Positions 1 through 64,000 of a stretch of 64,000 bases of DNA are shown piece after piece; positions within the stretch are counted from its first letter, which is position 1, and each line of letters begins with the position of its first letter. Below the pieces are notes generated by a model, which did not search any database, was not told where the DNA came from, and worked only from the letters and a program-made list of their open reading frames with translations. The translations under genes and the position numbers were made by a program. Source of the stretch: Actinomycetospora chiangmaiensis DSM 45062 (GTDB lineage Bacteria > Actinomycetota > Actinomycetes > Mycobacteriales > Pseudonocardiaceae); assembly GCF_000379625.1 (NCBI RefSeq), contig NZ_KB903245.1, positions 153,124-217,123 on the forward strand. The letters run 5' to 3'.

Positions 1-333
1 GGCGAGCCACTCCGCGGCGTCGAGCACGGCGTGGTGCTCGACCGCCGACACGACGACCCGGGTGCGGCGGGGGTCCTGCGCCCGTCGGGCCCAGTACAGG
101 CCCTTGACGGCGAGGTTGTCACCCTCGGTGCCGCCGGTCGCGAGGACGACCTCGGTGGGCAGGGCGCCGACGGCGTCGGCGATCGTCTCGCGGGCCTCCT
201 CGACGTCGCGGCGCGCGCGACGGCCGGCGGTGTGCAGCGAGGAGGGGTTGCCGACGCGGCCGAGCGCCTCGGTGTAGGCGGCGACGGCCACGGGCAGCAT
301 CGGCGTGGTGGCCGCGTGGTCGAGGTACGTCAT
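1..333 (-). CDS. iscS: Cysteine desulfurase, N-terminal part (IscS/NifS type)
   Basis: The 111 codons in the window begin [20 protein letters not shown], the classic start of class V PLP-dependent cysteine desulfurases. [16 protein letters not shown] follows around residues 64-80 and [15 protein letters not shown] near the window edge. The enzyme takes sulfur from cysteine for Fe-S clusters and tRNA thiolation. The PLP lysine and active cysteine lie beyond position 1. In Mycobacterium tuberculosis iscS (Rv3025c) also lies close to the etf genes, which supports the call. The ATG is preceded by only about 120 bases from etfA. Confidence 0.9.
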
Positions 334-404
334 CGTCCGTCGAGCGTAATCCCCTTCGTGGCGTGCGCACCCGCCGATGTACCGCCGGACACCCCAGGAA
401 CGGC

Positions 405-441
405 AGAAGGGCACCCCCGGGAGTCCCGGAGATGCCCTTCT
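405..441 (-). terminator. Hairpin downstream of etfA
   Basis: Perfect 9-base arms AGAAGGGCA (405-413) and TGCCCTTCT (433-441) enclose a second GC-rich fold (CCCGGGAGTCCCGG). It lies just past the etfA stop and before iscS. There is no T-run, as is usual in high-GC actinobacteria. Confidence 0.6.
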
Positions 442-457
442 CGCACGTCGGAGCGGA

Positions 458-1414
458 TCAGGCCCGCTTGCCGACCTCCTCGGTCAGCTGCGGCGCGACC
501 GAGAACAGGTCGCCCACGATGCCGAAGTCGGCGATCTCGAAGATCGGGGCCTCGGGGTCCTTGTTGACCGCGACGATCGTCTTCGAGGTCTGCATGCCGG
601 CGCGGTGCTGGATCGCGCCGGAGATGCCGAGCGCGATGTAGAGCTGCGGCGACACCGTCTTGCCGGTCTGCCCGACCTGGAACTGGTTCGGGTAGTAGCC
701 GGAGTCGACGGCGGCACGCGAGGCACCGACGGCGGCGTGCAGCGAGTCCGCGAGGCCCTCGACGACGTTGAAGTTGTCGGCCGAGCCGACCCCACGGCCA
801 CCGGCGACGACGACCGACGCCTCGGTGAGCTCGGGGCGGTCGCCACCGACGATCGGGGCCCGGTTGGACACCTTCGCCGACTTCGCGGCGTCGGTCGCCG
901 GGACCTCGACGGTCTCCTGCGTACCGGCGGCCGCGTTCTCCTCGACCTCGAGCGAGCCCGAGCGCCACGAGACGATCGCGGTGTCGGTGGTGGCCCGCGA
1001 CTGCACGGTGAAGGCGCCACCGAAGATCGAGTGGGTGCCCGCGCGCTCCCCGTCGATGTCGACGAGGTCGTTCAGCCAGCCCGAGTTGGTGCGCACGGCC
1101 AGGCGGCCCGCGACCTCGCGGCCGTCGGCACCGGCCGGGATCAGCACGGCCGGCGGGGAGACCCGCTCGACCAGCGCGGCCAGCACGTCGACCTGCGGGG
1201 TCGACAGGTAGTTGACCGTGTCGTCCGACTCGGCGACGTAGATCTTCTCGGCGCCGTGTGCGGCCAGGCCCTCGGCGAGCTTCGTGGCCGTACCGGGGGT
1301 CCCGACGACGACTGCGGAGGGCTCACCGATGCGGCGGGCCGCGGTCAGCATCTCGTAGGTGTTCTTCTTGATCTCGCCGTCGACGTGGTCGACGAGGACG
1401 AGTACCTCAGCCAT
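458..1414 (-). CDS. etfA: Electron transfer flavoprotein alpha subunit
   Basis: The 318-residue protein begins [20 protein letters not shown], typical of EtfA/FixB. Its C-terminal FAD-binding region is well conserved ([18 protein letters not shown], then [11 protein letters not shown] and [20 protein letters not shown], roughly residues 245-300). With EtfB it carries electrons from acyl-CoA dehydrogenases and related flavoenzymes to the membrane quinone pool. It follows etfB by 33 bases in one operon and has the family's usual length. The order etfB-etfA matches Rv3029c-Rv3028c. Confidence 0.97.
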
Positions 1415-1447
1415 GTCTCTTCTCCTCTATCGCTCGTGGACGGCAGC

Positions 1448-2230
1448 TCAGATGAGCTTCTGGCCGACGAGGAACTCGGCGATCTTGGCGCCGCCGTCAC
1501 CCTCGTCCTCGACCTTCTGGCCACCCGACTTCGGCGGCCGCGGGGCGAAGGAGTCGACCTGCACGAGCGAGCCGGCGAGCCCGACCTCGGAGGCGTCGAG
1601 CCCCAGGTCGGCGATCCCGAGGGTCGTCACCGGCTTCTTCTTGGCCGCCATGATCCCCTTGAAGGAGGGGTAGCGCGGCTCGTTGATCTTCTCGCCGACC
1701 GAGACGACGGCGGGCAGCGAGGCCTCGAGGTCGCTGGTGCCCTCGTCGGTCTCGCGCTTGGCCTTCGCCGTGCCGTTCTCGACGGTCAGCTCGTTGGCGT
1801 GGGTGAGTGACGGCCAGCCGAGCAGCTCGCCGAGCATGCCCGCCATGGCGCCGCTGCGGCCGTCGGTGGCCTCGTTGCCGGCCAGCACCAGGTCGACGTC
1901 GCCGACGGTGCCGATCGCCTTCGCGAGGACCTTCGCCGTGGCGATCGCGTCCGAGCCGTGGATCGCGTCGTCGTTGACGTGCACGGCCTTGTCCGCGCCC
2001 ATCGAGAGGGCCTTGCGGATGGCGTCGGTGGCGCGGTCGGGGCCCGCGGTGAGGATGGTGACCTCGGCGCCGCCGGCCTCCTTGATCTTGAGCGCCTCCT
2101 CGACGGCGCGCTCGTTGATCTCGTCCAGCACCGCGTCCGACGACGCGCGGTCGAGGGTCTTGTCGCCGTCGGAGAGCTTGCGCTCCGACCAGGTGTCGGG
2201 CACCTGCTTGATCAGAACCACGATGTTCAT
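1448..2230 (-). CDS. etfB: Electron transfer flavoprotein beta subunit
   Basis: The 260-residue protein starts MNIVVLIKQVPDTWSERKL and shows the EtfB AMP-binding fold, including DLVLAGNEATDGRSGAMAGM (about residues 135-155). The beta-subunit signature region VSVGEKINEPRYPSFKGIMA lies around residues 195-215. It pairs with EtfA to form the soluble electron carrier. The ATG sits behind a GGAGGT-like sequence (AGGAGGTCACGAACGACC on the minus strand). It is the first gene of the etfBA operon, with two dyads in its upstream region. Confidence 0.97.
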   Translation of the reverse strand: MNIVVLIKQVPDTWSERKLSDGDKTLDRASSDAVLDEINERAVEEALKIKEAGGAEVTILTAGPDRATDAIRKALSMGADKAVHVNDDAIHGSDAIATAKVLAKAIGTVGDVDLVLAGNEATDGRSGAMAGMLGELLGWPSLTHANELTVENGTAKAKRETDEGTSDLEASLPAVVSVGEKINEPRYPSFKGIMAAKKKPVTTLGIADLGLDASEVGLAGSLVQVDSFAPRPPKSGGQKVEDEGDGGAKIAEFLVGQKLI

Positions 2231-2284
2231 GGTCGTTCGTGACCTCCTGTGCTCACGTGCCGGCGGTTCCCGCGGGCCTCATGG

Positions 2285-2299
2285 CTACCGGCGGGTAAC
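2285..2299. promoter_or_regulatory. Dyad operator candidate upstream of etfB
   Basis: CTACCGGCGGGTAAC is an imperfect palindrome 55 bases upstream of the etfB start. A near copy, CTACCGCTGGGTAAC, lies at 14565-14579 upstream of the GH57 gene; 13 of 15 bases agree. The TAC...GTA form is like that of TetR-family operators, but no regulator gene is visible in the window. The assignment as an operator is inference. Confidence 0.4.
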
Positions 2300-2364
2300 A
2301 ACGCCACTGATCCGACTGTCCCACGTCCTGGTCGTCGGAGCGACGTGGCGTACCCCTCTCATGT

Positions 2365-2376
2365 TACTCGCGAGTA
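2365..2376. promoter_or_regulatory. Perfect 12-bp palindrome between etfB and a small ORF
   Basis: TACTCGCGAGTA is a perfect palindrome. A second dyad, AGTAG-GGAG-CTACT, follows at 2380-2393. Together with the 2285 site, the divergent intergenic region (2231-2456) holds three TAC/GTA dyads and is less GC-rich than its flanks. This suggests dense regulator binding. Confidence 0.4.
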
Positions 2377-2456
2377 GGTAGTAGGGAGCTACTGATGGGT
2401 AACTTGTGCCTCGTATGCTGAGTCGGACACAACGGATTCCCGGTAGGAGATCGCCC

Positions 2457-2609
2457 GTGCCCGGTCTGTTCCAGAAGGTCCAGGACTTCCTCAAGAGCCC
2501 GCAGGGACGCAAGTACACCGACCAGGCGAAGCGCTACGCCTCGGACCCGAAGAACCGGCAGAAGGCGCAGGACCTGTTCAAGCGCTTCGGCGGCGGCAGG
2601 AAGCACTGA
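2457..2609 (+). CDS. Small basic protein of unknown function (50 aa)
   Basis: The likely start is the GTG at 2457, seven bases after GGAGA. An in-frame upstream ATG at 2406 lacks a ribosome binding site. The product (VPGLFQKVQDFLKSPQGRKY... ending FKRFGGGRKH) is short, lysine/arginine-rich and helical, with the near repeat QKVQDFLKS / QKAQDLFKR. A TATGCT box lies about 40 bases upstream. It is divergent from etfB. I do not recognise a family with a known role; a nucleic-acid or membrane-surface binding peptide is only a guess. Confidence 0.7.
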   Translation: MPGLFQKVQDFLKSPQGRKYTDQAKRYASDPKNRQKAQDLFKRFGGGRKH

Positions 2610-3797
2610 TCAGGTGACGGCCACCGCCCGGCCGTCGCGGAACACCGCACGCAAGCGGGCGGACAGGTCGTCGAGCCCGCCCTCGCCGGTCACGGCGCCG
2701 TCGACGACGCAGAGGTCGGCGGCCAGTCCCGGCGCCACGCGGCCGGTCTCGTCGCCCAGCCCGAGCAGGCGCGCGCCCGCCGAGGTCGACGCGGCCACCA
2801 CCGCCTCCGGCGTCATCCCGCAGGCCGCCATGAGCGGGAGCTCCTCGAGGTTGCGGCCGTGCGGTCCGACGCCCGAGTCGGTGCCCATGGCGATGCGTAC
2901 CCCCGCCGCCGCGGCCCGCGTGATCGAGTCGACGTGCACGTCGACGACGGCGGCCGCCTTCGCGACGACCTCGGGCGGCAGCTGCGCTCCCCGCTCCGCC
3001 GCCTCGAGCACGGCCCGGGGCGCGACGAGCGTCGGCACGAGCACGGTGTCGTGCTCCAGCATCAGCGCGATCGCCTCGGCGTCGAGGAAGATGCCGTGCT
3101 CGATCGACCGCACCCCTGCCCGCACGGCGTTCTTCACCCCGAGCGCGCCCTGCGCGTGCGACATCACCTCGCGCCCCTGCGCGGCGGCCTCGGCCACGAC
3201 CACCGCGATCTCCTCCGGGGAGAACTGCGTGTGCTCCGGGTCGTCGCCGGGCGAGAGGACCCCGCCCGTCGAGCAGATCTTCACGACGTCGGCGCCGGCG
3301 CGCAGCACCTCCCGCACCGTCCGCCGCACGCCGTCCACGCCGTCGCACACCCCGTCCGGTCTACCCGGGTGCGGCAGCGAGAGCGGGACGCAGTGCCCGG
3401 AGGGCAGCCAGCCGTCGGAGTGGCCCCCGGTCTGGCCCAGGATCGAGATCGCGATGCGCATCCGCGGGCCGTCGACGAGCCCGTCCTCGACGGCCCGGCG
3501 CACCCCGGCGTCGGCGCCGCCCGCGTCGCGCACGGTGGTGACGCCCGCCCGGAGGGTCGCGGTCAGGTTCCGGGCCGCGGCGAAGAACTGGTAGCTGAAC
3601 GGCGTCGCCAACCGGGCCATCAGGTCGACCCCGGAGCTCGTGACGTGGACGTGGGCGTCGACGAAGCCCGGCGTGATCGTCGCGCCCGAGCAGTCGAGCG
3701 CCTCGTCGCCGTCGAGACCCGACCCGACGTCGAGAACGCGTCCGTCGGCGACGACCACGTCGGCCGGAGCGGCGGGTGCACCGGTGCCGTCGAGCAC
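2610..3797 (-). CDS. Amidohydrolase (imidazolonepropionase/prolidase-like), 5' frameshifted
   Basis: The frame open from GTG 3797 gives 395 residues (VLDGTGAPAAPADVVVADGR...). It has the metal-dependent amidohydrolase signatures GFVDAHVHVTSSG (about 44-56), KICSTGG, HAQG, SIEHG and MGTDSGVGPHG near the end. The expected first residues, VRLLLRGGR, are encoded in another frame. They start at a GTG (3823) that forms a GTGA overlap with the stop of the upstream peptidase, and one base is missing at the GGACGGTG stretch around 3797-3800. Either the sequence lacks one G here or the gene is initiated internally or broken. The substrate cannot be read from sequence; dipeptides or acylated amino acids are likely given its partner. 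Confidence 0.8.
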   Translation of the reverse strand: MLDGTGAPAAPADVVVADGRVLDVGSGLDGDEALDCSGATITPGFVDAHVHVTSSGVDLMARLATPFSYQFFAAARNLTATLRAGVTTVRDAGGADAGVRRAVEDGLVDGPRMRIAISILGQTGGHSDGWLPSGHCVPLSLPHPGRPDGVCDGVDGVRRTVREVLRAGADVVKICSTGGVLSPGDDPEHTQFSPEEIAVVVAEAAAQGREVMSHAQGALGVKNAVRAGVRSIEHGIFLDAEAIALMLEHDTVLVPTLVAPRAVLEAAERGAQLPPEVVAKAAAVVDVHVDSITRAAAAGVRIAMGTDSGVGPHGRNLEELPLMAACGMTPEAVVAASTSAGARLLGLGDETGRVAPGLAADLCVVDGAVTGEGGLDDLSARLRAVFRDGRAVAVT

Positions 3798-3819
3798 CGT
3801 CCGCCGCGCAGCAGCAGCC

Positions 3820-5026
3820 TCACGGCGCGACCTCCGCGCGGACGGGCCCGCGGGCGAGAGCGCGACGGGCGAGCTCGGCGTGGAGCAGCACGCCGTCGGT
3901 CATGATCGACTCGTCGAAGACGGCCCGCGGACTGTGGTTGCCGGGGCTGCCCTCCGGGTCGCCCACCGAGGCGCCGAGGAAGCAGAACGCGCCGGGCACG
4001 GCGTCGAGGACACGGGAGAAGTCCTCGGCGCCGGTCGAGGGATGGGCCAGGAGGCGGGTGCGCCGGTCGCCGAGCACCTCCGCGGCGACGTCGAGGGCGA
4101 AGGCCGCCTCGTCGACGTCGGTGACCGTCGCCGGGTACCCGGCGTCGTAGCGCACCTCGGCCTCGCAGCCGTGGGCGCGGGCCACGTCCCGGCAGAGCAG
4201 CGGGACGAGCTCGACCATCCGGTCCCGGGCCGCCGTCGAGAAGGTGCGGACGGTCGCGTCGAAGGACGCGGTGTCGGGGACGACGTTGCGCTTCGTCCCG
4301 CCCTCGATGCGCCCGACGGTGAGGACGACCGGGTCGAAGACGTCGAAGCGGCGGGTGACGAGCGCGTGCAGCCCGGACACGATCTCCGCGAGGGCCGAGA
4401 TCGGGTCGCGCGTGCGGTGCGGGGAGGAGCCGTGGCCGCCGGAGCCGCGCACGGTCACGCTGACCGCGTCGCTCGCGGCCATCAGTGTGCCCGGCCGCGT
4501 GTTGACCGTCGCGTGCTCGAAGCCCGCCGCCATGACGTGGAGGCCGTAGGCGGCGTCGACCCGACGGCCGGCCGCGTCGAGCACGCCCTCGTCGAGCATG
4601 TACGACGCGCCGTCCCAGCCCTCCTCCCCCGGCTGGAACATGAACACGACGTCCCCGGCCAGCGTGTCGCGGTGCGCGGAGAGCACCCGGGCGGCGCCCA
4701 CGAGCATCGCGGTGTGCAGGTCGTGGCCGCACGCGTGCATCGCGCCGGGCACCTCGCTGCTGAACGACTCGCCGGACTGCTCGTCCACCGGCAGGGCGTC
4801 CATGTCCCCGCGGAGCAGGACCGCCCGCTCACGGGTGGTCCCGCGCAGGACGGCGGTCACGCTCGTCGTGGTCGTGCCCGTCGTGATCTCGAGGGGCAGC
4901 CCGCGCAGCTCCTCCAGGACCGTCTCCTGGGTGCGGGGCAGCTGCAGGCCGAGCTCCGGGGGTGCGGTGCAGTCGCCGCCGGAGCTCCGCGAGGTCACCG
5001 CCGAGGGCCGCCACGTCGTCGCGCAT
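3820..5026 (-). pseudogene. M20 family amidohydrolase (peptidase), frameshifted near 5' end
   Basis: The main frame (3820-4998) holds a full M20D N-acyl-amino-acid amidohydrolase body: LLRGDMDALPVDE, GAMHACGHDLHTAMLVGAA, FMFQPGEEGWDGA, GSGGHGSSPHRTRDP, and the C-terminal STGAEDFSRVL. The conserved N-terminus MRDDVAALGGDLAELRRRLH begins at ATG 5026 in another frame. It joins the main frame (ELGLQLPRTQETV) if one base is removed from the run of five G (plus strand 4958-4962). This is either a homopolymer sequencing error or a recent inactivation. If intact, it would hydrolyse amide bonds of acylated amino acids or small peptides, upstream of the amidohydrolase with a GTGA junction. Confidence 0.7.
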
Positions 5027-5100
5027 GGGTGCGGAAGCTACGCATCGGCCCGGCCGTCGGCATCCGGGCGTCCCCGCCCGGTGAGGGGGTAACCGACGCC

Positions 5101-5733
5101 GTGCGACTCCTCGACGTCCGGTCCTCCCCCCGCGGTCCCGAGTCCTCGTCGAGGGCGGTGGCCGACGCGCTGGTCGCCGCGGCCCACGAGGCGTGCCCGA
5201 CGCTCGAGGTCGACACGCTCGACGTCTGGGCGACGGACCTGCCGGACTTCGACGCGTCGACGATCGGCACGAAGTACAAACTGGTGTCCGGTGACGAGCT
5301 GTCCGCCGAGGAGGACCACGCCTGGGCCGTCATCCGCAATCTGGTCGACCGGTTCCGGGCCGCCGACCGCATCGTCGTCGGCGCCCCGATGTGGAACTGG
5401 TCGATCCCCTACCGGCTCAAGCACCTCATCGACCTGGTCAGCCAGCGTGGCGAACTGTTCGAGTTCGACGGTCAGGAGTACTCCCCCGCCCTGTCCGTCC
5501 CGCGCGGGGCAGTGCTCGCCGTGCGCGGTCATTCCCGCGACGGGACGACGATGCCGATCCCGGGTCCGCCGACCGACTTCCACGTCGACTTCGTGCGGTT
5601 CTGGCTGCAGATCATCGGCGTGCGGGAGGTCGACGTGCTGCGGGTCGAGCACACGTGGGACGCGCGAGCGGCGGAGACGCTCGCCCGCGGCGTCGAGCAG
5701 GCCCAGGAGCTGGGCAAGCGCCTGGTCTCCTGA
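5101..5733 (+). CDS. azoR: FMN-dependent NADH-azoreductase-like flavoprotein
   Basis: The GTG at 5101 follows a purine-rich GTGAGGGGG and starts VRLLDVRSSPRGPESSSRAV, the phosphate-binding loop of the flavodoxin_2 fold. GAPMWNWSIPYRLKHLIDLV (about 98-117) is the FMN isoalloxazine-binding segment of AzoR and NQO-type enzymes. The 210-residue length is normal. The enzyme reduces quinones or azo compounds with NAD(P)H in the cytosol. The open frame runs far upstream, but nothing before 5101 looks like the family. Confidence 0.9.
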   Translation: MRLLDVRSSPRGPESSSRAVADALVAAAHEACPTLEVDTLDVWATDLPDFDASTIGTKYKLVSGDELSAEEDHAWAVIRNLVDRFRAADRIVVGAPMWNWSIPYRLKHLIDLVSQRGELFEFDGQEYSPALSVPRGAVLAVRGHSRDGTTMPIPGPPTDFHVDFVRFWLQIIGVREVDVLRVEHTWDARAAETLARGVEQAQELGKRLVS

Positions 5734-5750
5734 GCCCCGGCTGTCAGCCG

Positions 5751-5787
5751 TGGCGCCCTGCTGACGCTCATCGTCAGCAGGGCGCCA
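5751..5787. terminator. Perfect 16-bp hairpin between convergent genes
   Basis: TGGCGCCCTGCTGACG (5751-5766), a five-base loop, then its exact complement (5772-5787). It sits between the convergent azoR and the membrane gene at 5791. No T-run follows. The inner core CTGACG/CGTCAG is shared with the hairpin at 22989-23029. Confidence 0.75.
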
Positions 5788-5790
5788 CGT

Positions 5791-6312
5791 TCAGGTCCGC
5801 CGGCCCAGCTGCCGGTGGATCATGACGACTTCGATCGTGTTGCGGACGCCCGGCCGACGCTCCACGACGATCGTGTCGACGAAGCAGACGGCCGCCAGGT
5901 CGTGACGGCGGGCCGCGATGTCGTCGACGGTGAGGCCGACCGGCAGCCAGACCCGTACCACCGTGGCCCCGGGGAACGCGGCGCTGCCCAGGACGGACGG
6001 CGTGAGCCGACGGCGACGGCTGCAGATGCCGAGTTCGAGGAAGGCCGCCTGGAGTCGGCGGGTGTCACGAATACGTCGGAACTGCCCCCACACCATCTCC
6101 CGCACCTCCGCCGAGCACAGGCCGAGCGCGAGAATCGCGACGACCACCAGGCGCCAGAGCGAGTCCGACGCGATCCAGGTCGAGACCCCGAGTGCGGTGG
6201 CGACCACCGTCAGCTCGAGGAGGGCACCGTGGCGGGCGATGACGAGCCAGGGTGCGCGCGGTCGGCGTGGGACCGGGAACTCCCGCCAGTCGCCTGGATC
6301 CGGGCGCTTCAC
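5791..6312 (-). CDS. Membrane protein resembling the N-terminal part of FtsK-like conjugation proteins
   Basis: The 173-residue protein has a charged N-terminus and two hydrophobic segments (about 27-46 and 50-70). A soluble part follows, with VVRVWLPVGLTVDDIAARRH and TIVVERRPGVRNTIEVVMIH. This layout is like the region before the motor domain of TraSA/FtsK-type proteins of actinomycete integrative elements, which have a similar membrane pair and a VRVRLPxGLT...VRxxRPGRVxLEF module. No Walker motif is present, so it is either a remnant or a stand-alone relative. Codon use is less GC-biased than the flanks, suggesting transfer. The family assignment is inference. Confidence 0.6.
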   Translation of the reverse strand: MKRPDPGDWREFPVPRRPRAPWLVIARHGALLELTVVATALGVSTWIASDSLWRLVVVAILALGLCSAEVREMVWGQFRRIRDTRRLQAAFLELGICSRRRRLTPSVLGSAAFPGATVVRVWLPVGLTVDDIAARRHDLAAVCFVDTIVVERRPGVRNTIEVVMIHRQLGRRT

Positions 6313-6412
6313 GGCGCGCCTCGCGGAACCGCGTCGGAGAAAACGTCGATCCTGTGCGACATGCCTGCCCCCCGAGGCTCGTTCGGCGATGTCAGCTCAT
6401 GGTGAACACTGC

Positions 6413-6432
6413 CACCTACTATTGTCACCTAC
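6413..6432. repeat. CACCTAC direct repeats in the accessory promoter region
   Basis: CACCTACTATTG (from 6413) and CACCTACGTATTG (from 6426) repeat with a 13-base period in the A/T-richer gap between the divergent genes at 5791-6312 and 6608. A third CACCTAC is at 6584-6590, just before the start of the HTH gene. Direct repeats at this spacing could be binding sites for the adjacent HTH protein. Nothing else was recognised in 6313-6607. Confidence 0.35.
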
Positions 6433-6607
6433 GTATTGGCCTACCTTCCAGGTCCGGGACAAGACCGTGACCTGAACAGCGCAAACGGCCGGCACGTCCG
6501 GGTCGACGCACGTGACACGGCCGGGTCATTCAGCTCTGTGCAGCATCTGCCGACACCACTAGGGTGCGACAGATGTCCGGAGCCACCTACCTGCAGTAGG
6601 GGACGGA

Positions 6608-7837
6608 ATGACACGCGGCGGTTCCGAGGTACCCGAGGAGTTCGGCCGCGCCCTGCGCCGGCTCCGACAAGCCGCGCGCATGACCCAGCAGGCCCTCGCG
6701 GACGCGTTGTCGGTACAGCGCGCGACCATCTCGCAGTGGGAGACGGGGAGTCACCTGCCATCTCAGCGCAACATCGACGAGCTCGACCGACTGCTCGACT
6801 CCGACGGCGAGCTGGCCGGGATCGCTGGTGCCGAGCATGCACCGGCGAGCCCGTCGACGGTCTCGGTCTACGAAGTGTTCCGACGAATCGGTCGCATTCT
6901 CGTGGACGAACTGGCCCGAAACGAGAACGGCGATCCCGTGGGGTGGCGGCGGGACTTCGGGCGGCGACCCGCGAGCCCGTTGAGTACCGCGACCGGGATC
7001 CGCCTGCTCACTCTGCTCGAGACGCCCTTCGTCGATCTTGCAGCACTCGGTCGCTCGCTGGCGAGAATGGAGGATCCTGGCGGGGGCTGGGGTGCGCGTG
7101 GGTTCCGGCACCGGCCGGAGGTCACGGCGCTCGTCATGGATGCGCTCGCTCGTATCGGGGGCCCGGTTGACCTCAAGCGCCTTCTTCCCGTCCTCACCGA
7201 TCAGGTCGACCGCCGCGCCCTCGGTCAGGTCCACGTACTTACCGAGGTCCTGCGCAGCGTCGCGCCCCTACGGGTCGACGCTGGTCTCACCGTGGAGGTC
7301 GTGCGGGCCCTGCTCGACGTGAGGGTGGGTCCGGGCCAGTGGCCGGAGAAGCAGACGGGCCGGGCCGGGATCCGGCCGCAGCCCTCGATGGCTCACACCG
7401 CTCGTGCCGTGATCGCACTCGACACTTACCGCGAGTGCGGCGGAAAGGTCGAGAACGGCGAGATCGGCGCAGCGCTCGACGCCGCCACCGAGTGGCTGGC
7501 CGCCCAGGAAGACCGCCTCTACCTGGTCCGAGAGAACCTCGAGCCCTCGCCCGACGACCCTGAGTACGGCGACCTGGAGATTCGACATTTCACCGGTGCA
7601 CTCGTCTCACAGGCACTGCTGCGGTGTCGCCCGGACGCTTGGACGGGTATCGAACGCGCGGTGGCCACCACCTGGCGGCACTACGTGCCCGACGCCGGTC
7701 TCTGGGCCTGGCCCAACGGCGACACACCCATCTGGATGCAGCACGAGGCCGTGCTCGCCGTCACCCACCATCTGCAACGCCGGCACCACGCTCCCCGCTC
7801 GGATCCGGCCCGTTCCCCCGACTCCGAGGTGCAATGA
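6608..7837 (+). CDS. XRE-type HTH regulator with C-terminal alpha-toroid (prenyltransferase/squalene-cyclase-like) domain
   Basis: The ATG at 6608 follows AGGGGACGGA. Residues about 9-66 form a helix-turn-helix of the Cro/C1 type (FGRALRRLRQAARMTQQALA, then SQWETGSHLPS). The remaining 340 residues contain repeated helical units with GGGWGARG, HTARAVIALDTY, IRHFTGALVSQALLRC and PIWMQHEAVLAVTHHL, like the alpha/alpha barrel of prenyltransferase/squalene oxidase repeats. The catalytic DxDD of cyclases is not evident, so the barrel may be a sensor. Third codon positions are less GC-rich than in neighbouring genes. Its stop overlaps the next ATG (ATGA), so the two genes are translationally coupled. 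Confidence 0.75.
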   Translation: MTRGGSEVPEEFGRALRRLRQAARMTQQALADALSVQRATISQWETGSHLPSQRNIDELDRLLDSDGELAGIAGAEHAPASPSTVSVYEVFRRIGRILVDELARNENGDPVGWRRDFGRRPASPLSTATGIRLLTLLETPFVDLAALGRSLARMEDPGGGWGARGFRHRPEVTALVMDALARIGGPVDLKRLLPVLTDQVDRRALGQVHVLTEVLRSVAPLRVDAGLTVEVVRALLDVRVGPGQWPEKQTGRAGIRPQPSMAHTARAVIALDTYRECGGKVENGEIGAALDAATEWLAAQEDRLYLVRENLEPSPDDPEYGDLEIRHFTGALVSQALLRCRPDAWTGIERAVATTWRHYVPDAGLWAWPNGDTPIWMQHEAVLAVTHHLQRRHHAPRSDPARSPDSEVQ

Positions 7838-8541
7838 CTTCCCGTCCGGTTCCGTCCGTGACCTCTGTGCTCGACCGCGCTGTTCGCTTCCCGGGCGAAC
7901 GTCTCGTCGACCTCGCGCGCACTGTGGAGGACATCGCTGGCGACCCGTTGTTCGCGATCCTGCTGGCCCGCCTGCGATACGCGCGCACCACGCTGCTCGA
8001 GGTGGCCGCGCGATCCTCCTGGCACAGCAACGGCTTCGCGAAGATCGTGCTGGATGCCGACGAGGATCCCCGCGGCCGCAAACTTCGGCTGCACGTCTGG
8101 CCCGAGACGGTAAGCGCTGCACCTCGCGGTGAGACCGACCCGCACGGCCACCGGTGGAACTTCGCGTCGACCGTTCTCGTCGGCACGGGCCTCGACGTCG
8201 TCGAGTGGGAGGTCGTCCCGGACGACGGTGAGCTCTTCGGGGGCTATGCCTATGACCCCCTCAGCGGCGAGCCACTCGTCGGAGGCATCGAGATGTGCCT
8301 GCGGGAGGGCACGCCGGTACTGCGGCCGCGCGGCGACGTCTACCTGTGCGGCACTGACATCGTGCACACGGTCGAACCCCGCGGGCGCGACGTGACGGCG
8401 AGCCTGGTCGTCCAGGGCCGGGTTACCCGGCAAGCGGCCTGGGTGTATCGCAAGGAACCGGCCGCGCCGTACCGCACCCCCCGACGGCTCACCCCTGACG
8501 AGGTGATCGACCTGGTCGGTCTCGTGGTCGACGCCCTCTGA
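7834..8541 (+). CDS. Cupin-fold protein, cysteine-dioxygenase-like
   Basis: The ATG at 7834 overlaps the upstream stop by four bases, giving a 235-residue protein. The first cupin motif is DPHGHRWNFASTVLVGTG (about 108-125), with the metal-binding HxH. The second is RPRGDVYLCGTDIVHTVEP (about 167-185), ending in the third histidine. The segment GFAKIVLDADEDPRGRKLRL before the barrel resembles cysteine-dioxygenase-type cupins. It may bind a metal and oxidise or sense a small ligand. It is coupled to the HTH/toroid gene and shares its less GC-biased codon use, so the two were probably acquired together. The substrate is unknown. Confidence 0.65.
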   Translation: MTSRPVPSVTSVLDRAVRFPGERLVDLARTVEDIAGDPLFAILLARLRYARTTLLEVAARSSWHSNGFAKIVLDADEDPRGRKLRLHVWPETVSAAPRGETDPHGHRWNFASTVLVGTGLDVVEWEVVPDDGELFGGYAYDPLSGEPLVGGIEMCLREGTPVLRPRGDVYLCGTDIVHTVEPRGRDVTASLVVQGRVTRQAAWVYRKEPAAPYRTPRRLTPDEVIDLVGLVVDAL

Positions 8542-8544
8542 CGG

Positions 8545-9036
8545 CTACTCCGGCCGACGGTGCCGCCCGCCCGCCTCGCGGACGGGCTGGGACGCCATCG
8601 GGGGCGCCGGCAGCGCCAGCACCTCCCGGGCGGTGATCGCCTTCGGCGCGGGCGTCGGCACGCCGGCGCGCAGCAGACGCACCAGCGCCTCGTACCACTG
8701 CATGAGCACGGCCCAGGGCGTCGGCGCGGGTGGACGGGACTCGCGGCGGCGTCGGGTGACGGCCTCCCGGCAGGGCCGGCACACGTGCGCGGCGGTGGCA
8801 CCGAGCGGCGCCGGGTCGACGACGACGCCGCACAGGCCCATCGGCGGCTCGCCGGTGCGATTGGCCTGCTCGAGCTCGGTCGCCATCACGGCGTGCTCGG
8901 TGCGGTCGGCGCAGGAGGTCATCGACAGCGGTCGGTCACCGGGCAGGGGCGGCGGCCACGCACCCCATGCGCCGGACGGCGCCTCGTCGACCGCTGGACG
9001 CGCTGCACGAACCACTCGGCGCGTCTCGGTCGTCAT
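8545..9036 (-). CDS. Hypothetical protein with a CG...CxxC zinc-ribbon-like motif
   Basis: The 163-residue product begins MTTETRRVVRAARPAVDE. Its centre reads HAVMATELEQANRTGEPPMG, then LCGVVVDPAPLGATAAHVCRPC. This HAV...TGEP...ALCG...CxxC layout is common in small actinobacterial zinc-ribbon proteins of unknown function (compare DUF3039). The C-terminal third is proline/arginine-rich. It converges with the cupin gene only three bases away. Function is not known. Confidence 0.6.
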   Translation of the reverse strand: MTTETRRVVRAARPAVDEAPSGAWGAWPPPLPGDRPLSMTSCADRTEHAVMATELEQANRTGEPPMGLCGVVVDPAPLGATAAHVCRPCREAVTRRRRESRPPAPTPWAVLMQWYEALVRLLRAGVPTPAPKAITAREVLALPAPPMASQPVREAGGRHRRPE

Positions 9037-9429
9037 GTGTCCATTCTGCGGCCACTCGTCGCGGCCCGACGCCTGAGCCGTGCCGCCCGTGCGGGTGAAC
9101 TTCGAACGACCTCCCGGCGACGTCCGACCACCCGACCGGTCGCCCGCCCGGACTGAAACTCGTCCGACCGCGCGGTCTGCGGACCGTCACGATCGGACAC
9201 CACGCCTGGTCCGGCCGACGATGGACCATCAACGTTGAGCAGGCCAGCCCGCCCAACTCGCTGCTCGCGTCCCTCGTCGGAGACAGGGCCTCCCCCGCCT
9301 GGTGGCCGCAGAAGAGGACGGTGGCGGCCGTGATCGGTCCGCGGCGTGCCGCAGGGCGTCGGCCAGGACCGGGCGACCGGCACCCACGGGACCATCGCCG
9401 GGGTGCCGCTCGCTCGTCACGGGCACGTC
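9037..9429. other. 393-bp gap without a convincing gene
   Basis: Several short frames are open on both strands. None has the strong third-position GC bias of neighbouring genes or a recognisable family. It lies between the iron-siderophore binding protein (ending at 9430) and the zinc-ribbon-like gene, so it should hold a terminator and a promoter. Short inverted pairs such as GTCCG...CGGAC near 9170-9200 are the only structure seen. Confidence 0.5.
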
Positions 9430-10392
9430 CTAGCGCAGGGCCTGCGCGAGCGGCGGCACCATCGCGTCGATCGCGTACTGGAGCGACAGCGGGCTGCCGA
9501 AGCCGACGGCGCCGGCGAACACCGACGTCTCGCCGCCGAGGAACGCGACCTTGCCCTGTGCCACCACCGGCAGGGTGTCGAACGTCGGGACGGCCCGGGC
9601 CGTCGCCTCGTCGGCGCCGAACACGGCGAGCGCGTCCTTGTTCAGCTCGCCGAGCTGCTCGGCGGACAGCTCCTGGGTGGTCGGCGCGACCTGCATGCCG
9701 AGCCCCGTGAACGGCTGCGTCCGCAGGTCGTCGACGCCGAGCGAGTTGGTGGAGCCGTTGGCGGTGAGGTCGACCGCGACGGTCTTCCCGGCGAACTGCT
9801 GGTTGGCGTTCTTCGCGTCGGTGAATTTCTGCTCGACGCCTGCGATCACCTGGTCGGCCCGCGCGGTCTCCCCGAGGGCCTGCCCGGTGATCCGGGTCTG
9901 CTCCTGCCACGGCACGGCCACGCCGTCCTGCGGGTCGGCGATCGTCGGCGCGATGCGGGAGAGGGCGTCGTAGTCGGCCCGCTCCATGTAGGAGTAGACG
10001 CCGAGGATGAGGTCGGGCCGCAGCGACGCGACCTTCTCCACGTCGATCTGGTTGCCGCCGACGAGCTCGGGACGCTGCCCGCCGAGGGCCTGCTGCGCCC
10101 ACGGGCGGTTCGCGGCGTCGAAGGAGCCGAGGAACTGGCGCTCGCCGACGGGCACGACGCCGAGCGCGAGGGCGAAGTCGACGTCGTTGTAGCCGACGGT
10201 GACGACCCGGACCGGCCTGGTCGGGATCGTCGTCGTCCCGAACTTGTGCGTGATCGTCACCGGGAAGCCGGGCGCGGCGGGGGCCGACGACGCGGCGGCG
10301 CCCGACTCCGCCCCACCACCGCAGGCGGACAGCACGAGGGCGGCGACGAGGCCGAGGAGGAGCGCCACGACGGGGCGGCGGCGAGGACTCAT
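9430..10392 (-). CDS. Iron-siderophore ABC transporter substrate-binding lipoprotein
   Basis: The 320-residue protein has a lipoprotein signal (MSPRRRPVVALLLGLVAALV then LSACGGG), so the cysteine near residue 24 should be acylated and the protein anchored outside the membrane. The body fits the FecB/FhuD helical-backbone fold: TTIPTRPVRVVTVGYNDVDF, LRPDLILGVYSYM, and LDVIA-like turns. It delivers ferric siderophores to the two FecCD permeases encoded at 11312-13461. An excellent IdeR/DtxR box lies 30-49 bases upstream, so iron repression is expected. Confidence 0.93.
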   Translation of the reverse strand: MSPRRRPVVALLLGLVAALVLSACGGGAESGAAASSAPAAPGFPVTITHKFGTTTIPTRPVRVVTVGYNDVDFALALGVVPVGERQFLGSFDAANRPWAQQALGGQRPELVGGNQIDVEKVASLRPDLILGVYSYMERADYDALSRIAPTIADPQDGVAVPWQEQTRITGQALGETARADQVIAGVEQKFTDAKNANQQFAGKTVAVDLTANGSTNSLGVDDLRTQPFTGLGMQVAPTTQELSAEQLGELNKDALAVFGADEATARAVPTFDTLPVVAQGKVAFLGGETSVFAGAVGFGSPLSLQYAIDAMVPPLAQALR

Positions 10393-10422
10393 GGGGGCTC
10401 CGGACGAACGGCGATGGAAGTC

Positions 10423-10441
10423 AAAGGTGAGGCTTACCTAA
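10423..10441. promoter_or_regulatory. IdeR/DtxR iron box
   Basis: AAAGGTGAGGCTTACCTAA matches the IdeR/DtxR consensus TWAGGTWAGSCTWACCTWA at 17 of 19 positions. It lies directly upstream of the siderophore-binding lipoprotein gene. Iron-loaded IdeR bound here would block transcription. Confidence 0.85.
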
Positions 10442-10454
10442 TCGGAGTCGAAGG

Positions 10455-11315
10455 TCAACTGTTCGAATCATCACGAACGCGGTGCCGCCGACCGATCGGC
10501 AGCACGAGCGGAGTGCCGGACACGGGGTCCGTGACGACCTTCGCCTCGAGGCCGAACACGTCGCGCATCGTCTGCTCGGTGAGGACGTCGGCCGGGGCGC
10601 CGGCACCGGCGATCCGGCCGTCCCGCATGGCGACGAGGCGGTCGGCGTAGCGGGCCGCGAGGTTGAGGTCGTGCAGCACCATCACCACCGTGCGGCCCCG
10701 CTCGCGGTGCAGCCGTTCGACGAGGTCGAGGACGTCGACCTGGTGCGCGAGGTCGAGGAACGTCGTCGGCTCGTCGAGCAGCAGCACGTCGGTGCCCTGC
10801 GCCAGCGCCATCGAGATCCACACCCGCTGCCGCTGGCCGCCGGAGAGCGTCTCGAGCGGCCGGTCGGCGAACTCGCTCGTCCCCGTCCAGGCGAGCGCCT
10901 CGGCGACCACGGCCTCGTCGTCGGGACCCCACTGCCGGAACCAGCGCTGGTGGGGGTGCCGGCCGCGCGCCACGAGGTCGGCGACGAGCAGTCCCTCGGG
11001 CGCCACCGGGTCCTGCGGGAGCACCCCGAGCACCGTCGCGACCTGCCGGGACGGCAGCCGGTCGATGCGCTCCCCGTCGAGCAGCACGTGCCCGTGCCGC
11101 GGGGCGAGCAGGCGGGCCATCGCCCGCAGCAGGGTCGACTTGCCGCAGCCGTTGGGCCCGATCACGGCGGTCACGGTGCCCTCGACGACGTCGAGGTCGA
11201 GGCCGCCGTCCGCGCCCACGACGAGCGTGTCGTCGTAGCCGACCTGCAGCCCCTCGGTGCGCAGCCGGGTCCGCCTCGCCTTCCCGACGGCGGGTGCGGT
11301 CAGGTCCGTGGTCAC
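10455..11315 (-). CDS. Iron-siderophore ABC transporter ATP-binding protein
   Basis: GTG 11315 overlaps the permease stop (GTGA) and is preceded by GAGGAGGACC, giving 286 residues. Walker A GPNGCGKST (about 53-61), signature LSGGQRQR (about 156), Walker B DVLLLDEPTTFLD and switch histidine VLHDLNLAARYADR are all present. The C-terminus has the FepC/FhuC-type tail. It powers ferric-siderophore uptake with the two upstream permeases. The frame is open much further upstream, but that stretch is the permease in another frame. Confidence 0.95.
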   Translation of the reverse strand: MTTDLTAPAVGKARRTRLRTEGLQVGYDDTLVVGADGGLDLDVVEGTVTAVIGPNGCGKSTLLRAMARLLAPRHGHVLLDGERIDRLPSRQVATVLGVLPQDPVAPEGLLVADLVARGRHPHQRWFRQWGPDDEAVVAEALAWTGTSEFADRPLETLSGGQRQRVWISMALAQGTDVLLLDEPTTFLDLAHQVDVLDLVERLHRERGRTVVMVLHDLNLAARYADRLVAMRDGRIAGAGAPADVLTEQTMRDVFGLEAKVVTDPVSGTPLVLPIGRRHRVRDDSNS

Positions 11316-12418
11316 ACGGTCCTCCTCCGAGTTGGGCGGACGAGCAGGTACAGCAGGTACGGGGCGCCGACGACGGTGACGACCCCGACGGGGACCGCCT
11401 CCCCCAGCACCGTGCGGGCGACGAGGTCGGCCGTCACCACCAGCAGCGCCCCGCCCAGCGCGGAACCCACCAGCGGTGGCCGGGAGCCCCCGGAGAGGCG
11501 CAGCAGGATCTGCGGGACGACGAGTGCGACGAAGCGGATGGGCCCGGCGCAGGCCGTCGCCACCGCAGCCAGCGCCACGGCCACGCCCACCACCCCGGCC
11601 CGGGCGCGGTCGACCCGCAGCCCCAGACCGCGGGCGGACTCGTCGCCCAGCTCGAGGGCGGCGAGGCGGAACGCGAGGACGAGCGCGAACGGCAGCCCGA
11701 TGGCCACGACCAGAGCGGCCGGCACCACGTTCTCCCACGACCGGCTGGCCAGCGAGCCACGCAGCCAGGTGAGCACCTGGCCCGCCTGCTGCACGTTCGC
11801 CGACACCAGCAGATAGGTCGTCAGCGAGACCGCGGCGGAGCTGATCCCGACCCCGACGAGCAGCAGCCGGAACCCGTCGAGCCCCTTCCGGTAGGCGAGG
11901 GCGTGGACCAGGGCCGCGGCGACCAGCCCACCCGCGAGGGCCGCAATCGGCGTTCCGAACGGCGAGACCGCCAGGCCCGACACCCCGGCACCGCCGGCGA
12001 GGACGACGGACGCCACCGCGAAGAGGCTGGCGCCGTCGGTCACCCCCAGGATGTCCGGACTGGCCAGCGGGTTGCGGGCCACGGCCTGCGTGAGCGCGCC
12101 CGAGAGCCCCAGGGCGGCGCCGACGAACACCCCGGTCAGCGTCCGGGGCAGCCGCAGTTCGGTGACGATGTAGGCGTCGGCGGAGTCGCCCCCACCGAGC
12201 AGGATCCGCACGACCTCCGTGACCGGGATCGGGAAGTCCCCCCGGCCGAGGTTGACCGCGCACACGACGACGAGCAGCACCGCGGCGACGGCCGCCACCG
12301 CGGCCGCGCGCGGCCGCCACACGCCGGTGACGGGCCCGATGCGGAAGCCGCGGCGGGCCGTCGTCAGGACCGGTGGCCCGAGGGTCGGGCTCCGTCGTGC
12401 CGCGTCTCCCCCGCTCAC
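11312..12418 (-). CDS. FecCD-family iron-siderophore permease (second subunit)
   Basis: The start is GTG 12418, overlapping the preceding permease stop as GTGA, giving 368 residues. About nine to ten membrane helices and the family motifs LRLPRTLTGVFVGAALGLSG, NPLASPDILGVTDGAS and GPIRFVALVVPQILLRLSG (cytoplasmic coupling helix) are seen. It forms the membrane channel with the 12415-13461 product. The N-terminus has an extra soluble stretch of about 30 residues compared with usual FecC/D. Confidence 0.95.
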   Translation of the reverse strand: MSGGDAARRSPTLGPPVLTTARRGFRIGPVTGVWRPRAAAVAAVAAVLLVVVCAVNLGRGDFPIPVTEVVRILLGGGDSADAYIVTELRLPRTLTGVFVGAALGLSGALTQAVARNPLASPDILGVTDGASLFAVASVVLAGGAGVSGLAVSPFGTPIAALAGGLVAAALVHALAYRKGLDGFRLLLVGVGISSAAVSLTTYLLVSANVQQAGQVLTWLRGSLASRSWENVVPAALVVAIGLPFALVLAFRLAALELGDESARGLGLRVDRARAGVVGVAVALAAVATACAGPIRFVALVVPQILLRLSGGSRPPLVGSALGGALLVVTADLVARTVLGEAVPVGVVTVVGAPYLLYLLVRPTRRRTV

Positions 12419-13461
12419 AGGCGCGCCAGCTTCCGCCGCCGCACCAGCGCGATGAAGAACGGCGCCCCGACCACGGCCAGGACGATCCCGACCTGCAGCT
12501 CCCCCGGGCGGACCACCAGGCGGCCGATCACGTCGGCGAGCAGCACCGACGTCGCGCCGCCCAGGCCCGCGACGGGCAGCAACCACCGGTGGTCGGGCCC
12601 CGTGACGAAGCGCGCCATGTGCGGCGCGACCAGGCCGACGAAGGAGATCGGACCCGCGACCGCCACCGCAGAGCCTGCGAGCAGCGTGATCGCGGCGATC
12701 CCGAGCGCCCGGGCCCGCCCGACGTGGTGGCCCAGCCCGCGGGCGGTGTCCTCGCCGAGCGCGAGCACGTCGAGCCCGGGGGCGTTGGCCGCCGCGAGCA
12801 CCAGCCCGGCCAGCACGAACGGGGCGATCTGCAGGGAGGCCGCGGCGTCCTTGTCGTCGAGAGCGCCGGCGGACCAGAAGCGGTAGGCGTCGAGGGAGGA
12901 CGTGTCGCGCAGGACCAGCGCGGACGTGACGGCGATGAGCAGCTCGCTGACGGCAACACCCGCGAGGGCCAGGGTGACCGGGGTCGGTCCGCCCGCCCGA
13001 CTGCCGCCCAGCGACGCCAGGCCGAACACGAGCGCACTCGCCAGGGCCGCGCCGGCGAAGCCGAACCCGACCGTGCCGTACAGGCTCGTGATGCCGAGGA
13101 ACTGGATCGCGACGACGAGCAGGAACCCCGCCCCGGCGCTGACCCCGAGCAGGCCGGGGTCGGCGAGCGGGTTGCGGGTGTGGCCCTGCATCAGCGCGCC
13201 GGCGACCCCGAGGGCGATCCCGACGAGGGCCCCGAGCAGCGTCCGCGGCACCCGGAGGTCCCGCACGATCGCGACCGACTGGTCGGTCCCGGTGCCGGTG
13301 AGCCCCGCCCACACCTGCGCCGGGTCCAGCAGGGCCGCCCCGACCATGATCGACAGCACCCCCGCGACGAGGAGGGCCACGACGGCGATCCCGACGACGA
13401 GTGCGGGCCGGCGGGTCCGGGGGGAACGGGTCCCGGCCGGTCGGTCGGCGAGCGCGGTCAT
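12415..13461 (-). CDS. FecCD-family iron-siderophore permease (first subunit)
   Basis: The 348-residue protein has the FecCD hallmarks LRVPRTLLGALVGIALGVAG, NPLADPGLLGVSAGAGFL and GPISFVGLVAPHMARFV, with about ten membrane segments. It is the first gene of the importer operon (permease, permease, ATPase). An IdeR-like box lies about 17-35 bases upstream of its start. With the separate lipoprotein gene downstream it makes a complete ferric-siderophore ABC importer. Confidence 0.95.
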   Translation of the reverse strand: MTALADRPAGTRSPRTRRPALVVGIAVVALLVAGVLSIMVGAALLDPAQVWAGLTGTGTDQSVAIVRDLRVPRTLLGALVGIALGVAGALMQGHTRNPLADPGLLGVSAGAGFLLVVAIQFLGITSLYGTVGFGFAGAALASALVFGLASLGGSRAGGPTPVTLALAGVAVSELLIAVTSALVLRDTSSLDAYRFWSAGALDDKDAAASLQIAPFVLAGLVLAAANAPGLDVLALGEDTARGLGHHVGRARALGIAAITLLAGSAVAVAGPISFVGLVAPHMARFVTGPDHRWLLPVAGLGGATSVLLADVIGRLVVRPGELQVGIVLAVVGAPFFIALVRRRKLARL

Positions 13462-13477
13462 GGGCCCCTCCCTCGAC

Positions 13478-13496
13478 TGAGGCCAGGCAAACCTAA
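13478..13496. promoter_or_regulatory. IdeR/DtxR iron box (weaker)
   Basis: TGAGGCCAGGCAAACCTAA agrees with the IdeR/DtxR consensus at 15 of 19 positions, with the right half nearly perfect. It lies upstream of the first permease gene and overlaps the gap to the divergent methyltransferase. Confidence 0.7.
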
Positions 13497-13545
13497 CTCA
13501 CGCCCCGATCGCCGGTCGCACCGCGTCGTCGCGAGGATGTCCCCC

Positions 13546-14325
13546 GTGATCGAGACCCTGCCGCTGACCGGCGAGCGCACCGTCCCCGGCATCCCGGCGG
13601 AGAACTACTGGTTCCGCCGGCACGAGGCGGTGTACCTCGCGCTCGTCGACGACTGCCGCGACGCCGTGGTGCTCGAGGCCGGGGTCGGCGAGGGGTACGG
13701 GGCGGCCCTGCTGTCGGACGTCGCGCAGCGTGTCGTCGGGCTGGAACTGGAGGCGGTCACGGCGAGTCACGTGCGGCGCCGCTACGGGCTCGACGTGGTC
13801 CGCGCCGACCTGCAGCGCCTCCCCCTGCCCGACGCCTCGGTCGACGTCGTGGTGAACCTCCAGGTCATCGAGCACCTGTGGGACCAGCCCGGGTTCCTGC
13901 GCGAGTGCGCCCGCGTGCTGCGTCCGGGCGGCCGGCTGCACTGCTCCACGCCCAACCGCCTGACCTTCTCCCCCGGCAACGCGCTCGACGACCGCCCGCT
14001 CAACCCCTTCCACACCCGCGAGCTCGCCGCCGCGGACCTCACGGCGATGCTTCCCGACGCCGGGTTCGGTGCGGTCGAGGTGCGCGGGCTCCACCACGGC
14101 CCTCGGCTGGTCGAGCGCGACGCACGGCACGGCGGGTCGCTCGTCGAGGCGCAGATCGCGCTGGCCCTGTCCGGCGCCCCGTGGCCCGCGGACCTGCAGG
14201 CCGACGTCGAGGCCGTCACCGTCGACGAGTTCGAGCTGCGCAGCGACGACGTCGACGCCTCGCTCGACCTCGTGGTCAGCGCGGTACGGCCGGGGTCTTC
14301 TTCTCCCACAGCTCGCCGCCGGTGA
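13546..14325 (+). CDS. SAM-dependent methyltransferase, Rv3030-like (MGLP locus)
   Basis: The most plausible start is GTG 13546, eight bases after AGGA; an ATG at 13537 is the alternative. The protein (about 259 residues) begins VIETLPLTGERTVPGIPAEN. It shows motif I VLEAGVGEGYGAALL, then VVNLQVIEHLWDQPGFLREC and RVLRPGGRLHCSTPN of the class I fold. Gene order (etfAB nearby, then GH57 and GT4 enzymes) matches Rv3030-Rv3031-Rv3032, so it probably O-methylates a polymethylated sugar such as MGLP. Its 3' end overlaps the convergent small membrane gene by 50 bases. Confidence 0.85.
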   Translation: MIETLPLTGERTVPGIPAENYWFRRHEAVYLALVDDCRDAVVLEAGVGEGYGAALLSDVAQRVVGLELEAVTASHVRRRYGLDVVRADLQRLPLPDASVDVVVNLQVIEHLWDQPGFLRECARVLRPGGRLHCSTPNRLTFSPGNALDDRPLNPFHTRELAAADLTAMLPDAGFGAVEVRGLHHGPRLVERDARHGGSLVEAQIALALSGAPWPADLQADVEAVTVDEFELRSDDVDASLDLVVSAVRPGSSSPTARRR

Positions 14326-14482
14326 GCACGTAGACGAACGGCACCACGGGCACCAGGGCCAGGACGCCCCAGACGATCTTCGCGGTGCCGCTGAGCTCGG
14401 GCCGCACGACGAGGTTCAGCCACACCAGGATCACCGCGACCGGGTGCAGGAAGCAGACGAGCAGTTCGGCGATCTTCTTCAT
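14276..14482 (-). CDS. Small PLDc_N-type membrane protein
   Basis: ATG 14482 gives a 68-residue protein, MKKIAELLVCFLHPVAVILV followed by a second hydrophobic segment (TAKIVWGVLALVPVVPFVYV) and a charged tail. Two helices with the short linker are typical of the phospholipase-D N-terminal-like (cardiolipin synthase N-terminal) small proteins of actinobacteria. It overlaps the 3' end of the methyltransferase on the other strand. The role is unknown. Confidence 0.75.
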   Translation of the reverse strand: MKKIAELLVCFLHPVAVILVWLNLVVRPELSGTAKIVWGVLALVPVVPFVYVLTGGELWEKKTPAVPR

Positions 14483-14564
14483 GGCGCGCTCCTCGGCAGC
14501 AGGGCGGCCCCGGCTCGACCGCGGTCGTGCGACCGTACCGTCGACACCGGAGGACGAACGCCGA

Positions 14565-14579
14565 CTACCGCTGGGTAAC
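14565..14579. promoter_or_regulatory. Dyad operator candidate upstream of the GH57 gene
   Basis: CTACCGCTGGGTAAC nearly repeats CTACCGGCGGGTAAC at 2285-2299 upstream of etfB. It lies 28 bases before the GH57 start. A shared regulator for etfBA and the MGLP-type genes is inferred. Confidence 0.4.
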
Positions 14580-14606
14580 GTGCGGGTCCCGGTGCGAAGG
14601 AGGCCG

Positions 14607-16115
14607 ATGGAGGAGGGCACGTTCTGCCTGGTCCTGCACTCCCACCTGCCCTGGCTCGCCCGGCACGGGTCGTGGCCGGTCGGTGAGGACTGGCTCTACC
14701 AGGCGTGGGCGCACTCCTATCTGCCCGTGGTCGACGTGCTGCACCGGCTGGCCGAGCAGGGGCACCGCGACGTCCTCACCCTCGGCGTCACGCCCGTCCT
14801 CGCCGCACAGCTCGACCACCCGTACACGCTGCGTGCGATGCACTCCTGGCTCGCCGACTGGCAGCTCCGCGCCCACGCCGCCCACGCGCGGCTCCCGCAG
14901 GTGGCCGCGCGCGAGCACCGGGTCGCTGCCGCGGCACTGGAGACCTTCGAGCACACCTGGCGCCACGGCGGCTCGCCGGTGTTCCGGTCCCTCACCGACG
15001 CGGGTGTGGTCGAGCTCCTCGGCGGCCCGGTCACGCACCCGTTCGGTCCGTTGCTGCCCGGCCGGGTCCGGCGATTCCTGCTCGACGGCGGGCTGCGCGA
15101 CACCGTCCGGCGGCTCGGCTCCCGCCCGCAGGGCATCTGGGCCCCGGAGTGCGGCTACGCGCCGGGGATGGAGCGCGAGTACGCCGCGGCCGGGGTGCAG
15201 CGCTTCCTCGTCGACGGCCCCGCCCTGCGCGGCGACACCGCGGCCGCGCACCCGGTCGACGGCTCGGACGTCGTCGCGTTCGGCCGCGACCTCGACGTCA
15301 CCTACCGCGTCTGGTCGCCGCGGGCCGGCTACCCGGGTGGCCCCGACTACCGCGACTTCCACACCTTCGACCACGGCTCGGGCTTCAAGCCCTACCGCGT
15401 CACCGGGAAGCGGGTCGCCGAGAAGGCACCCTACGAGCCCGACCGGGCCGCGCTCGCCGTCGGGAAGGACGCGCGGGACTTCGTCGACACCGTCGTGGCC
15501 CGGCTGCGGGAACTGCGCGCACGGCGGGGCCGGCCGGGCCTCGTCGTCGCGGCGTACGACACCGAGCTGTTCGGGCACTGGTGGCACGAGGGCCCGGCGT
15601 GGCTGGAGCAGGTGCTGACGCTGCTTCCCGACGCCGGGGTGCGCGTCACCACCCTGCGGGGCGCGGTCGAGGCCGGGCACGTCGAGGAACCGGTGGTGCT
15701 CCCGCCGTCCTCGTGGGGCTCGGGCAAGGACTGGCGGGTGTGGGACGGCGCCGCGGTGGCCGACATGGTCGCCGACAACACCGGTGTCGCGACCCGGCTG
15801 CTCGCCGCGGTCGACGGCGTACCGCGGTCGACCGGACGGGACGCCACGCTCGACGCGCTGGCCGTGCAGGCGGCGCTGGCGCTGTCGAGCGACTGGGCGT
15901 TCATGGTCACGAAGGACTCGGCCGCGCACTACGCCCGACGCCGGGCCGCGGAGCACCGCGACCGGGTCCGCGAGCTGACCGACCTCCTGCCCGCCGGGCG
16001 GCACGAGGAGGCCGCCGCACGGGCGGCGACGTTCGCGGCGCAGGACGACCTGTTCGGTCACCTCGACGCGCGGCACCTGATGCCGGTCCGCTCCCGGGTG
16101 CTGGTCGACGCATGA
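14607..16115 (+). CDS. GH57 1,4-alpha-glucan branching enzyme (Rv3031-like)
   Basis: ATG 14607 follows AGGAGGCCG, giving 502 residues. The start FCLVLHSHLPWLARHG holds the HSHLP motif of GH57. WAPECGYAPGMEREYAAAGV carries the nucleophile glutamate (around residue 195) and AAYDTELFGHWWHEGP the catalytic aspartate (around 325). The C-terminal helical domain (SSDWAFMVTKDSAAHYARRR) is typical of TK1436-type branching enzymes. It introduces alpha-1,6 branches in glucans. Coupled to the GT4 gene by ATGA, it probably builds MGLP-like polymers with it. Confidence 0.92.
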   Translation: MEEGTFCLVLHSHLPWLARHGSWPVGEDWLYQAWAHSYLPVVDVLHRLAEQGHRDVLTLGVTPVLAAQLDHPYTLRAMHSWLADWQLRAHAAHARLPQVAAREHRVAAAALETFEHTWRHGGSPVFRSLTDAGVVELLGGPVTHPFGPLLPGRVRRFLLDGGLRDTVRRLGSRPQGIWAPECGYAPGMEREYAAAGVQRFLVDGPALRGDTAAAHPVDGSDVVAFGRDLDVTYRVWSPRAGYPGGPDYRDFHTFDHGSGFKPYRVTGKRVAEKAPYEPDRAALAVGKDARDFVDTVVARLRELRARRGRPGLVVAAYDTELFGHWWHEGPAWLEQVLTLLPDAGVRVTTLRGAVEAGHVEEPVVLPPSSWGSGKDWRVWDGAAVADMVADNTGVATRLLAAVDGVPRSTGRDATLDALAVQAALALSSDWAFMVTKDSAAHYARRRAAEHRDRVRELTDLLPAGRHEEAAARAATFAAQDDLFGHLDARHLMPVRSRVLVDA

Positions 16116-17431
16116 CCGCCTCCCCGCCGGCCCCGACCAGGATCCTGCTGGTCTCCTGGGAGTACCCGCCCGTGGTGGTCGGTGGGCTCGGGCGCCACGT
16201 CGGTGCGCTCGCGACGCACCTCGCCGCGCAGGGCCACGACGTCGTCGTGCTCACCCGCCAGCCCACGGGCACCGACGCCGCGACCCACCCGACCACCGAC
16301 ACCGTCGTCGACGGCGTGCGCGTGCTCCGGGTCGCCGAGGACCCGCCGCACCTGGAGTTCTTCCGGGACCTCGTGGCGTGGACGCTCGCGATGAACCACG
16401 CCCTGGTCCGCACGGCCACGGCGCTGCTGCGGGAGTGGCGGCCCGAGGTGGTCCACGCCCACGACTGGCTCGTCGCCCACGCCGCGATCACCCTGCGCGA
16501 GCTGGCCGACGTCCCGCTGGTCGCGACGATCCACGCCACCGAGGCCGGTCGGCACGGCGGGTGGCTCTCGCAGCCGCTCAACCAGCAGGTCCACAGCGTG
16601 GAGTGGTGGCTCGCGAACGCGGCCGACGCGGTGGTCACCTGCTCGCACGCGATGCGCACCGAGGTCGCCGACCTGTTCGACGTCGACCCCGTGGGGATCA
16701 CCGTGCTCCACAACGGGATCGACGCGTCGGCGTGGGGCCCTTCCGTGCAAGCAATGCGTCACTCCTTGCACTCAACGCCAGAAACGCCACACCGTCGCGG
16801 CGCCCACACCCTCGTCACGTTCGGACGGCTCGAGTGGGAGAAGGGCATCCAGGACGTGATCGCCGCCCTCCCCGCGATCCGGCGGGCCCACCCCGGGACG
16901 CGGCTGATGATCGCGGGCTCCGGCTCGCACGCCGCGTGGCTGTCCGCGCGCGCCCGCGAGGCCCGGGTCCGGCGCGCGGTCGTCATGCTCGGCCACGTCG
17001 ACGACGTGTCGCTCACGCGGCTGCTCGGGTCGGCGTCGGCCGTCGTCCTACCGTCGCGCTATGAGCCGTTCGGCATCGTGGCGCTCGAGGCGGCGGCCGC
17101 GGGCGCGCCCCTGGTGGCGTCGAGGGCCGGCGGGCTCGGCGAAGTGGTGCTCGACGGTGTCACCGGGCTGTCGTTCGACCCGGGCGACGTCGCGGGCTGC
17201 GCCGCCGCGGTCATCGCGGCGCTCGACGACCCCGAGGCTTCCCGACGACGGGCCGCCACGGCCCGGGAGCGCCTCGACACCGACTTCGCCTGGCCCACCA
17301 TCGCAGCCGACACCGCCGCGCTCTACCGCGCCACCCGTCGTCGGGACGCGGTGCCCCTCGAGCGGCCGAAGATCCCCGGCGGGAACGTCTTCGGCCGGAC
17401 CCAGGGCTCGAGCGGTCCCTCAGCGGGCTGA
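16112..17431 (+). CDS. GT4 glycosyltransferase, Rv3032-like alpha-glucan synthase, with an in-frame palindromic insertion
   Basis: ATG 16112 overlaps the GH57 stop (ATGA); the protein is 439 residues. It starts RILLVSWEYPPVVVGGLGRH (donor-fold loop). HDWLVAH, TIHATEAGRHGG, FGRLEWEKGIQDVIAALP and PSRYEPFGIVALEAAAAGAP (E-x7-E) place it in GT4 with the Rv3032 group, which elongates alpha-1,4-glucans of MGLP. Between HNGIDASAWGPS and TLVTFGRLEW sits a segment of about 18 residues (VQAMRHSLHSTPETPHRRG) encoded by a dispersed DNA repeat (16745-16797). It lies in the loop between the two Rossmann domains, so the enzyme may tolerate it. Confidence 0.9.
   Translation: MTASPPAPTRILLVSWEYPPVVVGGLGRHVGALATHLAAQGHDVVVLTRQPTGTDAATHPTTDTVVDGVRVLRVAEDPPHLEFFRDLVAWTLAMNHALVRTATALLREWRPEVVHAHDWLVAHAAITLRELADVPLVATIHATEAGRHGGWLSQPLNQQVHSVEWWLANAADAVVTCSHAMRTEVADLFDVDPVGITVLHNGIDASAWGPSVQAMRHSLHSTPETPHRRGAHTLVTFGRLEWEKGIQDVIAALPAIRRAHPGTRLMIAGSGSHAAWLSARAREARVRRAVVMLGHVDDVSLTRLLGSASAVVLPSRYEPFGIVALEAAAAGAPLVASRAGGLGEVVLDGVTGLSFDPGDVAGCAAAVIAALDDPEASRRRAATARERLDTDFAWPTIAADTAALYRATRRRDAVPLERPKIPGGNVFGRTQGSSGPSAG
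16745..16797. repeat. Dispersed palindromic element, copy A (inside the GT4 gene)
   Basis: Arms GTGCAAGCA and TCCTTGCAC (one mismatch) enclose ATGCGTCAC. A conserved tail of about 25 bases follows (AACGCCAGAAACGCCACACC). Copies B (41613) and C (57378) share arms, loop and tail. Here the element is read through in frame within the GT4 coding sequence. Confidence 0.85.
17239..17346. repeat. Two copies of the iterated motif TTCCCGACGACGGG inside the GT4 gene
   Basis: Plus-strand copy at 17239-17252 and reverse-complement copy CCCGTCGTCGGGA at 17334-17346. They belong to a motif with at least 13 exact 13-base copies in the window: 17240, 17334, 22276, 26145, 28870, 28900, 31718, 38392, 40125, 43739, 46237, 58815 and 63168. 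Confidence 0.75.
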
Positions 17432-17465
17432 TCCCCACCGCGTCGGCCCGCCGAGGGTCCGCTCG

Positions 17466-18179
17466 TCACTCCCGGGCCGCGTCCGCCGCGGCACGGGCGG
17501 TCTTGCGAGCGATATCAGCGAGGGCGGCGCGCTCGGCGGCCGCCGCCTCGTAGTCGGCCACCCGGTCCCGGACGACCCGCGCGGGCGCCCCGACCGCCAC
17601 CGCGTGGTCCGGAATGATCCCCTTCACGACGGCGTGCGCCCCGAGCACGCAGCCACGGCCCACGGTGGTGCCGCGCAGGATCGTCACCTTCGTGCCGACC
17701 CAGGTCTCCGGCCCGACCCGGACGGGGGTCTTGACGATGCCCTGGTCCTTGATCGGGCGGTGGATGTCCTCGTAGCGGTGGTCGAAGTCGCAGACGTAGA
17801 TCCAGTCGGCGAGCAGCGTCGCGTCCCCGAACTCGACGTCGAGGTACGCGTTGATCGTGTTGTCGGCCCCGAACACGGCCTTGTCGCCGATACGCAGCGA
17901 GCCCTCGTGGCAGCGGACCTTCGTGCGGTCGCCGATGTGCGTGAACCGCCCGATCTCCAGGCGCCCGAGCCCGGGCCGGCACTCCAGCGACACGTCCTTG
18001 CCGAGGAACACCATGCCCTTGAGCACGATGTGCGGCTGCCGCATCCGCACCCGCAGGATCCGCCAGTAGCGCACGAGGTACCACGGCGTCCACGCGCGGT
18101 GGCGCACGATCCAGCGCAGCGACGCCAGCGAGACGAGGCGTGCCTGGTCCGGGTCCTTCCGTGTCGCCCAACTGCCCAC
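17466..18179 (-). CDS. Hexapeptide-repeat acyltransferase (Rv3034c-like)
   Basis: The 237-residue protein has a left-handed beta-helix transferase pattern: IGRFTHIGDRTKVRCHEGSL, IGDKAVFGADNTINAYLDV, then VTILRGTTVGRGCVLGAHAV and VAVGAPARVVRDR. Members acetylate or acylate sugar hydroxyls. Rv3034c has the same place beside Rv3030-Rv3032, so acylation of MGLP is the likely job. The C-terminus is an alanine/arginine-rich helix. It is divergent from ribokinase with about 30 bases between starts. The GTG at 18179 is used here; a later start is possible. Confidence 0.85.
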   Translation of the reverse strand: MGSWATRKDPDQARLVSLASLRWIVRHRAWTPWYLVRYWRILRVRMRQPHIVLKGMVFLGKDVSLECRPGLGRLEIGRFTHIGDRTKVRCHEGSLRIGDKAVFGADNTINAYLDVEFGDATLLADWIYVCDFDHRYEDIHRPIKDQGIVKTPVRVGPETWVGTKVTILRGTTVGRGCVLGAHAVVKGIIPDHAVAVGAPARVVRDRVADYEAAAAERAALADIARKTARAAADAARE

Positions 18180-18208
18180 CCGCGAGAGGGTACGGCGAGG
18201 ATGTGCCG

Positions 18209-19084
18209 GTGACCTCGGTGACCGGGAGACGAAGCGCAGCGGAGCTCGACGTGGTGGTCGTCGGCAGCGTGAACCTCGACCTCGTCGCCCGCGTGGAACG
18301 TCTGCCCTCCCCCGGCGAGACGCTCACGGCGCACGGCGTCACGCGCCACCCCGGCGGCAAGGGCGCCAACCAGGCGCTCGCCTGCGCCCGGCTCGGTGCG
18401 ACGGTGCGACTGGTCGGCGCCGTCGGCTCCGACCCGCTGGCCGACGAGGCCCTGGCGCTGTTGCGCGACGGCGGGGTCGACCTGTCCGCCGTGCGCGAGG
18501 TCGACGCCCCGACCGGCACGGCGCTGATCCAGGTCGACGACCACGGCGACACCACGATCGTCATCGACACGGGCGCGAACGGATTCGTGACGACGGGTGA
18601 CCTGGCGGCCGACCTCGTCCTGACGGTCCTCGAGGTCCCCGACGAGGCCGTCGCCGCCGCGATGGCCGCCTCCGGGTTCACCGTCCTCAACGCGGCCCCG
18701 GCCCGCGCCGTGGACGAGGCCGTGCTGCGAACCGTGGATCTGCTGAGCGTCAACGACGACGAGCACGCGACCCTCGGCCGGACCGCGGACCTCGACGCGC
18801 TCCCGGCCGTCGTCGTGACCCGCGGGGCGTCGGGGGCGACGCTGTACCGCCACGGCCGCGAGGCCGCCTCCGCCGAGCCGCCGCCCGTCGACGCGGTCGA
18901 CGGCACCGCCGCCGGCGACGCCTTCACCGCGGCCCTCGCCCTCGCGCTCGTCGAGGGCCGTCCCGACGACGAGGCGCTGACGCGGGCCTGTGCGGTCGGG
19001 GCCCTCACCGCCACCCGCGCCGGCGCCCAACCCGCCCTGCCCACGCGCCCCGACCTCGACGCCTTCCTGGAGGGCCACGCATGA
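18209..19084 (+). CDS. rbsK: Ribokinase / PfkB-family sugar kinase
   Basis: The GTG at 18209 is chosen because GAGG lies about ten bases upstream; GTG 18203 and 18218 are alternatives. The body starts VVVVGSVNLDLVARVERLPS and has RHPGGKGANQALACARLGA (PfkB signature 1) and VDGTAAGDAFTAALALALVE (signature 2, catalytic aspartate). It phosphorylates ribose or a similar sugar. The stop overlaps the nucleoside hydrolase start (ATGA): hydrolase frees ribose, kinase phosphorylates it. The N-terminal codons TGRRSAAELD are encoded by a copy of the GGAGACG...GAGCTCGAC element. Confidence 0.92.
   Translation: MTSVTGRRSAAELDVVVVGSVNLDLVARVERLPSPGETLTAHGVTRHPGGKGANQALACARLGATVRLVGAVGSDPLADEALALLRDGGVDLSAVREVDAPTGTALIQVDDHGDTTIVIDTGANGFVTTGDLAADLVLTVLEVPDEAVAAAMAASGFTVLNAAPARAVDEAVLRTVDLLSVNDDEHATLGRTADLDALPAVVVTRGASGATLYRHGREAASAEPPPVDAVDGTAAGDAFTAALALALVEGRPDDEALTRACAVGALTATRAGAQPALPTRPDLDAFLEGHA
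18224..18250. repeat. GGAGACG-type 27-bp element, ribokinase copy
   Basis: A 27-base element starting GGGAGACGAAGCGCAGCGG and ending AGCTCGAC covers the first codons of the ribokinase gene. Other copies: 61794-61820, three tandem copies from 63033, and a diverged minus-strand copy at 35443-35468. This copy has one A for C change. Confidence 0.7.
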
Positions 19085-20028
19085 CCCCGCTGATCATCGA
19101 CACCGACCCCGGCGTCGACGACGCGTTCGCCCTCGCCGTCGCCTCCCGCGCCCCCGAGGTCGACCTGCTCGCCGTCACCACGGTGCACGGCAACGTCGGC
19201 GTGGAGCAGACCACCGAGAACGCCCGCCGGCTGCTCGGGACGTTCGGGCGGCCGGACGTGCCGGTCGGCCGCGGCGCCGACCGCCCCCTGGTGCACCTGC
19301 TCGACCGCCGCTCCGACGACGTCCACGGCGGCGACGGGCTCGGGGGGAGGGCCGGGGACTTCGGTCCCCCGGTCGACGAGTCCCCGTTGCGGGCCGTCGC
19401 CCTCATGGCGTCCGTCCTGGAGCAGGCGACCGAACCCGTGACGATCGCGGCGATCGGCCCGTACACGAACATCGCGACGCTGCTCTCGGCCCGCCCGGAC
19501 CTGGAGCACAAGATCGGCCGGTTCGTCCTCATGGGCGGCTCGATCGCGTTCGGGGGCAACGTCACCGCGGCCGCCGAGTTCAACGTGTGGGGCGACCCGG
19601 AGGCGGCCCGGCGGGTCCTCGCCGGGTCCGTCGTCCCGACGACGCTCGTCCCGCTCGACCTCACGATGCGGATCACGCTCTCCGACGCCTGGCTCGACGA
19701 CCTCGCGCAGGCCTCCCCGCTCGGCGCCGCCCTGTCCTCGACCCGCGAGGCGTACCTGGCGGCCTACTCCGCGCGGTTCGGCACGCCCGCGATCCCGGTG
19801 CACGACGCCGTCGCCGTGCTCGAGGCGATCGCGCCGGGAACCGTGCGGACCATGGCGATGCCGGTCGACGTCGACACCTCGTCCGGTCCCGGACGGGGCG
19901 CGACGATCGGCGACATGCGCGGCGCCGAGGCCGTCGCGCTCGGGCGCCCGGTGGACGTGGCCCTCGACGCCGACGCCACGTTCGTGCGGGCGGAGCTGCG
20001 GCGGCGGCTGTGCGCGGAGCGCTCGTGA
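19081..20028 (+). CDS. Inosine-uridine-type nucleoside hydrolase
   Basis: The 315-residue protein starts MTPLIIDTDPGVDDAFALAV, containing the calcium-binding DTDPGxDD motif. TTVHGNVGVEQTTENARRLL, VGRGADRPL and FNVWGDPEAARRVL are the other family motifs. The C-terminus has PVHDAVAVLEAIAP with the general acid histidine region. It splits ribonucleosides into base and ribose. It is translationally coupled to ribokinase. The gene ends in a hairpin shared with the convergent MFS gene. Confidence 0.95.
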   Translation: MTPLIIDTDPGVDDAFALAVASRAPEVDLLAVTTVHGNVGVEQTTENARRLLGTFGRPDVPVGRGADRPLVHLLDRRSDDVHGGDGLGGRAGDFGPPVDESPLRAVALMASVLEQATEPVTIAAIGPYTNIATLLSARPDLEHKIGRFVLMGGSIAFGGNVTAAAEFNVWGDPEAARRVLAGSVVPTTLVPLDLTMRITLSDAWLDDLAQASPLGAALSSTREAYLAAYSARFGTPAIPVHDAVAVLEAIAPGTVRTMAMPVDVDTSSGPGRGATIGDMRGAEAVALGRPVDVALDADATFVRAELRRRLCAERS

Positions 20029-20064
20029 GCACTCATTGGGCCTATAGCCCCACTTTCTGCTCAC
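20025..20064. terminator. Nested hairpin at a convergent gene end
   Basis: Outer arms GTGAGCA (20025-20031) and TGCTCAC (20058-20064), inner arms GGGC/GCCC (20038-20041, 20047-20050) around CTATA. It overlaps the last codon of the nucleoside hydrolase and the last codons of the MFS gene, so both stop inside it. Confidence 0.6.
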
Positions 20065-21685
20065 CTGCCGGAGGCACGCCCTCGTCGGTGATGTTCGGTC
20101 GCTGCGACGTCCCGCCGAGCGCGACCACGGCGAGGACGGCGGCGACGAGCGCCGCGATCCCGCACACCACGTACCCGACGGCGTAGGCGTCGCCGAGGGC
20201 GTCGAAGGCGAGGCTGTGCAGGGGTCCGGGCACGCTGACCTGACCGAGCGGGCCCGACTCGATCGCCCCGGCCACCGCGCGTGGCGCGTGGGCGACGTAC
20301 TGCTCGACCTGCGCCTCCAGCGACGGGTCCGCCTGCCGGCCGGCGGCGATCACCGAGGCCGCCCGGGAGAGCGCGATCGCCCCGATGATCGCGGGGCCGA
20401 GGGTGAATCCAAAGTCGCGCAGCTGGCTCGTCGTGCCGGAGGCCATGCCGGCGAGGTGGCCGGGCACCGTGTTCACCGCCACCGCCGTGACCCCGGAGAG
20501 CGCGAACGCGAACCCGATCCCGCACAGCGCGAGCGGGGCGACGACCGGGAGGAGCGACAGGTCGGAGACCGGCAGGAGCGACATCCAGACGTCGCCGACG
20601 CCGATCAGCGCGAACCCGCCCCCGAGTGCCAGCCGCGGGTCGAACCGGTCGATCATCCGGGCGGTCAGGGGCATGAGGACGAGTGCGAAGCCCTGCAGCA
20701 GGACGAACGCCACCGCGGTCTGGAGCGGGCTGAGGTCCTGCACCGCGGACAGCCGGATGCTCGTCGCGTAGGCGGTGCCGAGGAAGGCGAACATCCCGAG
20801 CACGGTCACCACGGAGTTCACCGAGAAGGCCCGTGTGCTGAACAGGTCGAGTCGCAGCAGCGGGGCGGGCGACCGGCGCTCGGCGAGGACGAACAGCACG
20901 AGGAACACCGCCGCGACCACGAAGCCGCCGATGATCGTGGGGTCGGAGAACCCCGTGGTCGATCCCTGGATGACGGCGAAGAGCAGCGCGAACAGGGCGA
21001 TGGCGATCGTCGCCTGGCCGCCCCAGTCCAGCGAACGTCCCTCGGGCGACGACGAGTTCTGCGCGGCCGTGCCGATCAGGGCGCTCGCCACCGCCAGGAT
21101 GCCGACCGCGACGAAGGCCCAGCGCCACGACGCCTCCGGGGACGCGCCCCACGGGAGTCGGGTCACGAGCCCGCCGAGCAACGGGGACACGAACCCGCCC
21201 GACGACAGGCCCGCCGCCCAGATCGCGATGCCCTTCGCGCGGCTGCGGACGTCGTGCGTCCCCGCGGCGACCATCGCGAGCGTCGTCGGGAACAGCACCG
21301 CGGCCCCGATGCCGGCGAGGGCCTGGCCGGTCCACAGGGTGGCGATCGCCGCGGTGCCGCCGGCGGGCGTGAGCACGCTGAGGAACTCGCCGAGCGCGAG
21401 GAGCACGCTGCCCCCGATGAGGAGCCGCTTGCGGCCGAACAGGTCGCCGAGCACCCCGAAGGTCAGCTCGAGCAGGGTCACCGGCACCAGGAAGGCGTCG
21501 GAGATCCAGGTCAGCTGCGACGAGGTGGTGTGCAGATCCTGCTGGAAGAGCCCGTTGAGCACGGCCGGGATCGCGAGCCCCACCTGCGCCACGAGCACCG
21601 CGAAGGTGGTCGCCACGCGGGTGCCGGTCGTGAGGTGCGGCGTGTGGACGGCGGCCGGGGTCGGCGCGTCGACGGAGGCGGTCAT
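20042..21685 (-). CDS. MFS multidrug transporter, DHA2-like (14 TM)
   Basis: ATG 21685 follows CAGGGACC at good distance (an in-frame GTG at 21700 is less likely). The 547-residue protein has about 14 membrane segments. Motif A GVLGDLFGRKRLLIGG (about 80-95) and motif C-like region GIGAAVLFPTTLAMVAAG indicate drug:H+ antiporters of the DHA2 family. A 20-bp dyad lies 26-45 bases upstream. The substrate is unknown; context offers no clue. Confidence 0.92.
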   Translation of the reverse strand: MTASVDAPTPAAVHTPHLTTGTRVATTFAVLVAQVGLAIPAVLNGLFQQDLHTTSSQLTWISDAFLVPVTLLELTFGVLGDLFGRKRLLIGGSVLLALGEFLSVLTPAGGTAAIATLWTGQALAGIGAAVLFPTTLAMVAAGTHDVRSRAKGIAIWAAGLSSGGFVSPLLGGLVTRLPWGASPEASWRWAFVAVGILAVASALIGTAAQNSSSPEGRSLDWGGQATIAIALFALLFAVIQGSTTGFSDPTIIGGFVVAAVFLVLFVLAERRSPAPLLRLDLFSTRAFSVNSVVTVLGMFAFLGTAYATSIRLSAVQDLSPLQTAVAFVLLQGFALVLMPLTARMIDRFDPRLALGGGFALIGVGDVWMSLLPVSDLSLLPVVAPLALCGIGFAFALSGVTAVAVNTVPGHLAGMASGTTSQLRDFGFTLGPAIIGAIALSRAASVIAAGRQADPSLEAQVEQYVAHAPRAVAGAIESGPLGQVSVPGPLHSLAFDALGDAYAVGYVVCGIAALVAAVLAVVALGGTSQRPNITDEGVPPAGEQKVGL

Positions 21686-21710
21686 CGGCGGTCCCTGCAC
21701 TCGGAGTGAA

Positions 21711-21730
21711 TGGTGACCTGAGTCTCACCA
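21711..21730. promoter_or_regulatory. Operator-like dyad upstream of the MFS gene
   Basis: TGGTGACCTGAGTCTCACCA has perfect six-base ends (TGGTGA/TCACCA). Its place just before the exporter start suits a TetR/MarR-type repressor, but no such gene is adjacent. Confidence 0.4.
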
Positions 21731-21789
21731 ACGCCGCCCACACCTCGACCAGCACCTTCCCGTTCTATGGAAGGAAACCTGATCGTCCT

Positions 21790-22974
21790 TCAGGCCGAAT
21801 GGGGCATCGAGGGCCGGACCGGACGCGGGCCGTCGGCCTCGCACACGTACGCCCGCGCGCCGCGGCCGACCCGGGCCAGGACCACCGTCGCCGCCTCGGA
21901 CCCCGCGAGCTTCAGCCGGGGCCGCAGCCGGTCCGGCTCGACGTCGAGCCCGCGCACCAGGATCTCCACCCGCCCCACCTCGCGACGGCGCAGCGTCTGC
22001 CGCAGCGCCTTCTCGCTGAAGGGCCCCTCCTCCAGCACCCGGAAGGCCCGCATTCCCGACGGCGGGTGGGGCCCGGTCAGGTAGGCCAGGTGCGGGTCGA
22101 GCTGGGCCAGGCCGTGCCGGGCGGCGAACTGGCGGACGAGGCCGGCCCGCACCACCGCGCCGTCGGGATCGACCAGCCACCGGTCGACCGGCGTGACCGG
22201 GCAGGAGTCGTCGTCGAGATCCGTCAGCTCCCAGGCCTCCCCGGTGGAGCCCAGCACCGTGGCCCGGCGGCGTGGCCCGTCGTCGGGAACGAGACCCGCG
22301 GACCAGAGCGCCGCCTCGCGCACCCGCCCGTCCAACGACACGAGCTCCACCTCGCGCGCCCACGGGACGAGCCCGAAGTCCAGGCCCGGTGCGGTCGACA
22401 CGACGAGGTCCGGGCCCGGGAGCGACCCGAGCGGCGGGGCCATCTCGTCGGGCCGGCGCACCCGTCGACCCGACGCCGTCCGCCGCGCCGGGTCCGCGAC
22501 CACCACGGAACCGCGCGTCACGGGCGCGAGCGCGTCCGCCCGGACCAGCCACGCGTCCGGCACGTTGGCGCGGGCCATCGCGAGGCGCACCGGGTCGAGA
22601 TCGGAGCCGACGACGCGGGGCAGCACCGCCGACAGGGCGGCGACCTCGACGCCGACCGAGCAGGTCACGTCGTGCACCACCCGGTCCGCCGCCACGGCCG
22701 CCAGCCGGCGCGCGCGGTGCTCGGCGACCGGGACGGCCGTCGCCTGCTCGAGCGCGTCGGAGGTCCACAGCCGGCCGTCGGGGAAACGGCCGCGAGCCCG
22801 GGCCCGCAGCAGCGCCGTCTCCAGCAGCGCCGCCGCGTGCTCCTCCCCCACGAGGCGCCGGGCCGCGGCGACGTCGCGCAGCGGGTCCCCGCCCGGGACG
22901 AACGACGCCAGCGCCGCGCGCCCGGCACCCGACGTCAGGAACCCGACGTCGGGAACCGAGAAGGCGAACGCCAC
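21790..22974 (-). CDS. Class I SAM methyltransferase with THUMP-like C-terminal domain
   Basis: GTG 22974 has an excellent GGAGG six bases upstream, giving 394 residues; the frame is open back to 22998 but that part overlaps a hairpin. VVHDVTCSVGVEVAALSAVL followed by VVGSDLDPVRLAMARANV is the SAM-binding region. VVVADPARRTASGRRV replaces the usual catalytic motif. RWLVDPDGAVVRAGLVRQFA and the basic end form the THUMP-like domain seen in actinobacterial members. RNA is the presumed target; no substrate is known. Confidence 0.85.
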   Translation of the reverse strand: MAFAFSVPDVGFLTSGAGRAALASFVPGGDPLRDVAAARRLVGEEHAAALLETALLRARARGRFPDGRLWTSDALEQATAVPVAEHRARRLAAVAADRVVHDVTCSVGVEVAALSAVLPRVVGSDLDPVRLAMARANVPDAWLVRADALAPVTRGSVVVADPARRTASGRRVRRPDEMAPPLGSLPGPDLVVSTAPGLDFGLVPWAREVELVSLDGRVREAALWSAGLVPDDGPRRRATVLGSTGEAWELTDLDDDSCPVTPVDRWLVDPDGAVVRAGLVRQFAARHGLAQLDPHLAYLTGPHPPSGMRAFRVLEEGPFSEKALRQTLRRREVGRVEILVRGLDVEPDRLRPRLKLAGSEAATVVLARVGRGARAYVCEADGPRPVRPSMPHSA

Positions 22975-22988
22975 TGCGGCCCTCCGAG

Positions 22989-23029
22989 CGTGTGCCACCG
23001 CTGACGATCAGCGTCAGCGGTGGCACACG
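22989..23029. terminator. Perfect 18-bp hairpin between two methyltransferase genes
   Basis: Arms 22989-23006 (CGTGTGCCACCGCTGACG) and 23012-23029 are exact complements around a five-base loop. No T-run. The inner CTGACG...CGTCAG core and the five-base loop recall the 5751-5787 hairpin. It should end transcription of the 23048-24007 gene. Confidence 0.75.
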
Positions 23030-23047
23030 GCTGACGCTGCGGCCGAC

Positions 23048-24007
23048 CTAGAGGGAGACCGCCGGCGCCGGCTTCACCCCGGTGACCAGCGCGTTGTAGA
23101 ACAGCCCGCGCGGGACGACCCGGGAGAGCACGTGCTCGTCGACCCAGGACAGCCGTTGCCACGAGCGGTAGGCGAACATCGCCCACGAGAACCCGAGCTT
23201 CTCCGGCGGCACGGCGGCCTCGAAGGTCCGCACCGGCCAGCCGAACAGCGCCGCGGCGAACTCCTCGGTCACGCACCGCACGTCGACCGCCCCGGCCCCG
23301 AGCGCGAACCGCTCCAGTCGCTCGGGGTCGAACACGTGCTGGTCGACGACCGCCTCCAGCGCCGCCGCCCGCGACGACTCGTCCAGCTCCGCCTGCGGCC
23401 GCCGCCACCCCTGCAGCGGGCCGAGCTTCGTCAGGTTCGTCGTCGCCCACCACGTGGCCTGGCCGAGCTTGCGCGCGTAGAGGTCGCCGATCCGCGTCGG
23501 CTCCCCGGCGAACACGAACCGCCCGCCCGGCTTCAGCACGCGGAGGATCTCGCGGAAGGCCCGGTCGAGATCGGGGATGTGGTGCAGGACCGCGTGCCCG
23601 ACGACGAGGTCGACCGAGTCGTCCGGCATCGGGATCGTCTCGGCGTCGGCGACCTTGCCGTCCACGTCGAGCCCGAGTCCCTCGGCGTTGCGCACGGCCA
23701 CCTCGACCATGCCGGGCGACAGGTCGGTGACCGTGCCCTTCTGCGCGATCCCGCCCTGCATGAGGTTGAGCAGGAAGAAGCCGGTGCCGCTGCCGATCTC
23801 GAGGGCGTGCTCGAACGGGCCGACCTCACCCGCGACCGCCCGGAACCGGCCGACCGCGAACGAGATGCAGCGCTCGTCGTAGGAGATCGACCACTTCTCG
23901 TCGTAGGTGCCCGCCTCCCAGTCGTGGTAGAGGACGTTGGCGAGCTTGGGGTCGTTCCGCGCCGCGTCGACCTCGGCCTGGGTCGGGTGGGCGTTCGGGG
24001 CGGCCAT
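23048..24007 (-). CDS. Class I SAM-dependent methyltransferase
   Basis: ATG 24007 overlaps the enoyl-CoA hydratase stop by one base (TGATG); 319 residues. EHALEIGSGTGFFLLNLMQG is motif I. PDDSVDLVVGHAVLHHIPDL and EILRVLKPGGRFVFAGEPTR are the post-I and motif III regions. The C-terminal 130 residues are helical, and PRGLFYNALVTGVKP recurs in close actinobacterial relatives. The target is unknown; translational coupling to an acyl-CoA enzyme suggests a lipid or acyl substrate. Confidence 0.88.
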   Translation of the reverse strand: MAAPNAHPTQAEVDAARNDPKLANVLYHDWEAGTYDEKWSISYDERCISFAVGRFRAVAGEVGPFEHALEIGSGTGFFLLNLMQGGIAQKGTVTDLSPGMVEVAVRNAEGLGLDVDGKVADAETIPMPDDSVDLVVGHAVLHHIPDLDRAFREILRVLKPGGRFVFAGEPTRIGDLYARKLGQATWWATTNLTKLGPLQGWRRPQAELDESSRAAALEAVVDQHVFDPERLERFALGAGAVDVRCVTEEFAAALFGWPVRTFEAAVPPEKLGFSWAMFAYRSWQRLSWVDEHVLSRVVPRGLFYNALVTGVKPAPAVSL

Positions 24008-24786
24008 CAGCGACCCAGGAACTGGGCCTTGCCGGGCCCGTTCTCGACGAAGCTGCGCATGCCGATGACCTGGTCCTCGGTGCCGAACAGCGCGGCGAAC
24101 ACCTCGGACTCGAAGTCCAGACCGTCGCGCAGGTTCATGCCCAGCCCGCGGTCGATGGCGTTCTTCGCGGCGGCGAGCGCGCGGGTCGGGCCGTTGGCGA
24201 ACTGCTCGGCCCATGCCCGGGCGCGGGTGTAGACCTCGTCCGGCGCGACGACCTCGTCGACGATCCCCAGCTCCAGCGCCTCGGGCATCTTCACGAAGCG
24301 CCCGGAGAAGATCAGGTCCTTGGCCTTGGCCGGGCCGATGAGGCGGGCGAGGCGCTGCGTGCCGCCGCCGCCCGGGATGATGCCGAGGAGGATCTCGGGG
24401 AGGCCCACCGTGGCGTTGTCGCCGGCGATCCGGCGGTCGCAGGACAGCGCGATCTCGAACCCGCCGCCGAGCGCGTAGCCGGTCAGCGCGCACACCGTCG
24501 GCTTCGGGATCTCCGAGACGGCGCCGAACCCGTGGGAGAGCTCGTGGGACCGCGCGGCCATCTGCGCGTAGGTGAGGTCGGCCATCTCCTTGACGTCGGC
24601 GCCGGCCGCGAGGACCTTCTCGCCGCCGTAGACGACGACCGCGCGCACGTCCTCGCGCTGCGCCGCCTCGGCCGCGACCTGCGCCAGCTCGATGTTGACC
24701 TGGCGGTTCACCGCGTTCATCGGCGGACGGTCCAGGCGGATGGTGCCGATGCCGCCCTCGACCTCGAGGCGCACGAACTCCGTCAC
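24007..24786 (-). CDS. Enoyl-CoA hydratase/isomerase
   Basis: The 259-residue crotonase-fold protein shows GGEKVLAAGADVKEMADL (oxyanion hole segment), KPTVCALTGYALGGGFEIAL and DNATVGLPEILLGIIPGGGG, with the two acidic catalytic positions. The end SFVENGPGKAQFLGR is typical of EchA-type hydratases. It hydrates trans-2-enoyl-CoA in beta-oxidation. It is followed by the overlapping methyltransferase gene and preceded by an ABC ATPase gene 31 bases away. Confidence 0.93.
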   Translation of the reverse strand: MTEFVRLEVEGGIGTIRLDRPPMNAVNRQVNIELAQVAAEAAQREDVRAVVVYGGEKVLAAGADVKEMADLTYAQMAARSHELSHGFGAVSEIPKPTVCALTGYALGGGFEIALSCDRRIAGDNATVGLPEILLGIIPGGGGTQRLARLIGPAKAKDLIFSGRFVKMPEALELGIVDEVVAPDEVYTRARAWAEQFANGPTRALAAAKNAIDRGLGMNLRDGLDFESEVFAALFGTEDQVIGMRSFVENGPGKAQFLGR

Positions 24787-24817
24787 AGCTGCTCCTTCTG
24801 GGTTGATCGCGGCGACC

Positions 24818-25642
24818 CTAGCGCCGGTACGCGGTGAAGCGGCCGCGACGGCTCAGCAGCTCCAGCGGCTGGTCGAAGGCGGCCGACAGGTTCTCCGAGG
24901 TCATCACGTCGTCGAGCAGGCCCTGCGCGACGATCCCACCCTCGCGCAGCAGCATCCCGTGCGTGAAGCCCGGCGGGATCTCCTCCACGTGGTGGGTGAC
25001 CATCACCATCGTCGGGCCGTCGGGGTCCGCGGCGAGCGCGGTCAGGCCCGCGACCAGGTCCTCCCGGCCGCCGAGGTCGAGCCCGGACGCCGGCTCGTCG
25101 AGCAGCAGCAGCTCCGGGTCGGTCATGAGCGCGCGGGCGAGCAGGGTGCGCTGGCGCTCGCCGGTGGACAGGGTGCCGAACGGGCGGTCGGACAGGGGCA
25201 GCGCGCCGAGCACCTCGAGCATGGCCTCCGCGCGCCCGTCGTCGACCGCGTCGTAGGACTCCCGCCACGTCCCGAGCACGCCGTAGCCCGCGGAGCGCAC
25301 GACGTCGAGCACCCGCTCGTCGCCCGGCACCCGGCCGCCCAGGGCCGCCGACGCGAGGCCGATCCGCTCCCGCAGCTCGAACACGTTGACCCGGCCCATG
25401 CGCTCCCCGAGCAGGTCGACCCGACCCGTCGTCGGGTGCAGCTCGGCCGCCGCCAGGCGCAGCAGCGTCGTCTTGCCGGCGCCGTTCGGGCCGATCACCA
25501 CCCAGCGCTCGTCGAGCTCCACGGTCCAGTCGATGCCGCCGACCAGCGTGTTCCCGCCGCGGCGCACCGTGACCTCGCGCATGCGCACGATCTCGTCGTC
25601 GTGCGGGCGGTCGTCGGTGGCCGGAACCGGGTCAGCGCTCAC
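24818..25642 (-). CDS. ABC-type ATPase (soluble, ModF-like)
   Basis: GTG 25642 is favoured since GAGAGG lies nine bases upstream; ATG 25651 and 25678 are in frame. Walker A GPNGAGKTTLL, signature LSTGERQRTLLARAL and Walker B PELLLLDEPASGLDL are complete. VMVTHHVEEIPPGFTHGML is the switch region, like that of ModF/YheS-type cytosolic ATPases with no cognate permease. No membrane gene is adjacent. The role is unknown. Confidence 0.88.
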   Translation of the reverse strand: MSADPVPATDDRPHDDEIVRMREVTVRRGGNTLVGGIDWTVELDERWVVIGPNGAGKTTLLRLAAAELHPTTGRVDLLGERMGRVNVFELRERIGLASAALGGRVPGDERVLDVVRSAGYGVLGTWRESYDAVDDGRAEAMLEVLGALPLSDRPFGTLSTGERQRTLLARALMTDPELLLLDEPASGLDLGGREDLVAGLTALAADPDGPTMVMVTHHVEEIPPGFTHGMLLREGGIVAQGLLDDVMTSENLSAAFDQPLELLSRRGRFTAYRR

Positions 25643-25715
25643 AGTGGCCATCCTCTCCGATCCGATCGGGGCGATCATGGGAGGGGACGGGGTTCATCGG
25701 GCACGATCGACCGCC

Positions 25716-27773
25716 ATGCGCACCACCAGCCCCACGGGCACCGCACTCCGGGGGGTCGAGCTCGGGGAGGACGGCACCCTGTCGGTCGCCGTCCCCGCGA
25801 CGTCGACCGCCGAGGCGGTCGAGGTGTGCCTGTTGGCGGACTCCTGGGAGTCCGGTCGCCGGGTGGAGCTCGTTCCCGACGACGACGGCTGGTGGCGCGG
25901 GCAGGTCCCCGACGTCGCGCCGGGAACCGGGTACGGCCTGCGGGTCCACGGGCCGTGGTCGCCCGGGACCGGGGTGCGCAGCAACCCGGCGAAGCTGCTG
26001 GTCGACCCCTGGGCCCGCCGGGTGGACGGCGCCTTCACCTCGCTCGGGGCGGCGCTCGCCCACGTCGACGACGACCCGTTCGGCCGGGCCTCCGTGCTCG
26101 ACTCGGCCGGCCGGGTGCCGTACGCGCTGGTCCCGGAGCCGTCACCCGTCGTCGGGACGGGGAGGCCGGAGGTCCCGTGGCGGGACACGGTGATCTACGA
26201 GACGCACGTGCGGGACCTCACGATGCGCCACCCGGAGGTGCCCGAGGCGCTGCGGGGCACGTTCGCCGGGGTCGCGCACCCGGCGGTGATCGAGCACCTC
26301 ACGCGGCTCGGGGTGACGACGGTGGAGCTGCTGCCGGTGTTCGCGAACGCGCCGGAGCCGTCGCTGCTGTCCCGCGGGGCGCACAACCACTGGGGCTACT
26401 CGACGCTCGCCTACCTCGCGCCGGAGCCGCGGTACGCGTCGGTGCGCGGGCAGGAGATCGCGGAGTTCCGGGCGATGGTCGACACGCTGCACGCGGCGGG
26501 CCTGGAGCTCGTGCTCGACGTGGTGTTCAACCACTCCTGCGAGGGCGGGGTCGGCGGGCCGTCGCTGTCCTGGCGTGGGCTGGACGCGCCGTCGTGGTAC
26601 CAGATCGGGCCGGACGGCCGGGACATCGACTTCACCGGGTGCGGCAACACCTTCGACGCCGGGTCGCCGCTGGTCGAGGCCCTGGTACTGGACTGCCTGC
26701 GGTACTGGGTGACCGAGATGGGCGTGGACGGCTTCCGGTTCGACCTGGCATCGACGATGGGCCGGCCCGGCGGATCCGGCTTCTCGCGGGACGCGCCGCT
26801 GCTGACCGCGCTGGCGTCCGACCCCGTGCTGTCGCAGGTCAAGCTGATCGCCGAGCCGTGGGACGCGACCGGCGAGGGCTACCAGGTCGGCGGGTTCGGC
26901 GCGGTGTGGGCGGAGTGGAACGGCCGCTACCGCGACGGCGTGCGCGACTTCTGGCGGCGCCACGGCGCGGTGTCGGAGATCGTCACGCGGCTGGCGGGCT
27001 CCTCGGACATCTACTGGCCGCGTCGGGGCCCGTGGGCGTCGGTGAACTTCGTGACCGCCCACGACGGGTTCACCCTGCGCGACCTCGTCTCCTACGACCA
27101 CAAGCACAACGAGGCCAACGGCGAGGACAACCGCGACGGCACCGACGACAACCGCTCCTGGAACGGCGGCGTCGAGGGCCCCTCGGACGACCCGGGGATC
27201 GTGGCGCTGCGGGACCGCCAGACCCGGAACCTGCTGGCCACGCTCGGCCTGTCCGCCGGGACCCCGATGCTGCTCGGCGGCGACGAACTGGGCCACACCC
27301 AGCACGGCAACAACAACGCCTACTGCCTGGACGACGAGACGTCGTGGCGGTCGTGGTCGTCGGCCGACCCTGCCCTGGCGGCGTTCGTGGGCCGCGTGTT
27401 CGCGCTGCGCCGATCGGTGCCCGAACTGCGCCGCGACGACTTCTTCTACGGCCACTCCGACCTGCCGCCGGGCGAGGTGCCGGACATCGTGTGGCTCTCC
27501 GAGACCGCCCGCGAACTCGGCGCCGAGGACTGGGGCCACCACAAGGAGACGCTCGTGGTGCGGGTCCGCTCGTCGTCCCCGGTGCTGCTCGTGCTGCACT
27601 CCGGGGAGGGCGACGTCGACGTGGAGCTCCCGACCTGGCTCGGCGACACCACGTTCGTCCCGGACCTGACCTCGGGCACGCCCGACGGGGTGCCCGCGTC
27701 GGTCGAGCCGCTGCCCGCCGGCGCGACCGTGACCGTCCCGCCGCACTCGTTCCTGGTGTTCCGCTCGGTCTGA
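25716..27773 (+). CDS. glgX: Glycogen debranching enzyme (isoamylase type)
   Basis: ATG 25716 gives 685 residues: an N-terminal CBM48 domain (about 1-120) then a GH13_11 barrel. Catalytic motifs: MGVDGFRFDLASTMG (nucleophile aspartate), KLIAEPWDATGEG (acid/base glutamate), VTAHDGFTLRDLVSY (transition-state aspartate). It cleaves alpha-1,6 branches left by glycogen phosphorylase. It is the first gene of the window's glycogen/trehalose block. No clear ribosome binding site precedes the ATG. It ends before a hairpin at 27786-27839. Confidence 0.95.
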   Translation: MRTTSPTGTALRGVELGEDGTLSVAVPATSTAEAVEVCLLADSWESGRRVELVPDDDGWWRGQVPDVAPGTGYGLRVHGPWSPGTGVRSNPAKLLVDPWARRVDGAFTSLGAALAHVDDDPFGRASVLDSAGRVPYALVPEPSPVVGTGRPEVPWRDTVIYETHVRDLTMRHPEVPEALRGTFAGVAHPAVIEHLTRLGVTTVELLPVFANAPEPSLLSRGAHNHWGYSTLAYLAPEPRYASVRGQEIAEFRAMVDTLHAAGLELVLDVVFNHSCEGGVGGPSLSWRGLDAPSWYQIGPDGRDIDFTGCGNTFDAGSPLVEALVLDCLRYWVTEMGVDGFRFDLASTMGRPGGSGFSRDAPLLTALASDPVLSQVKLIAEPWDATGEGYQVGGFGAVWAEWNGRYRDGVRDFWRRHGAVSEIVTRLAGSSDIYWPRRGPWASVNFVTAHDGFTLRDLVSYDHKHNEANGEDNRDGTDDNRSWNGGVEGPSDDPGIVALRDRQTRNLLATLGLSAGTPMLLGGDELGHTQHGNNNAYCLDDETSWRSWSSADPALAAFVGRVFALRRSVPELRRDDFFYGHSDLPPGEVPDIVWLSETARELGAEDWGHHKETLVVRVRSSSPVLLVLHSGEGDVDVELPTWLGDTTFVPDLTSGTPDGVPASVEPLPAGATVTVPPHSFLVFRSV

Positions 27774-27785
27774 GGGGCCCCGCCC

Positions 27786-27839
27786 CCGACTTGTGTGGCA
27801 CCGGGTGCACCCAGGTGCCCTGCGTGTCACACAAGTCGG
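27786..27839. terminator. Hairpin between glgX and the DUF559 gene
   Basis: Perfect 12-base arms CCGACTTGTGTG (27786-27797) and CACACAAGTCGG (27828-27839) with an inner GTGCACC. A close relative lies just after the DUF559 gene at 28811-28860. Confidence 0.65.
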
Positions 27840-27933
27840 ATCGCCAGGAGATCGTGGGAGCCGTCCGGCCTGTCGCTGCGTCCGAGCCCGTGTGGGGAAC
27901 GGACAGCTGGGCGCGGCTCGACTGCGCCGTCAG

Positions 27934-28812
27934 ATGCAGGACCAGGACGGCGTTGCCACCGTCCGGCAGGCGAAGGACGCCGGCTACTCGAAAGTGGTGA
28001 TCGCCGGCAAGGTCCGGCGCGGCGAGTGGGAGCGGCCGGCACACGGGGTGCTGCGGACGACCGATCACCCGATCACCCCGAGGTCCCGCATCCGCGTCGC
28101 CATGTTGTCGGTCGGCGCCGACGCGACCCTCGTCGGACGGTCCGCCGCCTACTGGTGGCAGATGACGGACATCGCGCCGGTCGAGGTCGAGGTCGCCGTC
28201 CCGAAGCGCAGTCAACCGCGCCGTCGCCCGGGCGTGAGCACGATCCGCCGGGACCTGTCCCCGTGCGATCGGGTGTCCGTCGACGGGCTCCAGGTCACGA
28301 AGAAGGCCGCCACCGTCCTGGCCGCGGTCGCCGCCCTCGGGCTGCTCGCCGGGGCCAAGTTCATGGATCGGGTGCTGCAGAAAGGGCTGGTCGCCCTCGA
28401 TGCGCTCAGGGAGAGCCACGAGAGCAGCCGGGGACGTCATGGCGCCCCCGTCTGCGCGACGCTCCTGGCCCTGGCTGCCGGTGGAGCCCGGTCCGAGGCC
28501 GAACGGATGGCACACCGGGTCCTGCGGGAGGCGGGCCTCACCGGATGGGAGGCCGACCACCGCGTGATGTTGCCCCGCCAGGGTCCCGCCGTCCTGGACC
28601 TGGCGTTCCTCGAACAGCGGGTCCTCGTGGAGATCGACGGCTGGGCCTACCACCGCGATCTCCGCGCCTTCCTCCACGACACCCGACGACAGAACGCCCT
28701 GGTGCTCGCGGGCTGGGTCGTCATCAGGACGAACTGGCACGAACTGAAGGAACGCCCCGACGTGTTCGTCCTGACCGTCCGCGCCGCGCTCGCCGACCGA
28801 GTCCGGTCCTGA
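27934..28812 (+). CDS. AbiEi-like winged-helix / DUF559 endonuclease-fold protein
   Basis: ATG 27934 is chosen because the family starts there (MQDQDGVATVRQAKDAGYSK); 292 residues. Residues about 5-45 look like the AbiEi-type winged helix (VVIAGKVRRGEWERPAHGVL). Residues about 185-290 form a DUF559/Vsr-like PD-(D/E)xK fold: SEAERMAHRVLREAGL, then VLDLAFLEQRVLVEIDGWAY with the D...ExD catalytic set, and HDTRRQNALVLAGWVVIRTN. These proteins are common in actinobacteria. Defence or toxin-antitoxin roles are suspected but unproven. It sits alone between two similar hairpins, within the glycogen block. Confidence 0.8.
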   Translation: MQDQDGVATVRQAKDAGYSKVVIAGKVRRGEWERPAHGVLRTTDHPITPRSRIRVAMLSVGADATLVGRSAAYWWQMTDIAPVEVEVAVPKRSQPRRRPGVSTIRRDLSPCDRVSVDGLQVTKKAATVLAAVAALGLLAGAKFMDRVLQKGLVALDALRESHESSRGRHGAPVCATLLALAAGGARSEAERMAHRVLREAGLTGWEADHRVMLPRQGPAVLDLAFLEQRVLVEIDGWAYHRDLRAFLHDTRRQNALVLAGWVVIRTNWHELKERPDVFVLTVRAALADRVRS

Positions 28813-28860
28813 CCTGTGTGGCGCGACGTGCACCTGCCGTGCCCCGACGCCACACAAGTC
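28811..28860. terminator. Hairpin after the DUF559 gene
   Basis: Arms GACCTGTGTGGCG (28811-28823) and CGCCACACAAGTC (28848-28860), one mismatch, inner GTGCACCTG. The sequence resembles the 27786-27839 hairpin. It overlaps the stop codon of the DUF559 gene. Confidence 0.65.
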
Positions 28861-28869
28861 CGGGGCACA

Positions 28870-28912
28870 TCCCGACGACGGGCCGGGGGCGACCCTGGAC
28901 CCGTCGTCGGGA
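28870..28912. terminator. Hairpin built from two copies of the iterated CGACGACGGG motif, after glgP
   Basis: TCCCGACGACGGG (28870-28882) and CCCGTCGTCGGGA (28900-28912) are exact complements with a 17-base loop. The structure stands just past the stop of glgP on the minus strand. It shows the iterated motif used as a transcription end signal. Confidence 0.65.
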
Positions 28913-28917
28913 AGGGC

Positions 28918-31449
28918 CTACGCCGGGAGGACGACCTTGCCCAGCTCGACGGGCGAGGCGAGCAGCTCGTTCGCCGGGAGGACGCGGACCGTGTAGCCCA
29001 GGACGCCGGCGTGTGGGAGGGCGACGGTGGCCTCGAAGGTCTCGGTGTCGCCGGACGAGCCGACCGGGACCATCGGCTCGACGACCGAGGCCGACAGCTC
29101 GTCGTGGTCGTCGGCGCGCCCGACCACGGCCTGCACGAGCACGTCGGAGGTCGACAGGCCGCCGAGCTCGACGGACGCGCGGACGGTCATGGGAGCACCG
29201 AGCACCGGGGTGTCGGCGGCACCGGACGCGTCGACCTCGGCGACCCGCACCGACGGCCACGCGGCGTCGAGGCGGGCGCGGAAGTCGGCGAGCTCCTTGG
29301 CGCCGGCGTACCCGGAGGCGTTCACGCGGCGGGCGGCCCGGGCGGCGGGCGCGTACCAGTCGGTGACGTAGTCGGTGACCATGCGCGTGGCCTGGACCTT
29401 CGGGGACAGCGTGGCGAGCGTGTGGCGCACCAGCGCGGTCCAGCGGTCGGGCACGCCGTCGGCGCCGCGGTCGTAGAACAGCGGCGCGACCTGGGTGGAC
29501 ATGAGGTCGTAGAGGGCGGCGGCCTCGATGTCGTCGCGGCGGTCGGGGTCGTCGACGCCGTCGGCGGTGGGGATCGACCAGCCGTTGCGGCCGTCGTAGA
29601 GCTCGTCCCACCAGCCGTCGCGGACCGACAGGTTCAGCCCGCCGTTGAGCGCCGACTTCATGCCCGACGTGCCGCACGCCTCGAGCGGGCGCAGCGGGTT
29701 GTTCAGCCAGACGTCGCAGCCCCAGTAGAGGTAGCGGGCCATCGACATGTCGTAGTCCGGGAGGAACACGATGCGGTGGCGGATCGCCGGGTCGTCGGCG
29801 AACCGGACCATCTCCTGGATGAGCCGCTTGCCGGAGTCGTCGGCCGGGTGCGACTTGCCGGCGATCACCAGCTGCACCGGGCGCTCGGGGTCGAGCAGCA
29901 TCGCCTTCAACCGCTCGGGGTCGCGCAGCATGAGCGTGAGCCGCTTGTAGGTCGGCACGCGGCGGGCGAAGCCGATGGTGAGGACGTTCGGGTCGAAGAC
30001 CCGCTCGGTCCAGCCCAGCTCCGGCTCGGAGGCACCGCGGTCGAGCCACGACGCCCTCACCCGACGCCGGACCTCGTGCACCAGGCGGGACCGCAGCTGG
30101 CCGCGGACCTCCCAGAGCAGCGAGTCGGAGACGCCGAACAGCTCCGGGCCGGCGCCGGCGGCGGCCGCTCCCGCCGTCAGGCCGATCATCTCGCGGGCGG
30201 TCCAGGTGGGGCCGTGCACGCCGTTGGTCACCGAGCCGATCGGCACCTCCGGGGCGTCGAACCCACCCCACAGCGACGAGAACATCCCGCGGGAGACCTC
30301 GCCGTGCAGCTGCGAGACACCGTTGGAGCGCTGGGCCAGCCGCAGGCCCATGTGCGCCATGTTGAACATGTCGGAGTCGGGCTCGCGGCCCAGCGCGAGC
30401 ACCCGGTCGACGCCGATGCCCGGCAGCAGGTCGGCGGAGAAGTAGTGCTCCACGAGGCCGATCGGGAAGCGGTCGATGCCGGCGGGCACCGGGGTGTGCG
30501 TGGTGAACACGGTGCCGGCGCGGACGGCGGCGAGGGCCTGGTCGATGTCGAGACCCGCCGTCGTGACCAGTTCCCGCATGCGCTCGAGGCCGAGGAACCC
30601 GGCGTGGCCCTCGTTGGTGTGGAACACCTCGGGGGCCGGGTGGCCGGTGACGCCGCAGTAGGCACGGACCGCGCGCACCCCACCGATCCCGACGAGGATC
30701 TCCTGCCGGATGCGGTGCTCGGCGTCGCCGCCGTAGAGGCGGTCGGTGATCTGGCGCAGGTCGGCGTCGTTGTCCTCGATGTCGGCGTCGAGGAGCAGCA
30801 GCGGCACCCGGCCGACGGAGGCCACCCAGACGCGGGCGCGCAGCACGCGGCCCTCGGGCATCCCGACGTGCACCAGCAGCGGCGTGCCGTCCGACCCGGC
30901 CAGCAGGTGCAGCGGCAGGCCCTGCGGGTCGAGCGCGGGGTACTGCTCCTGCTGCCAGCCGTCGAGCGAGAGCGACTGCCGGAAGTAGCCGGAGCGGTAG
31001 AGCAGGCCGACCGCGATCAGCGGCACGCCGAGGTCGGACGCCGCCTTGAGGTGGTCGCCCGCGAGGATGCCGAGACCCCCCGAGTAGTTCGGGAGCACCT
31101 CGGAGACGCCGAACTCCATCGAGAAGTAGCCGATGCCGGCGGGGAGGTCCTGTCGACCCTGGTACCACCGCGGCTCGGTCAGGTAGGCGCGCAGGTCGTC
31201 GGAGACCTCCCGCACGCGGGCGACGAACGCGTCGTCCTCGGCGAGCGCGGCGAGGCGGCCCGGGCTGACCTCGCCGAGCAGACGGACGGGGTCACCCCCG
31301 CCGCGGCGCCAGGCCGTCTCGTCGACCGCGGCGAACAGATCCTGCGTCGGACCGTGCCAGGTCCAGCGCAGGTTGGTCGCGAGGTCCTGCAGCGGCGCGA
31401 GCGCGGCCGGCAGCTGGGCGCGGACGGAGAAACGACGCAGTGCTCTCAC
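28918..31449 (-). CDS. glgP: Alpha-glucan (glycogen/maltodextrin) phosphorylase
   Basis: The 843-residue GT35 enzyme has the actinobacterial short form start ([20 protein letters not shown]), [20 protein letters not shown], and the PLP-lysine region [20 protein letters not shown] near residue 600. It releases glucose 1-phosphate from alpha-1,4-glucans. It is divergent from glgE with 83 bases between starts, so the two share a control region. In M. tuberculosis glgP (Rv1328) is likewise divergent from glgE. Confidence 0.95.
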
Positions 31450-31532
31450 GGGGTCGAAGCCTAGGCAAACCCTTCCGACGCGCCGTCATCGCCCGTCGCG
31501 GCTGGATCGATTCCCTGGCTACCCTGCGTGGC

Positions 31533-34500
31533 GTGAGCGTGCTGGGGAGATGGTGGCCGTCCGGACGACGGTCCGAGGGCGAGTACGGCGAGAGCGGGAC
31601 GGGCGGGTTCGAACGGGTCGAGCCCCCGGCCGAGGAGAACGCCGCACCGCGACGTAGCGAGCCGTGGAGCGGTCGGTTCCGGGCGATCGTCACCGGTCGA
31701 CGGCCCGACGCGGAGGGTCCCGACGACGGGTCGTCCCCGGCCGGGCCGGACGCCCCCGAGGCGGGGTCCGGTCACTGGGGCTCGGACGGCGCGGCCGCGG
31801 CGGAGGACCTCCCGCCGCGCTACGACCCGCGCGACCGCCCGTCGCCGACCCGCCGGTCGTGGGGCTCGTCGGGCGAGGTCGAGCTCGGGCCGCCCCCGCC
31901 GCCCGACGCGTCCGTGAACCCGGGCCTGCCGTCGGGCCCGATCCCGATCCCCGGCCACGCGCGTCCCGCGGCCCGCGACGACCGGCGCCGGGGTCACGAC
32001 GGCGGGTCCCTCGACGCCTCGATCGCGAACGGCCCGACGATCCCGGCGACGCCGGTGCCGCAGGTCGACCGCCCGCGGCCGGCCCCGGCCGGTCCCCCGG
32101 CCGCCCCGGCGTGGTCGCGGTCGACGAACACCGGCGGCTTCCGGGCCGTCGTGCCGCCATGGCGTCGGCCCGTGGTGCCGCAGGCCGGCGCAGACACCCC
32201 GGCCCGCCCCGGTGGCCCCGTGCCCGCACCCGCACCCGCACCCGCCGAGGCGCCCACCGCGTCCACCCCGCGCCCGGACGCATCGAGCGCATCGAAACCG
32301 GCCGGTTCGGGTAGGGCGACCGACATGAGTTCGTCCGCCGATCGGCCGACCACCGAGCACGGTGCGTCCTCGCCCACCCGCTCCGCCGGGGCCGGCGGGC
32401 GCGCCGACGACGCCCCACTCACCTCCCCCGGACGCCACCACCGCGCCGACGCGCCGGTCCCGCCGGCCGGGTCGGTCGGGTCGGTCGGGTCGGTCGGGTC
32501 GGACGACCCGGTCACGTCCCCGGCGGCCGACGGCTCCGGTCTCCCGGCCCGTGACGTGCACGCCGGCAGCACCTCCGGCTCGACCGACGACCTCGACCTG
32601 CAGCGTCGCGGTGCGGCCGACGAGCCGCTCGACGAGCCCACCCCGCGGACGCCGGACACGTCGGGCGGGTCGACCGGGTCGGGTGCCGCGCTCGGCGCCG
32701 TCGCCGCCGGAGCGACCGTCGCGGCCGGTGCTGCGACGGCGGCCGCCGCGACCCCGGGCCGTGCCGAGCAGATCACCGACGCGGAGTGGACCCCGGCCGA
32801 GCCGACCACCGCGAAGCACCCCGGCGCCGACGGGCTCCTCACGAGCGGCTCCACCACGCCCCCGGCACCCGAGCCGGCCGCGCCCGCCGTCGGGAACGCC
32901 GCACCGGAGACCGCCGCAACCGAGCCCGACGGGCTCCTCACGAGCGGCTCCACCAAGCCCGCCACGCCCGCCGTCGGGAAGGCCGACGAGGACACCCCGG
33001 TGGCCGACGAGGACACCCCGGTGGCCGACGAGCCCGAGGTCGCCGCGCCGACCGCGGCCGAGACCGCCGGCGCCGCGCCCGCCGAGGCCCCGGCGAGCAC
33101 GGTCGCGGACGCGATCGCGCAGGCCGACCCCGAGCCGGCGCCGACCCCTGCCCGCACCAGCGGCACCCTCGGCACCGCCGACCTCGCCGCCGAGCGGGCC
33201 CGCCTCGCGCAGGGTCGGCTGGGGATCGACGAGGTCACACCCGAGGTGTCGGGCGGGCGGTTCCCGTCGAAGGCGGTCGTCGGGGAGGTCGTCCCCGTGA
33301 CCGCGACGGTCTGGCGCGAGGGCCACGACGCCATCGCCGCCACCCTGGTCTGGCAGCGCTGCGCGGACGTCGACCACGCCGACGCGGAGGCGGTCGCGAC
33401 CGCGCCCGTCGTCGGGGACGAGCGCAGCGTCCGCATGGTCAGCCTCGGCAAGGACACCGACCGGGCCGCGGCGAGCCTCGTGGCCGACACGGAGGGCCTC
33501 TGGCGCTTCCGGGTCGACGCGTGGAGCGACCCGTGGGCCACGTGGCGCCACGCCGTCGAGGTGAAGGTCGCGGCCGGTCAGGGACCGGGCGAGCTGGCCA
33601 ACGACCTCGAGAGCGGGGCCCGGCTGCTCGAACGGGGCGCCGCGCAGATCGAGGACCGCTCCTCGGCCGACGAGGTCCCCCACCAGCCCGCGACCGAGGC
33701 GACGACGCCGCTCGAGATGCCGCCGTCGTTCGCGTTCGCCACCGCGCTGCGGGAGGCGGCCGCGTCGCTGCGCGACACCGAGCGCCCGCTCGTGGAACGC
33801 CTGGCCAAGGCCCTCTCCGAGCCCGTGCAGCACACGATGACCGAGCGCCCGGTGCGGGAACTGATCACGCGCGGGGCCGACCACCACGTGCTCGTGGAGC
33901 GCCCGCGCGCCCTCGACGGCGCCTGGTACGAGTTCTTCCCGCGCTCGACCGGCGGGTGGGACGCGGACGGCAGGCCGGTGCACGGCACGTTCGTCACCGC
34001 GCAGCGCGAGCTCGAGCGGGCCGCCGCGATGGGCTTCGACGTGGTGTACCTGCCGCCGATCCACCCGATCGGCGTGGTCAACCGCAAGGGCCCGAACAAC
34101 ACGCTGACGCCGGGCCCCGACGACGTCGGGTCGCCCTGGGCGATCGGCTCGGCCGACGGCGGGCACGACGCGGTCCACCCGCAGCTCGGGACGATCGACG
34201 ACTTCGACGCGTTCGTCGCGCGGGCACGGGAGCTGGACCTCGAGGTCGCCCTCGACTTCGCCCTGCAGTGCGCGCCCGACCACCCGTGGGCGGCGTCGCA
34301 CCCGGAGTGGTTCAACGTCCGTCCCGACGGCACCATCGCCTACGCCGAGAACCCGCCGAAGAAGTACCAGGACATCTACCCGGTCAACTTCGACACCGAC
34401 CCGGCCGGCATCTACGCCGAGTCGCTGCGGGTGGTCCTGTACTGGCTCTCCCACGGCGTGCGCGTGTTCCGCGTGGACAACCCGCACACCAAGCCGGCCG

Positions 34501-35294
34501 ACTTCTGGTCCTGGTTGATCGCCAAGGTCCACGAGGTCGACCCGGGCGTGGTGTTCCTCGCCGAGGCCTTCACCCGCCCCGCACGCCTGTTCGGGCTCGC
34601 GAAGGCCGGGTTCAGCCAGTCCTACTCGTACTTCACGTGGCGGACCGGCCGCGACGAGCTGCGCGAGTTCTTCGAGATGCACCGCGACCGCATCGACGAG
34701 GCCCGCCCGAACTGCTTCGTCAACACCCCGGACATCCTCCACGAGTCGCTGCAGACCGGCGGCCCGGGCATGTTCGCGATCCGGGCGACGCTGGCCGCGA
34801 TGCTGGCGCCGAGCTGGGGCGTGTACGCGGGCTTCGAGCTGTTCGAGTGGCAGCCGGTGCGGTCGGGCAGCGAGGAGTACCTGGACTCGGAGAAGTACCA
34901 GCTCCGGCCCCGGGACTTCGACCGCGCGCTCGCCGAGGGCCGCAGCCTGCAGCCGTGGATCACGCGGCTCAACGAGATCCGCCACGCCCACCCGGCGGTG
35001 CGCCAGCTGCGGACGCTGCGGTTCCACGAGACCGACAACGACGCGCTGCTGGCCTGGTCCAAGACCGACCCGGTCACCGGCGACACCGTGATCGGCGTGG
35101 TCACGCTCAACCCCTTCGGCGCCGAGGAGGGGACGCTGCACCTCGACATGGCGGCGCTCGGCCTCGACCCGTTCGCGCGCTTCGGGGCGTACGACGAGGT
35201 CAGCGGCCAGGTGTTCGACTGGGGCCAGGCGAACTACGTCCGACTCGAGCCGTGGCGCGACGTCGCGCACATCGTGTCGGTGCAGAAGCGGTAG
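31533..35294 (+). CDS. glgE: Maltose-1-phosphate maltosyltransferase with a ~560-residue N-terminal extension
   Basis: GTG 31533 gives 1253 residues. From about residue 560 ([18 protein letters not shown]) it is an ordinary GlgE: domain N, then a GH13_3 barrel with [17 protein letters not shown] (nucleophile aspartate) and [15 protein letters not shown] (acid/base glutamate). The core length is normal. It adds maltosyl units from maltose 1-phosphate to glucans. The front part is low-complexity, rich in P, A, T, S and D. It holds two copies of DGLLTSGST (DNA repeats 32827-32856 and 32926-32955), tandem EDTPVAD and tandem VGS. Third-position GC bias is kept through the extension, so it is real coding sequence. 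Confidence 0.9.
32827..32955 (+). repeat. 30-bp direct repeats in the glgE extension
   Basis: The same 30 bases (CCGACGGGCTCCTCACGAGC, then GGCTCCACCA overlapping) occur at 32827-32856 and 32926-32955. A 21-base tandem repeat follows at about 32989-33030 (GAGGACACCCCGGTGGCCGA, twice) and 9-base GGTCGGGTC repeats lie at 32471-32500. All keep the reading frame and encode disordered sequence. Confidence 0.8.
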
Positions 35295-35319
35295 CGGCTC
35301 ACCCGTCGGACCTGACGAA

Positions 35320-35393
35320 CGGGTCGTTCGTGGCCTCTAGCTGCACGAACGGCCCGTTCGTCCGTCTCCGGGGCCTTCCCGACGCCGGGTCCG
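35320..35393. repeat. Inverted repeats with the TCCGGGGCCTT tail, copy 1
   Basis: ACGAACG-GGT-CGTTCGT is followed by the perfect ACGAACGG-C-CCGTTCGT, then CGTCTCCGGGGCCTTCCCGA. The last part recurs at 56160-56190 (CGTTTCCGGGGCCTTTTCCG). It lies in the glgE-fxsA gap and may terminate glgE transcription. Confidence 0.55.
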
Positions 35394-35442
35394 GGCACTT
35401 TCGCGGCGCCCCGCACGTTGGACGGAGCGACAGATCCGACGG

Positions 35443-35468
35443 GGCGAGCTCCGCTTCGCCCCGTCTCC
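35443..35468 (-). repeat. Diverged minus-strand copy of the GGAGACG-type element
   Basis: Read on the minus strand it begins GGAGACGGGGCGAAGCGGAG, about 22 of 26 bases like the copies at 18224, 61794 and 63033. It also forms a small hairpin (GGCGA...TCGCC) and lies just upstream of the fxsA ribosome binding site. Confidence 0.5.
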
Positions 35469-35484
35469 CTCCCTGGAGGTAGCC

Positions 35485-35961
35485 GTGCCGCTCCTGCTCG
35501 CGTTCCTGGCCTACGTGGCCCTGGAGGTCTGGGTCCTGGTCCTGGTGGGCCAGGCGGTCGGGTTCCTGGGGCTGCTGGGCCTGTTGGTCCTCTCCGCCGT
35601 CGTCGGGGCGTGGGCGCTGCGGCGTGAGGGCCGGCGCTCCATCACCGAGCTCGGGCGCGCGGTGCAGAGCCGCCGCCCGGCCGAGGCGCAGGTCGCCGAC
35701 GGCATGTACGTCGCGCTGGCCGGCGTGCTGCTCGTGGTGCCGGGCATGCTCTCGACGCTCTCGGCGCTGGTGCTGCTCGTCCCGCCGGTGCGCCGTGCCC
35801 TCGCTCGTCGGGCCGCGGCCCGCTCGGTCCGGGCCGGCAGCGCCAGGATGGCCCCGTCCGTCGTCGTGATCGGGGGTGGCGCCCCCACCGCGCGGCGGCC
35901 GGAGCAGGGCGCGCCGATGGTCATCGAGGGCGCCCCGGCCGACCCGGACGGGGACCGCTGA
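35485..35961 (+). CDS. fxsA: FxsA family membrane protein
   Basis: GTG 35485 follows GGAGGT; 158 residues. Two to three hydrophobic segments occur (about 2-22, 25-45, 75-100) with the FxsA pattern GLLGLLVLSAVVGAWALRRE and VADGMYVALAGVLLVVPGML. The C-terminus is cytosolic and basic. FxsA proteins lower phage F exclusion in E. coli, but their role in actinobacteria is unknown. Lies between glgE and treS. Confidence 0.88.
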   Translation: MPLLLAFLAYVALEVWVLVLVGQAVGFLGLLGLLVLSAVVGAWALRREGRRSITELGRAVQSRRPAEAQVADGMYVALAGVLLVVPGMLSTLSALVLLVPPVRRALARRAAARSVRAGSARMAPSVVVIGGGAPTARRPEQGAPMVIEGAPADPDGDR

Positions 35962-36029
35962 GGCAGGGGACACAATGAACCCCGTCCGGTGCGGCACGGG
36001 GGCGGGTCCGACCACTACCGTGGCGCGCG

Positions 36030-37802
36030 ATGAACGACGGGACCCCCAGCGCGCCCACCAGCACCCATGTCGCCGAACCGGGACACGAGGTCGTCGAACC
36101 GAGCGCGGAGGACTTCCGCCGCGCGCGCCAGCTGCCGGTCGAGGACGACTGGTACAAGCGGGCCGTCTTCTACGAGGTCCTCGTCCGCGCCTTCGCCGAC
36201 TCGAACCGCGACGGCTTCGGTGACCTGCGGGGCCTGACCGACAAGCTGGACTACCTCGCGTGGCTCGGCGTCGACTGCCTCTGGCTCCCGCCGTTCTACG
36301 ACTCGCCGCTGCGCGACGGCGGGTACGACATCCGCGACTACCGCAAGGTGCTGCCGGAGTTCGGCACCGTCGAGGACTTCGTCGAGTTCGTCGACCAGGC
36401 GCACGCCCGGGGCATCCGCGTCATCACCGACCTCGTCATGAACCACACCTCCGACCAGCACGTGTGGTTCCAGGAGTCGCGGCGCGACCCCGACGGCCCG
36501 TACGGCGACTTCTACGTCTGGTCCGACGACGACACCCGCTACCCCGACGCGCGGATCATCTTCGTCGACACCGAGGCGTCGAACTGGACCTACGACTACG
36601 TGCGCGGCCAGTTCTTCTGGCACCGCTTCTTCTCCCACCAGCCGGACCTCAACTTCGACAACCCGGCCGTGTGCGAGGCGATGATCGACGCGCTGCGGTT
36701 CTGGCTGGACCTCGGCATCGACGGCTTCCGCCTCGACGCGGTGCCGTACCTGTTCGAGCGCGACGGCACGAACGGCGAGAACCTCCCCGAGACCCACGCG
36801 TTCCTGAAGCGGTGCCGCAAGGTCATCGACGACGAGTACCCGGGCCGCATCCTGCTCGCCGAGGCCAACCAGTGGCCCGCCGACGTCGTCGAGTACTTCG
36901 GCGACCCGGAGGCCGGCGGCGACGAGTGCCACATGGCGTTCCACTTCCCGCTGATGCCCCGCATCTTCATGGCGGTCCGGCGCGAGTCGCGGTTCCCGAT
37001 CTCGGAGATCCTCGCGCAGACCCCGGAGATCCCGCACAACGCGCAGTGGGGCATCTTCCTGCGCAACCACGACGAGCTGACCCTCGAGATGGTCACCGAC
37101 GACGAGCGCGACTACATGTACGCGGAGTACGCGAAGGACCCGCGCATGAAGGCCAACATCGGCATCCGCCGCCGGCTGGCCCCGCTGCTCGACAACGACC
37201 GCAACCAGCTCGAGCTGTTCACCGCGTTGCTGCTGTCCCTCCCGGGTAGCCCCGTCATCTACTACGGCGACGAGATCGGGATGGGCGACAACATCTGGCT
37301 GGGTGACCGCGACGGCGTCCGCAGCCCCATGCAGTGGACGCCCGACCGCAACGCGGGCTTCTCCTCGTGCGACCCGGGGCGGCTCAACCTGCCGATCGTC
37401 ATGGACCCGGTGTACGGCTACCAGGCCGTCAACGTGGAGGCGCAGTCCAACTCCAGCGCGAGCCTGCTGCACTGGAACCGGCGCATGATCGAGATCCGGC
37501 GCCAGCACCCGGCGTTCGGGCTCGGCGACTTCCACGAGCTCGGCGGTTCCAACTCGTCGGTCCTGAGCTACGTCCGCCAGACCGTCGACGCCGACGGCCA
37601 CCGCGACGTGGTGCTCTGCGTCAACAACATGTCCCGTTTCCCGCAACCCGTGGAGCTCGACTTGATCGCCTGGAAGGACTGGACGCTCACCGAGTTGACC
37701 GGAGGCGTCCCCTTCCCACCGATCGGTGAACTGCCCTATCTGCTGACGCTGCCGGGGCACGGCTTCTACTGGTTCTCGATCCAGCCCGGGCAGGAGCGGT
37801 GA
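36030..37802 (+). CDS. treS: Maltose alpha-D-glucosyltransferase (trehalose synthase)
   Basis: The 590-residue GH13_16 enzyme has [20 protein letters not shown] near residue 40, the nucleophile in [17 protein letters not shown], acid/base in [18 protein letters not shown] and [17 protein letters not shown]. It interconverts trehalose and maltose in the cytosol. The maltokinase gene overlaps its stop (TGATG), so maltose is passed on as maltose 1-phosphate to GlgE. Length and domains are standard. Confidence 0.97.
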
Positions 37803-39238
37803 TGAGCGCTCCGACCCTCGACGCCCTGCTGCCCGCCCTGACCGACTGGCTTCCGGGCCAGCGCTGGTTCGCCGCCAAGGACCGCACCGTCTCAGGGGTC
37901 CGCCTGGTCGGCCAACAGGAGATCACGCCCGCCGACGCGGTCCCCGCGGTGGCCCACGCCGTGATCGCGGTGTCGTTCACCGACGACGGCCCCACCGACC
38001 GCTTCCAGCTGCTGCTCGGCTCGCGGCCGGAGGTGTCCGGCGAGCTCGAGCACGCCGTGATCGGCCGCGTCGGCGACCGCGTGGTCTACGACGGTCTCGC
38101 CGACGGGGAGATCAGCCGCCTGCTGCTCTCGCTGATCGTCTCCGACACCACGGTCGGGTCGCTGCACTTCGTCCCCGAGCCCGGCACCGAGGCCCCGATC
38201 GTCGGCCCCGGGCGCCCGCTGCTCGGCGAGCAGTCGAACTCGTCGGTGATCTACGGCGAGCGCGCGATCATGAAGCTCTTCCGCCGCGCGACGCCGGGCC
38301 TCAACCCCGACCTCGAGCTGCACCGCGCGCTGCGCCGCGAGAACTCCCGCGAGGTCGCGCCGCTGCTCGGCGCGATCGAGGGGGAGATCGTTCCCGACGA
38401 CGGGGGTGCTCCGGTGCCGATGACCGTCGCCATGCTGCAGGACTACGCCGCCAACTCCGCCGACGGCTGGTCGATGGCGCTGACCAGCGTCCGGGACCTG
38501 CTCGCCGAGGGCGACCTGCGCCCCGACGAGGTGGGCGGCGACTTCGCCGGCGAGGCCCACCGGCTCGGGAAGACCATCGCGAGCGTCCACATCGAGCTGG
38601 CCCGTGCCCTGGGCACCGAGCGGCTCGGCGCCGACGGTGTCGCGGCGGTCGCCGACTGGATGCTCGAGCGGCTCGACCTCGCCGCGGGAGCCGTCGAGGC
38701 CGTCGCCGCGCAGCGCGAGGAGATCGCCCGCGTGCTGAACGGCGTCCGGGCCGCCGACGACGAGGGCCTGCTGGTCCAGCGCATCCACGGCGACCTGCAC
38801 CTCGGCCAGACGCTGCGCACCCCGCGCGGCTGGCTCGCGATCGACTTCGAGGGCGAGCCGTCCCGCCCGCTGGACGACCGCGTCCGCCCGGACTCCCCGC
38901 TGCGCGACGTCGCGGCCATGCTCCGCTCGTTCGACTACGCGGCGTTCCACCAGCTCGCCGAGTGGGAGACCGGGGCCGAGGCGCCCGCCTACCTGCAACG
39001 CCGCGCCCAGGAGTGGGCCGACCGCAACCGGTCCGCGTTCTGCGACGGCTACGCCGCGATCGCGAGCACCGACCCGCGCGACCAGCTGGCCGTGCTGCGC
39101 GCCTACGAGCTCGACAAGGCCGTCTACGAGGCGCTCTACGAGACCCGCAACCGGCCGAACTGGCTGACCATCCCGCTGCGGTCGATGGCGCGGCTCGTGC
39201 ACGACACCGATCCCGCGCGCGGGGCCTCGGACCACTAG
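37802..39238 (+). CDS. mak: Maltokinase
   Basis: ATG 37802 overlaps the treS stop; 478 residues. The N-terminal cap domain (LPGQRWFAAKDRTVSGVRLV) is typical of Mak/Pep2. NSSVIYGERAIMKLFRRATP holds the ATP-binding lysine. RIHGDLHLGQTLRTPRGWLA and IDFEGEPSRPLDDR carry the catalytic aspartate and metal ligands of the APH-like kinase fold. It makes maltose 1-phosphate from maltose and ATP for GlgE. Confidence 0.96.
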   Translation: MSAPTLDALLPALTDWLPGQRWFAAKDRTVSGVRLVGQQEITPADAVPAVAHAVIAVSFTDDGPTDRFQLLLGSRPEVSGELEHAVIGRVGDRVVYDGLADGEISRLLLSLIVSDTTVGSLHFVPEPGTEAPIVGPGRPLLGEQSNSSVIYGERAIMKLFRRATPGLNPDLELHRALRRENSREVAPLLGAIEGEIVPDDGGAPVPMTVAMLQDYAANSADGWSMALTSVRDLLAEGDLRPDEVGGDFAGEAHRLGKTIASVHIELARALGTERLGADGVAAVADWMLERLDLAAGAVEAVAAQREEIARVLNGVRAADDEGLLVQRIHGDLHLGQTLRTPRGWLAIDFEGEPSRPLDDRVRPDSPLRDVAAMLRSFDYAAFHQLAEWETGAEAPAYLQRRAQEWADRNRSAFCDGYAAIASTDPRDQLAVLRAYELDKAVYEALYETRNRPNWLTIPLRSMARLVHDTDPARGASDH

Positions 39239-39337
39239 GACGCCCCGACCCTCCCCTCACCGCGCGCCCGGTTCCCGCCCCCGCCGTGCGGGGTAGGAGA
39301 ACCGCACCAGAACCCGACCCCGGAGTGCGCACCACCG

Positions 39338-41602
39338 ATGACCCGCCCCACCCCGACGTCCGGCCCCCTGCCCGTCGCCCCCGGCGAGCTCGACGTGCAC
39401 CTGCTCGTCGAGGGCTCGCACCGCGACCCGCACAGCGTGCTCGGCCCGCACCGCCGCCCGCAGAATCCCGGCACCGTCGTCGTCCGCACGTTGCAGCCGG
39501 GCGCCGACGAGGTCGACGTCGTCGTCGAGGCGGGCCCGACGGCGGGTCGCTACCCGCTCGCCCCCGTCGACACCTCCGGCCTGTTCGCCGGCCCCGTGCC
39601 CGGACCGCTGCCGCACTACCGGCTCGCGGTGCGGACCACGGACGAGTCCGGCGGGGACGCCCACGGCGACGCGACCGAACGCATCGTCGACGACCCCTAC
39701 CGCTTCTCCCCCGTGCTCGGGCCGGTCGACCTGCACCTCATCGGCGAGGGCCGCCACGAGCGGCTGTGGGAGGCCCTCGGGGCGCACTTCCGCCGCTGGC
39801 CGACGCCGTCGGGGCCGGTCGAGGGGACGTCGTTCACGGTGTGGGCGCCGAACGCCCGCGGTGTGCGCGTCGTCGGGGACTGGGCGCCCGAGCACGGCAG
39901 CTGGGACGGCGCCGCCACGCCCATGCGCGCGCTCGGCTCCGGGGTGTGGGAGCTCTTCCTCCCCGGCGTCGGGCTCGGCACCCGCTACGGCTTCCGCATC
40001 CTCACCCCCGCCGGCGTGTGGCTCGACAAGGCCGACCCGATGGCGTTCGCGGCGGACCTCCCGCCCACCCCCGCCTCGGTGGTCACCGCCTCGACCCACA
40101 CCTGGGACGACGAGGCCTGGATGACCCGTCGTCGGGAATCCCGGGCGCACGCCGAGCCGATGAGCGTGTACGAGCTCCACGCCGGCTCGTGGCGCCAGGG
40201 CCTGACCTACGCCGAGCTGGCCGACGAGCTCGTCGGCTACCTCACCGAGCGCGGCTTCACCCACGTCGAGCTGCTGCCGGTCGCCGAGCACCCGTTCGGC
40301 GGGTCGTGGGGCTACCAGGTCTCGTCGTACTACGCGCCCTCGAGCCGGTTCGGGACGCCCGACGACTTCCGGGCCTTCGTCGACACCATGCACCGCGCCG
40401 GGATCGGCGTGATCGTCGACTGGGTGCCCGCGCACTTCCCCCGCGACGAGTGGGCCCTGGCCCACTTCGACGGCACGCCCTGCTACGAGCACGGCGACCC
40501 GCGCCGCGGCGAGCAGCTCGACTGGGGCACGCTCGTCTTCGACTTCGGGCGCTCCCAGGTCCGCAACTTCCTCGTCGCGAACGCCCTGTACTGGCTCGAG
40601 GAGTTCCACGTCGACGGCCTGCGCGTGGACGCCGTCGCCTCGATGCTCTACCTGGACTACTCGCGCTCGGAGTGGGTGCCGAACAAGTACGGCGGGCGCG
40701 AGAACCTCGAGGCGGTGTCGTTCCTCCAGGAGTTCAACGCCACCGTCTACAAGCACCACCTCGGCGTCGTGACGATCGCCGAGGAGTCGACCGCGTGGCC
40801 CGGCGTCACCCGCCCGACCCACCTCGGCGGCCTCGGCTTCGGTATGAAGTGGAACATGGGCTGGATGCACGACACGCTCGACTACGTCATGCGTGACCCG
40901 GTGCACCGCGGCTACCACCACAACCAGATGACGTTCTCGCTGACCTACGCCTGGTCGGAGAACTACGTGCTGCCGTTCAGCCACGACGAGGTGGTGCACG
41001 GCAAGGGTTCGCTGTGGACCCGCATGCCCGACATGGGCCGTGGCGACCACGGCAAGGCCGCCGGGCTGCGGGCCCTGCTCGCCTACATGTGGGCCCACCC
41101 CGGTAAGCAGCTGCTGTTCATGGGTCAGGAGTTCGGGCAGGTCCGGGAGTGGTCCGAGGAGCGCTCCCTGGACTGGGACCTGCTCGACGACCCGCTGCAC
41201 GCCGGGGTCGCGCGCCTCGTCTCCGACCTCAACGCCGCCTACCGGGCGCATCCGGCGATGTTCGTCGCCGACACCGACCCGGCGGGCTTCTCCTGGATCG
41301 ACGCCAACGACGCGGGCGGCAACGTCTTCTCGTTCGTGCGGCACGACCCGACGGGCGGCCCGGACGTGGTGTGCGTGGCGAACTTCGCCGGGATCGTGCA
41401 CGACCGCTACCGGATCGGGATGCCGCAGGCCGGCCGCTGGCGCGAGGTGATCAACACCGACGCGGAGATCTACGGCGGCGACGGGGCGGGCAACTTCGGC
41501 TCGGTGTTCGCGGCCTCCGTGCCGCAGCACGGCCGACCCGCGTCGGCGGAGATCACCCTGCCCGCCTCCGGGATGCTGTGGCTGGTGCACGAGGGGGCCT
41601 GA
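39338..41602 (+). CDS. glgB: 1,4-alpha-glucan branching enzyme (GH13_9)
   Basis: The 754-residue protein has an extra N-terminal domain (about 1-135), CBM48 (about 140-260) and the GH13 barrel. Motifs: [19 protein letters not shown] (nucleophile), [19 protein letters not shown] (acid/base), [14 protein letters not shown] (third carboxylate). It branches the linear glucan made by GlgE. 99 bases separate it from maltokinase. Its stop is followed at once by palindromic element copy B. Confidence 0.97.
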
Positions 41603-41612
41603 GCACCTCCCG

Positions 41613-41667
41613 GTGCAAGCAATGCGTCACTGCTTGCACTCGACGCCAGGAAACCCACACCGTCCGG
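41613..41667. repeat. Dispersed palindromic element, copy B
   Basis: Perfect nine-base arms GTGCAAGCA (41613-41621) and TGCTTGCAC (41631-41639), loop ATGCGTCAC, then the conserved tail (GACGCCAGGAAACCCACACC). It starts ten bases after glgB ends, so it may act as its terminator. Confidence 0.85.
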
Positions 41668-41729
41668 GCCGAGCGCCGATCGCCCGGATCCGCCCCCACG
41701 GCCGACCCGGGTCGCGCACACTGATCGTC

Positions 41730-43082
41730 GTGCGGATCCGGGTCGTGCTCGCGGTGGCGGCGGTGCTCGCCGTGCTGCTCACCGCCGGGTGCGCCGCGGC
41801 GGTCGACGGGCGGGCGTTCGCCGGCCCGCAGGTCAGCGCCGGGCTCGACCCGCAGTTCGTCCGGGACAACGACGGCTCGGACGACGACCGCTTGGCCGCC
41901 GCCGTGCTCCGCGACCTCGAGGGCTGGTGGGGCCGGCAGTTCCCGCGCCTGGCGGACGGACGGCGCTTCGAGCCGCTACGGGGCTACTTCTCGGTCGACT
42001 CGTCGCGCCCCGGGCCGCCGCCGCCCTGCACGAGCTCGACGGACGAGGTCGAGGGCAACGCGTTCTACTGCCCGCGGGCCGACGTCATCGCCTACGACCG
42101 GGCGGCCCTCGTCCCGGTGCTGCGCGACGAGTTCGGGGACTCGGCGGTCGTCGTCGTGCTCGCCCACGAGTTCGGTCACGCGATCCAGCAGCGGCTCCAG
42201 GGCGTGGTGCCGAGCAGCGCGAGCCTCGGCTCCGGGGCGCCGACGATCCTGTCCGAGGGGCAGGCCGACTGCTACGCGGGCTCCTTCCTGCGCGCGGTGC
42301 ACGACGGGCAGACACCCGACCTGCGCACCGGCGACGCCGGCATCGACGCCGCGATGAGCGCGCTGATCACCTTCCGCGACCCGGTGGGCACCGACGCCCG
42401 GGACGACCGGGCGCACGGCAACGCGTTCGACCGCGTCTCGTCGTTCCAGGACGGCTACGACGGCGGCGTCGGGACGTGCGCGCAGATCACGCTGCAGAAC
42501 CGCACGTTCACCCAGCAGGCCTTCGCCACCCTCTCCGACGCCCAGAGCGGCGGGAACCTGCCGCTGCCCGAGCTGCTGAGCGCCATGGGCAGCGACCTCG
42601 ACCGGTTCTTCGGCGGGCTGGTCCGGGCCAAGAACGGCTCGTGGACGGCCCCGACGATCCGCGCGGGCCGCGACGGGTGCGGACAGGGCGCGGTGGGGCT
42701 GTGCAGCGGCGGGATCCTGCAGACCGACGACGCCCTGCAGGGCGTCCACGACGGGCTCGGCGACTACGCGAGCGGCACCCTGCTCGCCTCCCGCTACGCG
42801 CTCGCCGCCCTGGCCGCGCTGGACCGCCCGACGACGGGTGCGGCCGCGGGCCGCGCCGCGCTCTGCCTCGCCGGGGCCTACACCGCTGACGTCGGCGCGC
42901 CCGGCTCCGGGTTCAGCCTCTCCCCCGGCGACCTCGACGAGGCCGTGAACCTGCTGCGCCGCAGTGGCGACGCCGCGACGGCCACCGACGGCGCGGTCGC
43001 CGACACCACGGCCTACGCGCGCATCGCCGACTTCCGGCTGGGGGTCGACGTCGGCGCGGACCGCTGCCTCGCCCTACGCTGA
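41730..43082 (+). CDS. Neutral zinc metallopeptidase lipoprotein (YpfJ-like)
   Basis: GTG 41730 gives 450 residues starting with a lipoprotein signal (VRIRVVLAVAAVLAVLLTAGC). VVVVLAHEFGHAIQQRLQGV holds the HExxH zinc site and ILSEGQADCYAGSFLRAVHD the downstream glutamate ligand, as in the putative neutral zinc metallopeptidase family. Cysteine pairs suggest an extracytoplasmic disulfide-bonded domain. The substrate is unknown. Confidence 0.85.
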   Translation: MRIRVVLAVAAVLAVLLTAGCAAAVDGRAFAGPQVSAGLDPQFVRDNDGSDDDRLAAAVLRDLEGWWGRQFPRLADGRRFEPLRGYFSVDSSRPGPPPPCTSSTDEVEGNAFYCPRADVIAYDRAALVPVLRDEFGDSAVVVVLAHEFGHAIQQRLQGVVPSSASLGSGAPTILSEGQADCYAGSFLRAVHDGQTPDLRTGDAGIDAAMSALITFRDPVGTDARDDRAHGNAFDRVSSFQDGYDGGVGTCAQITLQNRTFTQQAFATLSDAQSGGNLPLPELLSAMGSDLDRFFGGLVRAKNGSWTAPTIRAGRDGCGQGAVGLCSGGILQTDDALQGVHDGLGDYASGTLLASRYALAALAALDRPTTGAAAGRAALCLAGAYTADVGAPGSGFSLSPGDLDEAVNLLRRSGDAATATDGAVADTTAYARIADFRLGVDVGADRCLALR

Positions 43083-43089
43083 GCGGCCG

Positions 43090-43776
43090 ATGGCCACGAT
43101 CCGCCACCACCCCGAGGCGCTCGGGGTCGGCTTCCTGCTCAGCGCGGTCGGCGGCTACCTCGACGCCTACACCTACGTCGGCTACGGCGGGGTGTTCGCC
43201 AACGCCCAGACCGGCAACGTGGTGCTGCTGGCGATCGGGCTGATCCGCGGCGAGTTCGCCGAGGCGCTGCGCCACGTGCCCCCGCTGCTGTCGTTCCTGG
43301 TGGGGCTGGGTGTGGCGGAGTCGCTGGCCCGCCCGTGGGCGCGCCGGGCGCTGCGGCGGCCGGCCCGCGTGGTGCTCGGCGCCGAGGCGCTGGTGCTCGC
43401 CGTCGTCGCCGCGCTCGCGCTGCCCGGCACCGTCGTCACCGTGGCGGTCGCGTTCGTCGCGGCCCTGCAGGTGTCGACCTTCAAGAAGGTCGGCGACGTC
43501 CCCTACAACGCGACCGTGACCACCGGCAACCTCCGCAGCCTCGTCGCCGAGTTCGCGAGCTGGGTGGCCGACCGGGCACCGGAGGCCCGCCGCCGGTTCG
43601 GCGTGCTCGCGGGCATCGTGGGCTCGTTCGCCGGCGGCGCGGCGCTCGGCGCCGCCCTCACCCTGACGACGGATCGCCTCGCCGGGTTCGTCCCAGCGGT
43701 CGCGGCGCTGGTGGCGCTGACCGCGATCGCCGTGGAGACCCGTCGTCGGGAACGGGCGTCGGAGACCGACGGCTAA
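43090..43776 (+). CDS. DUF1275 (YoaK-type) membrane protein
   Basis: ATG 43090 gives 228 residues with six hydrophobic segments. [26 protein letters not shown] is the family hallmark, and [20 protein letters not shown] the second half repeat of the same TGN motif. Function unknown; often linked to solute movement. Its end overlaps the convergent thioredoxin gene by four bases. The last codons use the CCCGTCGTCGGGAA motif (43739). Confidence 0.88.
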
Positions 43777-44771
43777 TAGAGGGCGCGGGCGAGGGCGCGG
43801 CGGGCCGTGGTGACCCGCGGGTCGTCCGGTGCGAACAGCTCGAACAGCGAGACCAGGTGCTCGCGGGCGGCGTCGCGGTCCTCGCCGGCCGTGCGCTGGA
43901 CGGTCTTCACGAGCCGGTCGAACGCCGCCTCGACCTGCCCCCCGGCGAGCTCGGCGTCGGCGGCGGCCTTCTGCGCGGCGACGTCGTCGGGGCTCGCGTC
44001 GGCCGCGGCGATCGCCGACGGGTCGGCGGACTCGGCGCGGGCCATGAAGCGCACCTGGGAGAGCGCGGCCTGGGCCTCGGCGTTGGCGGGCTCGGCGGCG
44101 AGGATCTGCTCGTAGGCGGCGATCGCGGCGTCGTAGTCGCCCTGCTCGAGGGCGTCCTCGGCGGCGGTGAAGCGCGGGTCCTCCGGTTCCGGCACCGGCT
44201 CGGCCGCGCCCTCTGCCGGACCGCGCGCCTCGGCCTCCGCGATCCCGGGCATGCGGTCGCGCAGCGCGTCGAGGATCTGGGCGATCCAGCCGCGCAGCTG
44301 CTCCTCGGGCTGCACCCCGGAGAACGAGGTGACCGGCTGCTGCGCGACCACGACGTAGACCGTCGGGATCGACTGCACCTGGAACATCTGGGCGATGCGC
44401 GGGTTCGCGTCGACGTCGACCTTGGCGAGGATCCACGACCCGTTGCCCTCGGCGGCGAGCTTCTCCAGCGTCGGCGAGAGCTGCTTGCAGGGCTGGCACC
44501 ACTCGGCCCAGAGGTCCACGACGACGGGGACCGTCATCGAGCGTTCGAGGACCTCGGTCTGGAAGGTGTCCTCGGTGACGTCGATGACGAAAGAGCCGGC
44601 CGTCGGTGCCTGACCCGGAGCGCCGTCTGCCGGGGGCTGCGCGGCCGGACGGGCCGGCGGCGCCGAGCGCTGCTCCGCCCGGGCCTTCAGCCCGGAGAGG
44701 TCGACGGCCCCGGCCATGGCCGAGGACAGGGCTGCCGCCTGCGCGGCCTGACGGGGATCGGGGCGTGCCAC
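43773..44771 (-). CDS. Thioredoxin-domain/TPR co-chaperone (YbbN-like)
   Basis: The 332-residue protein has a disordered A/P/Q-rich start (about 1-60) and a thioredoxin fold with [20 protein letters not shown] (CxxC, about 90-110). A C-terminal TPR-like part includes [20 protein letters not shown]. This is the YbbN/CnoX layout, which protects substrates under oxidative stress and hands them to chaperones. Both cysteines are present. Rv1324, near glgB/glgE in M. tuberculosis, is the likely counterpart. Confidence 0.92.
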
Positions 44772-44775
44772 GTCA

Positions 44776-45081
44776 TCAATCCTGCCAGCTCGACAGATGC
44801 TCCTCGACCCGTGCCACCTTCGCGTCCATCTGACCGGTCCAGCCCGGCCGGATGTCGGCCTTCAGCACGAGCGAGACGCGGCTCCCGTAGTGGCCCGCCG
44901 CCTCCGTTGCCCGCTTGACCACGTCCATCACCTCGTCCCACTCGCCCTCGATCGAGGTGAACATCGACGAGGTCTCGTGCGGCAGGCCCGACTCGCGCAC
45001 CACGCGGACGGCGGCCGCCACGGCCTCGCTCACCGAATCGGACTCCCCGCCACTCGGGGCGACACTGAACGCGACGATCAT
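44776..45081 (-). CDS. MTH1187-type thiamine-binding protein
   Basis: The 101-residue protein starts [20 protein letters not shown] and contains [20 protein letters not shown]. It matches the YkoF/MTH1187 small ferredoxin-like fold proteins that bind thiamine or related compounds. It lies four bases upstream of the thioredoxin gene and is divergent from marR, with about 30 bases between starts. Confidence 0.88.
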
Positions 45082-45110
45082 CCGTCCATCATCCTGCTAG
45101 ATTCCCGCCG

Positions 45111-45614
45111 ATGCCCGCGTCCGACCCGTTGCCGTTCGACCCCATCGAGCGGGCCGCCGGAATCTGGTCGACCCGGATCGGCGACGCCACCACGATGGCG
45201 GCCACCACGAGCGTCTTCCGCGTCCAGCAGATCCTCCAGCAGGCCGTCGACGCCGCGCTGCGCCCGCACGAGCTGACCTTCGCCCGCTACGAGGCGCTCG
45301 TCCTGCTCACGTTCTCCCGGCACGGCGCGCTGCCGATGAACCTCATGGGCCAGCGGCTGCAACTGCACCCCACGTCGATCACCAACATCGTCGACCGGCT
45401 CGAGGGCGCGGCCCTCGTCCGCCGCACCCCGCACCCCCACGACAAGCGCACGACCCTCGTCGAGCTCACGGACGCGGGCCGCTTGCGCTGCGAGGAGGCG
45501 ACGGCGGCGGTGACGGGCGTCGACTTCGGCCTGGTCGGGCTCGAGGCCGACGAGGCGCAGACGCTGTTCCGGTTGCTCGCCCAGGTCCGGCACGCCGCGG
45601 GCGACTTCGCCTGA
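45111..45614 (+). CDS. MarR-family transcriptional regulator
   Basis: The 167-residue protein has the winged helix region FARYEALVLLTFSRHGALPM then LQLHPTSITNIVDRLEGAAL, VRRTPHPHDKRTTLVELTDA (wing with DKR). The N-terminus adds about 40 residues. It may control its own promoter and the divergent 44776-45081 gene. The ligand is unknown. Confidence 0.92.
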   Translation: MPASDPLPFDPIERAAGIWSTRIGDATTMAATTSVFRVQQILQQAVDAALRPHELTFARYEALVLLTFSRHGALPMNLMGQRLQLHPTSITNIVDRLEGAALVRRTPHPHDKRTTLVELTDAGRLRCEEATAAVTGVDFGLVGLEADEAQTLFRLLAQVRHAAGDFA

Positions 45615-45707
45615 TCGTCCCGCCGGCGGGTCGCCCGCGGTGCTGTCGTGGGCTGCCTCGTAGCCGCCCGGCGACCCTGTCGCGGGCTCCCTCCGCCACA
45701 CCGCCCT

Positions 45708-45734
45708 CCTGTCGTTCGGATTCGCAACGACAGG
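45708..45734. terminator. Hairpin between convergent marR and cydDC
   Basis: CCTGTCGTT (45708-45716) and AACGACAGG (45726-45734) are exact complements with a nine-base loop, followed by GCGGAGG pairing roughly with GCCCTCC. It lies between the two converging stops. Confidence 0.6.
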
Positions 45735-45747
45735 CGGAGGACCGCGG

Positions 45748-48700
45748 TCAGTGCGCAGCGACGAGTGCTCGGGTCCGGAGCCGGCCCTCGGCCAGCTCGA
45801 GGACCGTGTCCATCCGGTCCAGTCCCTCCGGGCGGTGGGTGAGCAGCAGGACGGTGCGGTCGCCGTCGAGCAGGTCGGCCATGAGGGCCCGGGCGGTCCC
45901 GACGTCGAGCCCCTCGGTCGGCTCGTCGAGCACCCACACGCCCGCGCCCGCGAGCACCAGCCGGGCCGCGGCGAGCCGTCGTCGTTCCCCGCCCGAGATG
46001 CTGCCCGGCCCGATCACCGTGTCCAGCCCGTCCCCGAGCGAGGCCACCCAGCCGTCCAGGTGCACGCGACGCAGCGCGGCGTGGAGGCGGTCGTCGGCGG
46101 CGTCGGGCGCAGCGAGCAGCAGGTTGGCGCGCACCGACGCGGTGAAGACGTGGTCATGGTCGCCGAGCAGGCCGACCCGTCGCCGGACGTCGTCACCCGG
46201 CCGCTCCCGGACGTCGACGCCGTCGATCGTCACGGCTCCCGACGACGGGTCGAGGAACTTGAGCAGCACGGCCGCCAGCGTCGACTTCCCCGAGCCCGAC
46301 GCACCCGTCACCGCCACCCGGGCGCCGCGCGGGAGGTCCAGGTCGACCCCACGGAGCGCCTCCTGGTCGCCCCACCCGGCCACGAGGTCGTGCACCGCGA
46401 TCGACGACGGCGCCCGGAACGCACCGAGTGGGAGCAGCGCGTCACCGTTGCGGGACGTGAGTGGCGCCGTTCGCGCACCTGACGACAGCGATGAGCCATT
46501 CGTGTCGCCGGGCTCATCGGGCGTCGGTGGCGCCGTTCGCGCACCTGACGACAGCGATGAGCCATCCATGTCCGGCTCCGTCGCGGGCGGCGCCACGGCC
46601 GCGAGCCCCTCGAGCCGCGCGCGGGCCTGGGCACCGCGGACGACGGCGCGGGCGGCGGCGGGCAGTGCGAGCACGGTCCCGGCGAGCGCGATCGGCAGGA
46701 GGACGACGATCCCGACGAGCTCCGGCGACGCGTCGAGCGACACCGCGGTGAGCGCCGCCCCGACCGTCGTCACGCCGAGCGCGAGGTGGGCGAGCCCGTC
46801 GAGCAGACCCTCGTGCCGCGCGGCCCGGCGCCGCGCCCGGTCGAGCTCCGCGACCCGGGCACGCGGGACGGCGAGCACGTCGTCGCGGTCGCGGACGGCG
46901 AGCTCCTCCCGGGCGGCGAGGGTCTCGACGACGGCGGCCCGCAGGCGGTCGCCCGCCCGGTCGAGCGCCGGGCCGTCGCGGTGCGCCAGCACCCCGGCCA
47001 GCGGCGGCACCACCACGGTCGCGACGCCAAGGCCGAGCACCAGCGCCGGCAGGGTCGCGGGCACCGCGAGCCAGGCGACCAGCACGACGACCGGCAGCAC
47101 GACGACGGCCACCAGCAGCGGCTGCCGGCCCCGCACGAGACCGTCGAGCCGCACGTCGACGTCACTCACCGCCCGCGCCAGCAGGTCGCCCCGCCGTCCC
47201 GCGACCGTCCCGGGCACGCGGTCGACCAGCACGGCGACGAGGGCCCGCCGCCAGCCGGCGACCCGGGCGAGGGCGTCGTCGTGGGTGACGAGTCGCTCCA
47301 GGTAGCGCAGGAGCGGACGCAGCACGGCGGTCGCCCGCACGATCACGACCGCGATCGACAGCGTCAGCACCGGCGGCCGCGCGTCGGCGCGCACGATGAG
47401 CCAGGTCGAGGCGGCGGTCAGCACGAGGCCGGCGAGCACCGAGCCGGCCCCCAGCGCGACCCCACCCGCCGTCGGGAACCGGTGGCGAGAACCGTCACCC
47501 GCAGCGTGAGGGGAACCCTCGAGCGCTCGTGTGGCTTCAGGGTTCCCCTCACGCCGGACGGGGCCCGCCGGGCGCGTCACCGTCACGACCCGGTCGGCCG
47601 CGGCGAGGGCGGCCGGACGGTGCGCGACGAGGAGCACCGCCGCCCCGCGCGACGCGGCGGCACGCAGCAGCTCGAGCACCCGGGCCTCGGTCGCGGCGTC
47701 GAGGTGGGCGGTGGGCTCGTCGAGCAGCACCGTCTGGCGGGGCTCGGCCGCGAGCGCGACGAGCACCCGGGCGAGGGCGAGCCGCTCGCGCTGCCCGGCC
47801 GACACCGAGCCGCCCTCCTCGGCGAGCGGCGCCCCGACGTCGAACGGCAGCCCGAGCGCGTCCAGCACCGAGCGGTCCGACGACCCCAGGGCCTCACCGA
47901 CCGTCCGCGCGTGCGGCAGCGTCGGACGCTGCGGCAGGTACTGCACGGGCCCGCCGACCTCGACGGTGCCCTCGTCCGCCCGGATCGCACCGGCCAGCAC
48001 GCGGAGCAGCGTCGTCTTCCCTGCGCCCGACTCCCCTGCCAGCGCGACGACCTCCCCAGGCGCCACCGTGAGCGTGTCCAGCGCCAGCGCGTCGGCCCGG
48101 CGGTGGGGGTAGCGGACGCGGACCGAGGTGGCGCGAGCGCCCAGGGAGTACGTCTCCGTGCCCGGGCACGGAGACGTACTCACGAGCCCGGCGGGCACCT
48201 GCGCGTCGTGGAACCGCGCCCCGACCTCCCGGATCGGGCGGTAGGCCTCGGGCGCCAGCAGGATCGCGACGAGCGCCGGGGCGAGCCCGAGCGAACCGTC
48301 GACCACCCGCAGCCCGGCCGACACCGCGACCAACCCCACCGACACCGTCGCCACGAGATCCAGCGCCGTCGACGACAGGAACGCCGCCCGCAGCACCGAC
48401 GCGGTCGCCCGCCGGTGCGCCTCGCCGGTCCGCGCGACCTCGTCGACCTGTCGCCGCGCCCGGCCGAACAGACGCAGCGTCGCGAGCCCGGTGACGACGT
48501 CGAGCACGTGCCCGGCGAGCCGCTCCCCCGCGTCCCACTGCGCGGCCGCGCGCTTCTCGGTGGCCCACCCGACGAGCGCCGCGAACACCGGCAGCAGCGG
48601 CAGGGTCGCCAGCACGATCAGCGCCGAGGTGCGGTCGGCGAGGAACAGCCCGACGAGCACCAGCGGCGGGAGCACCGCGGCCAGGACGAGCGCGGGCAGG

Positions 48701-49095
48701 TAGGACGTGAACCAGGCGCGGAGGTCGTCGATGCCTCCGGCGGCCAGTTCCCGACGACGGCCCGCGCCCGGGTCGCGTCGCTCGGCGTCGGCGTCGGCGT
48801 CCCGGGCGTCGAGGAGCCGTTCGCGCTGCGGCTCCACCACCCTCGTCGCCGTGCCGGCCGCGACCCACGGCGAGACCGCGGCGACGCACGCCCGGACCAC
48901 GACGGCACCGACCAGCCACGCGATCTCGGCCCTGGGGTGCGCCCCTCCCACCAGCGACGCCACGAGCAGCCCGGCCGCGACCAGCGCGACCGCGTCGGCC
49001 ACGGCGCCGACCACCCCCAGCACGACCTGCCCCGCCACCCCGGGCAGGGCCGGGCGCGCCAGGCGCAGCAGCAGCGGGTCGACCGGGCCGCTCAC
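45748..49095 (-). CDS. cydDC: CydD-CydC fusion ABC transporter for cytochrome bd assembly, with repeat insertions in every linker
   Basis: GTG 49095 overlaps the cydB stop (GTGA); 1115 residues form two complete ABC half transporters. First half: about six helices, then Walker A GESGAGKTTLLRVL, SVSAGQRERLALARVL, VLLDEPTAHLDAAT. Second half: six helices, GASGSGKSTLAAVLL, ISGGERRRLAAARL, VWVLDEPTEGLDVG. CydDC exports reduced thiols/binds heme and is needed for bd oxidase maturation; fusion is common in actinobacteria. Three DNA repeats fall exactly at the interdomain linkers: 48146-48181 (TM1/NBD1), 47506-47552 (NBD1/TM2) and 46461-46565 (TM2/NBD2), all in frame. Confidence 0.95.
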   Translation of the reverse strand: MSGPVDPLLLRLARPALPGVAGQVVLGVVGAVADAVALVAAGLLVASLVGGAHPRAEIAWLVGAVVVRACVAAVSPWVAAGTATRVVEPQRERLLDARDADADAERRDPGAGRRRELAAGGIDDLRAWFTSYLPALVLAAVLPPLVLVGLFLADRTSALIVLATLPLLPVFAALVGWATEKRAAAQWDAGERLAGHVLDVVTGLATLRLFGRARRQVDEVARTGEAHRRATASVLRAAFLSSTALDLVATVSVGLVAVSAGLRVVDGSLGLAPALVAILLAPEAYRPIREVGARFHDAQVPAGLVSTSPCPGTETYSLGARATSVRVRYPHRRADALALDTLTVAPGEVVALAGESGAGKTTLLRVLAGAIRADEGTVEVGGPVQYLPQRPTLPHARTVGEALGSSDRSVLDALGLPFDVGAPLAEEGGSVSAGQRERLALARVLVALAAEPRQTVLLDEPTAHLDAATEARVLELLRAAASRGAAVLLVAHRPAALAAADRVVTVTRPAGPVRREGNPEATRALEGSPHAAGDGSRHRFPTAGGVALGAGSVLAGLVLTAASTWLIVRADARPPVLTLSIAVVIVRATAVLRPLLRYLERLVTHDDALARVAGWRRALVAVLVDRVPGTVAGRRGDLLARAVSDVDVRLDGLVRGRQPLLVAVVVLPVVVLVAWLAVPATLPALVLGLGVATVVVPPLAGVLAHRDGPALDRAGDRLRAAVVETLAAREELAVRDRDDVLAVPRARVAELDRARRRAARHEGLLDGLAHLALGVTTVGAALTAVSLDASPELVGIVVLLPIALAGTVLALPAAARAVVRGAQARARLEGLAAVAPPATEPDMDGSSLSSGARTAPPTPDEPGDTNGSSLSSGARTAPLTSRNGDALLPLGAFRAPSSIAVHDLVAGWGDQEALRGVDLDLPRGARVAVTGASGSGKSTLAAVLLKFLDPSSGAVTIDGVDVRERPGDDVRRRVGLLGDHDHVFTASVRANLLLAAPDAADDRLHAALRRVHLDGWVASLGDGLDTVIGPGSISGGERRRLAAARLVLAGAGVWVLDEPTEGLDVGTARALMADLLDGDRTVLLLTHRPEGLDRMDTVLELAEGRLRTRALVAAH
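46461..46565. repeat. 39-bp direct repeats inside cydDC (TM2/NBD2 linker)
   Basis: Identical 39-base copies at 46461-46499 and 46527-46565 begin GTGGCGCCGTTCGCGCACCT and end AGCGATGAGCCAT. On the minus strand they encode GSSLSSGARTAP twice. GATGAGCC (46490) and GGCTCATC (46511) form a hairpin at the end of copy 1. The reading frame is intact. Confidence 0.9.
47506..47552. repeat. Inverted repeat inside cydDC (NBD1/TM2 junction)
   Basis: Perfect 14-base arms GTGAGGGGAACCCT (47506-47519) and AGGGTTCCCCTCAC (47539-47552). The loop begins with the palindrome CGAGCGCTCG. The in-frame product is REGNPEATRALEGSPHA. Confidence 0.9.
48146..48181. repeat. Perfect 36-bp palindrome inside cydDC (TM1/NBD1 linker)
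   Basis: Each 18-base half (GAGTACGTCTCCGTGCCC and its exact complement) abuts the other without a loop. It is read through in frame as VSTSPCPGTETYS. A perfect 36-base palindrome in coding sequence is very unlikely by chance. Confidence 0.92.
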
Positions 49096-50081
49096 GCCGC
49101 GATCCGCTCGCTCGCGACCCGCCGCCGGAACACCCAGTACGAGAACGCCTGGTAGGCCAGCACACCGGGCAGGATCAGCACCGCTCCGACCGTGATCACG
49201 GTCAGCGCGTACGGGGACGCGGCCGCGCCCGAGATGGTCAGCGACGACGCCGGGTCGAGCGTCGAGGGCAGCACCACCGGCACGTGCGCGGTGAACGCCG
49301 CGACGACCGCCCCCACCACGCCGAGGGTCGCGGCGGCGAACGCCGCCCCCTCGTACCGCCACCCGGCGGCGACGGCCGTGGCCACCGCGAGCAGGGCGAT
49401 CACCCCGGCGAACAGCGCCGCGAACCCCCCGACGGCCACGCCCACCCCGGCCGCGCCGACGGCCGCGGCCACGGCGGCAGCCACCGCCACCCGCTGCGCC
49501 CGCACACGGACCGGCCCGGTGGTCCGCAGCCCGAGGAACGTCGTGCCCTGCACGAGGGCCGCGAGGACGCCGAGCACGGCTCCGGCGAGCGCCGGCCAGG
49601 ACAGCAGCGGGGCGAGCGAGCGCTCCAGGCCGGTCCCGACGACGGCTCCGGCCGGGTCGAGCGCGAGGCCCGTCGTCGCGACCGCGACGACGGCACCGAA
49701 CAGACCCGCCGTCAGGAAGGAGGAGACCGCGAGGGTGACCTCGCAGCGCCGCCGCCAGGCCGGGGTGTCGACCTTGCCGCGGAACTCGATCGCGACGCCT
49801 CGCGCGGCCAGCGCGAGGAGTACCAGCACCATCGGCAGGTAGAGCCCGGAGAGCAGCGCGGCGTACCAGGCGGGGAAGGCCGCGAAGGTCACGCCGATCG
49901 CCGCGACCAGCCACACCTCGTTGCCGTCCCAGACGGGCCCGACGGTGCGGATCGCCGCGCCGCGCTCGTGGTCGTCGCGCCCGAGGACCGGGGCGAGCAT
50001 GCCGACGCCGAAGTCGAACCCCTCGAGGGCGAGGAACAGCACCCAGCAGAGGACCGCGAGGGCGAACCAGAGGACGTCCAT
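49092..50081 (-). CDS. cydB: Cytochrome bd ubiquinol oxidase subunit II
   Basis: ATG 50081 overlaps the cydA stop by one base; 329 residues with about eight to nine membrane helices. MDVLWFALAVLCWVLFLALE, GFDFGVGMLAPVLGRDDHER and VGPVWDGNEVWLVAAIGVTF are the conserved N-terminal regions. LPMVLVLLALAARGVAIEFR is typical. With CydA it forms the high-affinity oxygen-reducing terminal oxidase in the membrane. Confidence 0.97.
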   Translation of the reverse strand: MDVLWFALAVLCWVLFLALEGFDFGVGMLAPVLGRDDHERGAAIRTVGPVWDGNEVWLVAAIGVTFAAFPAWYAALLSGLYLPMVLVLLALAARGVAIEFRGKVDTPAWRRRCEVTLAVSSFLTAGLFGAVVAVATTGLALDPAGAVVGTGLERSLAPLLSWPALAGAVLGVLAALVQGTTFLGLRTTGPVRVRAQRVAVAAAVAAAVGAAGVGVAVGGFAALFAGVIALLAVATAVAAGWRYEGAAFAAATLGVVGAVVAAFTAHVPVVLPSTLDPASSLTISGAAASPYALTVITVGAVLILPGVLAYQAFSYWVFRRRVASERIAA

Positions 50082-51493
50082 CAGTAGCTCATCTCCAGCA
50101 CGGGCTCGGGCTCCTGCTCCGTTCCCGACGTCGGGTGCAGCGGCGCCGGCTCCCGGCGCGAGACGTGCAGCACGAGGCGGACCCAGACGACGGCGAGGAC
50201 GCCGTAGACCAGGGCGAACCCGGCGAGGGAGGCGGTCAGCTCGATCGGGGTGAGGGTGGGCGAGACGCCGTCGTGGGTGCGGAACAGGCCGAACACGAGC
50301 CAGGGTTGGCGGGCGGTCTCCGTGAACAGCCAGCCGAACGTCGCCGCGGCCGTCGGCAGGACCGGCAGCACCCAGAGGAAGCGCAGCAGCCAGCGGTCGG
50401 CGAACCAGGTGGGCGTGAACTCGCGGCCGCGGCGGGTGCGCCAGAGGACGTAGGCGGCGATGCCCGTGGCGAGGACCCCGAGCCCGATCATGAGACGGAA
50501 GGTCCAGTAGGCGACCGGGATCCACGGCGTGTAGTCCCCCGGGCCGAACTGCAGCTCGTACCGGCGCTGCAGGTCGTCGATCCCCTGCACGGTGGCGGTC
50601 GGGTCGCCGGTGGCCAGGAAGCTGAGCAGCCACGGCACGTCGAGCGACCACGGCTGCGCCATGCCGGGCAGCTGGATCGCGACGAGGCTGAACGGGGCGT
50701 GCCCGGTGGTCTCGTACAGCGCCTCGGCGGCGGCCATCTTCATGGGCTGGACCGCGGTCATCACCTTGCCCAGCGCGTCGCCGGTGAGGCTGACCGCGGT
50801 ACCGCCGACGAGGGTGGTCCAGGCGCCGACGCGGGCGAGGACGCGCCACGTGGGCGCCTGCTCGGCGTCGTCCCGGCGCCGCCACATCCCGATGGCCATC
50901 AGCAGCGCGCCGCCGGACATGAACGCGCCCGCGATGGTGTGCGGGAACGAGGCGACGACGACGGGGTTGGTCAGCAGGGCGCCGAAGCTCCCGAGCACGG
51001 CACGCCCGGTCGCCGGGTCGGTCGCCGCGCCGACCGGGTGCTGCATGAAGGCGTTGGCCGCGAGGATCACGTAGGCCGAGACCAGGGTGCCGATCGCGAC
51101 GACCCAGATCGTGGCGAGGTGCAGCCCGGGGCGCAGCCGGTCGCGACCGAACCACCAGAGGCCCAGGAACGTGGCCTCGAGGAAGAACGCGAGCATGCCC
51201 TCGATCGCGAGCGTGGGGCCGAAGACGTCGCCGTAGTACTGCGCGAACGCCGACCAGGAGAGCCCGAACTGGAACTCCTGGACGAGGCCGGTCACCACGC
51301 CCACGGCGAAGGTGGCCGTCAGCAGTTTCCCGGCGAGCAGGGTGGCCCGCGAGTACCGGTCGTCCCGAGTGCGCCACCACACGGTCTGCAGGCCCGCCGT
51401 CAGCGCCGAGAGCGAGATCGACAGCGGGACGAACAGATAGTGGTAGACGGTGACGACGGCGAATTGCAGGCGTGAGAGCTCCAGTGCGGTCAC
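50081..51493 (-). CDS. cydA: Cytochrome bd ubiquinol oxidase subunit I
   Basis: GTG 51493 follows AGGAGGT at six bases; 470 residues. LSRLQFAVVTVYHYLFVPLS has the early histidine heme ligand, and FQFGLSWSAFAQYYGDVFGP and IEGMLAFFLEATFLGLWWFG carry the conserved glutamates. GWLFTETARQPWLVFGL matches the GWxxxExGRQPW signature. The Q-loop is short, as usual for actinobacteria. First gene of cydA-cydB-cydDC; the start region carries a BlaI-like dyad. Confidence 0.97.
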   Translation of the reverse strand: MTALELSRLQFAVVTVYHYLFVPLSISLSALTAGLQTVWWRTRDDRYSRATLLAGKLLTATFAVGVVTGLVQEFQFGLSWSAFAQYYGDVFGPTLAIEGMLAFFLEATFLGLWWFGRDRLRPGLHLATIWVVAIGTLVSAYVILAANAFMQHPVGAATDPATGRAVLGSFGALLTNPVVVASFPHTIAGAFMSGGALLMAIGMWRRRDDAEQAPTWRVLARVGAWTTLVGGTAVSLTGDALGKVMTAVQPMKMAAAEALYETTGHAPFSLVAIQLPGMAQPWSLDVPWLLSFLATGDPTATVQGIDDLQRRYELQFGPGDYTPWIPVAYWTFRLMIGLGVLATGIAAYVLWRTRRGREFTPTWFADRWLLRFLWVLPVLPTAAATFGWLFTETARQPWLVFGLFRTHDGVSPTLTPIELTASLAGFALVYGVLAVVWVRLVLHVSRREPAPLHPTSGTEQEPEPVLEMSY

Positions 51494-51510
51494 GACCCGA
51501 CCTCCTGTCG

Positions 51511-51528
51511 ACTACGACGCTTCGTAGT
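51511..51528. promoter_or_regulatory. BlaI-like operator between cydA and blaI
   Basis: ACTACGA-CGCT-TCGTAGT is a perfect dyad 18-35 bases upstream of cydA. A second imperfect one with TAGTAC/GTAGTAC half-sites covers 51525-51549. BlaI/MecI regulators bind TACTAC/GTAGTA-type dyads, and the blaI gene is 67 bases away on the other strand. TTGACA (51561) and TACACT (51582) look like the blaI promoter, with the GTG start at or near the transcript start. Confidence 0.6.
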
Positions 51529-51594
51529 ACCTACGACCGACGGTAGTACGACAGGTGTCGTTGACACCCTGTGTCGCTGGGTACACTCCTCCGC

Positions 51595-51981
51595 GTGGCC
51601 CTGGGAGAGCTCGAACGCGCGGTCATGGCGCAGCTGTGGACGGCGGAGGAGCCGCTCACGGTGCGCGACGTCCACGATCGACTGGAGCGCGAACTCGCCT
51701 ACACCACGGTCATGACCGTCCTGGGCCGGCTGGCCAAGAAAGGGCTGGTCAGACAGGAACGGGACGGCAAGGCCTACCGCTACGCGGCCGCCTCGAGCCG
51801 CGAGCAGATGGCCGCGGAACTGATGCTCGACGCGCTCGGCGACGTCGGCGAGGACCGCACCGCGGCGCTGGTGGCCTTCGTCGACCGGGTCGGTCCGGCG
51901 GAGGCCGAGGCCTTGCGCCGCGCCCTCGACACGCCCGCGAACGGCACGCCGCGCCCGGCGGAGGGATCACCCGGGTCGTGA
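51595..51981 (+). CDS. blaI: BlaI/MecI-family transcriptional repressor
   Basis: GTG 51595 starts VALGELERAVMAQLWTAEEP; about 128 residues. VRDVHDRLERELAYTTVMTVLGRL (recognition helix) and KKGLVRQERDGKAYRYAAAS (wing) are the Penicillinase_R hallmarks. It is followed 32 bases later by the membrane protease gene. The homologous Rv1846c represses its own pair and respiratory genes such as ATP synthase. Divergence from cydA and the dyad between them imply it controls the bd oxidase here. Confidence 0.93.
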   Translation: MALGELERAVMAQLWTAEEPLTVRDVHDRLERELAYTTVMTVLGRLAKKGLVRQERDGKAYRYAAASSREQMAAELMLDALGDVGEDRTAALVAFVDRVGPAEAEALRRALDTPANGTPRPAEGSPGS

Positions 51982-52013
51982 GAACCACCACTGACGCGCC
52001 ACACTGACCCGTC

Positions 52014-52937
52014 ATGGCGTCGGTGTGGCTGACGGGGCTCGCCCTCGTGCTCGCCGGGCCCGTGCCCGCCCTGTTGGCACGCGCCCGGTGGACCCGGTCC
52101 GTGCCGCGCGCCGCCATCGTGCTGTGGCAGTCGGTGGCGGTCGCGGCCGTGCTGGCGGCCGTCGGGAGCGCTCTCGCCGCCCCCGAGGCCCTGCTGCGCG
52201 TGTTCCTGCACCCCGAGGAGCGCACCGGGATCGCCCTGGCGGTCGCGGTGGGGGTGGCCGCCGTGCTCGCCGGCCTCATCGTGGCGCGGCTCGTCGTGGT
52301 CCTGGTGCTGCTCGCGGTGCGCACGCGGGTCCGGCGCGCCCGCCACCGCGACATGATCGACCTGCTCGCCCGCGCCGAGGAGGTCGACGCCGGTGGGGCG
52401 CTGCGGGCCGGCACCGTGCTGCGGGTGCTCGACGGCGCCGTCCCGTTCGCCTACTGCGTGCCGGGACGGGTGGGGCGCGAGGGCCGCGTGGTGGTGACCG
52501 GCGCGGCCCTGCAGACGCTCTGCCCGCGGGAGCTGCGCGCCGTCATCGCCCACGAGCAGGCCCACCTCGCCGCCCGCCACGACCTCGTCCGCGAGGGCTT
52601 CACCGCCCTGCACCGCGCATTCCCCGTGATCGTGCGCAGCCGCGAGGCCCGCGACGCCGTGGCGCTCCTGCTGGAGATGCTCGCCGACGACGCGGGGCGA
52701 CGCCGGGTCGGCGACGACGCGATGGCGGGCGCGCTCGACGCCTTCGCCTCCAGCGGCCGGGCCGGGTACGGCCCCGACGTCGTTGAACGGCTCGAGCGCA
52801 TCCGCGCCTGCGTACGGGGCGGGCGCGCGCTCGCCGTCGGCACCTACCTGGCCGCCGTGGCGCTCGTCGTCGTCCCGACGGTCACCATCGTCATCCCGTG
52901 GCTCACCGACGCGCTGCCCACCGTCGGCGTGCGCTGA
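52014..52937 (+). CDS. blaR: M56-family (BlaR1/MecR1-like) membrane metalloprotease
   Basis: The 307-residue protein has membrane segments at about 5-20, 40-60, 77-100 and 280-300. Zinc site RAVIAHEQAHLAARHDLV (HExxH) is followed by the EMLADDAGRRR glutamate region. No penicillin-binding sensor domain is present, so the signal is sensed in another way. It should cleave BlaI to relieve repression. Partner of the gene just upstream. Confidence 0.92.
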   Translation: MASVWLTGLALVLAGPVPALLARARWTRSVPRAAIVLWQSVAVAAVLAAVGSALAAPEALLRVFLHPEERTGIALAVAVGVAAVLAGLIVARLVVVLVLLAVRTRVRRARHRDMIDLLARAEEVDAGGALRAGTVLRVLDGAVPFAYCVPGRVGREGRVVVTGAALQTLCPRELRAVIAHEQAHLAARHDLVREGFTALHRAFPVIVRSREARDAVALLLEMLADDAGRRRVGDDAMAGALDAFASSGRAGYGPDVVERLERIRACVRGGRALAVGTYLAAVALVVVPTVTIVIPWLTDALPTVGVR

Positions 52938-52940
52938 GGC

Positions 52941-53096
52941 TCACGGCCCAGGCCGACCACCCGGCCACTCCCGCATCGCCCCGCGGCGCCCCCGGTGCGC
53001 GCCCCGCCCCCGCCGGTGACGACGGCGGCGCCACCGCCCCGCGTAGTCCGCGCCCTGCAGCAGCGCCATCACCGTGACCACCCACCAGCACAGCAC
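52941..53096 (-). CDS. Possible small protein (51 aa) with hydrophobic start and arginine-rich tail
   Basis: GTG 53096 lies seven bases after AGAGGGGG and encodes VLCWWVVTVMALLQGADYAG followed by a strongly basic tail (RWRRRRHRRGRGAHRGRRGA). The good ribosome binding site and amphipathic start favour a real small protein. The low-complexity tail weakens the case. No family recognised. Confidence 0.4.
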   Translation of the reverse strand: MLCWWVVTVMALLQGADYAGRWRRRRHRRGRGAHRGRRGAMREWPGGRPGP

Positions 53097-53171
53097 GCGG
53101 CCACCCCCTCTCGCCTCACCGCGGGATCGAGCTCCCGCTCCGCTCCGTCTCCCGCGGCGCGGACCGTACAC

Positions 53172-54131
53172 TCACCCCCCGTCACCCTCGGCCGCCGAAC
53201 GCAGCCGGTCGGCCGCCGCGTAGGGGTCGAGCGCGCCGGACGCGACCTCGCCCGCAAGCGTGTCGAGGGCCGCCGAGCCCGCGACCGCGCGCAGCTGCGC
53301 CCGCAGGTCGGCCAGGGCGATGGCCTCGATCTCCGCCCGCGCCCGCCGTCGCCGGCCCTCGTCCCCGCGGCCGTGGCCGTCCATCCACGCGCGGTGCGCG
53401 TCGATCGCGGCCAGCAGGTCGTCGATCCCGCGGCCCGCGGCGGCCACGGTGCGGACGACGGGGGCACGCCACTGCGGACCGGTCCCCCGCCGGCCCATCG
53501 CCATCGCGTTCTCGATCTCGCGGACCGTGGTCTCCGCGCCCTCGCGGTCGGCCTTGTTGACGCAGAACACGTCGGCGATCTCGAGGATGCCGGCCTTCGT
53601 GGCCTGGATGCCGTCGCCCATCCCGGGCGCGAGCAGCACGACCGTCGTGTCGGCGAGCGCGACCACCTCGACCTCCGACTGCCCCACCCCCACCGTCTCC
53701 ACCAGCACCACGTCGCAGCCGGCTGCGTCGAGCACCCGCAGCGCCTGCGGGGCCGCCGCCGAGAGCCCGCCGAGGTGCCCGCGGGTCGCCATCGAGCGGA
53801 TGAACACGCCCGGGTCGGTGGCGTGCTCGCTCATCCGCACCCGGTCCCCGAGCAGGGCCCCGCCGGAGAACGGCGAGCTGGGGTCGACGGCGAGCACGCC
53901 CACCCGTCGTCCGGAACGGCGCAGTTCGGCGACGAGCGCGGAGGTGGTGGTCGACTTGCCGACCCCGGGCGAGCCGGTGAGCCCGACCACGAGCGCGTGG
54001 CCGGCGTGCGGGGCGAGCGCCGCAGCGAGCTCCCGGACCGCCGGCCCGCCGTCCTCCACCATCGACACGAGCTGCGCGACGGCACGCGGGGAGCCCTCGC
54101 GGGCACGGGCGACGAGGTCGGTCAGGACGGG
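53172..54131 (-). CDS. meaB: Methylmalonyl-CoA mutase-associated G-protein chaperone (MeaB/ArgK)
   Basis: Start GTG 54131 (VPVLTDLVARAREGSPRAVA) fits the family length; an in-frame GTG at 54176 would add 15 residues. VVGLTGSPGVGKSTTTSALV is the P-loop, VLAVDPSSPFSGGALLGDRV switch I, DVVLVETVGVGQSEVEVVAL switch II and VNKADREGA the guanine motif. It guards and reloads B12 in methylmalonyl-CoA mutase-type enzymes. Divergent from the epimerase gene. No mutase is in the window. Confidence 0.93.
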   Translation of the reverse strand, partial: PVLTDLVARAREGSPRAVAQLVSMVEDGGPAVRELAAALAPHAGHALVVGLTGSPGVGKSTTTSALVAELRRSGRRVGVLAVDPSSPFSGGALLGDRVRMSEHATDPGVFIRSMATRGHLGGLSAAAPQALRVLDAAGCDVVLVETVGVGQSEVEVVALADTTVVLLAPGMGDGIQATKAGILEIADVFCVNKADREGAETTVREIENAMAMGRRGTGPQWRAPVVRTVAAAGRGIDDLLAAIDAHRAWMDGHGRGDEGRRRRARAEIEAIALADLRAQLRAVAGSAALDTLAGEVASGALDPYAAADRLRSAAEGDGG

Positions 54132-54244
54132 CACGCGGGCGATCGTGGCAGGACCCGCCCGACACGTCAGGGTCACCCGTCCGAGGTCGGGGTGGTGGCC
54201 GTCACCTGCTTGGTGTCGCGATTCAGTCGCTTACTGTCCCGAGC

Positions 54245-54703
54245 ATGACTGCACAGCTCGACGCAGCGGTCGGCATCGTGGCCGTGGACCACGTCGGGAT
54301 CGCCGTACCGGACCTCGACGAGGCCATCGCCTGGTACGCCCGCACCCTCGGCCTCGAGGCCACGCACACCGAGACCAACGAGGAACAGGGCGTCCGCGAG
54401 GCGATGCTCCACGCGCCCGACGACCCCGCCGGCACCGCCATCCAGCTGCTCGCGCCGCTGAACGAGCGCTCGACGATCGCGAAGTTCATCGACCGCAACG
54501 GCCCCGGCCTGCAGCAGGTCGCCTACCGGGTGCGCGACGTGGAGGACACCGCGGCGAAGCTCCGGGAGAAGGGGGTCCGGCTGCTCTACGACCAGGCGCG
54601 CCGGGGCACCGCCGACTCCCGCGTGAACTTCGTGCACCCCAAGGACGCCGGTGGCGTCCTCGTGGAGCTGGTCCAGCCTGCGGCCGACTCCGCCGGACAC
54701 TGA
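54245..54703 (+). CDS. mce: Methylmalonyl-CoA epimerase
   Basis: The 152-residue VOC-fold protein has IVAVDHVGIAVPDLDEAIAW with the first metal histidine, TAIQLLAPLNERSTIAKFID, and GVLVELVQP with the metal glutamate. NGPGLQQVAYRVRDVEDTAA replaces the GLHH of many members with GLQQ. It interconverts methylmalonyl-CoA isomers. A Scy/FilP-like gene stands close by, as in Streptomyces. MeaB is divergent and ccr follows, making a methyl/ethylmalonyl-CoA group. Confidence 0.92.
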   Translation: MTAQLDAAVGIVAVDHVGIAVPDLDEAIAWYARTLGLEATHTETNEEQGVREAMLHAPDDPAGTAIQLLAPLNERSTIAKFIDRNGPGLQQVAYRVRDVEDTAAKLREKGVRLLYDQARRGTADSRVNFVHPKDAGGVLVELVQPAADSAGH

Positions 54704-54726
54704 CCCACATCACCCTTCTCGCCATA

Positions 54727-54742
54727 GCTACTCGTCGGTAGC
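54727..54742. promoter_or_regulatory. Dyad upstream of ccr
   Basis: GCTACTCGTCGGTAGC (arms GCTAC/GTAGC) lies 35-50 bases before the ccr start. Its core TACTCGTCGGTA agrees with the 2365 palindrome TACTCGCGAGTA at nine of 12 positions. It may be an operator or overlap the promoter. Confidence 0.35.
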
Positions 54743-54776
54743 CTCACCGCACCCGACCACCCCGGAGGCAAGACCA

Positions 54777-56108
54777 GTGCAGCAAATCCGCGACGCCATC
54801 CTCGCCGACGATCTGGCCGGCATCGGCTCCATGACCGTCCCCGAGTCCTACCGGGGCATCACGGTGCACGCCGACGAGGCCGACATGTTCGCCGGCATGA
54901 CCTCGAAGGAGAAGGACCCGCGCAAGTCGCTGCACCTCGACGAGGTGCCGACGCCCGAGGTCGCTCCCGGCGAGGCGCTCGTGGCCGTCATGGCCAGCGC
55001 CATCAACTACAACACCGTGTGGACCTCGATCTTCGAGCCGGTGTCCACCTTCGGCTTCCTCAAGCGCTACGGCCGGATCTCCGACCTCGCGAAGCGCCAC
55101 GACCTGCCCTACCACGTGGTGGGGTCCGACCTCGCCGGCGTCGTGCTCAAGGTCGGCGCGGGCGTGCAGATGTGGAAGCCGGGCGACAAGGTCGTCGCGC
55201 ACTGCCTCTCGGTGGAGCTGGAGAGCCCCGACGGGCACGACGACACGATGATGGACCCCGAGCAGCGCATCTGGGGCTTCGAGACCAACTTCGGCGGCCT
55301 CGCCGACATGGCGCTGGTCAAGACCAACCAGCTCATGCCGAAGCCGGACCACCTGACGTGGGAGGAGGCCGCCTCCCCCGGGCTGGTCAACTCCACCGCC
55401 TACCGGCAGCTCGTCAGCCACAACGGCGCCAACATGACCCAGGGCGACGTCGTCCTCATCTGGGGCGCCTCGGGCGGGCTCGGCTCCTACGCCACCCAGT
55501 TCGCGCTCAACGGCGGCGCCACCCCGGTCTGCGTCGTCTCCTCGCCGGAGAAGGCCGAGCTGTGCCGCCGGATGGGCGCCGAGCTGATCATCGACCGCTC
55601 CGCCGAGGGCTACAAGTTCTGGTCCGACCCCGAGACCCAGGACCCCCGCGAGTGGAAGCGCTTCGGCTCGAAGATCCGCGAGCTGACCGGCGGGGACGAC
55701 CCCGACATCGTCTTCGAGCACCCGGGTCGCGAGACCTTCGGCGCCTCGGTCTACGTCGCCAAGCGCGGCGGCACGATCGTCACCTGCGCCTCGACGTCGG
55801 GCTTCATGCACCAGTACGACAACCGCTACCTGTGGATGAACCTCAAGCGGATCATCGGGTCGCACTTCGCGAACTACAAGGAGGCCTACCTGGCGAACCG
55901 CCTGGTGGCCCAGGGCAAGATCCACCCGACGGTCTCGAAGAGCTACGCGCTCGAGGAGACCGGCGAGGCGGCCAACGACGTGCACCACAACTCCCACCAG
56001 GGCAAGGTCGGCGTGCTCTGCCTCGCCCCCGAGGAGGGGCTCGGTGTCACGAACCCGGAGCTGCGCGAGCGGCACCTGGAGGGCATCAACCGCTTCCGCG
56101 GCCAGTAG
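54777..56108 (+). CDS. ccr: Crotonyl-CoA carboxylase/reductase
   Basis: GTG 54777 follows GGAGG at seven bases; 443 residues. INYNTVWTSIFEPVSTFGFL, GFETNFGGLADMALVKTNQL and IIGSHFANYKEAYLANRLVA carry the asparagine, Phe-Glu pair and histidine that bind CO2 in this family. IWGASGGLGSYATQFALNGG is the NADPH site. It makes ethylmalonyl-CoA from crotonyl-CoA, CO2 and NADPH, for the ethylmalonyl-CoA pathway or polyketide extender units. Confidence 0.96.
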   Translation: MQQIRDAILADDLAGIGSMTVPESYRGITVHADEADMFAGMTSKEKDPRKSLHLDEVPTPEVAPGEALVAVMASAINYNTVWTSIFEPVSTFGFLKRYGRISDLAKRHDLPYHVVGSDLAGVVLKVGAGVQMWKPGDKVVAHCLSVELESPDGHDDTMMDPEQRIWGFETNFGGLADMALVKTNQLMPKPDHLTWEEAASPGLVNSTAYRQLVSHNGANMTQGDVVLIWGASGGLGSYATQFALNGGATPVCVVSSPEKAELCRRMGAELIIDRSAEGYKFWSDPETQDPREWKRFGSKIRELTGGDDPDIVFEHPGRETFGASVYVAKRGGTIVTCASTSGFMHQYDNRYLWMNLKRIIGSHFANYKEAYLANRLVAQGKIHPTVSKSYALEETGEAANDVHHNSHQGKVGVLCLAPEEGLGVTNPELRERHLEGINRFRGQ

Positions 56109-56127
56109 TCCCCTGTCCCACCGGACG

Positions 56128-56190
56128 GCACTTCCGCAGCATCGTCGTGCGCGGGAGTGCCGTTCGTGCGTTTCCGGGGCCTTTTCCGAC
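56128..56190. repeat. Inverted repeat with the TCCGGGGCCTT tail, copy 2
   Basis: CGGCACT...AGTGCCG arms (about 56129-56165) are followed by TTCGTGCGTTTCCGGGGCCT. The tail matches the one at 35356-35390. It lies 20 bases after ccr and may terminate it. Nothing else is seen in the 226-base gap up to 56334 apart from the next promoter. Confidence 0.5.
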
Positions 56191-56334
56191 AGGATCCAGG
56201 GCAGCACGCCGATAGGTGGTCGGCGCGGGTGACGGGACTCACCCGACCGTGTGACCGGTACCGATCCGGGCCGGAGCGGCGTGTCCGTCACCCGACCGTG
56301 GCCGTGTCGCGCACAGCCCTAGTAACCTGGGCCG

Positions 56335-57366
56335 ATGCCGTCGGGAGACCGTGATCTGCTGCCCCTGGGCACCGGCTTCGACGTCGTGCGTCGGGGCTAC
56401 GACCGCGGCCAGGTGGAGGAACACCTGGACCGCGTCGAGGCCGACCTGCGCATCCTCACCGCAGACCGCGACGCCGCGGTGGCCCAGGCCTCCGAGCTCG
56501 CACGCGCGCTGGATCGCACCCGTGCACACGTCGAGGAGCTCCGCGCCCAGATCGACCGGTTGGCCGCGCCGCCGGACTCGATGGAGGGCCTCTCCGAGCG
56601 CCTGCAGCGGATGCTGCGGCTCGCGCAGGACGAGGCGCGCGAGATGCGCTCGTCGGCCGAACAGGCCGCGCGGCGCACCCGTGAGGACGCCGACGAGCGG
56701 GCCCGTCGGACGATCACCGAGGCCGAGGAGCAGGCCACCCGCACGATCACCGACGCCGACGAGTACGCGCGGAACACGGCCGACGAGGCCCGCCGCCAGG
56801 CGCAGGAGATGCACGAGGCCGCCGAGGCGGCCGCGGCCGAGACCCGCTCCCGCTACGACGCCGGCCTCGCCGACAACGAGCGGCGGCGCACCGAGATGGA
56901 GGACGAGCACCGCGGCCTCATGGACTCCGCCCGCGCCGACGCCGCCCGCATCCGCACCGAGGCGGAGAACGAGCGTCGCCGCCTCGACGAGGAGTCCCGG
57001 GCCCGCCGCGCGCAGGTCGAGGAGGACTTCGAGATCGCGATGGCCTCACGGCGCACCGAGTCGATGCGCGTGCTCGCCCGTTCGGAGGCCGACGCCCGCT
57101 CGCGCGCCGAGAAGCAGCTGCGCGACGCCTCGGAGGAGGCCCGACGCCGGCTGCGCGAGGCCGACGGCGAGGTCGCGGAGGTCCGTCGCCTGCGCGCCCG
57201 TGTGACCAACCAGCTCGCCACCCTGCGCGAGTCCCTCGCCGACCTGCCGAGCCTCGACGCCTTCCCCGACGAGACGCCGGACGACGCGACCGCCCCGGTC
57301 CCGACCCCCACCGTCGCCGCGGACAACCACACGCCCCGCCGGGACTACGAGACCACGTCGACGTAG
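56335..57366 (+). CDS. DivIVA-like coiled-coil protein (Scy/FilP relative)
   Basis: The 343-residue protein starts with a short DivIVA-type segment (FDVVRRGYDRGQVEEHLDRV). Continuous coiled coil follows to about residue 310, dominated by E, R, A and D (EAEEQATRTITDADEYARNT and similar 11/51-residue-like periodicity). The tail is disordered, P/T-rich. In Streptomyces coelicolor the cytoskeletal Scy and FilP genes lie next to the epimerase gene, so a polar-growth scaffold is likely. It is shorter than Scy. Confidence 0.82.
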   Translation: MPSGDRDLLPLGTGFDVVRRGYDRGQVEEHLDRVEADLRILTADRDAAVAQASELARALDRTRAHVEELRAQIDRLAAPPDSMEGLSERLQRMLRLAQDEAREMRSSAEQAARRTREDADERARRTITEAEEQATRTITDADEYARNTADEARRQAQEMHEAAEAAAAETRSRYDAGLADNERRRTEMEDEHRGLMDSARADAARIRTEAENERRRLDEESRARRAQVEEDFEIAMASRRTESMRVLARSEADARSRAEKQLRDASEEARRRLREADGEVAEVRRLRARVTNQLATLRESLADLPSLDAFPDETPDDATAPVPTPTVAADNHTPRRDYETTST

Positions 57367-57377
57367 GGGCACCTCCG

Positions 57378-57431
57378 GTGCAAGCAATGCGTCACTGCTT
57401 GCACTGAACGCCAGAAAAGCCACATCGTCGG
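57378..57431. repeat. Dispersed palindromic element, copy C
   Basis: Perfect arms GTGCAAGCA (57378-57386) and TGCTTGCAC (57396-57404), loop ATGCGTCAC, tail GAACGCCAGAAAAGCCACAT. Placed 12 bases after the coiled-coil gene stop. The preceding CACCTCCGG is also shared with copy B. Confidence 0.85.
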
Positions 57432-57551
57432 GTCGGTTGACCGGCGCCACCACGAGGTGCACACCAGGCATGCCCCCGGGCGCCCGATCCTGCCTGGCGT
57501 CACCCTCGCGCGCCCACGGCCCGAGGGCTTTACACCACGGCAACCCCGATG

Positions 57552-57585
57552 GTCTCCTCATGAGAGACGCTGTTTCTCAGCGAGA
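57552..57585. promoter_or_regulatory. Paired CTC...GAG dyads upstream of glnT
   Basis: GTCTC-CTCATGA-GAGAC (57552-57568) and TCTC-AGC-GAGA (57575-57585) lie 27-60 bases before the glnT start. The last gene of the operon encodes an XRE-cupin regulator that could bind them. Inference from position and symmetry only. Confidence 0.45.
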
Positions 57586-57611
57586 GATCATCGATCCGCC
57601 GAGGAGCCCTC

Positions 57612-58952
57612 ATGACGGTCACCGACCCCCGGACCGACGGGTCGCCGACGACCCTCACCGCCCCCGCCTCCCTCGCGGAGCGCTCCCGGGCGGACGGCGT
57701 CCGGTTCCTCCTCGCCCTGTTCGTCGACCTCACCGGCAAGCCCTGCGCGAAGCTCGTGCCGGTCGAGAGCGCCGACGAGCTGGAGCACGAGGGCGTCGGG
57801 TTCGCCGGGTACGCGGTCGGCGCGATCGGCCAGCAGCCGTGCGACCCCGACCTCATCGCGATCCCCGACGTCACCAGCTACACCCCGCTGCCGTGGGTCC
57901 GGGAGGACCTCGCGCTCGTGCACTGCGACCCGCACGTCGAGGGCCGGCCCTGGCCCTACGCCCCCCGCGTCCTGCTCAAGGCGATGCTCACCCGAGCCGC
58001 CGGGCTCGAGCTGATGGCGGGCGCCGAGGTCGAGTACTTCCTCGTCGCGAAGGACGAGCACGGCACGCTGCGCCCCGCCGACACCCTCGACGACGGCATC
58101 CGCCCCTGCTACGACGCCCGCGGCCTGACGCGGATGTACGACCACCTCACCGCCGTCTCCACCGCGATGAACGCCCTCGGCTGGGGCAACTACGCGAACG
58201 ACCACGAGGACGCGAACGGCCAGTTCGAGCAGAACTTCGCCTACGCCGACGCGCTGACCACCGCCGATCGCGTCATCACGGCCCGCTACCTGATCTCCAT
58301 GCTCGCCGAGCAGCGCGGCATGACGGCGACGTTCATGCCGAAGCCGTTCGCCGACCGCACCGGCTCCGGGATGCACCTGCACCTCAGCCTCTGGTCCGAC
58401 GGGTCCTCCCGCTTCCCCGACGACACCGACGGGCGCGGCCACGGCCTCTCCGAGCTCGCCTACCGCTTCCTCGCCGGCCTGCTCGAGCACGCGCCCGGGA
58501 TGCAGGCGGTCCTCGCGCCGACGGTGAACTCCTACAAGCGCACCGGCGCCACCTCCACCCGCTCCGGCGCCACCTGGTCCCCCCGGCGCGCCACCTGGGG
58601 CGGGAACGACCGGACCCACCTCGTCCGCGTCCCCGACGGCCACCGCGTGGAACTGCGCGGCGGCGACGGCGCGGCCAACCCCTACCTCGCGCTCGCCGTC
58701 GCCCTGGCCGCGGGCCTCGACGGCATCGACCGGAGCCTCGAGCCCGACAGCACGGAGGACCGGCCCGAGCTGCCCCCGACACTGCTGCACGCGGTGGAGG
58801 CCCTCCGGGCCGATCCCGTCGTCGGGAAGGCCCTGGACGCGGCCGGGCCGGGGGTGGCGGCGTACTTCGCCGACCTCAAGCGCGAGGAGTTCCTCGACTG
58901 GCACGGCACGGTCGGCTCCTGGGAGCACGACCGCTACCTCACGGCGTTCTAG
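57612..58952 (+). CDS. glnT: Type III glutamine synthetase-like enzyme (GlnT), possibly gamma-glutamylmethylamide synthetase
   Basis: The 446-residue protein has the glutamine synthetase beta-grasp start (FLLALFVDLTGKPCAKLVPV) and catalytic motifs GAEVEYFLVAKDEHG, DANGQFEQNFAYADAL, GSGMHLHLSLW and ELRGGDGAANPYLALAVALA. GlnT-type enzymes join ammonia or an amine to glutamate. It is first in an operon with three N-methylglutamate-synthase-like genes, as in rhizobial glnT-glx loci, so methylamine or another amine may be the co-substrate. Confidence 0.9.
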   Translation: MTVTDPRTDGSPTTLTAPASLAERSRADGVRFLLALFVDLTGKPCAKLVPVESADELEHEGVGFAGYAVGAIGQQPCDPDLIAIPDVTSYTPLPWVREDLALVHCDPHVEGRPWPYAPRVLLKAMLTRAAGLELMAGAEVEYFLVAKDEHGTLRPADTLDDGIRPCYDARGLTRMYDHLTAVSTAMNALGWGNYANDHEDANGQFEQNFAYADALTTADRVITARYLISMLAEQRGMTATFMPKPFADRTGSGMHLHLSLWSDGSSRFPDDTDGRGHGLSELAYRFLAGLLEHAPGMQAVLAPTVNSYKRTGATSTRSGATWSPRRATWGGNDRTHLVRVPDGHRVELRGGDGAANPYLALAVALAAGLDGIDRSLEPDSTEDRPELPPTLLHAVEALRADPVVGKALDAAGPGVAAYFADLKREEFLDWHGTVGSWEHDRYLTAF

Positions 58953-58964
58953 GAGGACACGCGG

Positions 58965-59834
58965 ATGTGCGGGATCGTCGGGCTCCACCTGCGCGACCCA
59001 GAGCTGCACCCGCAGCTCGGGCGCCTGCTGGAGTCGATGCTGTGCGGGGTCGTCGAGCGCGGCCCCGACTCCGCGGGCGTCGCCGTCTACGGCGACCGAC
59101 GGCGGGTCCCCGAGGGACACGCGGCCGTCTCGGTGCTGCTCCCACCCGGCGCCGACACCAACGGCCTCGACGCAGAAGTGAGCGTCGCGGGCGACACCAC
59201 GATCGTCGCCGCCCCCGTCGTCCCCGAGGACCTCGTCGCCCGCGTGAAGGGCCTCTTCCCGACGGCGAGGGTGGTCGGGTCGGGCCACGACCTCACCGTC
59301 TACAAGGGCGTCGGCCACCCCCGCGAGCTCGCCACGACCTACGGCCTCGCCGACGCCGTCGGCTGGCAGGGCCTGGCCCACACGCGGATGGCGACGGAGT
59401 CGGCGGTGACGCCCGAGGGCTGCCACCCGTTCTCGGTCGGCCCCGACCAGTGCCTCGTGCACAACGGCTCGTTCTCCAACCACGCCTCGATCCGCCGCGA
59501 GCTGGTGCGCCAGGGCGTGGAGTTCGACTCGGAGAACGACTCCGAGGTCGGCGCCCGGTTCGTCGCCTCGCGGCTGGCCCAGGGCGAGGACCTCGAGAAG
59601 GCCCTGCTCGCCCTGCGCGAGACCTTCGACGGCTTCTACACGCTGCTCGTGACCAGCGCGGACGGGTTCGCCGTCGTCCGCGACCCGATCGCCTGCAAGC
59701 CCGCGGTGATCGCCGAGACCGACGCCTGGGTGGCGATGGCGTCGGAGTTCCGCGCCCTCGCGGCCCTGCCCGACATCGACCACGCCCGTCTGTACGAGCC
59801 CGAGCCCGGGAGGGTCTACGCATGGAGACGGTGA
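58965..59834 (+). CDS. mgsA: Class II glutamine amidotransferase subunit (MgsA/GlxB-like)
   Basis: The 289-residue protein starts MCGIVGLHLRDPELHPQLGR, with the N-terminal nucleophile cysteine exposed after Met removal. VERGPDSAGVAVYGDRR, AHTRMATESAVTPEGCHPFS and CLVHNGSFSNHASIRRELVR are the Ntn amidotransferase motifs. It resembles the first subunit of N-methylglutamate synthase, which is built from split glutamate-synthase domains. Its 3' end overlaps the next gene by 13 bases. Confidence 0.88.
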   Translation: MCGIVGLHLRDPELHPQLGRLLESMLCGVVERGPDSAGVAVYGDRRRVPEGHAAVSVLLPPGADTNGLDAEVSVAGDTTIVAAPVVPEDLVARVKGLFPTARVVGSGHDLTVYKGVGHPRELATTYGLADAVGWQGLAHTRMATESAVTPEGCHPFSVGPDQCLVHNGSFSNHASIRRELVRQGVEFDSENDSEVGARFVASRLAQGEDLEKALLALRETFDGFYTLLVTSADGFAVVRDPIACKPAVIAETDAWVAMASEFRALAALPDIDHARLYEPEPGRVYAWRR

Positions 59835-60499
59835 GCTTCGACCTGGCCACGACGCCGGTCCGGGCGCTCAACGCCGAGCTGCACGACCCCGCCGTCAAGA
59901 GCTACGAGGTCCTCCACCCCGACGGCGCGCACGCGGTGGCCGCCGGGATCGACACCGGCATCGCCGTCGAGATCCGCGGGCACGTCGGCTACTACTGCGC
60001 GGGCATGAACGACGGCGGGTCGGTCACCGTCCACGGCAACGCCGCCACCGGCCTGGCGGAGAACATGATGTCCGGGACCGTCCGGATCACCGGGGACGCC
60101 TCGCAGTCCGCGGGGGCGACCGCGCACGGCGGGCTGCTCGTGATCGAGGGTTCCGCGTCCATGCGCTGCGGGATCTCGATGAAGGGCGTGGACATCGTCG
60201 TCGGCGGGTCCGTCGGCCCGATGAGCGCGTTCATGGCCCAGGCGGGCCGGATGGTCGTGTGCGGCGACGCGGGCGACGGGCTCGGCGACTCCATCTACGA
60301 GGCCCGGCTCTACGTCCGCGGCCGCGTCGGCGAGCTGGGCGCGGACTGCGTCGAGAAGGAGCTGCGCGACGAGCACCGGGCCGAGCTGGCCGAGCTCCTC
60401 GCGGCAGCGGGCCTCGACCACGACCCGGCCGAGTTCCGCCGCTACGGCTCCGCCCGGCGGCTCTACCACTTCCAGTCCGAGCAGGCGGAGGCGTACTGA
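59822..60499 (+). CDS. mgsB: GXGXG-domain glutamate synthase-like subunit (MgsB/GlxC-like)
   Basis: ATG 59822 (METVSFDLATTPVRALNAEL) gives 225 residues. GYYCAGMNDGGSVTVHGNAA, GLAENMMSGTVRITGDASQS and GGLLVIEGSASMRCGISMKG form the right-handed beta-helix of the glutamate synthase C-terminal domain. It is structural and couples the amidotransferase and FMN domains. Overlaps by 13 bases upstream and one base (TGATG) downstream. Confidence 0.88.
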   Translation: METVSFDLATTPVRALNAELHDPAVKSYEVLHPDGAHAVAAGIDTGIAVEIRGHVGYYCAGMNDGGSVTVHGNAATGLAENMMSGTVRITGDASQSAGATAHGGLLVIEGSASMRCGISMKGVDIVVGGSVGPMSAFMAQAGRMVVCGDAGDGLGDSIYEARLYVRGRVGELGADCVEKELRDEHRAELAELLAAAGLDHDPAEFRRYGSARRLYHFQSEQAEAY

Positions 60500-61845
60500 T
60501 GCCCAGGGAATCGGCCACCTTCGGCCGCGACGTCATCGCCGAGATCCAGCGCGCCGCCGAGACCGGGGTGTACGACATCCGCGGCTGGGGCGCCAAGCGC
60601 GCCGTCCCGCACTTCGACGACCTGCTCTTCCTCGGCGCCTCGATGTCGCGCTACCCGTTGGAGGGCTACCGCGAGCGCTGCGACACCGACGTCGTCCTCG
60701 GCGGCCGCAACGCCCGCTACCCGCTGCACCTGCAGACCCCGGTGACCATCGCCGGGATGAGCTTCGGCGCCCTGTCCGCGCAGGCCAAGGAGGCGCTCGG
60801 GCGCGGCGCCTCGGAGGTGGGGACGTCCACGACGACGGGCGACGGCGGCATGACCCCCGAGGAGCGCGGCGAGTCCAAGCACCTCGTCTACCAGTACCTG
60901 CCGTCGCGCTACGGCATGAACCCCACCGATCTGCGCAAGGCCGACGCCATCGAGGTCGTCCTCGGGCAGGGCGCGAAGCCGGGCGGCGGCGGGATGCTGC
61001 TGGGCCAGAAGATCTCCGACCGGGTCGCGGGGATGCGCACGCTGCCCGCCGGGATCGACCAGCGCAGCGCCTGCCGGCACCCCGACTGGACGGGACCGGA
61101 CGACCTCGCCATCAAGATCCTCGAACTGCGCGAGATCACGGACTGGGAGAAGCCGGTCTACGTCAAGGTCGGCGCCACCCGCACCTACTACGACGTCAAG
61201 CTCGCGGTCGCGGCCGGCGCGGACGTCGTCGTGGTGGACGGGATGCAGGGCGGCACCGCCGCGACACAGGACGTGTTCATCGAGCACGTCGGCATCCCCA
61301 CCCTCGCCGCGATTCCCCAGGCCGCGCTGGCGCTGCAGGAGCTCGGGCTGCACCGCCACGGCGTGCAGCTGATCGTCTCCGGCGGCATCCGCTCGGGCGC
61401 CGACGTCGCGAAGGCGATGGCCCTCGGCGCGGACGCGGTGGCGATCGGCACCGCCGCCCTCATCGCGCTGGGCGACAACTCCCCGCGCTACGCCGCGGAG
61501 TACGAGGCGCTGGGCTCCGCCGCCGGCTCCTACGACGACTTCCAGGACGGTCGCGACCCGGCCGGCATCACCACGCAGGACCCGGAGCTCGCGGCCCGGC
61601 TCGACCCGGTCGAGGGCGGGCGCCGCCTGGCCAACTACCTGCGTGTCCTCACGATGGAGGCGCAGACCATCGCCCGCGCCTGCGGCAAGGCGCACCTGCG
61701 GCACCTGGAGCCCGATGACCTCGTCGCCCTCACCGTGGAAGCGGCCGCGATGGCGCGGGTACCGCTGGCCGGGACGAACTGGATCCCGGGGACGGGAGAC
61801 GCAGCGCAGCGGAGCTCGACCCGGGGAGGAGCGGAGCATGCCTGA
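60499..61845 (+). CDS. mgsC: FMN-binding glutamate synthase-like subunit (MgsC/GlxD-like)
   Basis: The 448-residue protein has PVTIAGMSFGALSAQAKEAL, TSTTTGDGGMTPEERGESKH, GQGAKPGGGGMLLGQKISDR and VDGMQGGTAATQDVFIEHVG, VSGGIRSGADVAKAMALGAD, all from the FMN/synthase barrel. It would carry out the amine-transfer step. The last residues, GDAAQRSSTRGGAEHA, are encoded by a copy of the GGAGACG-type repeat and are absent from the usual family end. Overlaps the FAD oxidase start by eight bases. Confidence 0.9.
   Translation: MPRESATFGRDVIAEIQRAAETGVYDIRGWGAKRAVPHFDDLLFLGASMSRYPLEGYRERCDTDVVLGGRNARYPLHLQTPVTIAGMSFGALSAQAKEALGRGASEVGTSTTTGDGGMTPEERGESKHLVYQYLPSRYGMNPTDLRKADAIEVVLGQGAKPGGGGMLLGQKISDRVAGMRTLPAGIDQRSACRHPDWTGPDDLAIKILELREITDWEKPVYVKVGATRTYYDVKLAVAAGADVVVVDGMQGGTAATQDVFIEHVGIPTLAAIPQAALALQELGLHRHGVQLIVSGGIRSGADVAKAMALGADAVAIGTAALIALGDNSPRYAAEYEALGSAAGSYDDFQDGRDPAGITTQDPELAARLDPVEGGRRLANYLRVLTMEAQTIARACGKAHLRHLEPDDLVALTVEAAAMARVPLAGTNWIPGTGDAAQRSSTRGGAEHA
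61794..61820. repeat. GGAGACG-type 27-bp element, mgsC tail copy
   Basis: GGGAGACGCAGCGCAGCGGA then GCTCGAC at the junction of mgsC and the FAD oxidase gene. It encodes the mgsC tail (GDAAQRSST) and stands before the GGGGAGGAGCGG ribosome binding site of the next gene. Confidence 0.8.
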
Positions 61846-63022
61846 GGTCATCGTCGTCGGGGGCGGCCTGGAGGGCTGCGCCACCGCGTACGCGCTCACC
61901 CGGCGCGGCATCACCGACGTCACGGTCGTCGAGCGCGCGACCGTCGGGTCCGGGGGCACCGGGAAGTCGTCCGGCGTCGTCCGGTGCCACTACGGCGTCT
62001 CCTCCCTCGCCGCGATGGCGACCCGGTCGCTCGACACCTTCGAGCACGCCGAGGACGTCCTCGGGGTCGACGTCGGGTTCTTCGGCATCGGCTACGTGGT
62101 CGGGGTCGGTCCGGAGAACGTGGCCGCGCTGCACGCCTCGATGGCCGACCAGCGGGCGGTCGGGGTGCGCACCGAGGACATCGACCACACCGAGGTCGCG
62201 AAGCTCTGGCCGGTCGCCGACCTGGAGCCGTTCGGCGCGTTCGCGTGGGAGGAGCGCGGCGGCTACGGCGACGCCTACCGCACCGCCCAGGGCTTCGCGG
62301 GCGCTGCGCGCCGGGCCGGGGCGCACCTGCGCCAGGGCACCCTGGTGACCGGGCTGGTCGTCGGGAATGGGCGGGTGACCGGCGTGCGGTGCTCGGACGG
62401 CGAGGTGCTCGAGGCCGACGCGGTCGTCCTCGCGGCCGGCCCGTGGTCGGTGCCGCTGCTCGCCGAGCAGGGGGTGGAGCTGCCGCTGACGGTGCACCGG
62501 GAGTCGCTCGTGCTCGTCGACCCCGGACAGGACCTCGGCGAGGTGCCCGTGTTCTCCGACCTCGTGTCGCTGCAGTACGTGCGGTACGAGCGGGTCTCCG
62601 CGGAACTGCTCGTCGGCAACTCCGACCTCGGGACGCTCGAGCCCGCCGACCCCGACCGGTACTCCAACCAGGCGACGCCGGAGGCCCTCGACCGCGCCGT
62701 CGAGAAGGTCGGGACCCGGTTCCCCGGGCTCGTCGACGCCTCGATCGCCTCCTCCTACGCCGGCTGCTACGACGTGACGCCCGACTTCAACCCGGTCATC
62801 TCCCGCGTCGACGGCCTGGACGGGCTCGTCGTCGCCGCCGGGTTCTCCGGGCACGGGTTCAAGATCTCGCCGGAGGTCGGGCGGCTGGTGGCCGACCTCG
62901 TCGTCGACGGTGAGAGCTCCGTTCCGGAGACGCCCGCGTCGGACTTCCGGCTGTCCCGCTTCGCCGACGGCGACCTGCTCACGAGCCCTCACCCCTACGT
63001 CGGCGCGGGGCAGATGCGGTGA
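61838..63022 (+). CDS. FAD-dependent amine oxidase (DAO family)
   Basis: ATG 61838 follows GGAGGAGCGG; 394 residues. VIVVGGGLEGCATAYALTRR binds the ADP of FAD, GTGKSSGVVRCHYGVSSLAA is the second FAD loop, and FSGHGFKISPEVGRLVADLV the C-terminal flavin region, as in sarcosine/glycine oxidases and MgdA-type subunits. It may oxidise the N-alkylated amino acid made by the synthase genes upstream. The substrate is not proven. Confidence 0.9.
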   Translation: MPEVIVVGGGLEGCATAYALTRRGITDVTVVERATVGSGGTGKSSGVVRCHYGVSSLAAMATRSLDTFEHAEDVLGVDVGFFGIGYVVGVGPENVAALHASMADQRAVGVRTEDIDHTEVAKLWPVADLEPFGAFAWEERGGYGDAYRTAQGFAGAARRAGAHLRQGTLVTGLVVGNGRVTGVRCSDGEVLEADAVVLAAGPWSVPLLAEQGVELPLTVHRESLVLVDPGQDLGEVPVFSDLVSLQYVRYERVSAELLVGNSDLGTLEPADPDRYSNQATPEALDRAVEKVGTRFPGLVDASIASSYAGCYDVTPDFNPVISRVDGLDGLVVAAGFSGHGFKISPEVGRLVADLVVDGESSVPETPASDFRLSRFADGDLLTSPHPYVGAGQMR

Positions 63023-63759
63023 CGCCGGAGCAGGGAGACGCAGCGCAGCGGAGCTCGACCATCGAGGCGGGAGACGCAGCGCAGCGGAGCTCGACCATCG
63101 AGGCGGGAGACGCAGCGCAGCGGAGCTCGACCATCGGGACGGGCCCGGCCGCTCGCGAGGTCGACGTTCCCGACGACGGGGAGGGTCGGCTCGAGCGCGC
63201 CATCGGCGCCCAGGTGCGGCGCATCCGGGCCGACGCCGGGTGGACGCTCGCCGAGATGGCGGCGCGGACCGGGCTGTCGAAGGCGATGCTGTCCAAGATC
63301 GAGAACGCGCAGATCTCGTGCTCGTTGACGACGCTGGCCCGGCTCGCCTCGGCCCTCGACGTGCCGGTCACCGCGCTGTTCCGGGACGCGGACGGGCCGC
63401 GGGAGGCCGTGTTCACCCCGGCGGGCGGCGGCGCGCGCATCGTCGCCCGCGGCACCCGGGTGGGTCACGACTACACGCTGCTCGGCGCCCTGCGCGGCCC
63501 CCACAAGCGCATGGAGGCCCACCTCGTCACGCTCACCGAGCGCAGCGAGGAGTTCCCGCTGTTCCAGCACCCCGGCACGGAGCTGCTGTTCGTGCTGGAG
63601 GGCGCGATGGTCTACGGCCACGGCGACGCCTCGTACACGATGCGCCCGGGCGACGCGCTGCAGCTCGACGGCGAGGGTGCGCACGGGCCGCGCGAGCTGG
63701 TGGAGCTGCCGATCCGGTTCCTGTCGGTGGTCGCCTATGGGGACGCCGCCACCGGCTGA
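63019..63759 (+). CDS. XRE-cupin regulator with a repeat-encoded N-terminus
   Basis: GTG 63019 overlaps the oxidase stop (GTGA); 246 residues. Residues about 3-45 are three GDAAQRSSTIEA-like copies encoded by the tandem 36-bp DNA repeat. The HTH follows (IGAQVRRIRADAGWTLAEMA, KAMLSKIENAQISCSLTTLA), then a cupin (TELLFVLEGAMVYGHGDASY, MRPGDALQLDGEGAHGP). Such proteins sense small molecules such as amines or amino acids. Last gene of the operon and probable regulator of it. Confidence 0.9.
   Translation: MTPEQGDAAQRSSTIEAGDAAQRSSTIEAGDAAQRSSTIGTGPAAREVDVPDDGEGRLERAIGAQVRRIRADAGWTLAEMAARTGLSKAMLSKIENAQISCSLTTLARLASALDVPVTALFRDADGPREAVFTPAGGGARIVARGTRVGHDYTLLGALRGPHKRMEAHLVTLTERSEEFPLFQHPGTELLFVLEGAMVYGHGDASYTMRPGDALQLDGEGAHGPRELVELPIRFLSVVAYGDAATG
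63033..63140 (+). repeat. Three tandem 36-bp copies of the GGAGACG-type element
   Basis: Copies start at 63033, 63069 and 63105 with a 36-base period (GGGAGACGCAGCGCAGCGGA, then GCTCGACC and ATCGAGGC). They keep the frame of the XRE-cupin gene and start 15 bases after its start codon. Confidence 0.92.
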
Positions 63760-63767
63760 GCCCGGAC

Positions 63768-63846
63768 CATGATCACGTCGAGGGGACGGTCAGTGCTGTT
63801 CCCGTGCTCCGGAACCAGCACTGGGGGTCCACTCGACGTGATCATG
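63768..63846. terminator. Long nested inverted repeat between convergent genes
   Basis: Perfect outer arms CATGATCACGTCGAG (63768-63782) and CTCGACGTGATCATG (63832-63846). Inside, CAGTGCTG-TTCC (63791-63802) pairs with GGAAC-CAGCACTG (63811-63823) except one bulge. It covers the end of the partial minus-strand gene and follows the XRE gene stop by eight bases. Confidence 0.8.
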
Positions 63847-63999
63847 CGGCCGGGGCCGGACCCGCGGCCACACCCCGGTCGCCCACAGCGCCCAGAGGAT
63901 CAGCAGCGGCTGGAAGAACAGCCGCGTGAGCCGGGCCCCGTCGTCGTCGAGCCCGAACGCGGGCACGCCGTCGAGGTACTGCCACAGGTTGCCGGGGAA
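63790..63999 (-). CDS. Membrane protein, C-terminal part only
   Basis: The 69 residues in the window read FPGNLWQYLDGVPAFGLDDD, then a hydrophobic segment (LFFQPLLILWALWATGVWPR) and a polar tail PHDHVEWTPSAGSGAREQH. The tail is encoded within the nested inverted repeat. No family recognised. The 5' part lies beyond the window. Confidence 0.6.
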   Translation of the reverse strand, partial: FPGNLWQYLDGVPAFGLDDDGARLTRLFFQPLLILWALWATGVWPRVRPRPHDHVEWTPSAGSGAREQH

Positions 64000-64000
64000 G

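Follow-up and report, generated by a model that had tools for sequence, protein, structure and literature searches.

The three interdomain linkers of CydDC, a fused CydD-CydC ABC transporter of Actinomycetospora chiangmaiensis, carry a perfect palindrome, an inverted repeat and a pair of direct repeats, whose presence is confirmed and exceeds chance. The first two belong to families that are dispersed through the genome; members of one family also lie in frame within other genes, with a bias towards positions between domains, and related species hold different repeats at the same linkers. It is quite probable that these are short dispersed repeats which usually reside between genes, that in-frame copies of one family (family A) survive where the encoded residues are harmless, and that the CydDC linkers have been a repeated acceptor of such sequences.

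Within the window (the whole 64,000-nucleotide stretch analyzed here, with a G+C content of 74%), cydDC is an open frame of 1115 aa on the minus strand (45748-49095), preceded upstream by two ORFs that we take, from their translations, to be cydB (49092-50081) and cydA (50081-51493). The CydD model TIGR02857 matches aa 23-506 of the product (E = 3.9e-161), the CydC model TIGR02868 matches with E = 8.1e-143 up to aa 1089, and PDB sequence alignment identifies 8ipq and 7zd5 as solved relatives. Placement between domains is based on Pfam, NCBIfam and PDB sequence alignments together with a CydDC family alignment. Alignment with solved CydD/CydC and 23 relatives puts the repeats in the TM1/NBD1, NBD1/TM2 and TM2/NBD2 linkers, referred to below as linker 1, linker 2 (the fusion linker) and linker 3.

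Linker 1 contains the family B palindrome (GAGTACGTCTCCGTGCCCGGGCACGGAGACGTACTC; 48146-48181; aa 305-317, VSTSPCPGTETYS), which has the 36-bp length given in the first-pass annotation and is perfect, with 18 of 18 positions paired and a predicted RNA fold of -32.7 kcal/mol (z = -6.0 versus shuffles). The inverted repeat reported in linker 2 is also present, but its arms, given as 14 bp at 47506-47552, are in fact perfect over 16 bp and enclose a 19-nt loop at 47504-47554 on the minus strand (aa 514-531, RREGNPEATRALEGSPHA). The segment 47506-47552 is the 47-bp core of this family A element, for which the predicted RNA fold reaches -43.2 kcal/mol (z = -8.3 versus shuffles). In linker 3, the two 39-bp direct repeats of family C are identical at 39 of 39 positions, in agreement with the initial description. 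The first in gene direction lies at 46527-46565 (minus strand, aa 844-857) and the second at 46461-46499 (minus strand, aa 866-879), and the likeness between them reaches 54 nt at 91%. This region folds no better than its shuffles (z = -1.5), 12 of 200 of which do equally well. A copy of the over-represented site TCCCGACGNCGGG resides at the end of linker 2 (47461-47480); it was spotted in a k-mer census that is noisy and served only for this site and for families I and J. Rfam 15 gives nothing at gathering score in 45500-49400, the single sub-threshold match scoring 21.6 bits against a gathering score of 69.

Neither family A nor family B is unique to cydDC. In the 5.86-Mb genome, family A at ≤3 mismatches yields 48 rows that correspond to 47 distinct places, and family B comprises 54 palindromes; the reversed-pattern control returns 0 in both cases. 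Genomic context was assigned for both families with a purpose-written gene caller, which places 20 of the 47 family A copies between tandem genes, 13 between convergent genes, two between divergent genes and 12 within open frames of genes. The largest context class of family A is tandem, not convergent. Convergent neighbors are nevertheless in excess for the copies outside genes, both here (13 of 35, P = 3e-4) and in the related genome G004 (19 of 43), where 57 examined copies include 21 tandem, 19 convergent and three divergent ones as well as 14 in genes. In G008, 10 of 44 rows were examined, two of these being in genes. Family A is found in 8 of 18 genomes of the genus and is numerous chiefly in those genomes that stand closest to this one by cydDC.

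For family B, 50 examined copies comprise 29 convergent, 17 tandem and three divergent cases and a single copy in a gene, namely that of cydDC. The preference for convergent genes (29 of 49 copies) compares with 28 of 214 gaps of at least 40 bp (P = 5e-14). The genome search for family C at ≤3 mismatches finds none beyond cydDC, and elsewhere in the genome there are diverged relatives only (70% over 113 bp).

The 12 in-gene family A copies of this genome occupy 12 different genes, and counting G004 there are 16 host genes, a host listed in one genome only not being equivalent to an empty site in the other. Placement relative to domains was analyzed in 14 genes, all selected for carrying a family A copy; two hosts with no Pfam domains, in which the copy is near the C-terminus (L023 and L341), were excluded. 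In 10 of the 14, the copy lies outside the Pfam domain envelopes, compared with 4.68 expected (P = 0.0014). The corresponding values are 7 of 11 without three weakly annotated hosts (L182, L201 and L336; 2.65 expected, P = 0.004) and 6 of 10 when cydDC is removed as well (2.55 expected, P = 0.017); in L201, the boundary of the first carrier-protein domain is an estimate checked by motif position. In-gene family A copies thus avoid domain envelopes more than expected, rather than being equally common inside folded domains. The earlier claim that the elements fall exactly between domains and nowhere within them holds for cydDC but not elsewhere, since four of the 14 hosts (P-type ATPase, CobT, UreF and AnmK) carry the copy inside a Pfam envelope. 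The CobT and AnmK copies coincide with gaps in the respective solved homologues, and the P-type ATPase copy replaces a stretch with net length unchanged. Single copies of families H and J are likewise situated between domains.

In-gene family A copies also share a common frame and orientation, in 8 of 12 cases here (P = 0.011 under four equal frames) and 11 of 14 in G004, the preferred frame reading REGNPRATRALESSPH. The peptides encoded by these copies look unconstrained from their codons: in nine ortholog pairs between this genome (G000) and G004, element codons show 24 non-synonymous and 10 synonymous changes, versus 598 and 1118 across the remainder of these genes (P = 3.4e-5). Annotators and structure modellers should treat REGNPRATRALESSPH-type stretches of such proteins as repeats, not conserved motifs.

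When CydDC is compared over 16 species of the genus, corresponding linkers are seen to hold differing repeats. Linker 2 contains family A in G000, G004 and G008, a distinct doubled repeat in G013 and G017, and other repeats again in nine species of the outer clade. For linker 3, G000 has family C, G004 and G013 have another repeat, and the remaining 13 genomes that were read have none (G009 from the family alignment only). Three of these other linker repeats have intergenic relatives elsewhere. In limited stretches of G015 (140 kb) and of G001 (160 kb), one intergenic relative (L375) of the ANGxFAAS-type repeat is present, and no dispersal was found there for the outer-clade ARDALAASDA type. 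Short patterns searched for several families yield few hits, in some cases about as many as the reversed control does, and are given no weight here.

Linker lengths bear on how these repeats came to be where they are. Linker 1 equals those of G004 and G013 in length; linker 2 has 54 aa, compared with 49 and 52 aa in two species with no recognized repeat. Given this near-equal length in relatives, the repeats make up linkers 1 and 2 more than they lengthen them, and because related species hold other repeats at the same places, these two linkers look like sites of turnover at old linkers rather than of simple insertion. The proposal that selection has kept in-frame linker insertions needs correction on this point: only linker 3 clearly exceeds its counterparts in near relatives (88 aa, versus 56 in G008 and 53 in G017), and the repeats of linkers 1 and 2 are not simple added insertions. 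The linker 3 of G013 is longer than that of G008 by 11 aa, though its repeat encodes ~17 aa, and no simple insertion is visible when filled and empty versions of this linker, which are partly comparable, are set against one another.

The explanation that we favor begins with repeats of ~36-55 bp, mostly hairpin-forming and of several families, that would have multiplied in one clade of the genus. They are mostly intergenic, and convergent gene pairs flank them more often than expected; there, the paired arms of family B would suit a hairpin acting at transcript ends. The compensatory pairing and the stop-codon overlaps of family B that are detailed below count towards this explanation too. Copies would arrive in genes through duplication from elsewhere and would persist where extra residues do little harm, mostly between domains, in tails and in loops; within genes, family A mostly uses one of its open frames, the one described above. 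With its three long linkers, CydDC has probably accepted such copies repeatedly, giving repeats that differ by species, and the in-gene copies are presumably tolerated rather than useful.

It is possible, if rather unlikely, that the elements are functional bidirectional hairpins at transcript ends and that the in-gene copies are captured gene ends, the hairpin having become a linker after a neighboring gene was fused or a stop codon lost. The excess of family B between convergent genes is consistent with such an origin, as is compensatory pairing in its arms: pairing is kept through double changes at 8 of 18 pairs (41 cells), as high a value being reached in 0 of 500 shuffles, a control that related sequences can exceed. 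Three positions of the family B stem lack a pairing partner in 14, 17 and 22 of the 49 sequences. In addition, 13 of 49 family B copies overlap or abut the stop codon of a neighbor, and several in-gene copies sit at the joints of fused enzymes, with family A at CydD/CydC, NuoE/NuoF and biotin carboxylase/biotinyl domain, and repeats of other families at S-methyltransferase/MTHFR and in a protein with two tetrapyrrole methylase matches. However, family B is in a gene in only 1 of 50 cases, family A copies also occur within the single domains named above, and linkers 1 and 3 of cydDC lie within the CydD and CydC halves, away from the fusion. A scan of the cydDC region (45500-49400) likewise finds 0 terminator-like sites with a U-tract (T run) and 0 promoters.

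For linker 1, it could be that the palindrome was not copied in and that template switching made an existing quasi-palindrome perfect where it lay, although we regard this as improbable. Among the 50 family B copies examined, the cydDC one is unique in having a G-C pair at stem columns 11/34 (GTC/GAC arms), and imperfect palindromes are present at the same place in relatives. The remaining sequence, however, fits the consensus of dispersed family B, which would not be expected from in-place perfection alone.

Conceivably, in-gene hairpins could be retained as useful mRNA structure, for example if ribosomes slowed at the boundaries between domains left each domain time to fold first, a possibility to which we give little credence. 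The position between domains, the apparent freedom of the peptide and the very stable hairpins predicted for two of the three elements all accord with it. On the other hand, most copies of families A and B are intergenic, the host genes are unrelated to one another, a domain encloses the copy in 4 of 14 hosts and the linker 3 repeats fold no better than shuffles. The arms of in-gene copies also pair slightly worse than those of intergenic ones, with 0.75 versus 0.40 mismatches over nine outer pairs in this genome and 0.57 versus 0.40 in G004. In linker 1, 13-17 of 18 positions are paired in five of the seven nearest species, at least 13 being paired in 0.06% of 8728 random in-gene 40-mers, but G004 is at chance level with 9 of 18 (8% of random 40-mers) and G013 is weak with 10 of 18 (3%). 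In linker 2, perfect arms of at least 8 occur inside the repeats in 11 of 16 genomes, but G008, G013 and G017 have arms of ≤7 at the repeat. There is an equally slim chance that the hairpin, and not the sequence, is kept at the linkers throughout the genus as a spacer or ribosome-pause element, with unrelated repeat families as interchangeable suppliers.

Chance, or a compositional artefact of so G+C-rich a genome (74% in the window), has a virtually negligible probability as the source of the palindrome and the inverted repeat, for which it is refuted by the controls. In 464 kb, of which 92% is called coding, perfect hairpins with arms of at least 16 bp and loops of ≤30 number three in genes and 16 outside. 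Two of the three in genes are the cydDC elements, and five codon shuffles of the genes produce none. At arms of at least 11, the in-gene count is near the shuffle level (34 versus 28.2); together with the reversed-pattern controls, the shuffles rule out chance for long arms and not for those of 11-13 bp.

The preferred reading, that of dispersed repeats tolerated in frame, has known counterparts. Rickettsia palindromic elements (Ogata et al. 2000 and 2002) are described in two later papers as dispersed palindromic families of ~150 bp from intracellular Rickettsia, present between genes and in frame in unrelated metabolic genes, where they encode a recognizable peptide (PMC10969869, PMC3733652). 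The parallel drawn with them at the outset is apt, both in the many dispersed palindromic copies (47 for A, 54 for B) and in the open in-frame copies of family A in unrelated genes (16 hosts with G004); family C at ≤3 mismatches lacks this dispersal. The likeness is one of behavior; the repeats described here measure ~36-55 bp and come from an actinobacterium, and here the same linkers hold different repeats among species of one genus. By analogy, the present families appear to work like Rickettsia palindromic elements and intragenic REPs (PMC10969869, PMC3733652).

According to one of these sources, GTAG/CGTC REPs are small stem-loops found mainly between convergent and unidirectional genes, with ends that can supply a stop codon; some are inside ORFs, and two Xanthomonas species carry different REPs near the same recB site (PMC3733652). 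Convergent and tandem contexts also dominate here, with few divergent ones (29, 17 and 3 of 49 for B; 13, 20 and 2 of 35 for A). The stem bases differ, being GTGAGGGG in family A and GTGAGTAC in family B with no GTAG or CGTC tag, and in contrast to that account, a between-domain bias is measured here and repeats are compared over 16 species. The words actinobacteria, Streptomyces and Pseudonocardia are absent from the available text of PMC3733652, and no actinobacterial in-frame palindrome family was found in the literature searched, which mostly did not extend to subscription papers. Bacterial MITEs, intragenic RU/ERIC and Coxiella elements are described as similar in that short repeats end as in-frame protein parts (PMC10969869, PMC2759123, PMC5896051). 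Perfect inverted repeats are likewise embedded in coding sequence in Nematomorpha, but these are mitochondrial and, according to the abstract, up to 284 bp long (PMC6649704).

In-frame palindromic repeats have been described from Rickettsia and other REP-rich bacteria, and it is an old question whether linkers are generally made in this way or such repeats are just an oddity. Here, they occur in an actinobacterial clade and in core enzymes (CydDC, NuoEF, CobT and biotin carboxylase by Pfam), and they differ between sister species. Because sister species differ in the repeats at the same linkers, it becomes testable whether such a repeat is a seed of new linker sequence, a tolerated passenger or a hairpin with a role.

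Similar elements can be seen elsewhere in the window. A GT4-type glycosyltransferase (gene 16112-17431) has a family J element (16745-16795, plus strand, 3′ limit approximate) in frame in its interdomain linker, at about aa 211-228 by arithmetic, with Pfam domains at aa 23-206 and 229-386. Two other family J elements are intergenic (41613-41663 and 57378-57428, both on the plus strand with approximate 3′ limits). Family I forms three 36-bp tandem copies (63033-63138, plus strand), which encode the peptide GDAAQRSST in frame close to the called start of gene 63019-63759. The actual start codon of that gene could be further downstream. Another family I copy (61793-61821, plus strand) is near the C-terminal end of gene 60499-61845. 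Hairpins with 18-bp arms reside between convergent genes at 5749-5789 and in an intergenic position at 22989-23029, the latter including CGTGTGCCACCGCTGACG, which is the motif of the TM2/NBD2 linker repeat of cydDC in G004 and G013.

The fused cydDC gene (minus strand, 45748-49095) is an open frame of 1115 amino acids whose product matches both the CydD and the CydC equivalog models and also aligns with solved CydD and CydC chains. Its three interdomain linkers carry different repeat elements, all of them at the positions proposed in the first-pass annotation: a 36-bp perfect palindrome (family B; 48146-48181, residues 305-317) in linker 1, between TM1 and NBD1; an inverted repeat with 16-bp arms (family A; 47504-47554, residues 514-531) in linker 2, between NBD1 and TM2; and two identical 39-bp direct repeats (family C; starts 46461 and 46527, residues 844-857 and 866-879) in linker 3, between TM2 and NBD2. 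Linker placement derives from PDB alignments and an alignment with 23 relatives. In a 464-kb sample of this genome (G000), comprising the window and twenty 20-kb pieces, three perfect hairpins whose arms measure 16 or more lie in genes, two of them being the cydDC elements, and 16 lie outside genes; five rounds of codon-shuffled genes yield none. Hairpins with arms of at least 11 occur in genes at about the shuffled level (34 vs 28.2). RNA folding is far better than in shuffles for the palindrome (z -6.0) and the inverted repeat (z -8.3), and no better than shuffles for the direct-repeat region (z -1.5).

Families A and B are dispersed throughout the 5.86-Mb genome. Family A, with the consensus GTGAGGGGAACCCTCGTGCCACAAGAGCGCTCGRATCCTCCCCTCAC as drawn by eye, is represented by 40 exact 14-bp arms and by whole elements at 47 distinct places (48 rows, one place being matched on both strands), and family B by 54 copies at up to three mismatches over 24 fixed positions; reversed-pattern controls return none for either. 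The possibility that the elements are unique to cydDC thus fails for these two families, and family C has no further copy in the genome at up to three mismatches, occurring elsewhere only as diverged relatives, the best of which is a tandem pair behind a stop codon (70% over 113 bp, E 6.9e-8). The longest hairpin of the 464-kb sample, an intergenic one with 30-bp arms (L365, 6786-6867), resembles by eye an extended family B element.

Copy contexts rest on a codon-usage gene caller built for this analysis. Mapped genome-wide, family A has 12 copies in genes and 35 between them (20 tandem, 13 convergent and 2 divergent), and the 50 of 54 family B copies that could be placed comprise one in a gene, namely cydDC, and 49 between genes (29 convergent, 17 tandem and 3 divergent). 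As convergent gaps make up 28 of 214 gaps of at least 40 bp, both families are enriched there (B, 29/49; A, 13/35 here and 19/43 in the related genome G004). Moreover, 13 of the 49 intergenic family B copies overlap a stop codon or lie directly next to one. In the family B stem, 91.6% of cells are paired, three positions being unpaired in 14, 17 and 22 of the 49 sequences, and two-sided changes retain pairing at 8 of 18 pairs (41 cells), a value reached in 0 of 500 shuffles. The convergent excess, stop-codon contact and stem upkeep would fit a hairpin acting at transcript ends.

All 12 in-gene family A copies leave the reading frame open, eight encoding REGNPRATRALESSPH and its variants, two the VRGGSERSFGARVPLT type and two the SRGEDPSAHVVRGFPSR type. 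In G004, 14 of 57 copies examined are in genes, 11 of them in the first frame, and in G008 two of the 10 rows examined (of 44) are in genes; nine in-gene sites are common to G000 and G004 by alignment and a tenth by eye. Of 16 pooled host genes, 14 have usable domain boundaries, and in 10 of these the copy lies outside domains against 4.7 expected (P=0.0014), so that copies lean outside rather than being equally frequent inside folded domains, although the test is approximate, covering few genes, all selected for carrying a copy. When cydDC and three hosts with weak annotation are dropped, 6 of 10 are outside against 2.55 expected (P=0.017). The four copies within a domain envelope are in a P-type ATPase, CobT, UreF and AnmK; those of CobT and AnmK coincide with a gap of the solved homologue, and those of the P-type ATPase and a benzoylformate-decarboxylase-like enzyme align to a variable stretch with no clear length gain. 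In two G004 metal ATPases (L336:3-1784 and L322:869-2824), a second, partial family A peptide sits beside the full one, suggesting local duplication.

Across nine G000-G004 ortholog pairs, the 143 element codons show 24 non-synonymous and 10 synonymous changes, compared with 598 and 1118 in the 5290 codons of the remainder of the same genes (Fisher P=3.4e-5), indicating that the frame is retained without conservation of the peptide at the protein level. Most likely, in-gene copies would persist between domains as tolerated passengers. In-gene hairpins may alternatively have been captured at gene fusion; the family A element occupies the fusion joint of cydDC, with the palindrome and the direct repeats in the linkers on either side. 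The mRNA hairpin itself may also have a role. In family A, arm pairing is a little worse in genes than outside, with 0.75 vs 0.40 mismatches in the nine outer pairs in G000 and 0.57 vs 0.40 in G004.

Family A occurs in eight of the 18 genus genomes and in none of the other ten, with 48 rows in G000, 59 in G004, 44 in G008, 37 in G013, 9 in G017, 5 in G009 and 1 each in G005 and G010. By cydDC DNA identity, the nearest to G000 are G004, G013, G008, G017, G009 and G005 (89 to 75%), and G010 gives a partial match at 75%. Among the 16 genomes in which cydDC was read, three (G000, G004 and G008) hold family A in linker 2; G013 and G017 have a doubled repeat of another kind there (SSEGxLRS), G009 and G005 no recognised repeat, and nine outer species further repeats that by eye sort into the ANGxFAAS type, the ARDALAASDA type or a variant. 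Linker 3 contains family C twice in G000; G004 and G013 have another repeat there, SRVPPLTSDVSRSPRS, in two copies and one copy, respectively, and the remaining 13 have none. Several linker repeats of the other species have close intergenic relatives elsewhere, located in G017 (92% over 52 bp), in G000 for the G004 and G013 repeat (96% over 54-55 bp) and in G015 (93% over 43 bp), the ARDALAASDA type not being among them. In linker 1, 17 of 18 positions are pairable in G000, 13 or 14 in G008, G009, G017 and G005, 10 in G013 and 9 in G004. For 40-mers drawn at random from genes, the mean is 5.6, and 0.06% have at least 13, 3.3% at least 10 and 8% at least 9; by this baseline, five of the seven nearest species clearly have an old hairpin there, and in G013 and G004 it has decayed or is missing.

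The first-pass annotation had regarded all three elements as in-frame insertions. Linker lengths across species make this description apt for linker 3 (extracted stretch of 88 residues in G000, 111 in G004, 67 in G013, vs 56 in G008, 53 in G017, 42 in G005 and 41-44 in the nine outer species) and too simple for the other two. In the near clade, linker 2 has 54-56 residues where a repeat is present and 49-52 where there is none, and linker 1 has 27-31 in all seven near species, being equal in G000, G004 and G013. Repeats add sequence in linker 3, and themselves form linkers 1 and 2.

This dispersed, in-frame hairpin-repeat phenomenon in an actinobacterial clade is real, and cydDC is its clearest acceptor. 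The closest known systems are the Rickettsia palindromic elements (reviewed in PMC10969869) and the intragenic GTAG/CGTC REPs (PMC3733652). Like the present repeats, these are hairpins scattered near gene ends, in some cases in frame within ORFs, and with element ends able to supply stop codons; the parallel with Rickettsia drawn in the first-pass annotation holds as a likeness in working. Different REPs at about one site of Xanthomonas recB (PMC3733652) resemble the situation in the CydDC linkers. The present repeats lack the GTAG/CGTC tag and differ from both systems in length and host phylum, and a further difference is the comparison, across a genus, of different repeats at the same linkers. 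A literature search found no actinobacterial case of in-frame palindromic repeats, in agreement with the first-pass annotation, which knew of no named one.

Further repeat families were also noted. A member of hairpin family H separates the two domains of an S-methyltransferase/MTHFR protein. Family J, whose sequence begins GTGCAAGCAATGCGTCACTGCTTGCAC, is in frame in two genes: between two domains of a glycosyltransferase (window 16745) and, in a protein that matches tetrapyrrole methylase twice (L359 10484), after the first domain (5-210), the second match beginning near 268 as judged by eye. Intergenic copies are found at 41613 and 57378 of the window, and head-on intergenic pairs with starts about 97 bp apart at three places (L362 5382/5479, L363 14236/14333 and L075 1453/1551). 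Family I (GACGCAGCGCAGCGGAGCTCGACC, peptide GDAAQRSST; window 63033-63138 and 61793-61821; L185, L354, L365 and others) is found in frame where called genes start or end, in places as 36-bp tandem copies, and has intergenic copies as well. At L185:166-2460, a predicted sugar kinase/nucleotidyltransferase is apparently fused to a short-chain dehydrogenase via family I repeats, a fusion that contains an assembly gap (N run) and may be an assembly artefact. Finally, the site TCCCGACGNCGGG is strongly over-represented genome-wide (in the window, for instance, at 11278-11297, 47461-47480 and 46237-46252). G000 has 93 occurrences in 464 kb, 74 of them within genes, and G004 has 48 in 162 kb, 38 of them within genes, vs 9 and 5, respectively, for two scrambled patterns together; there are none in 140 kb of G015 or 160 kb of G001. 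It is a signal limited to one clade and resembles HIP1 of cyanobacteria.
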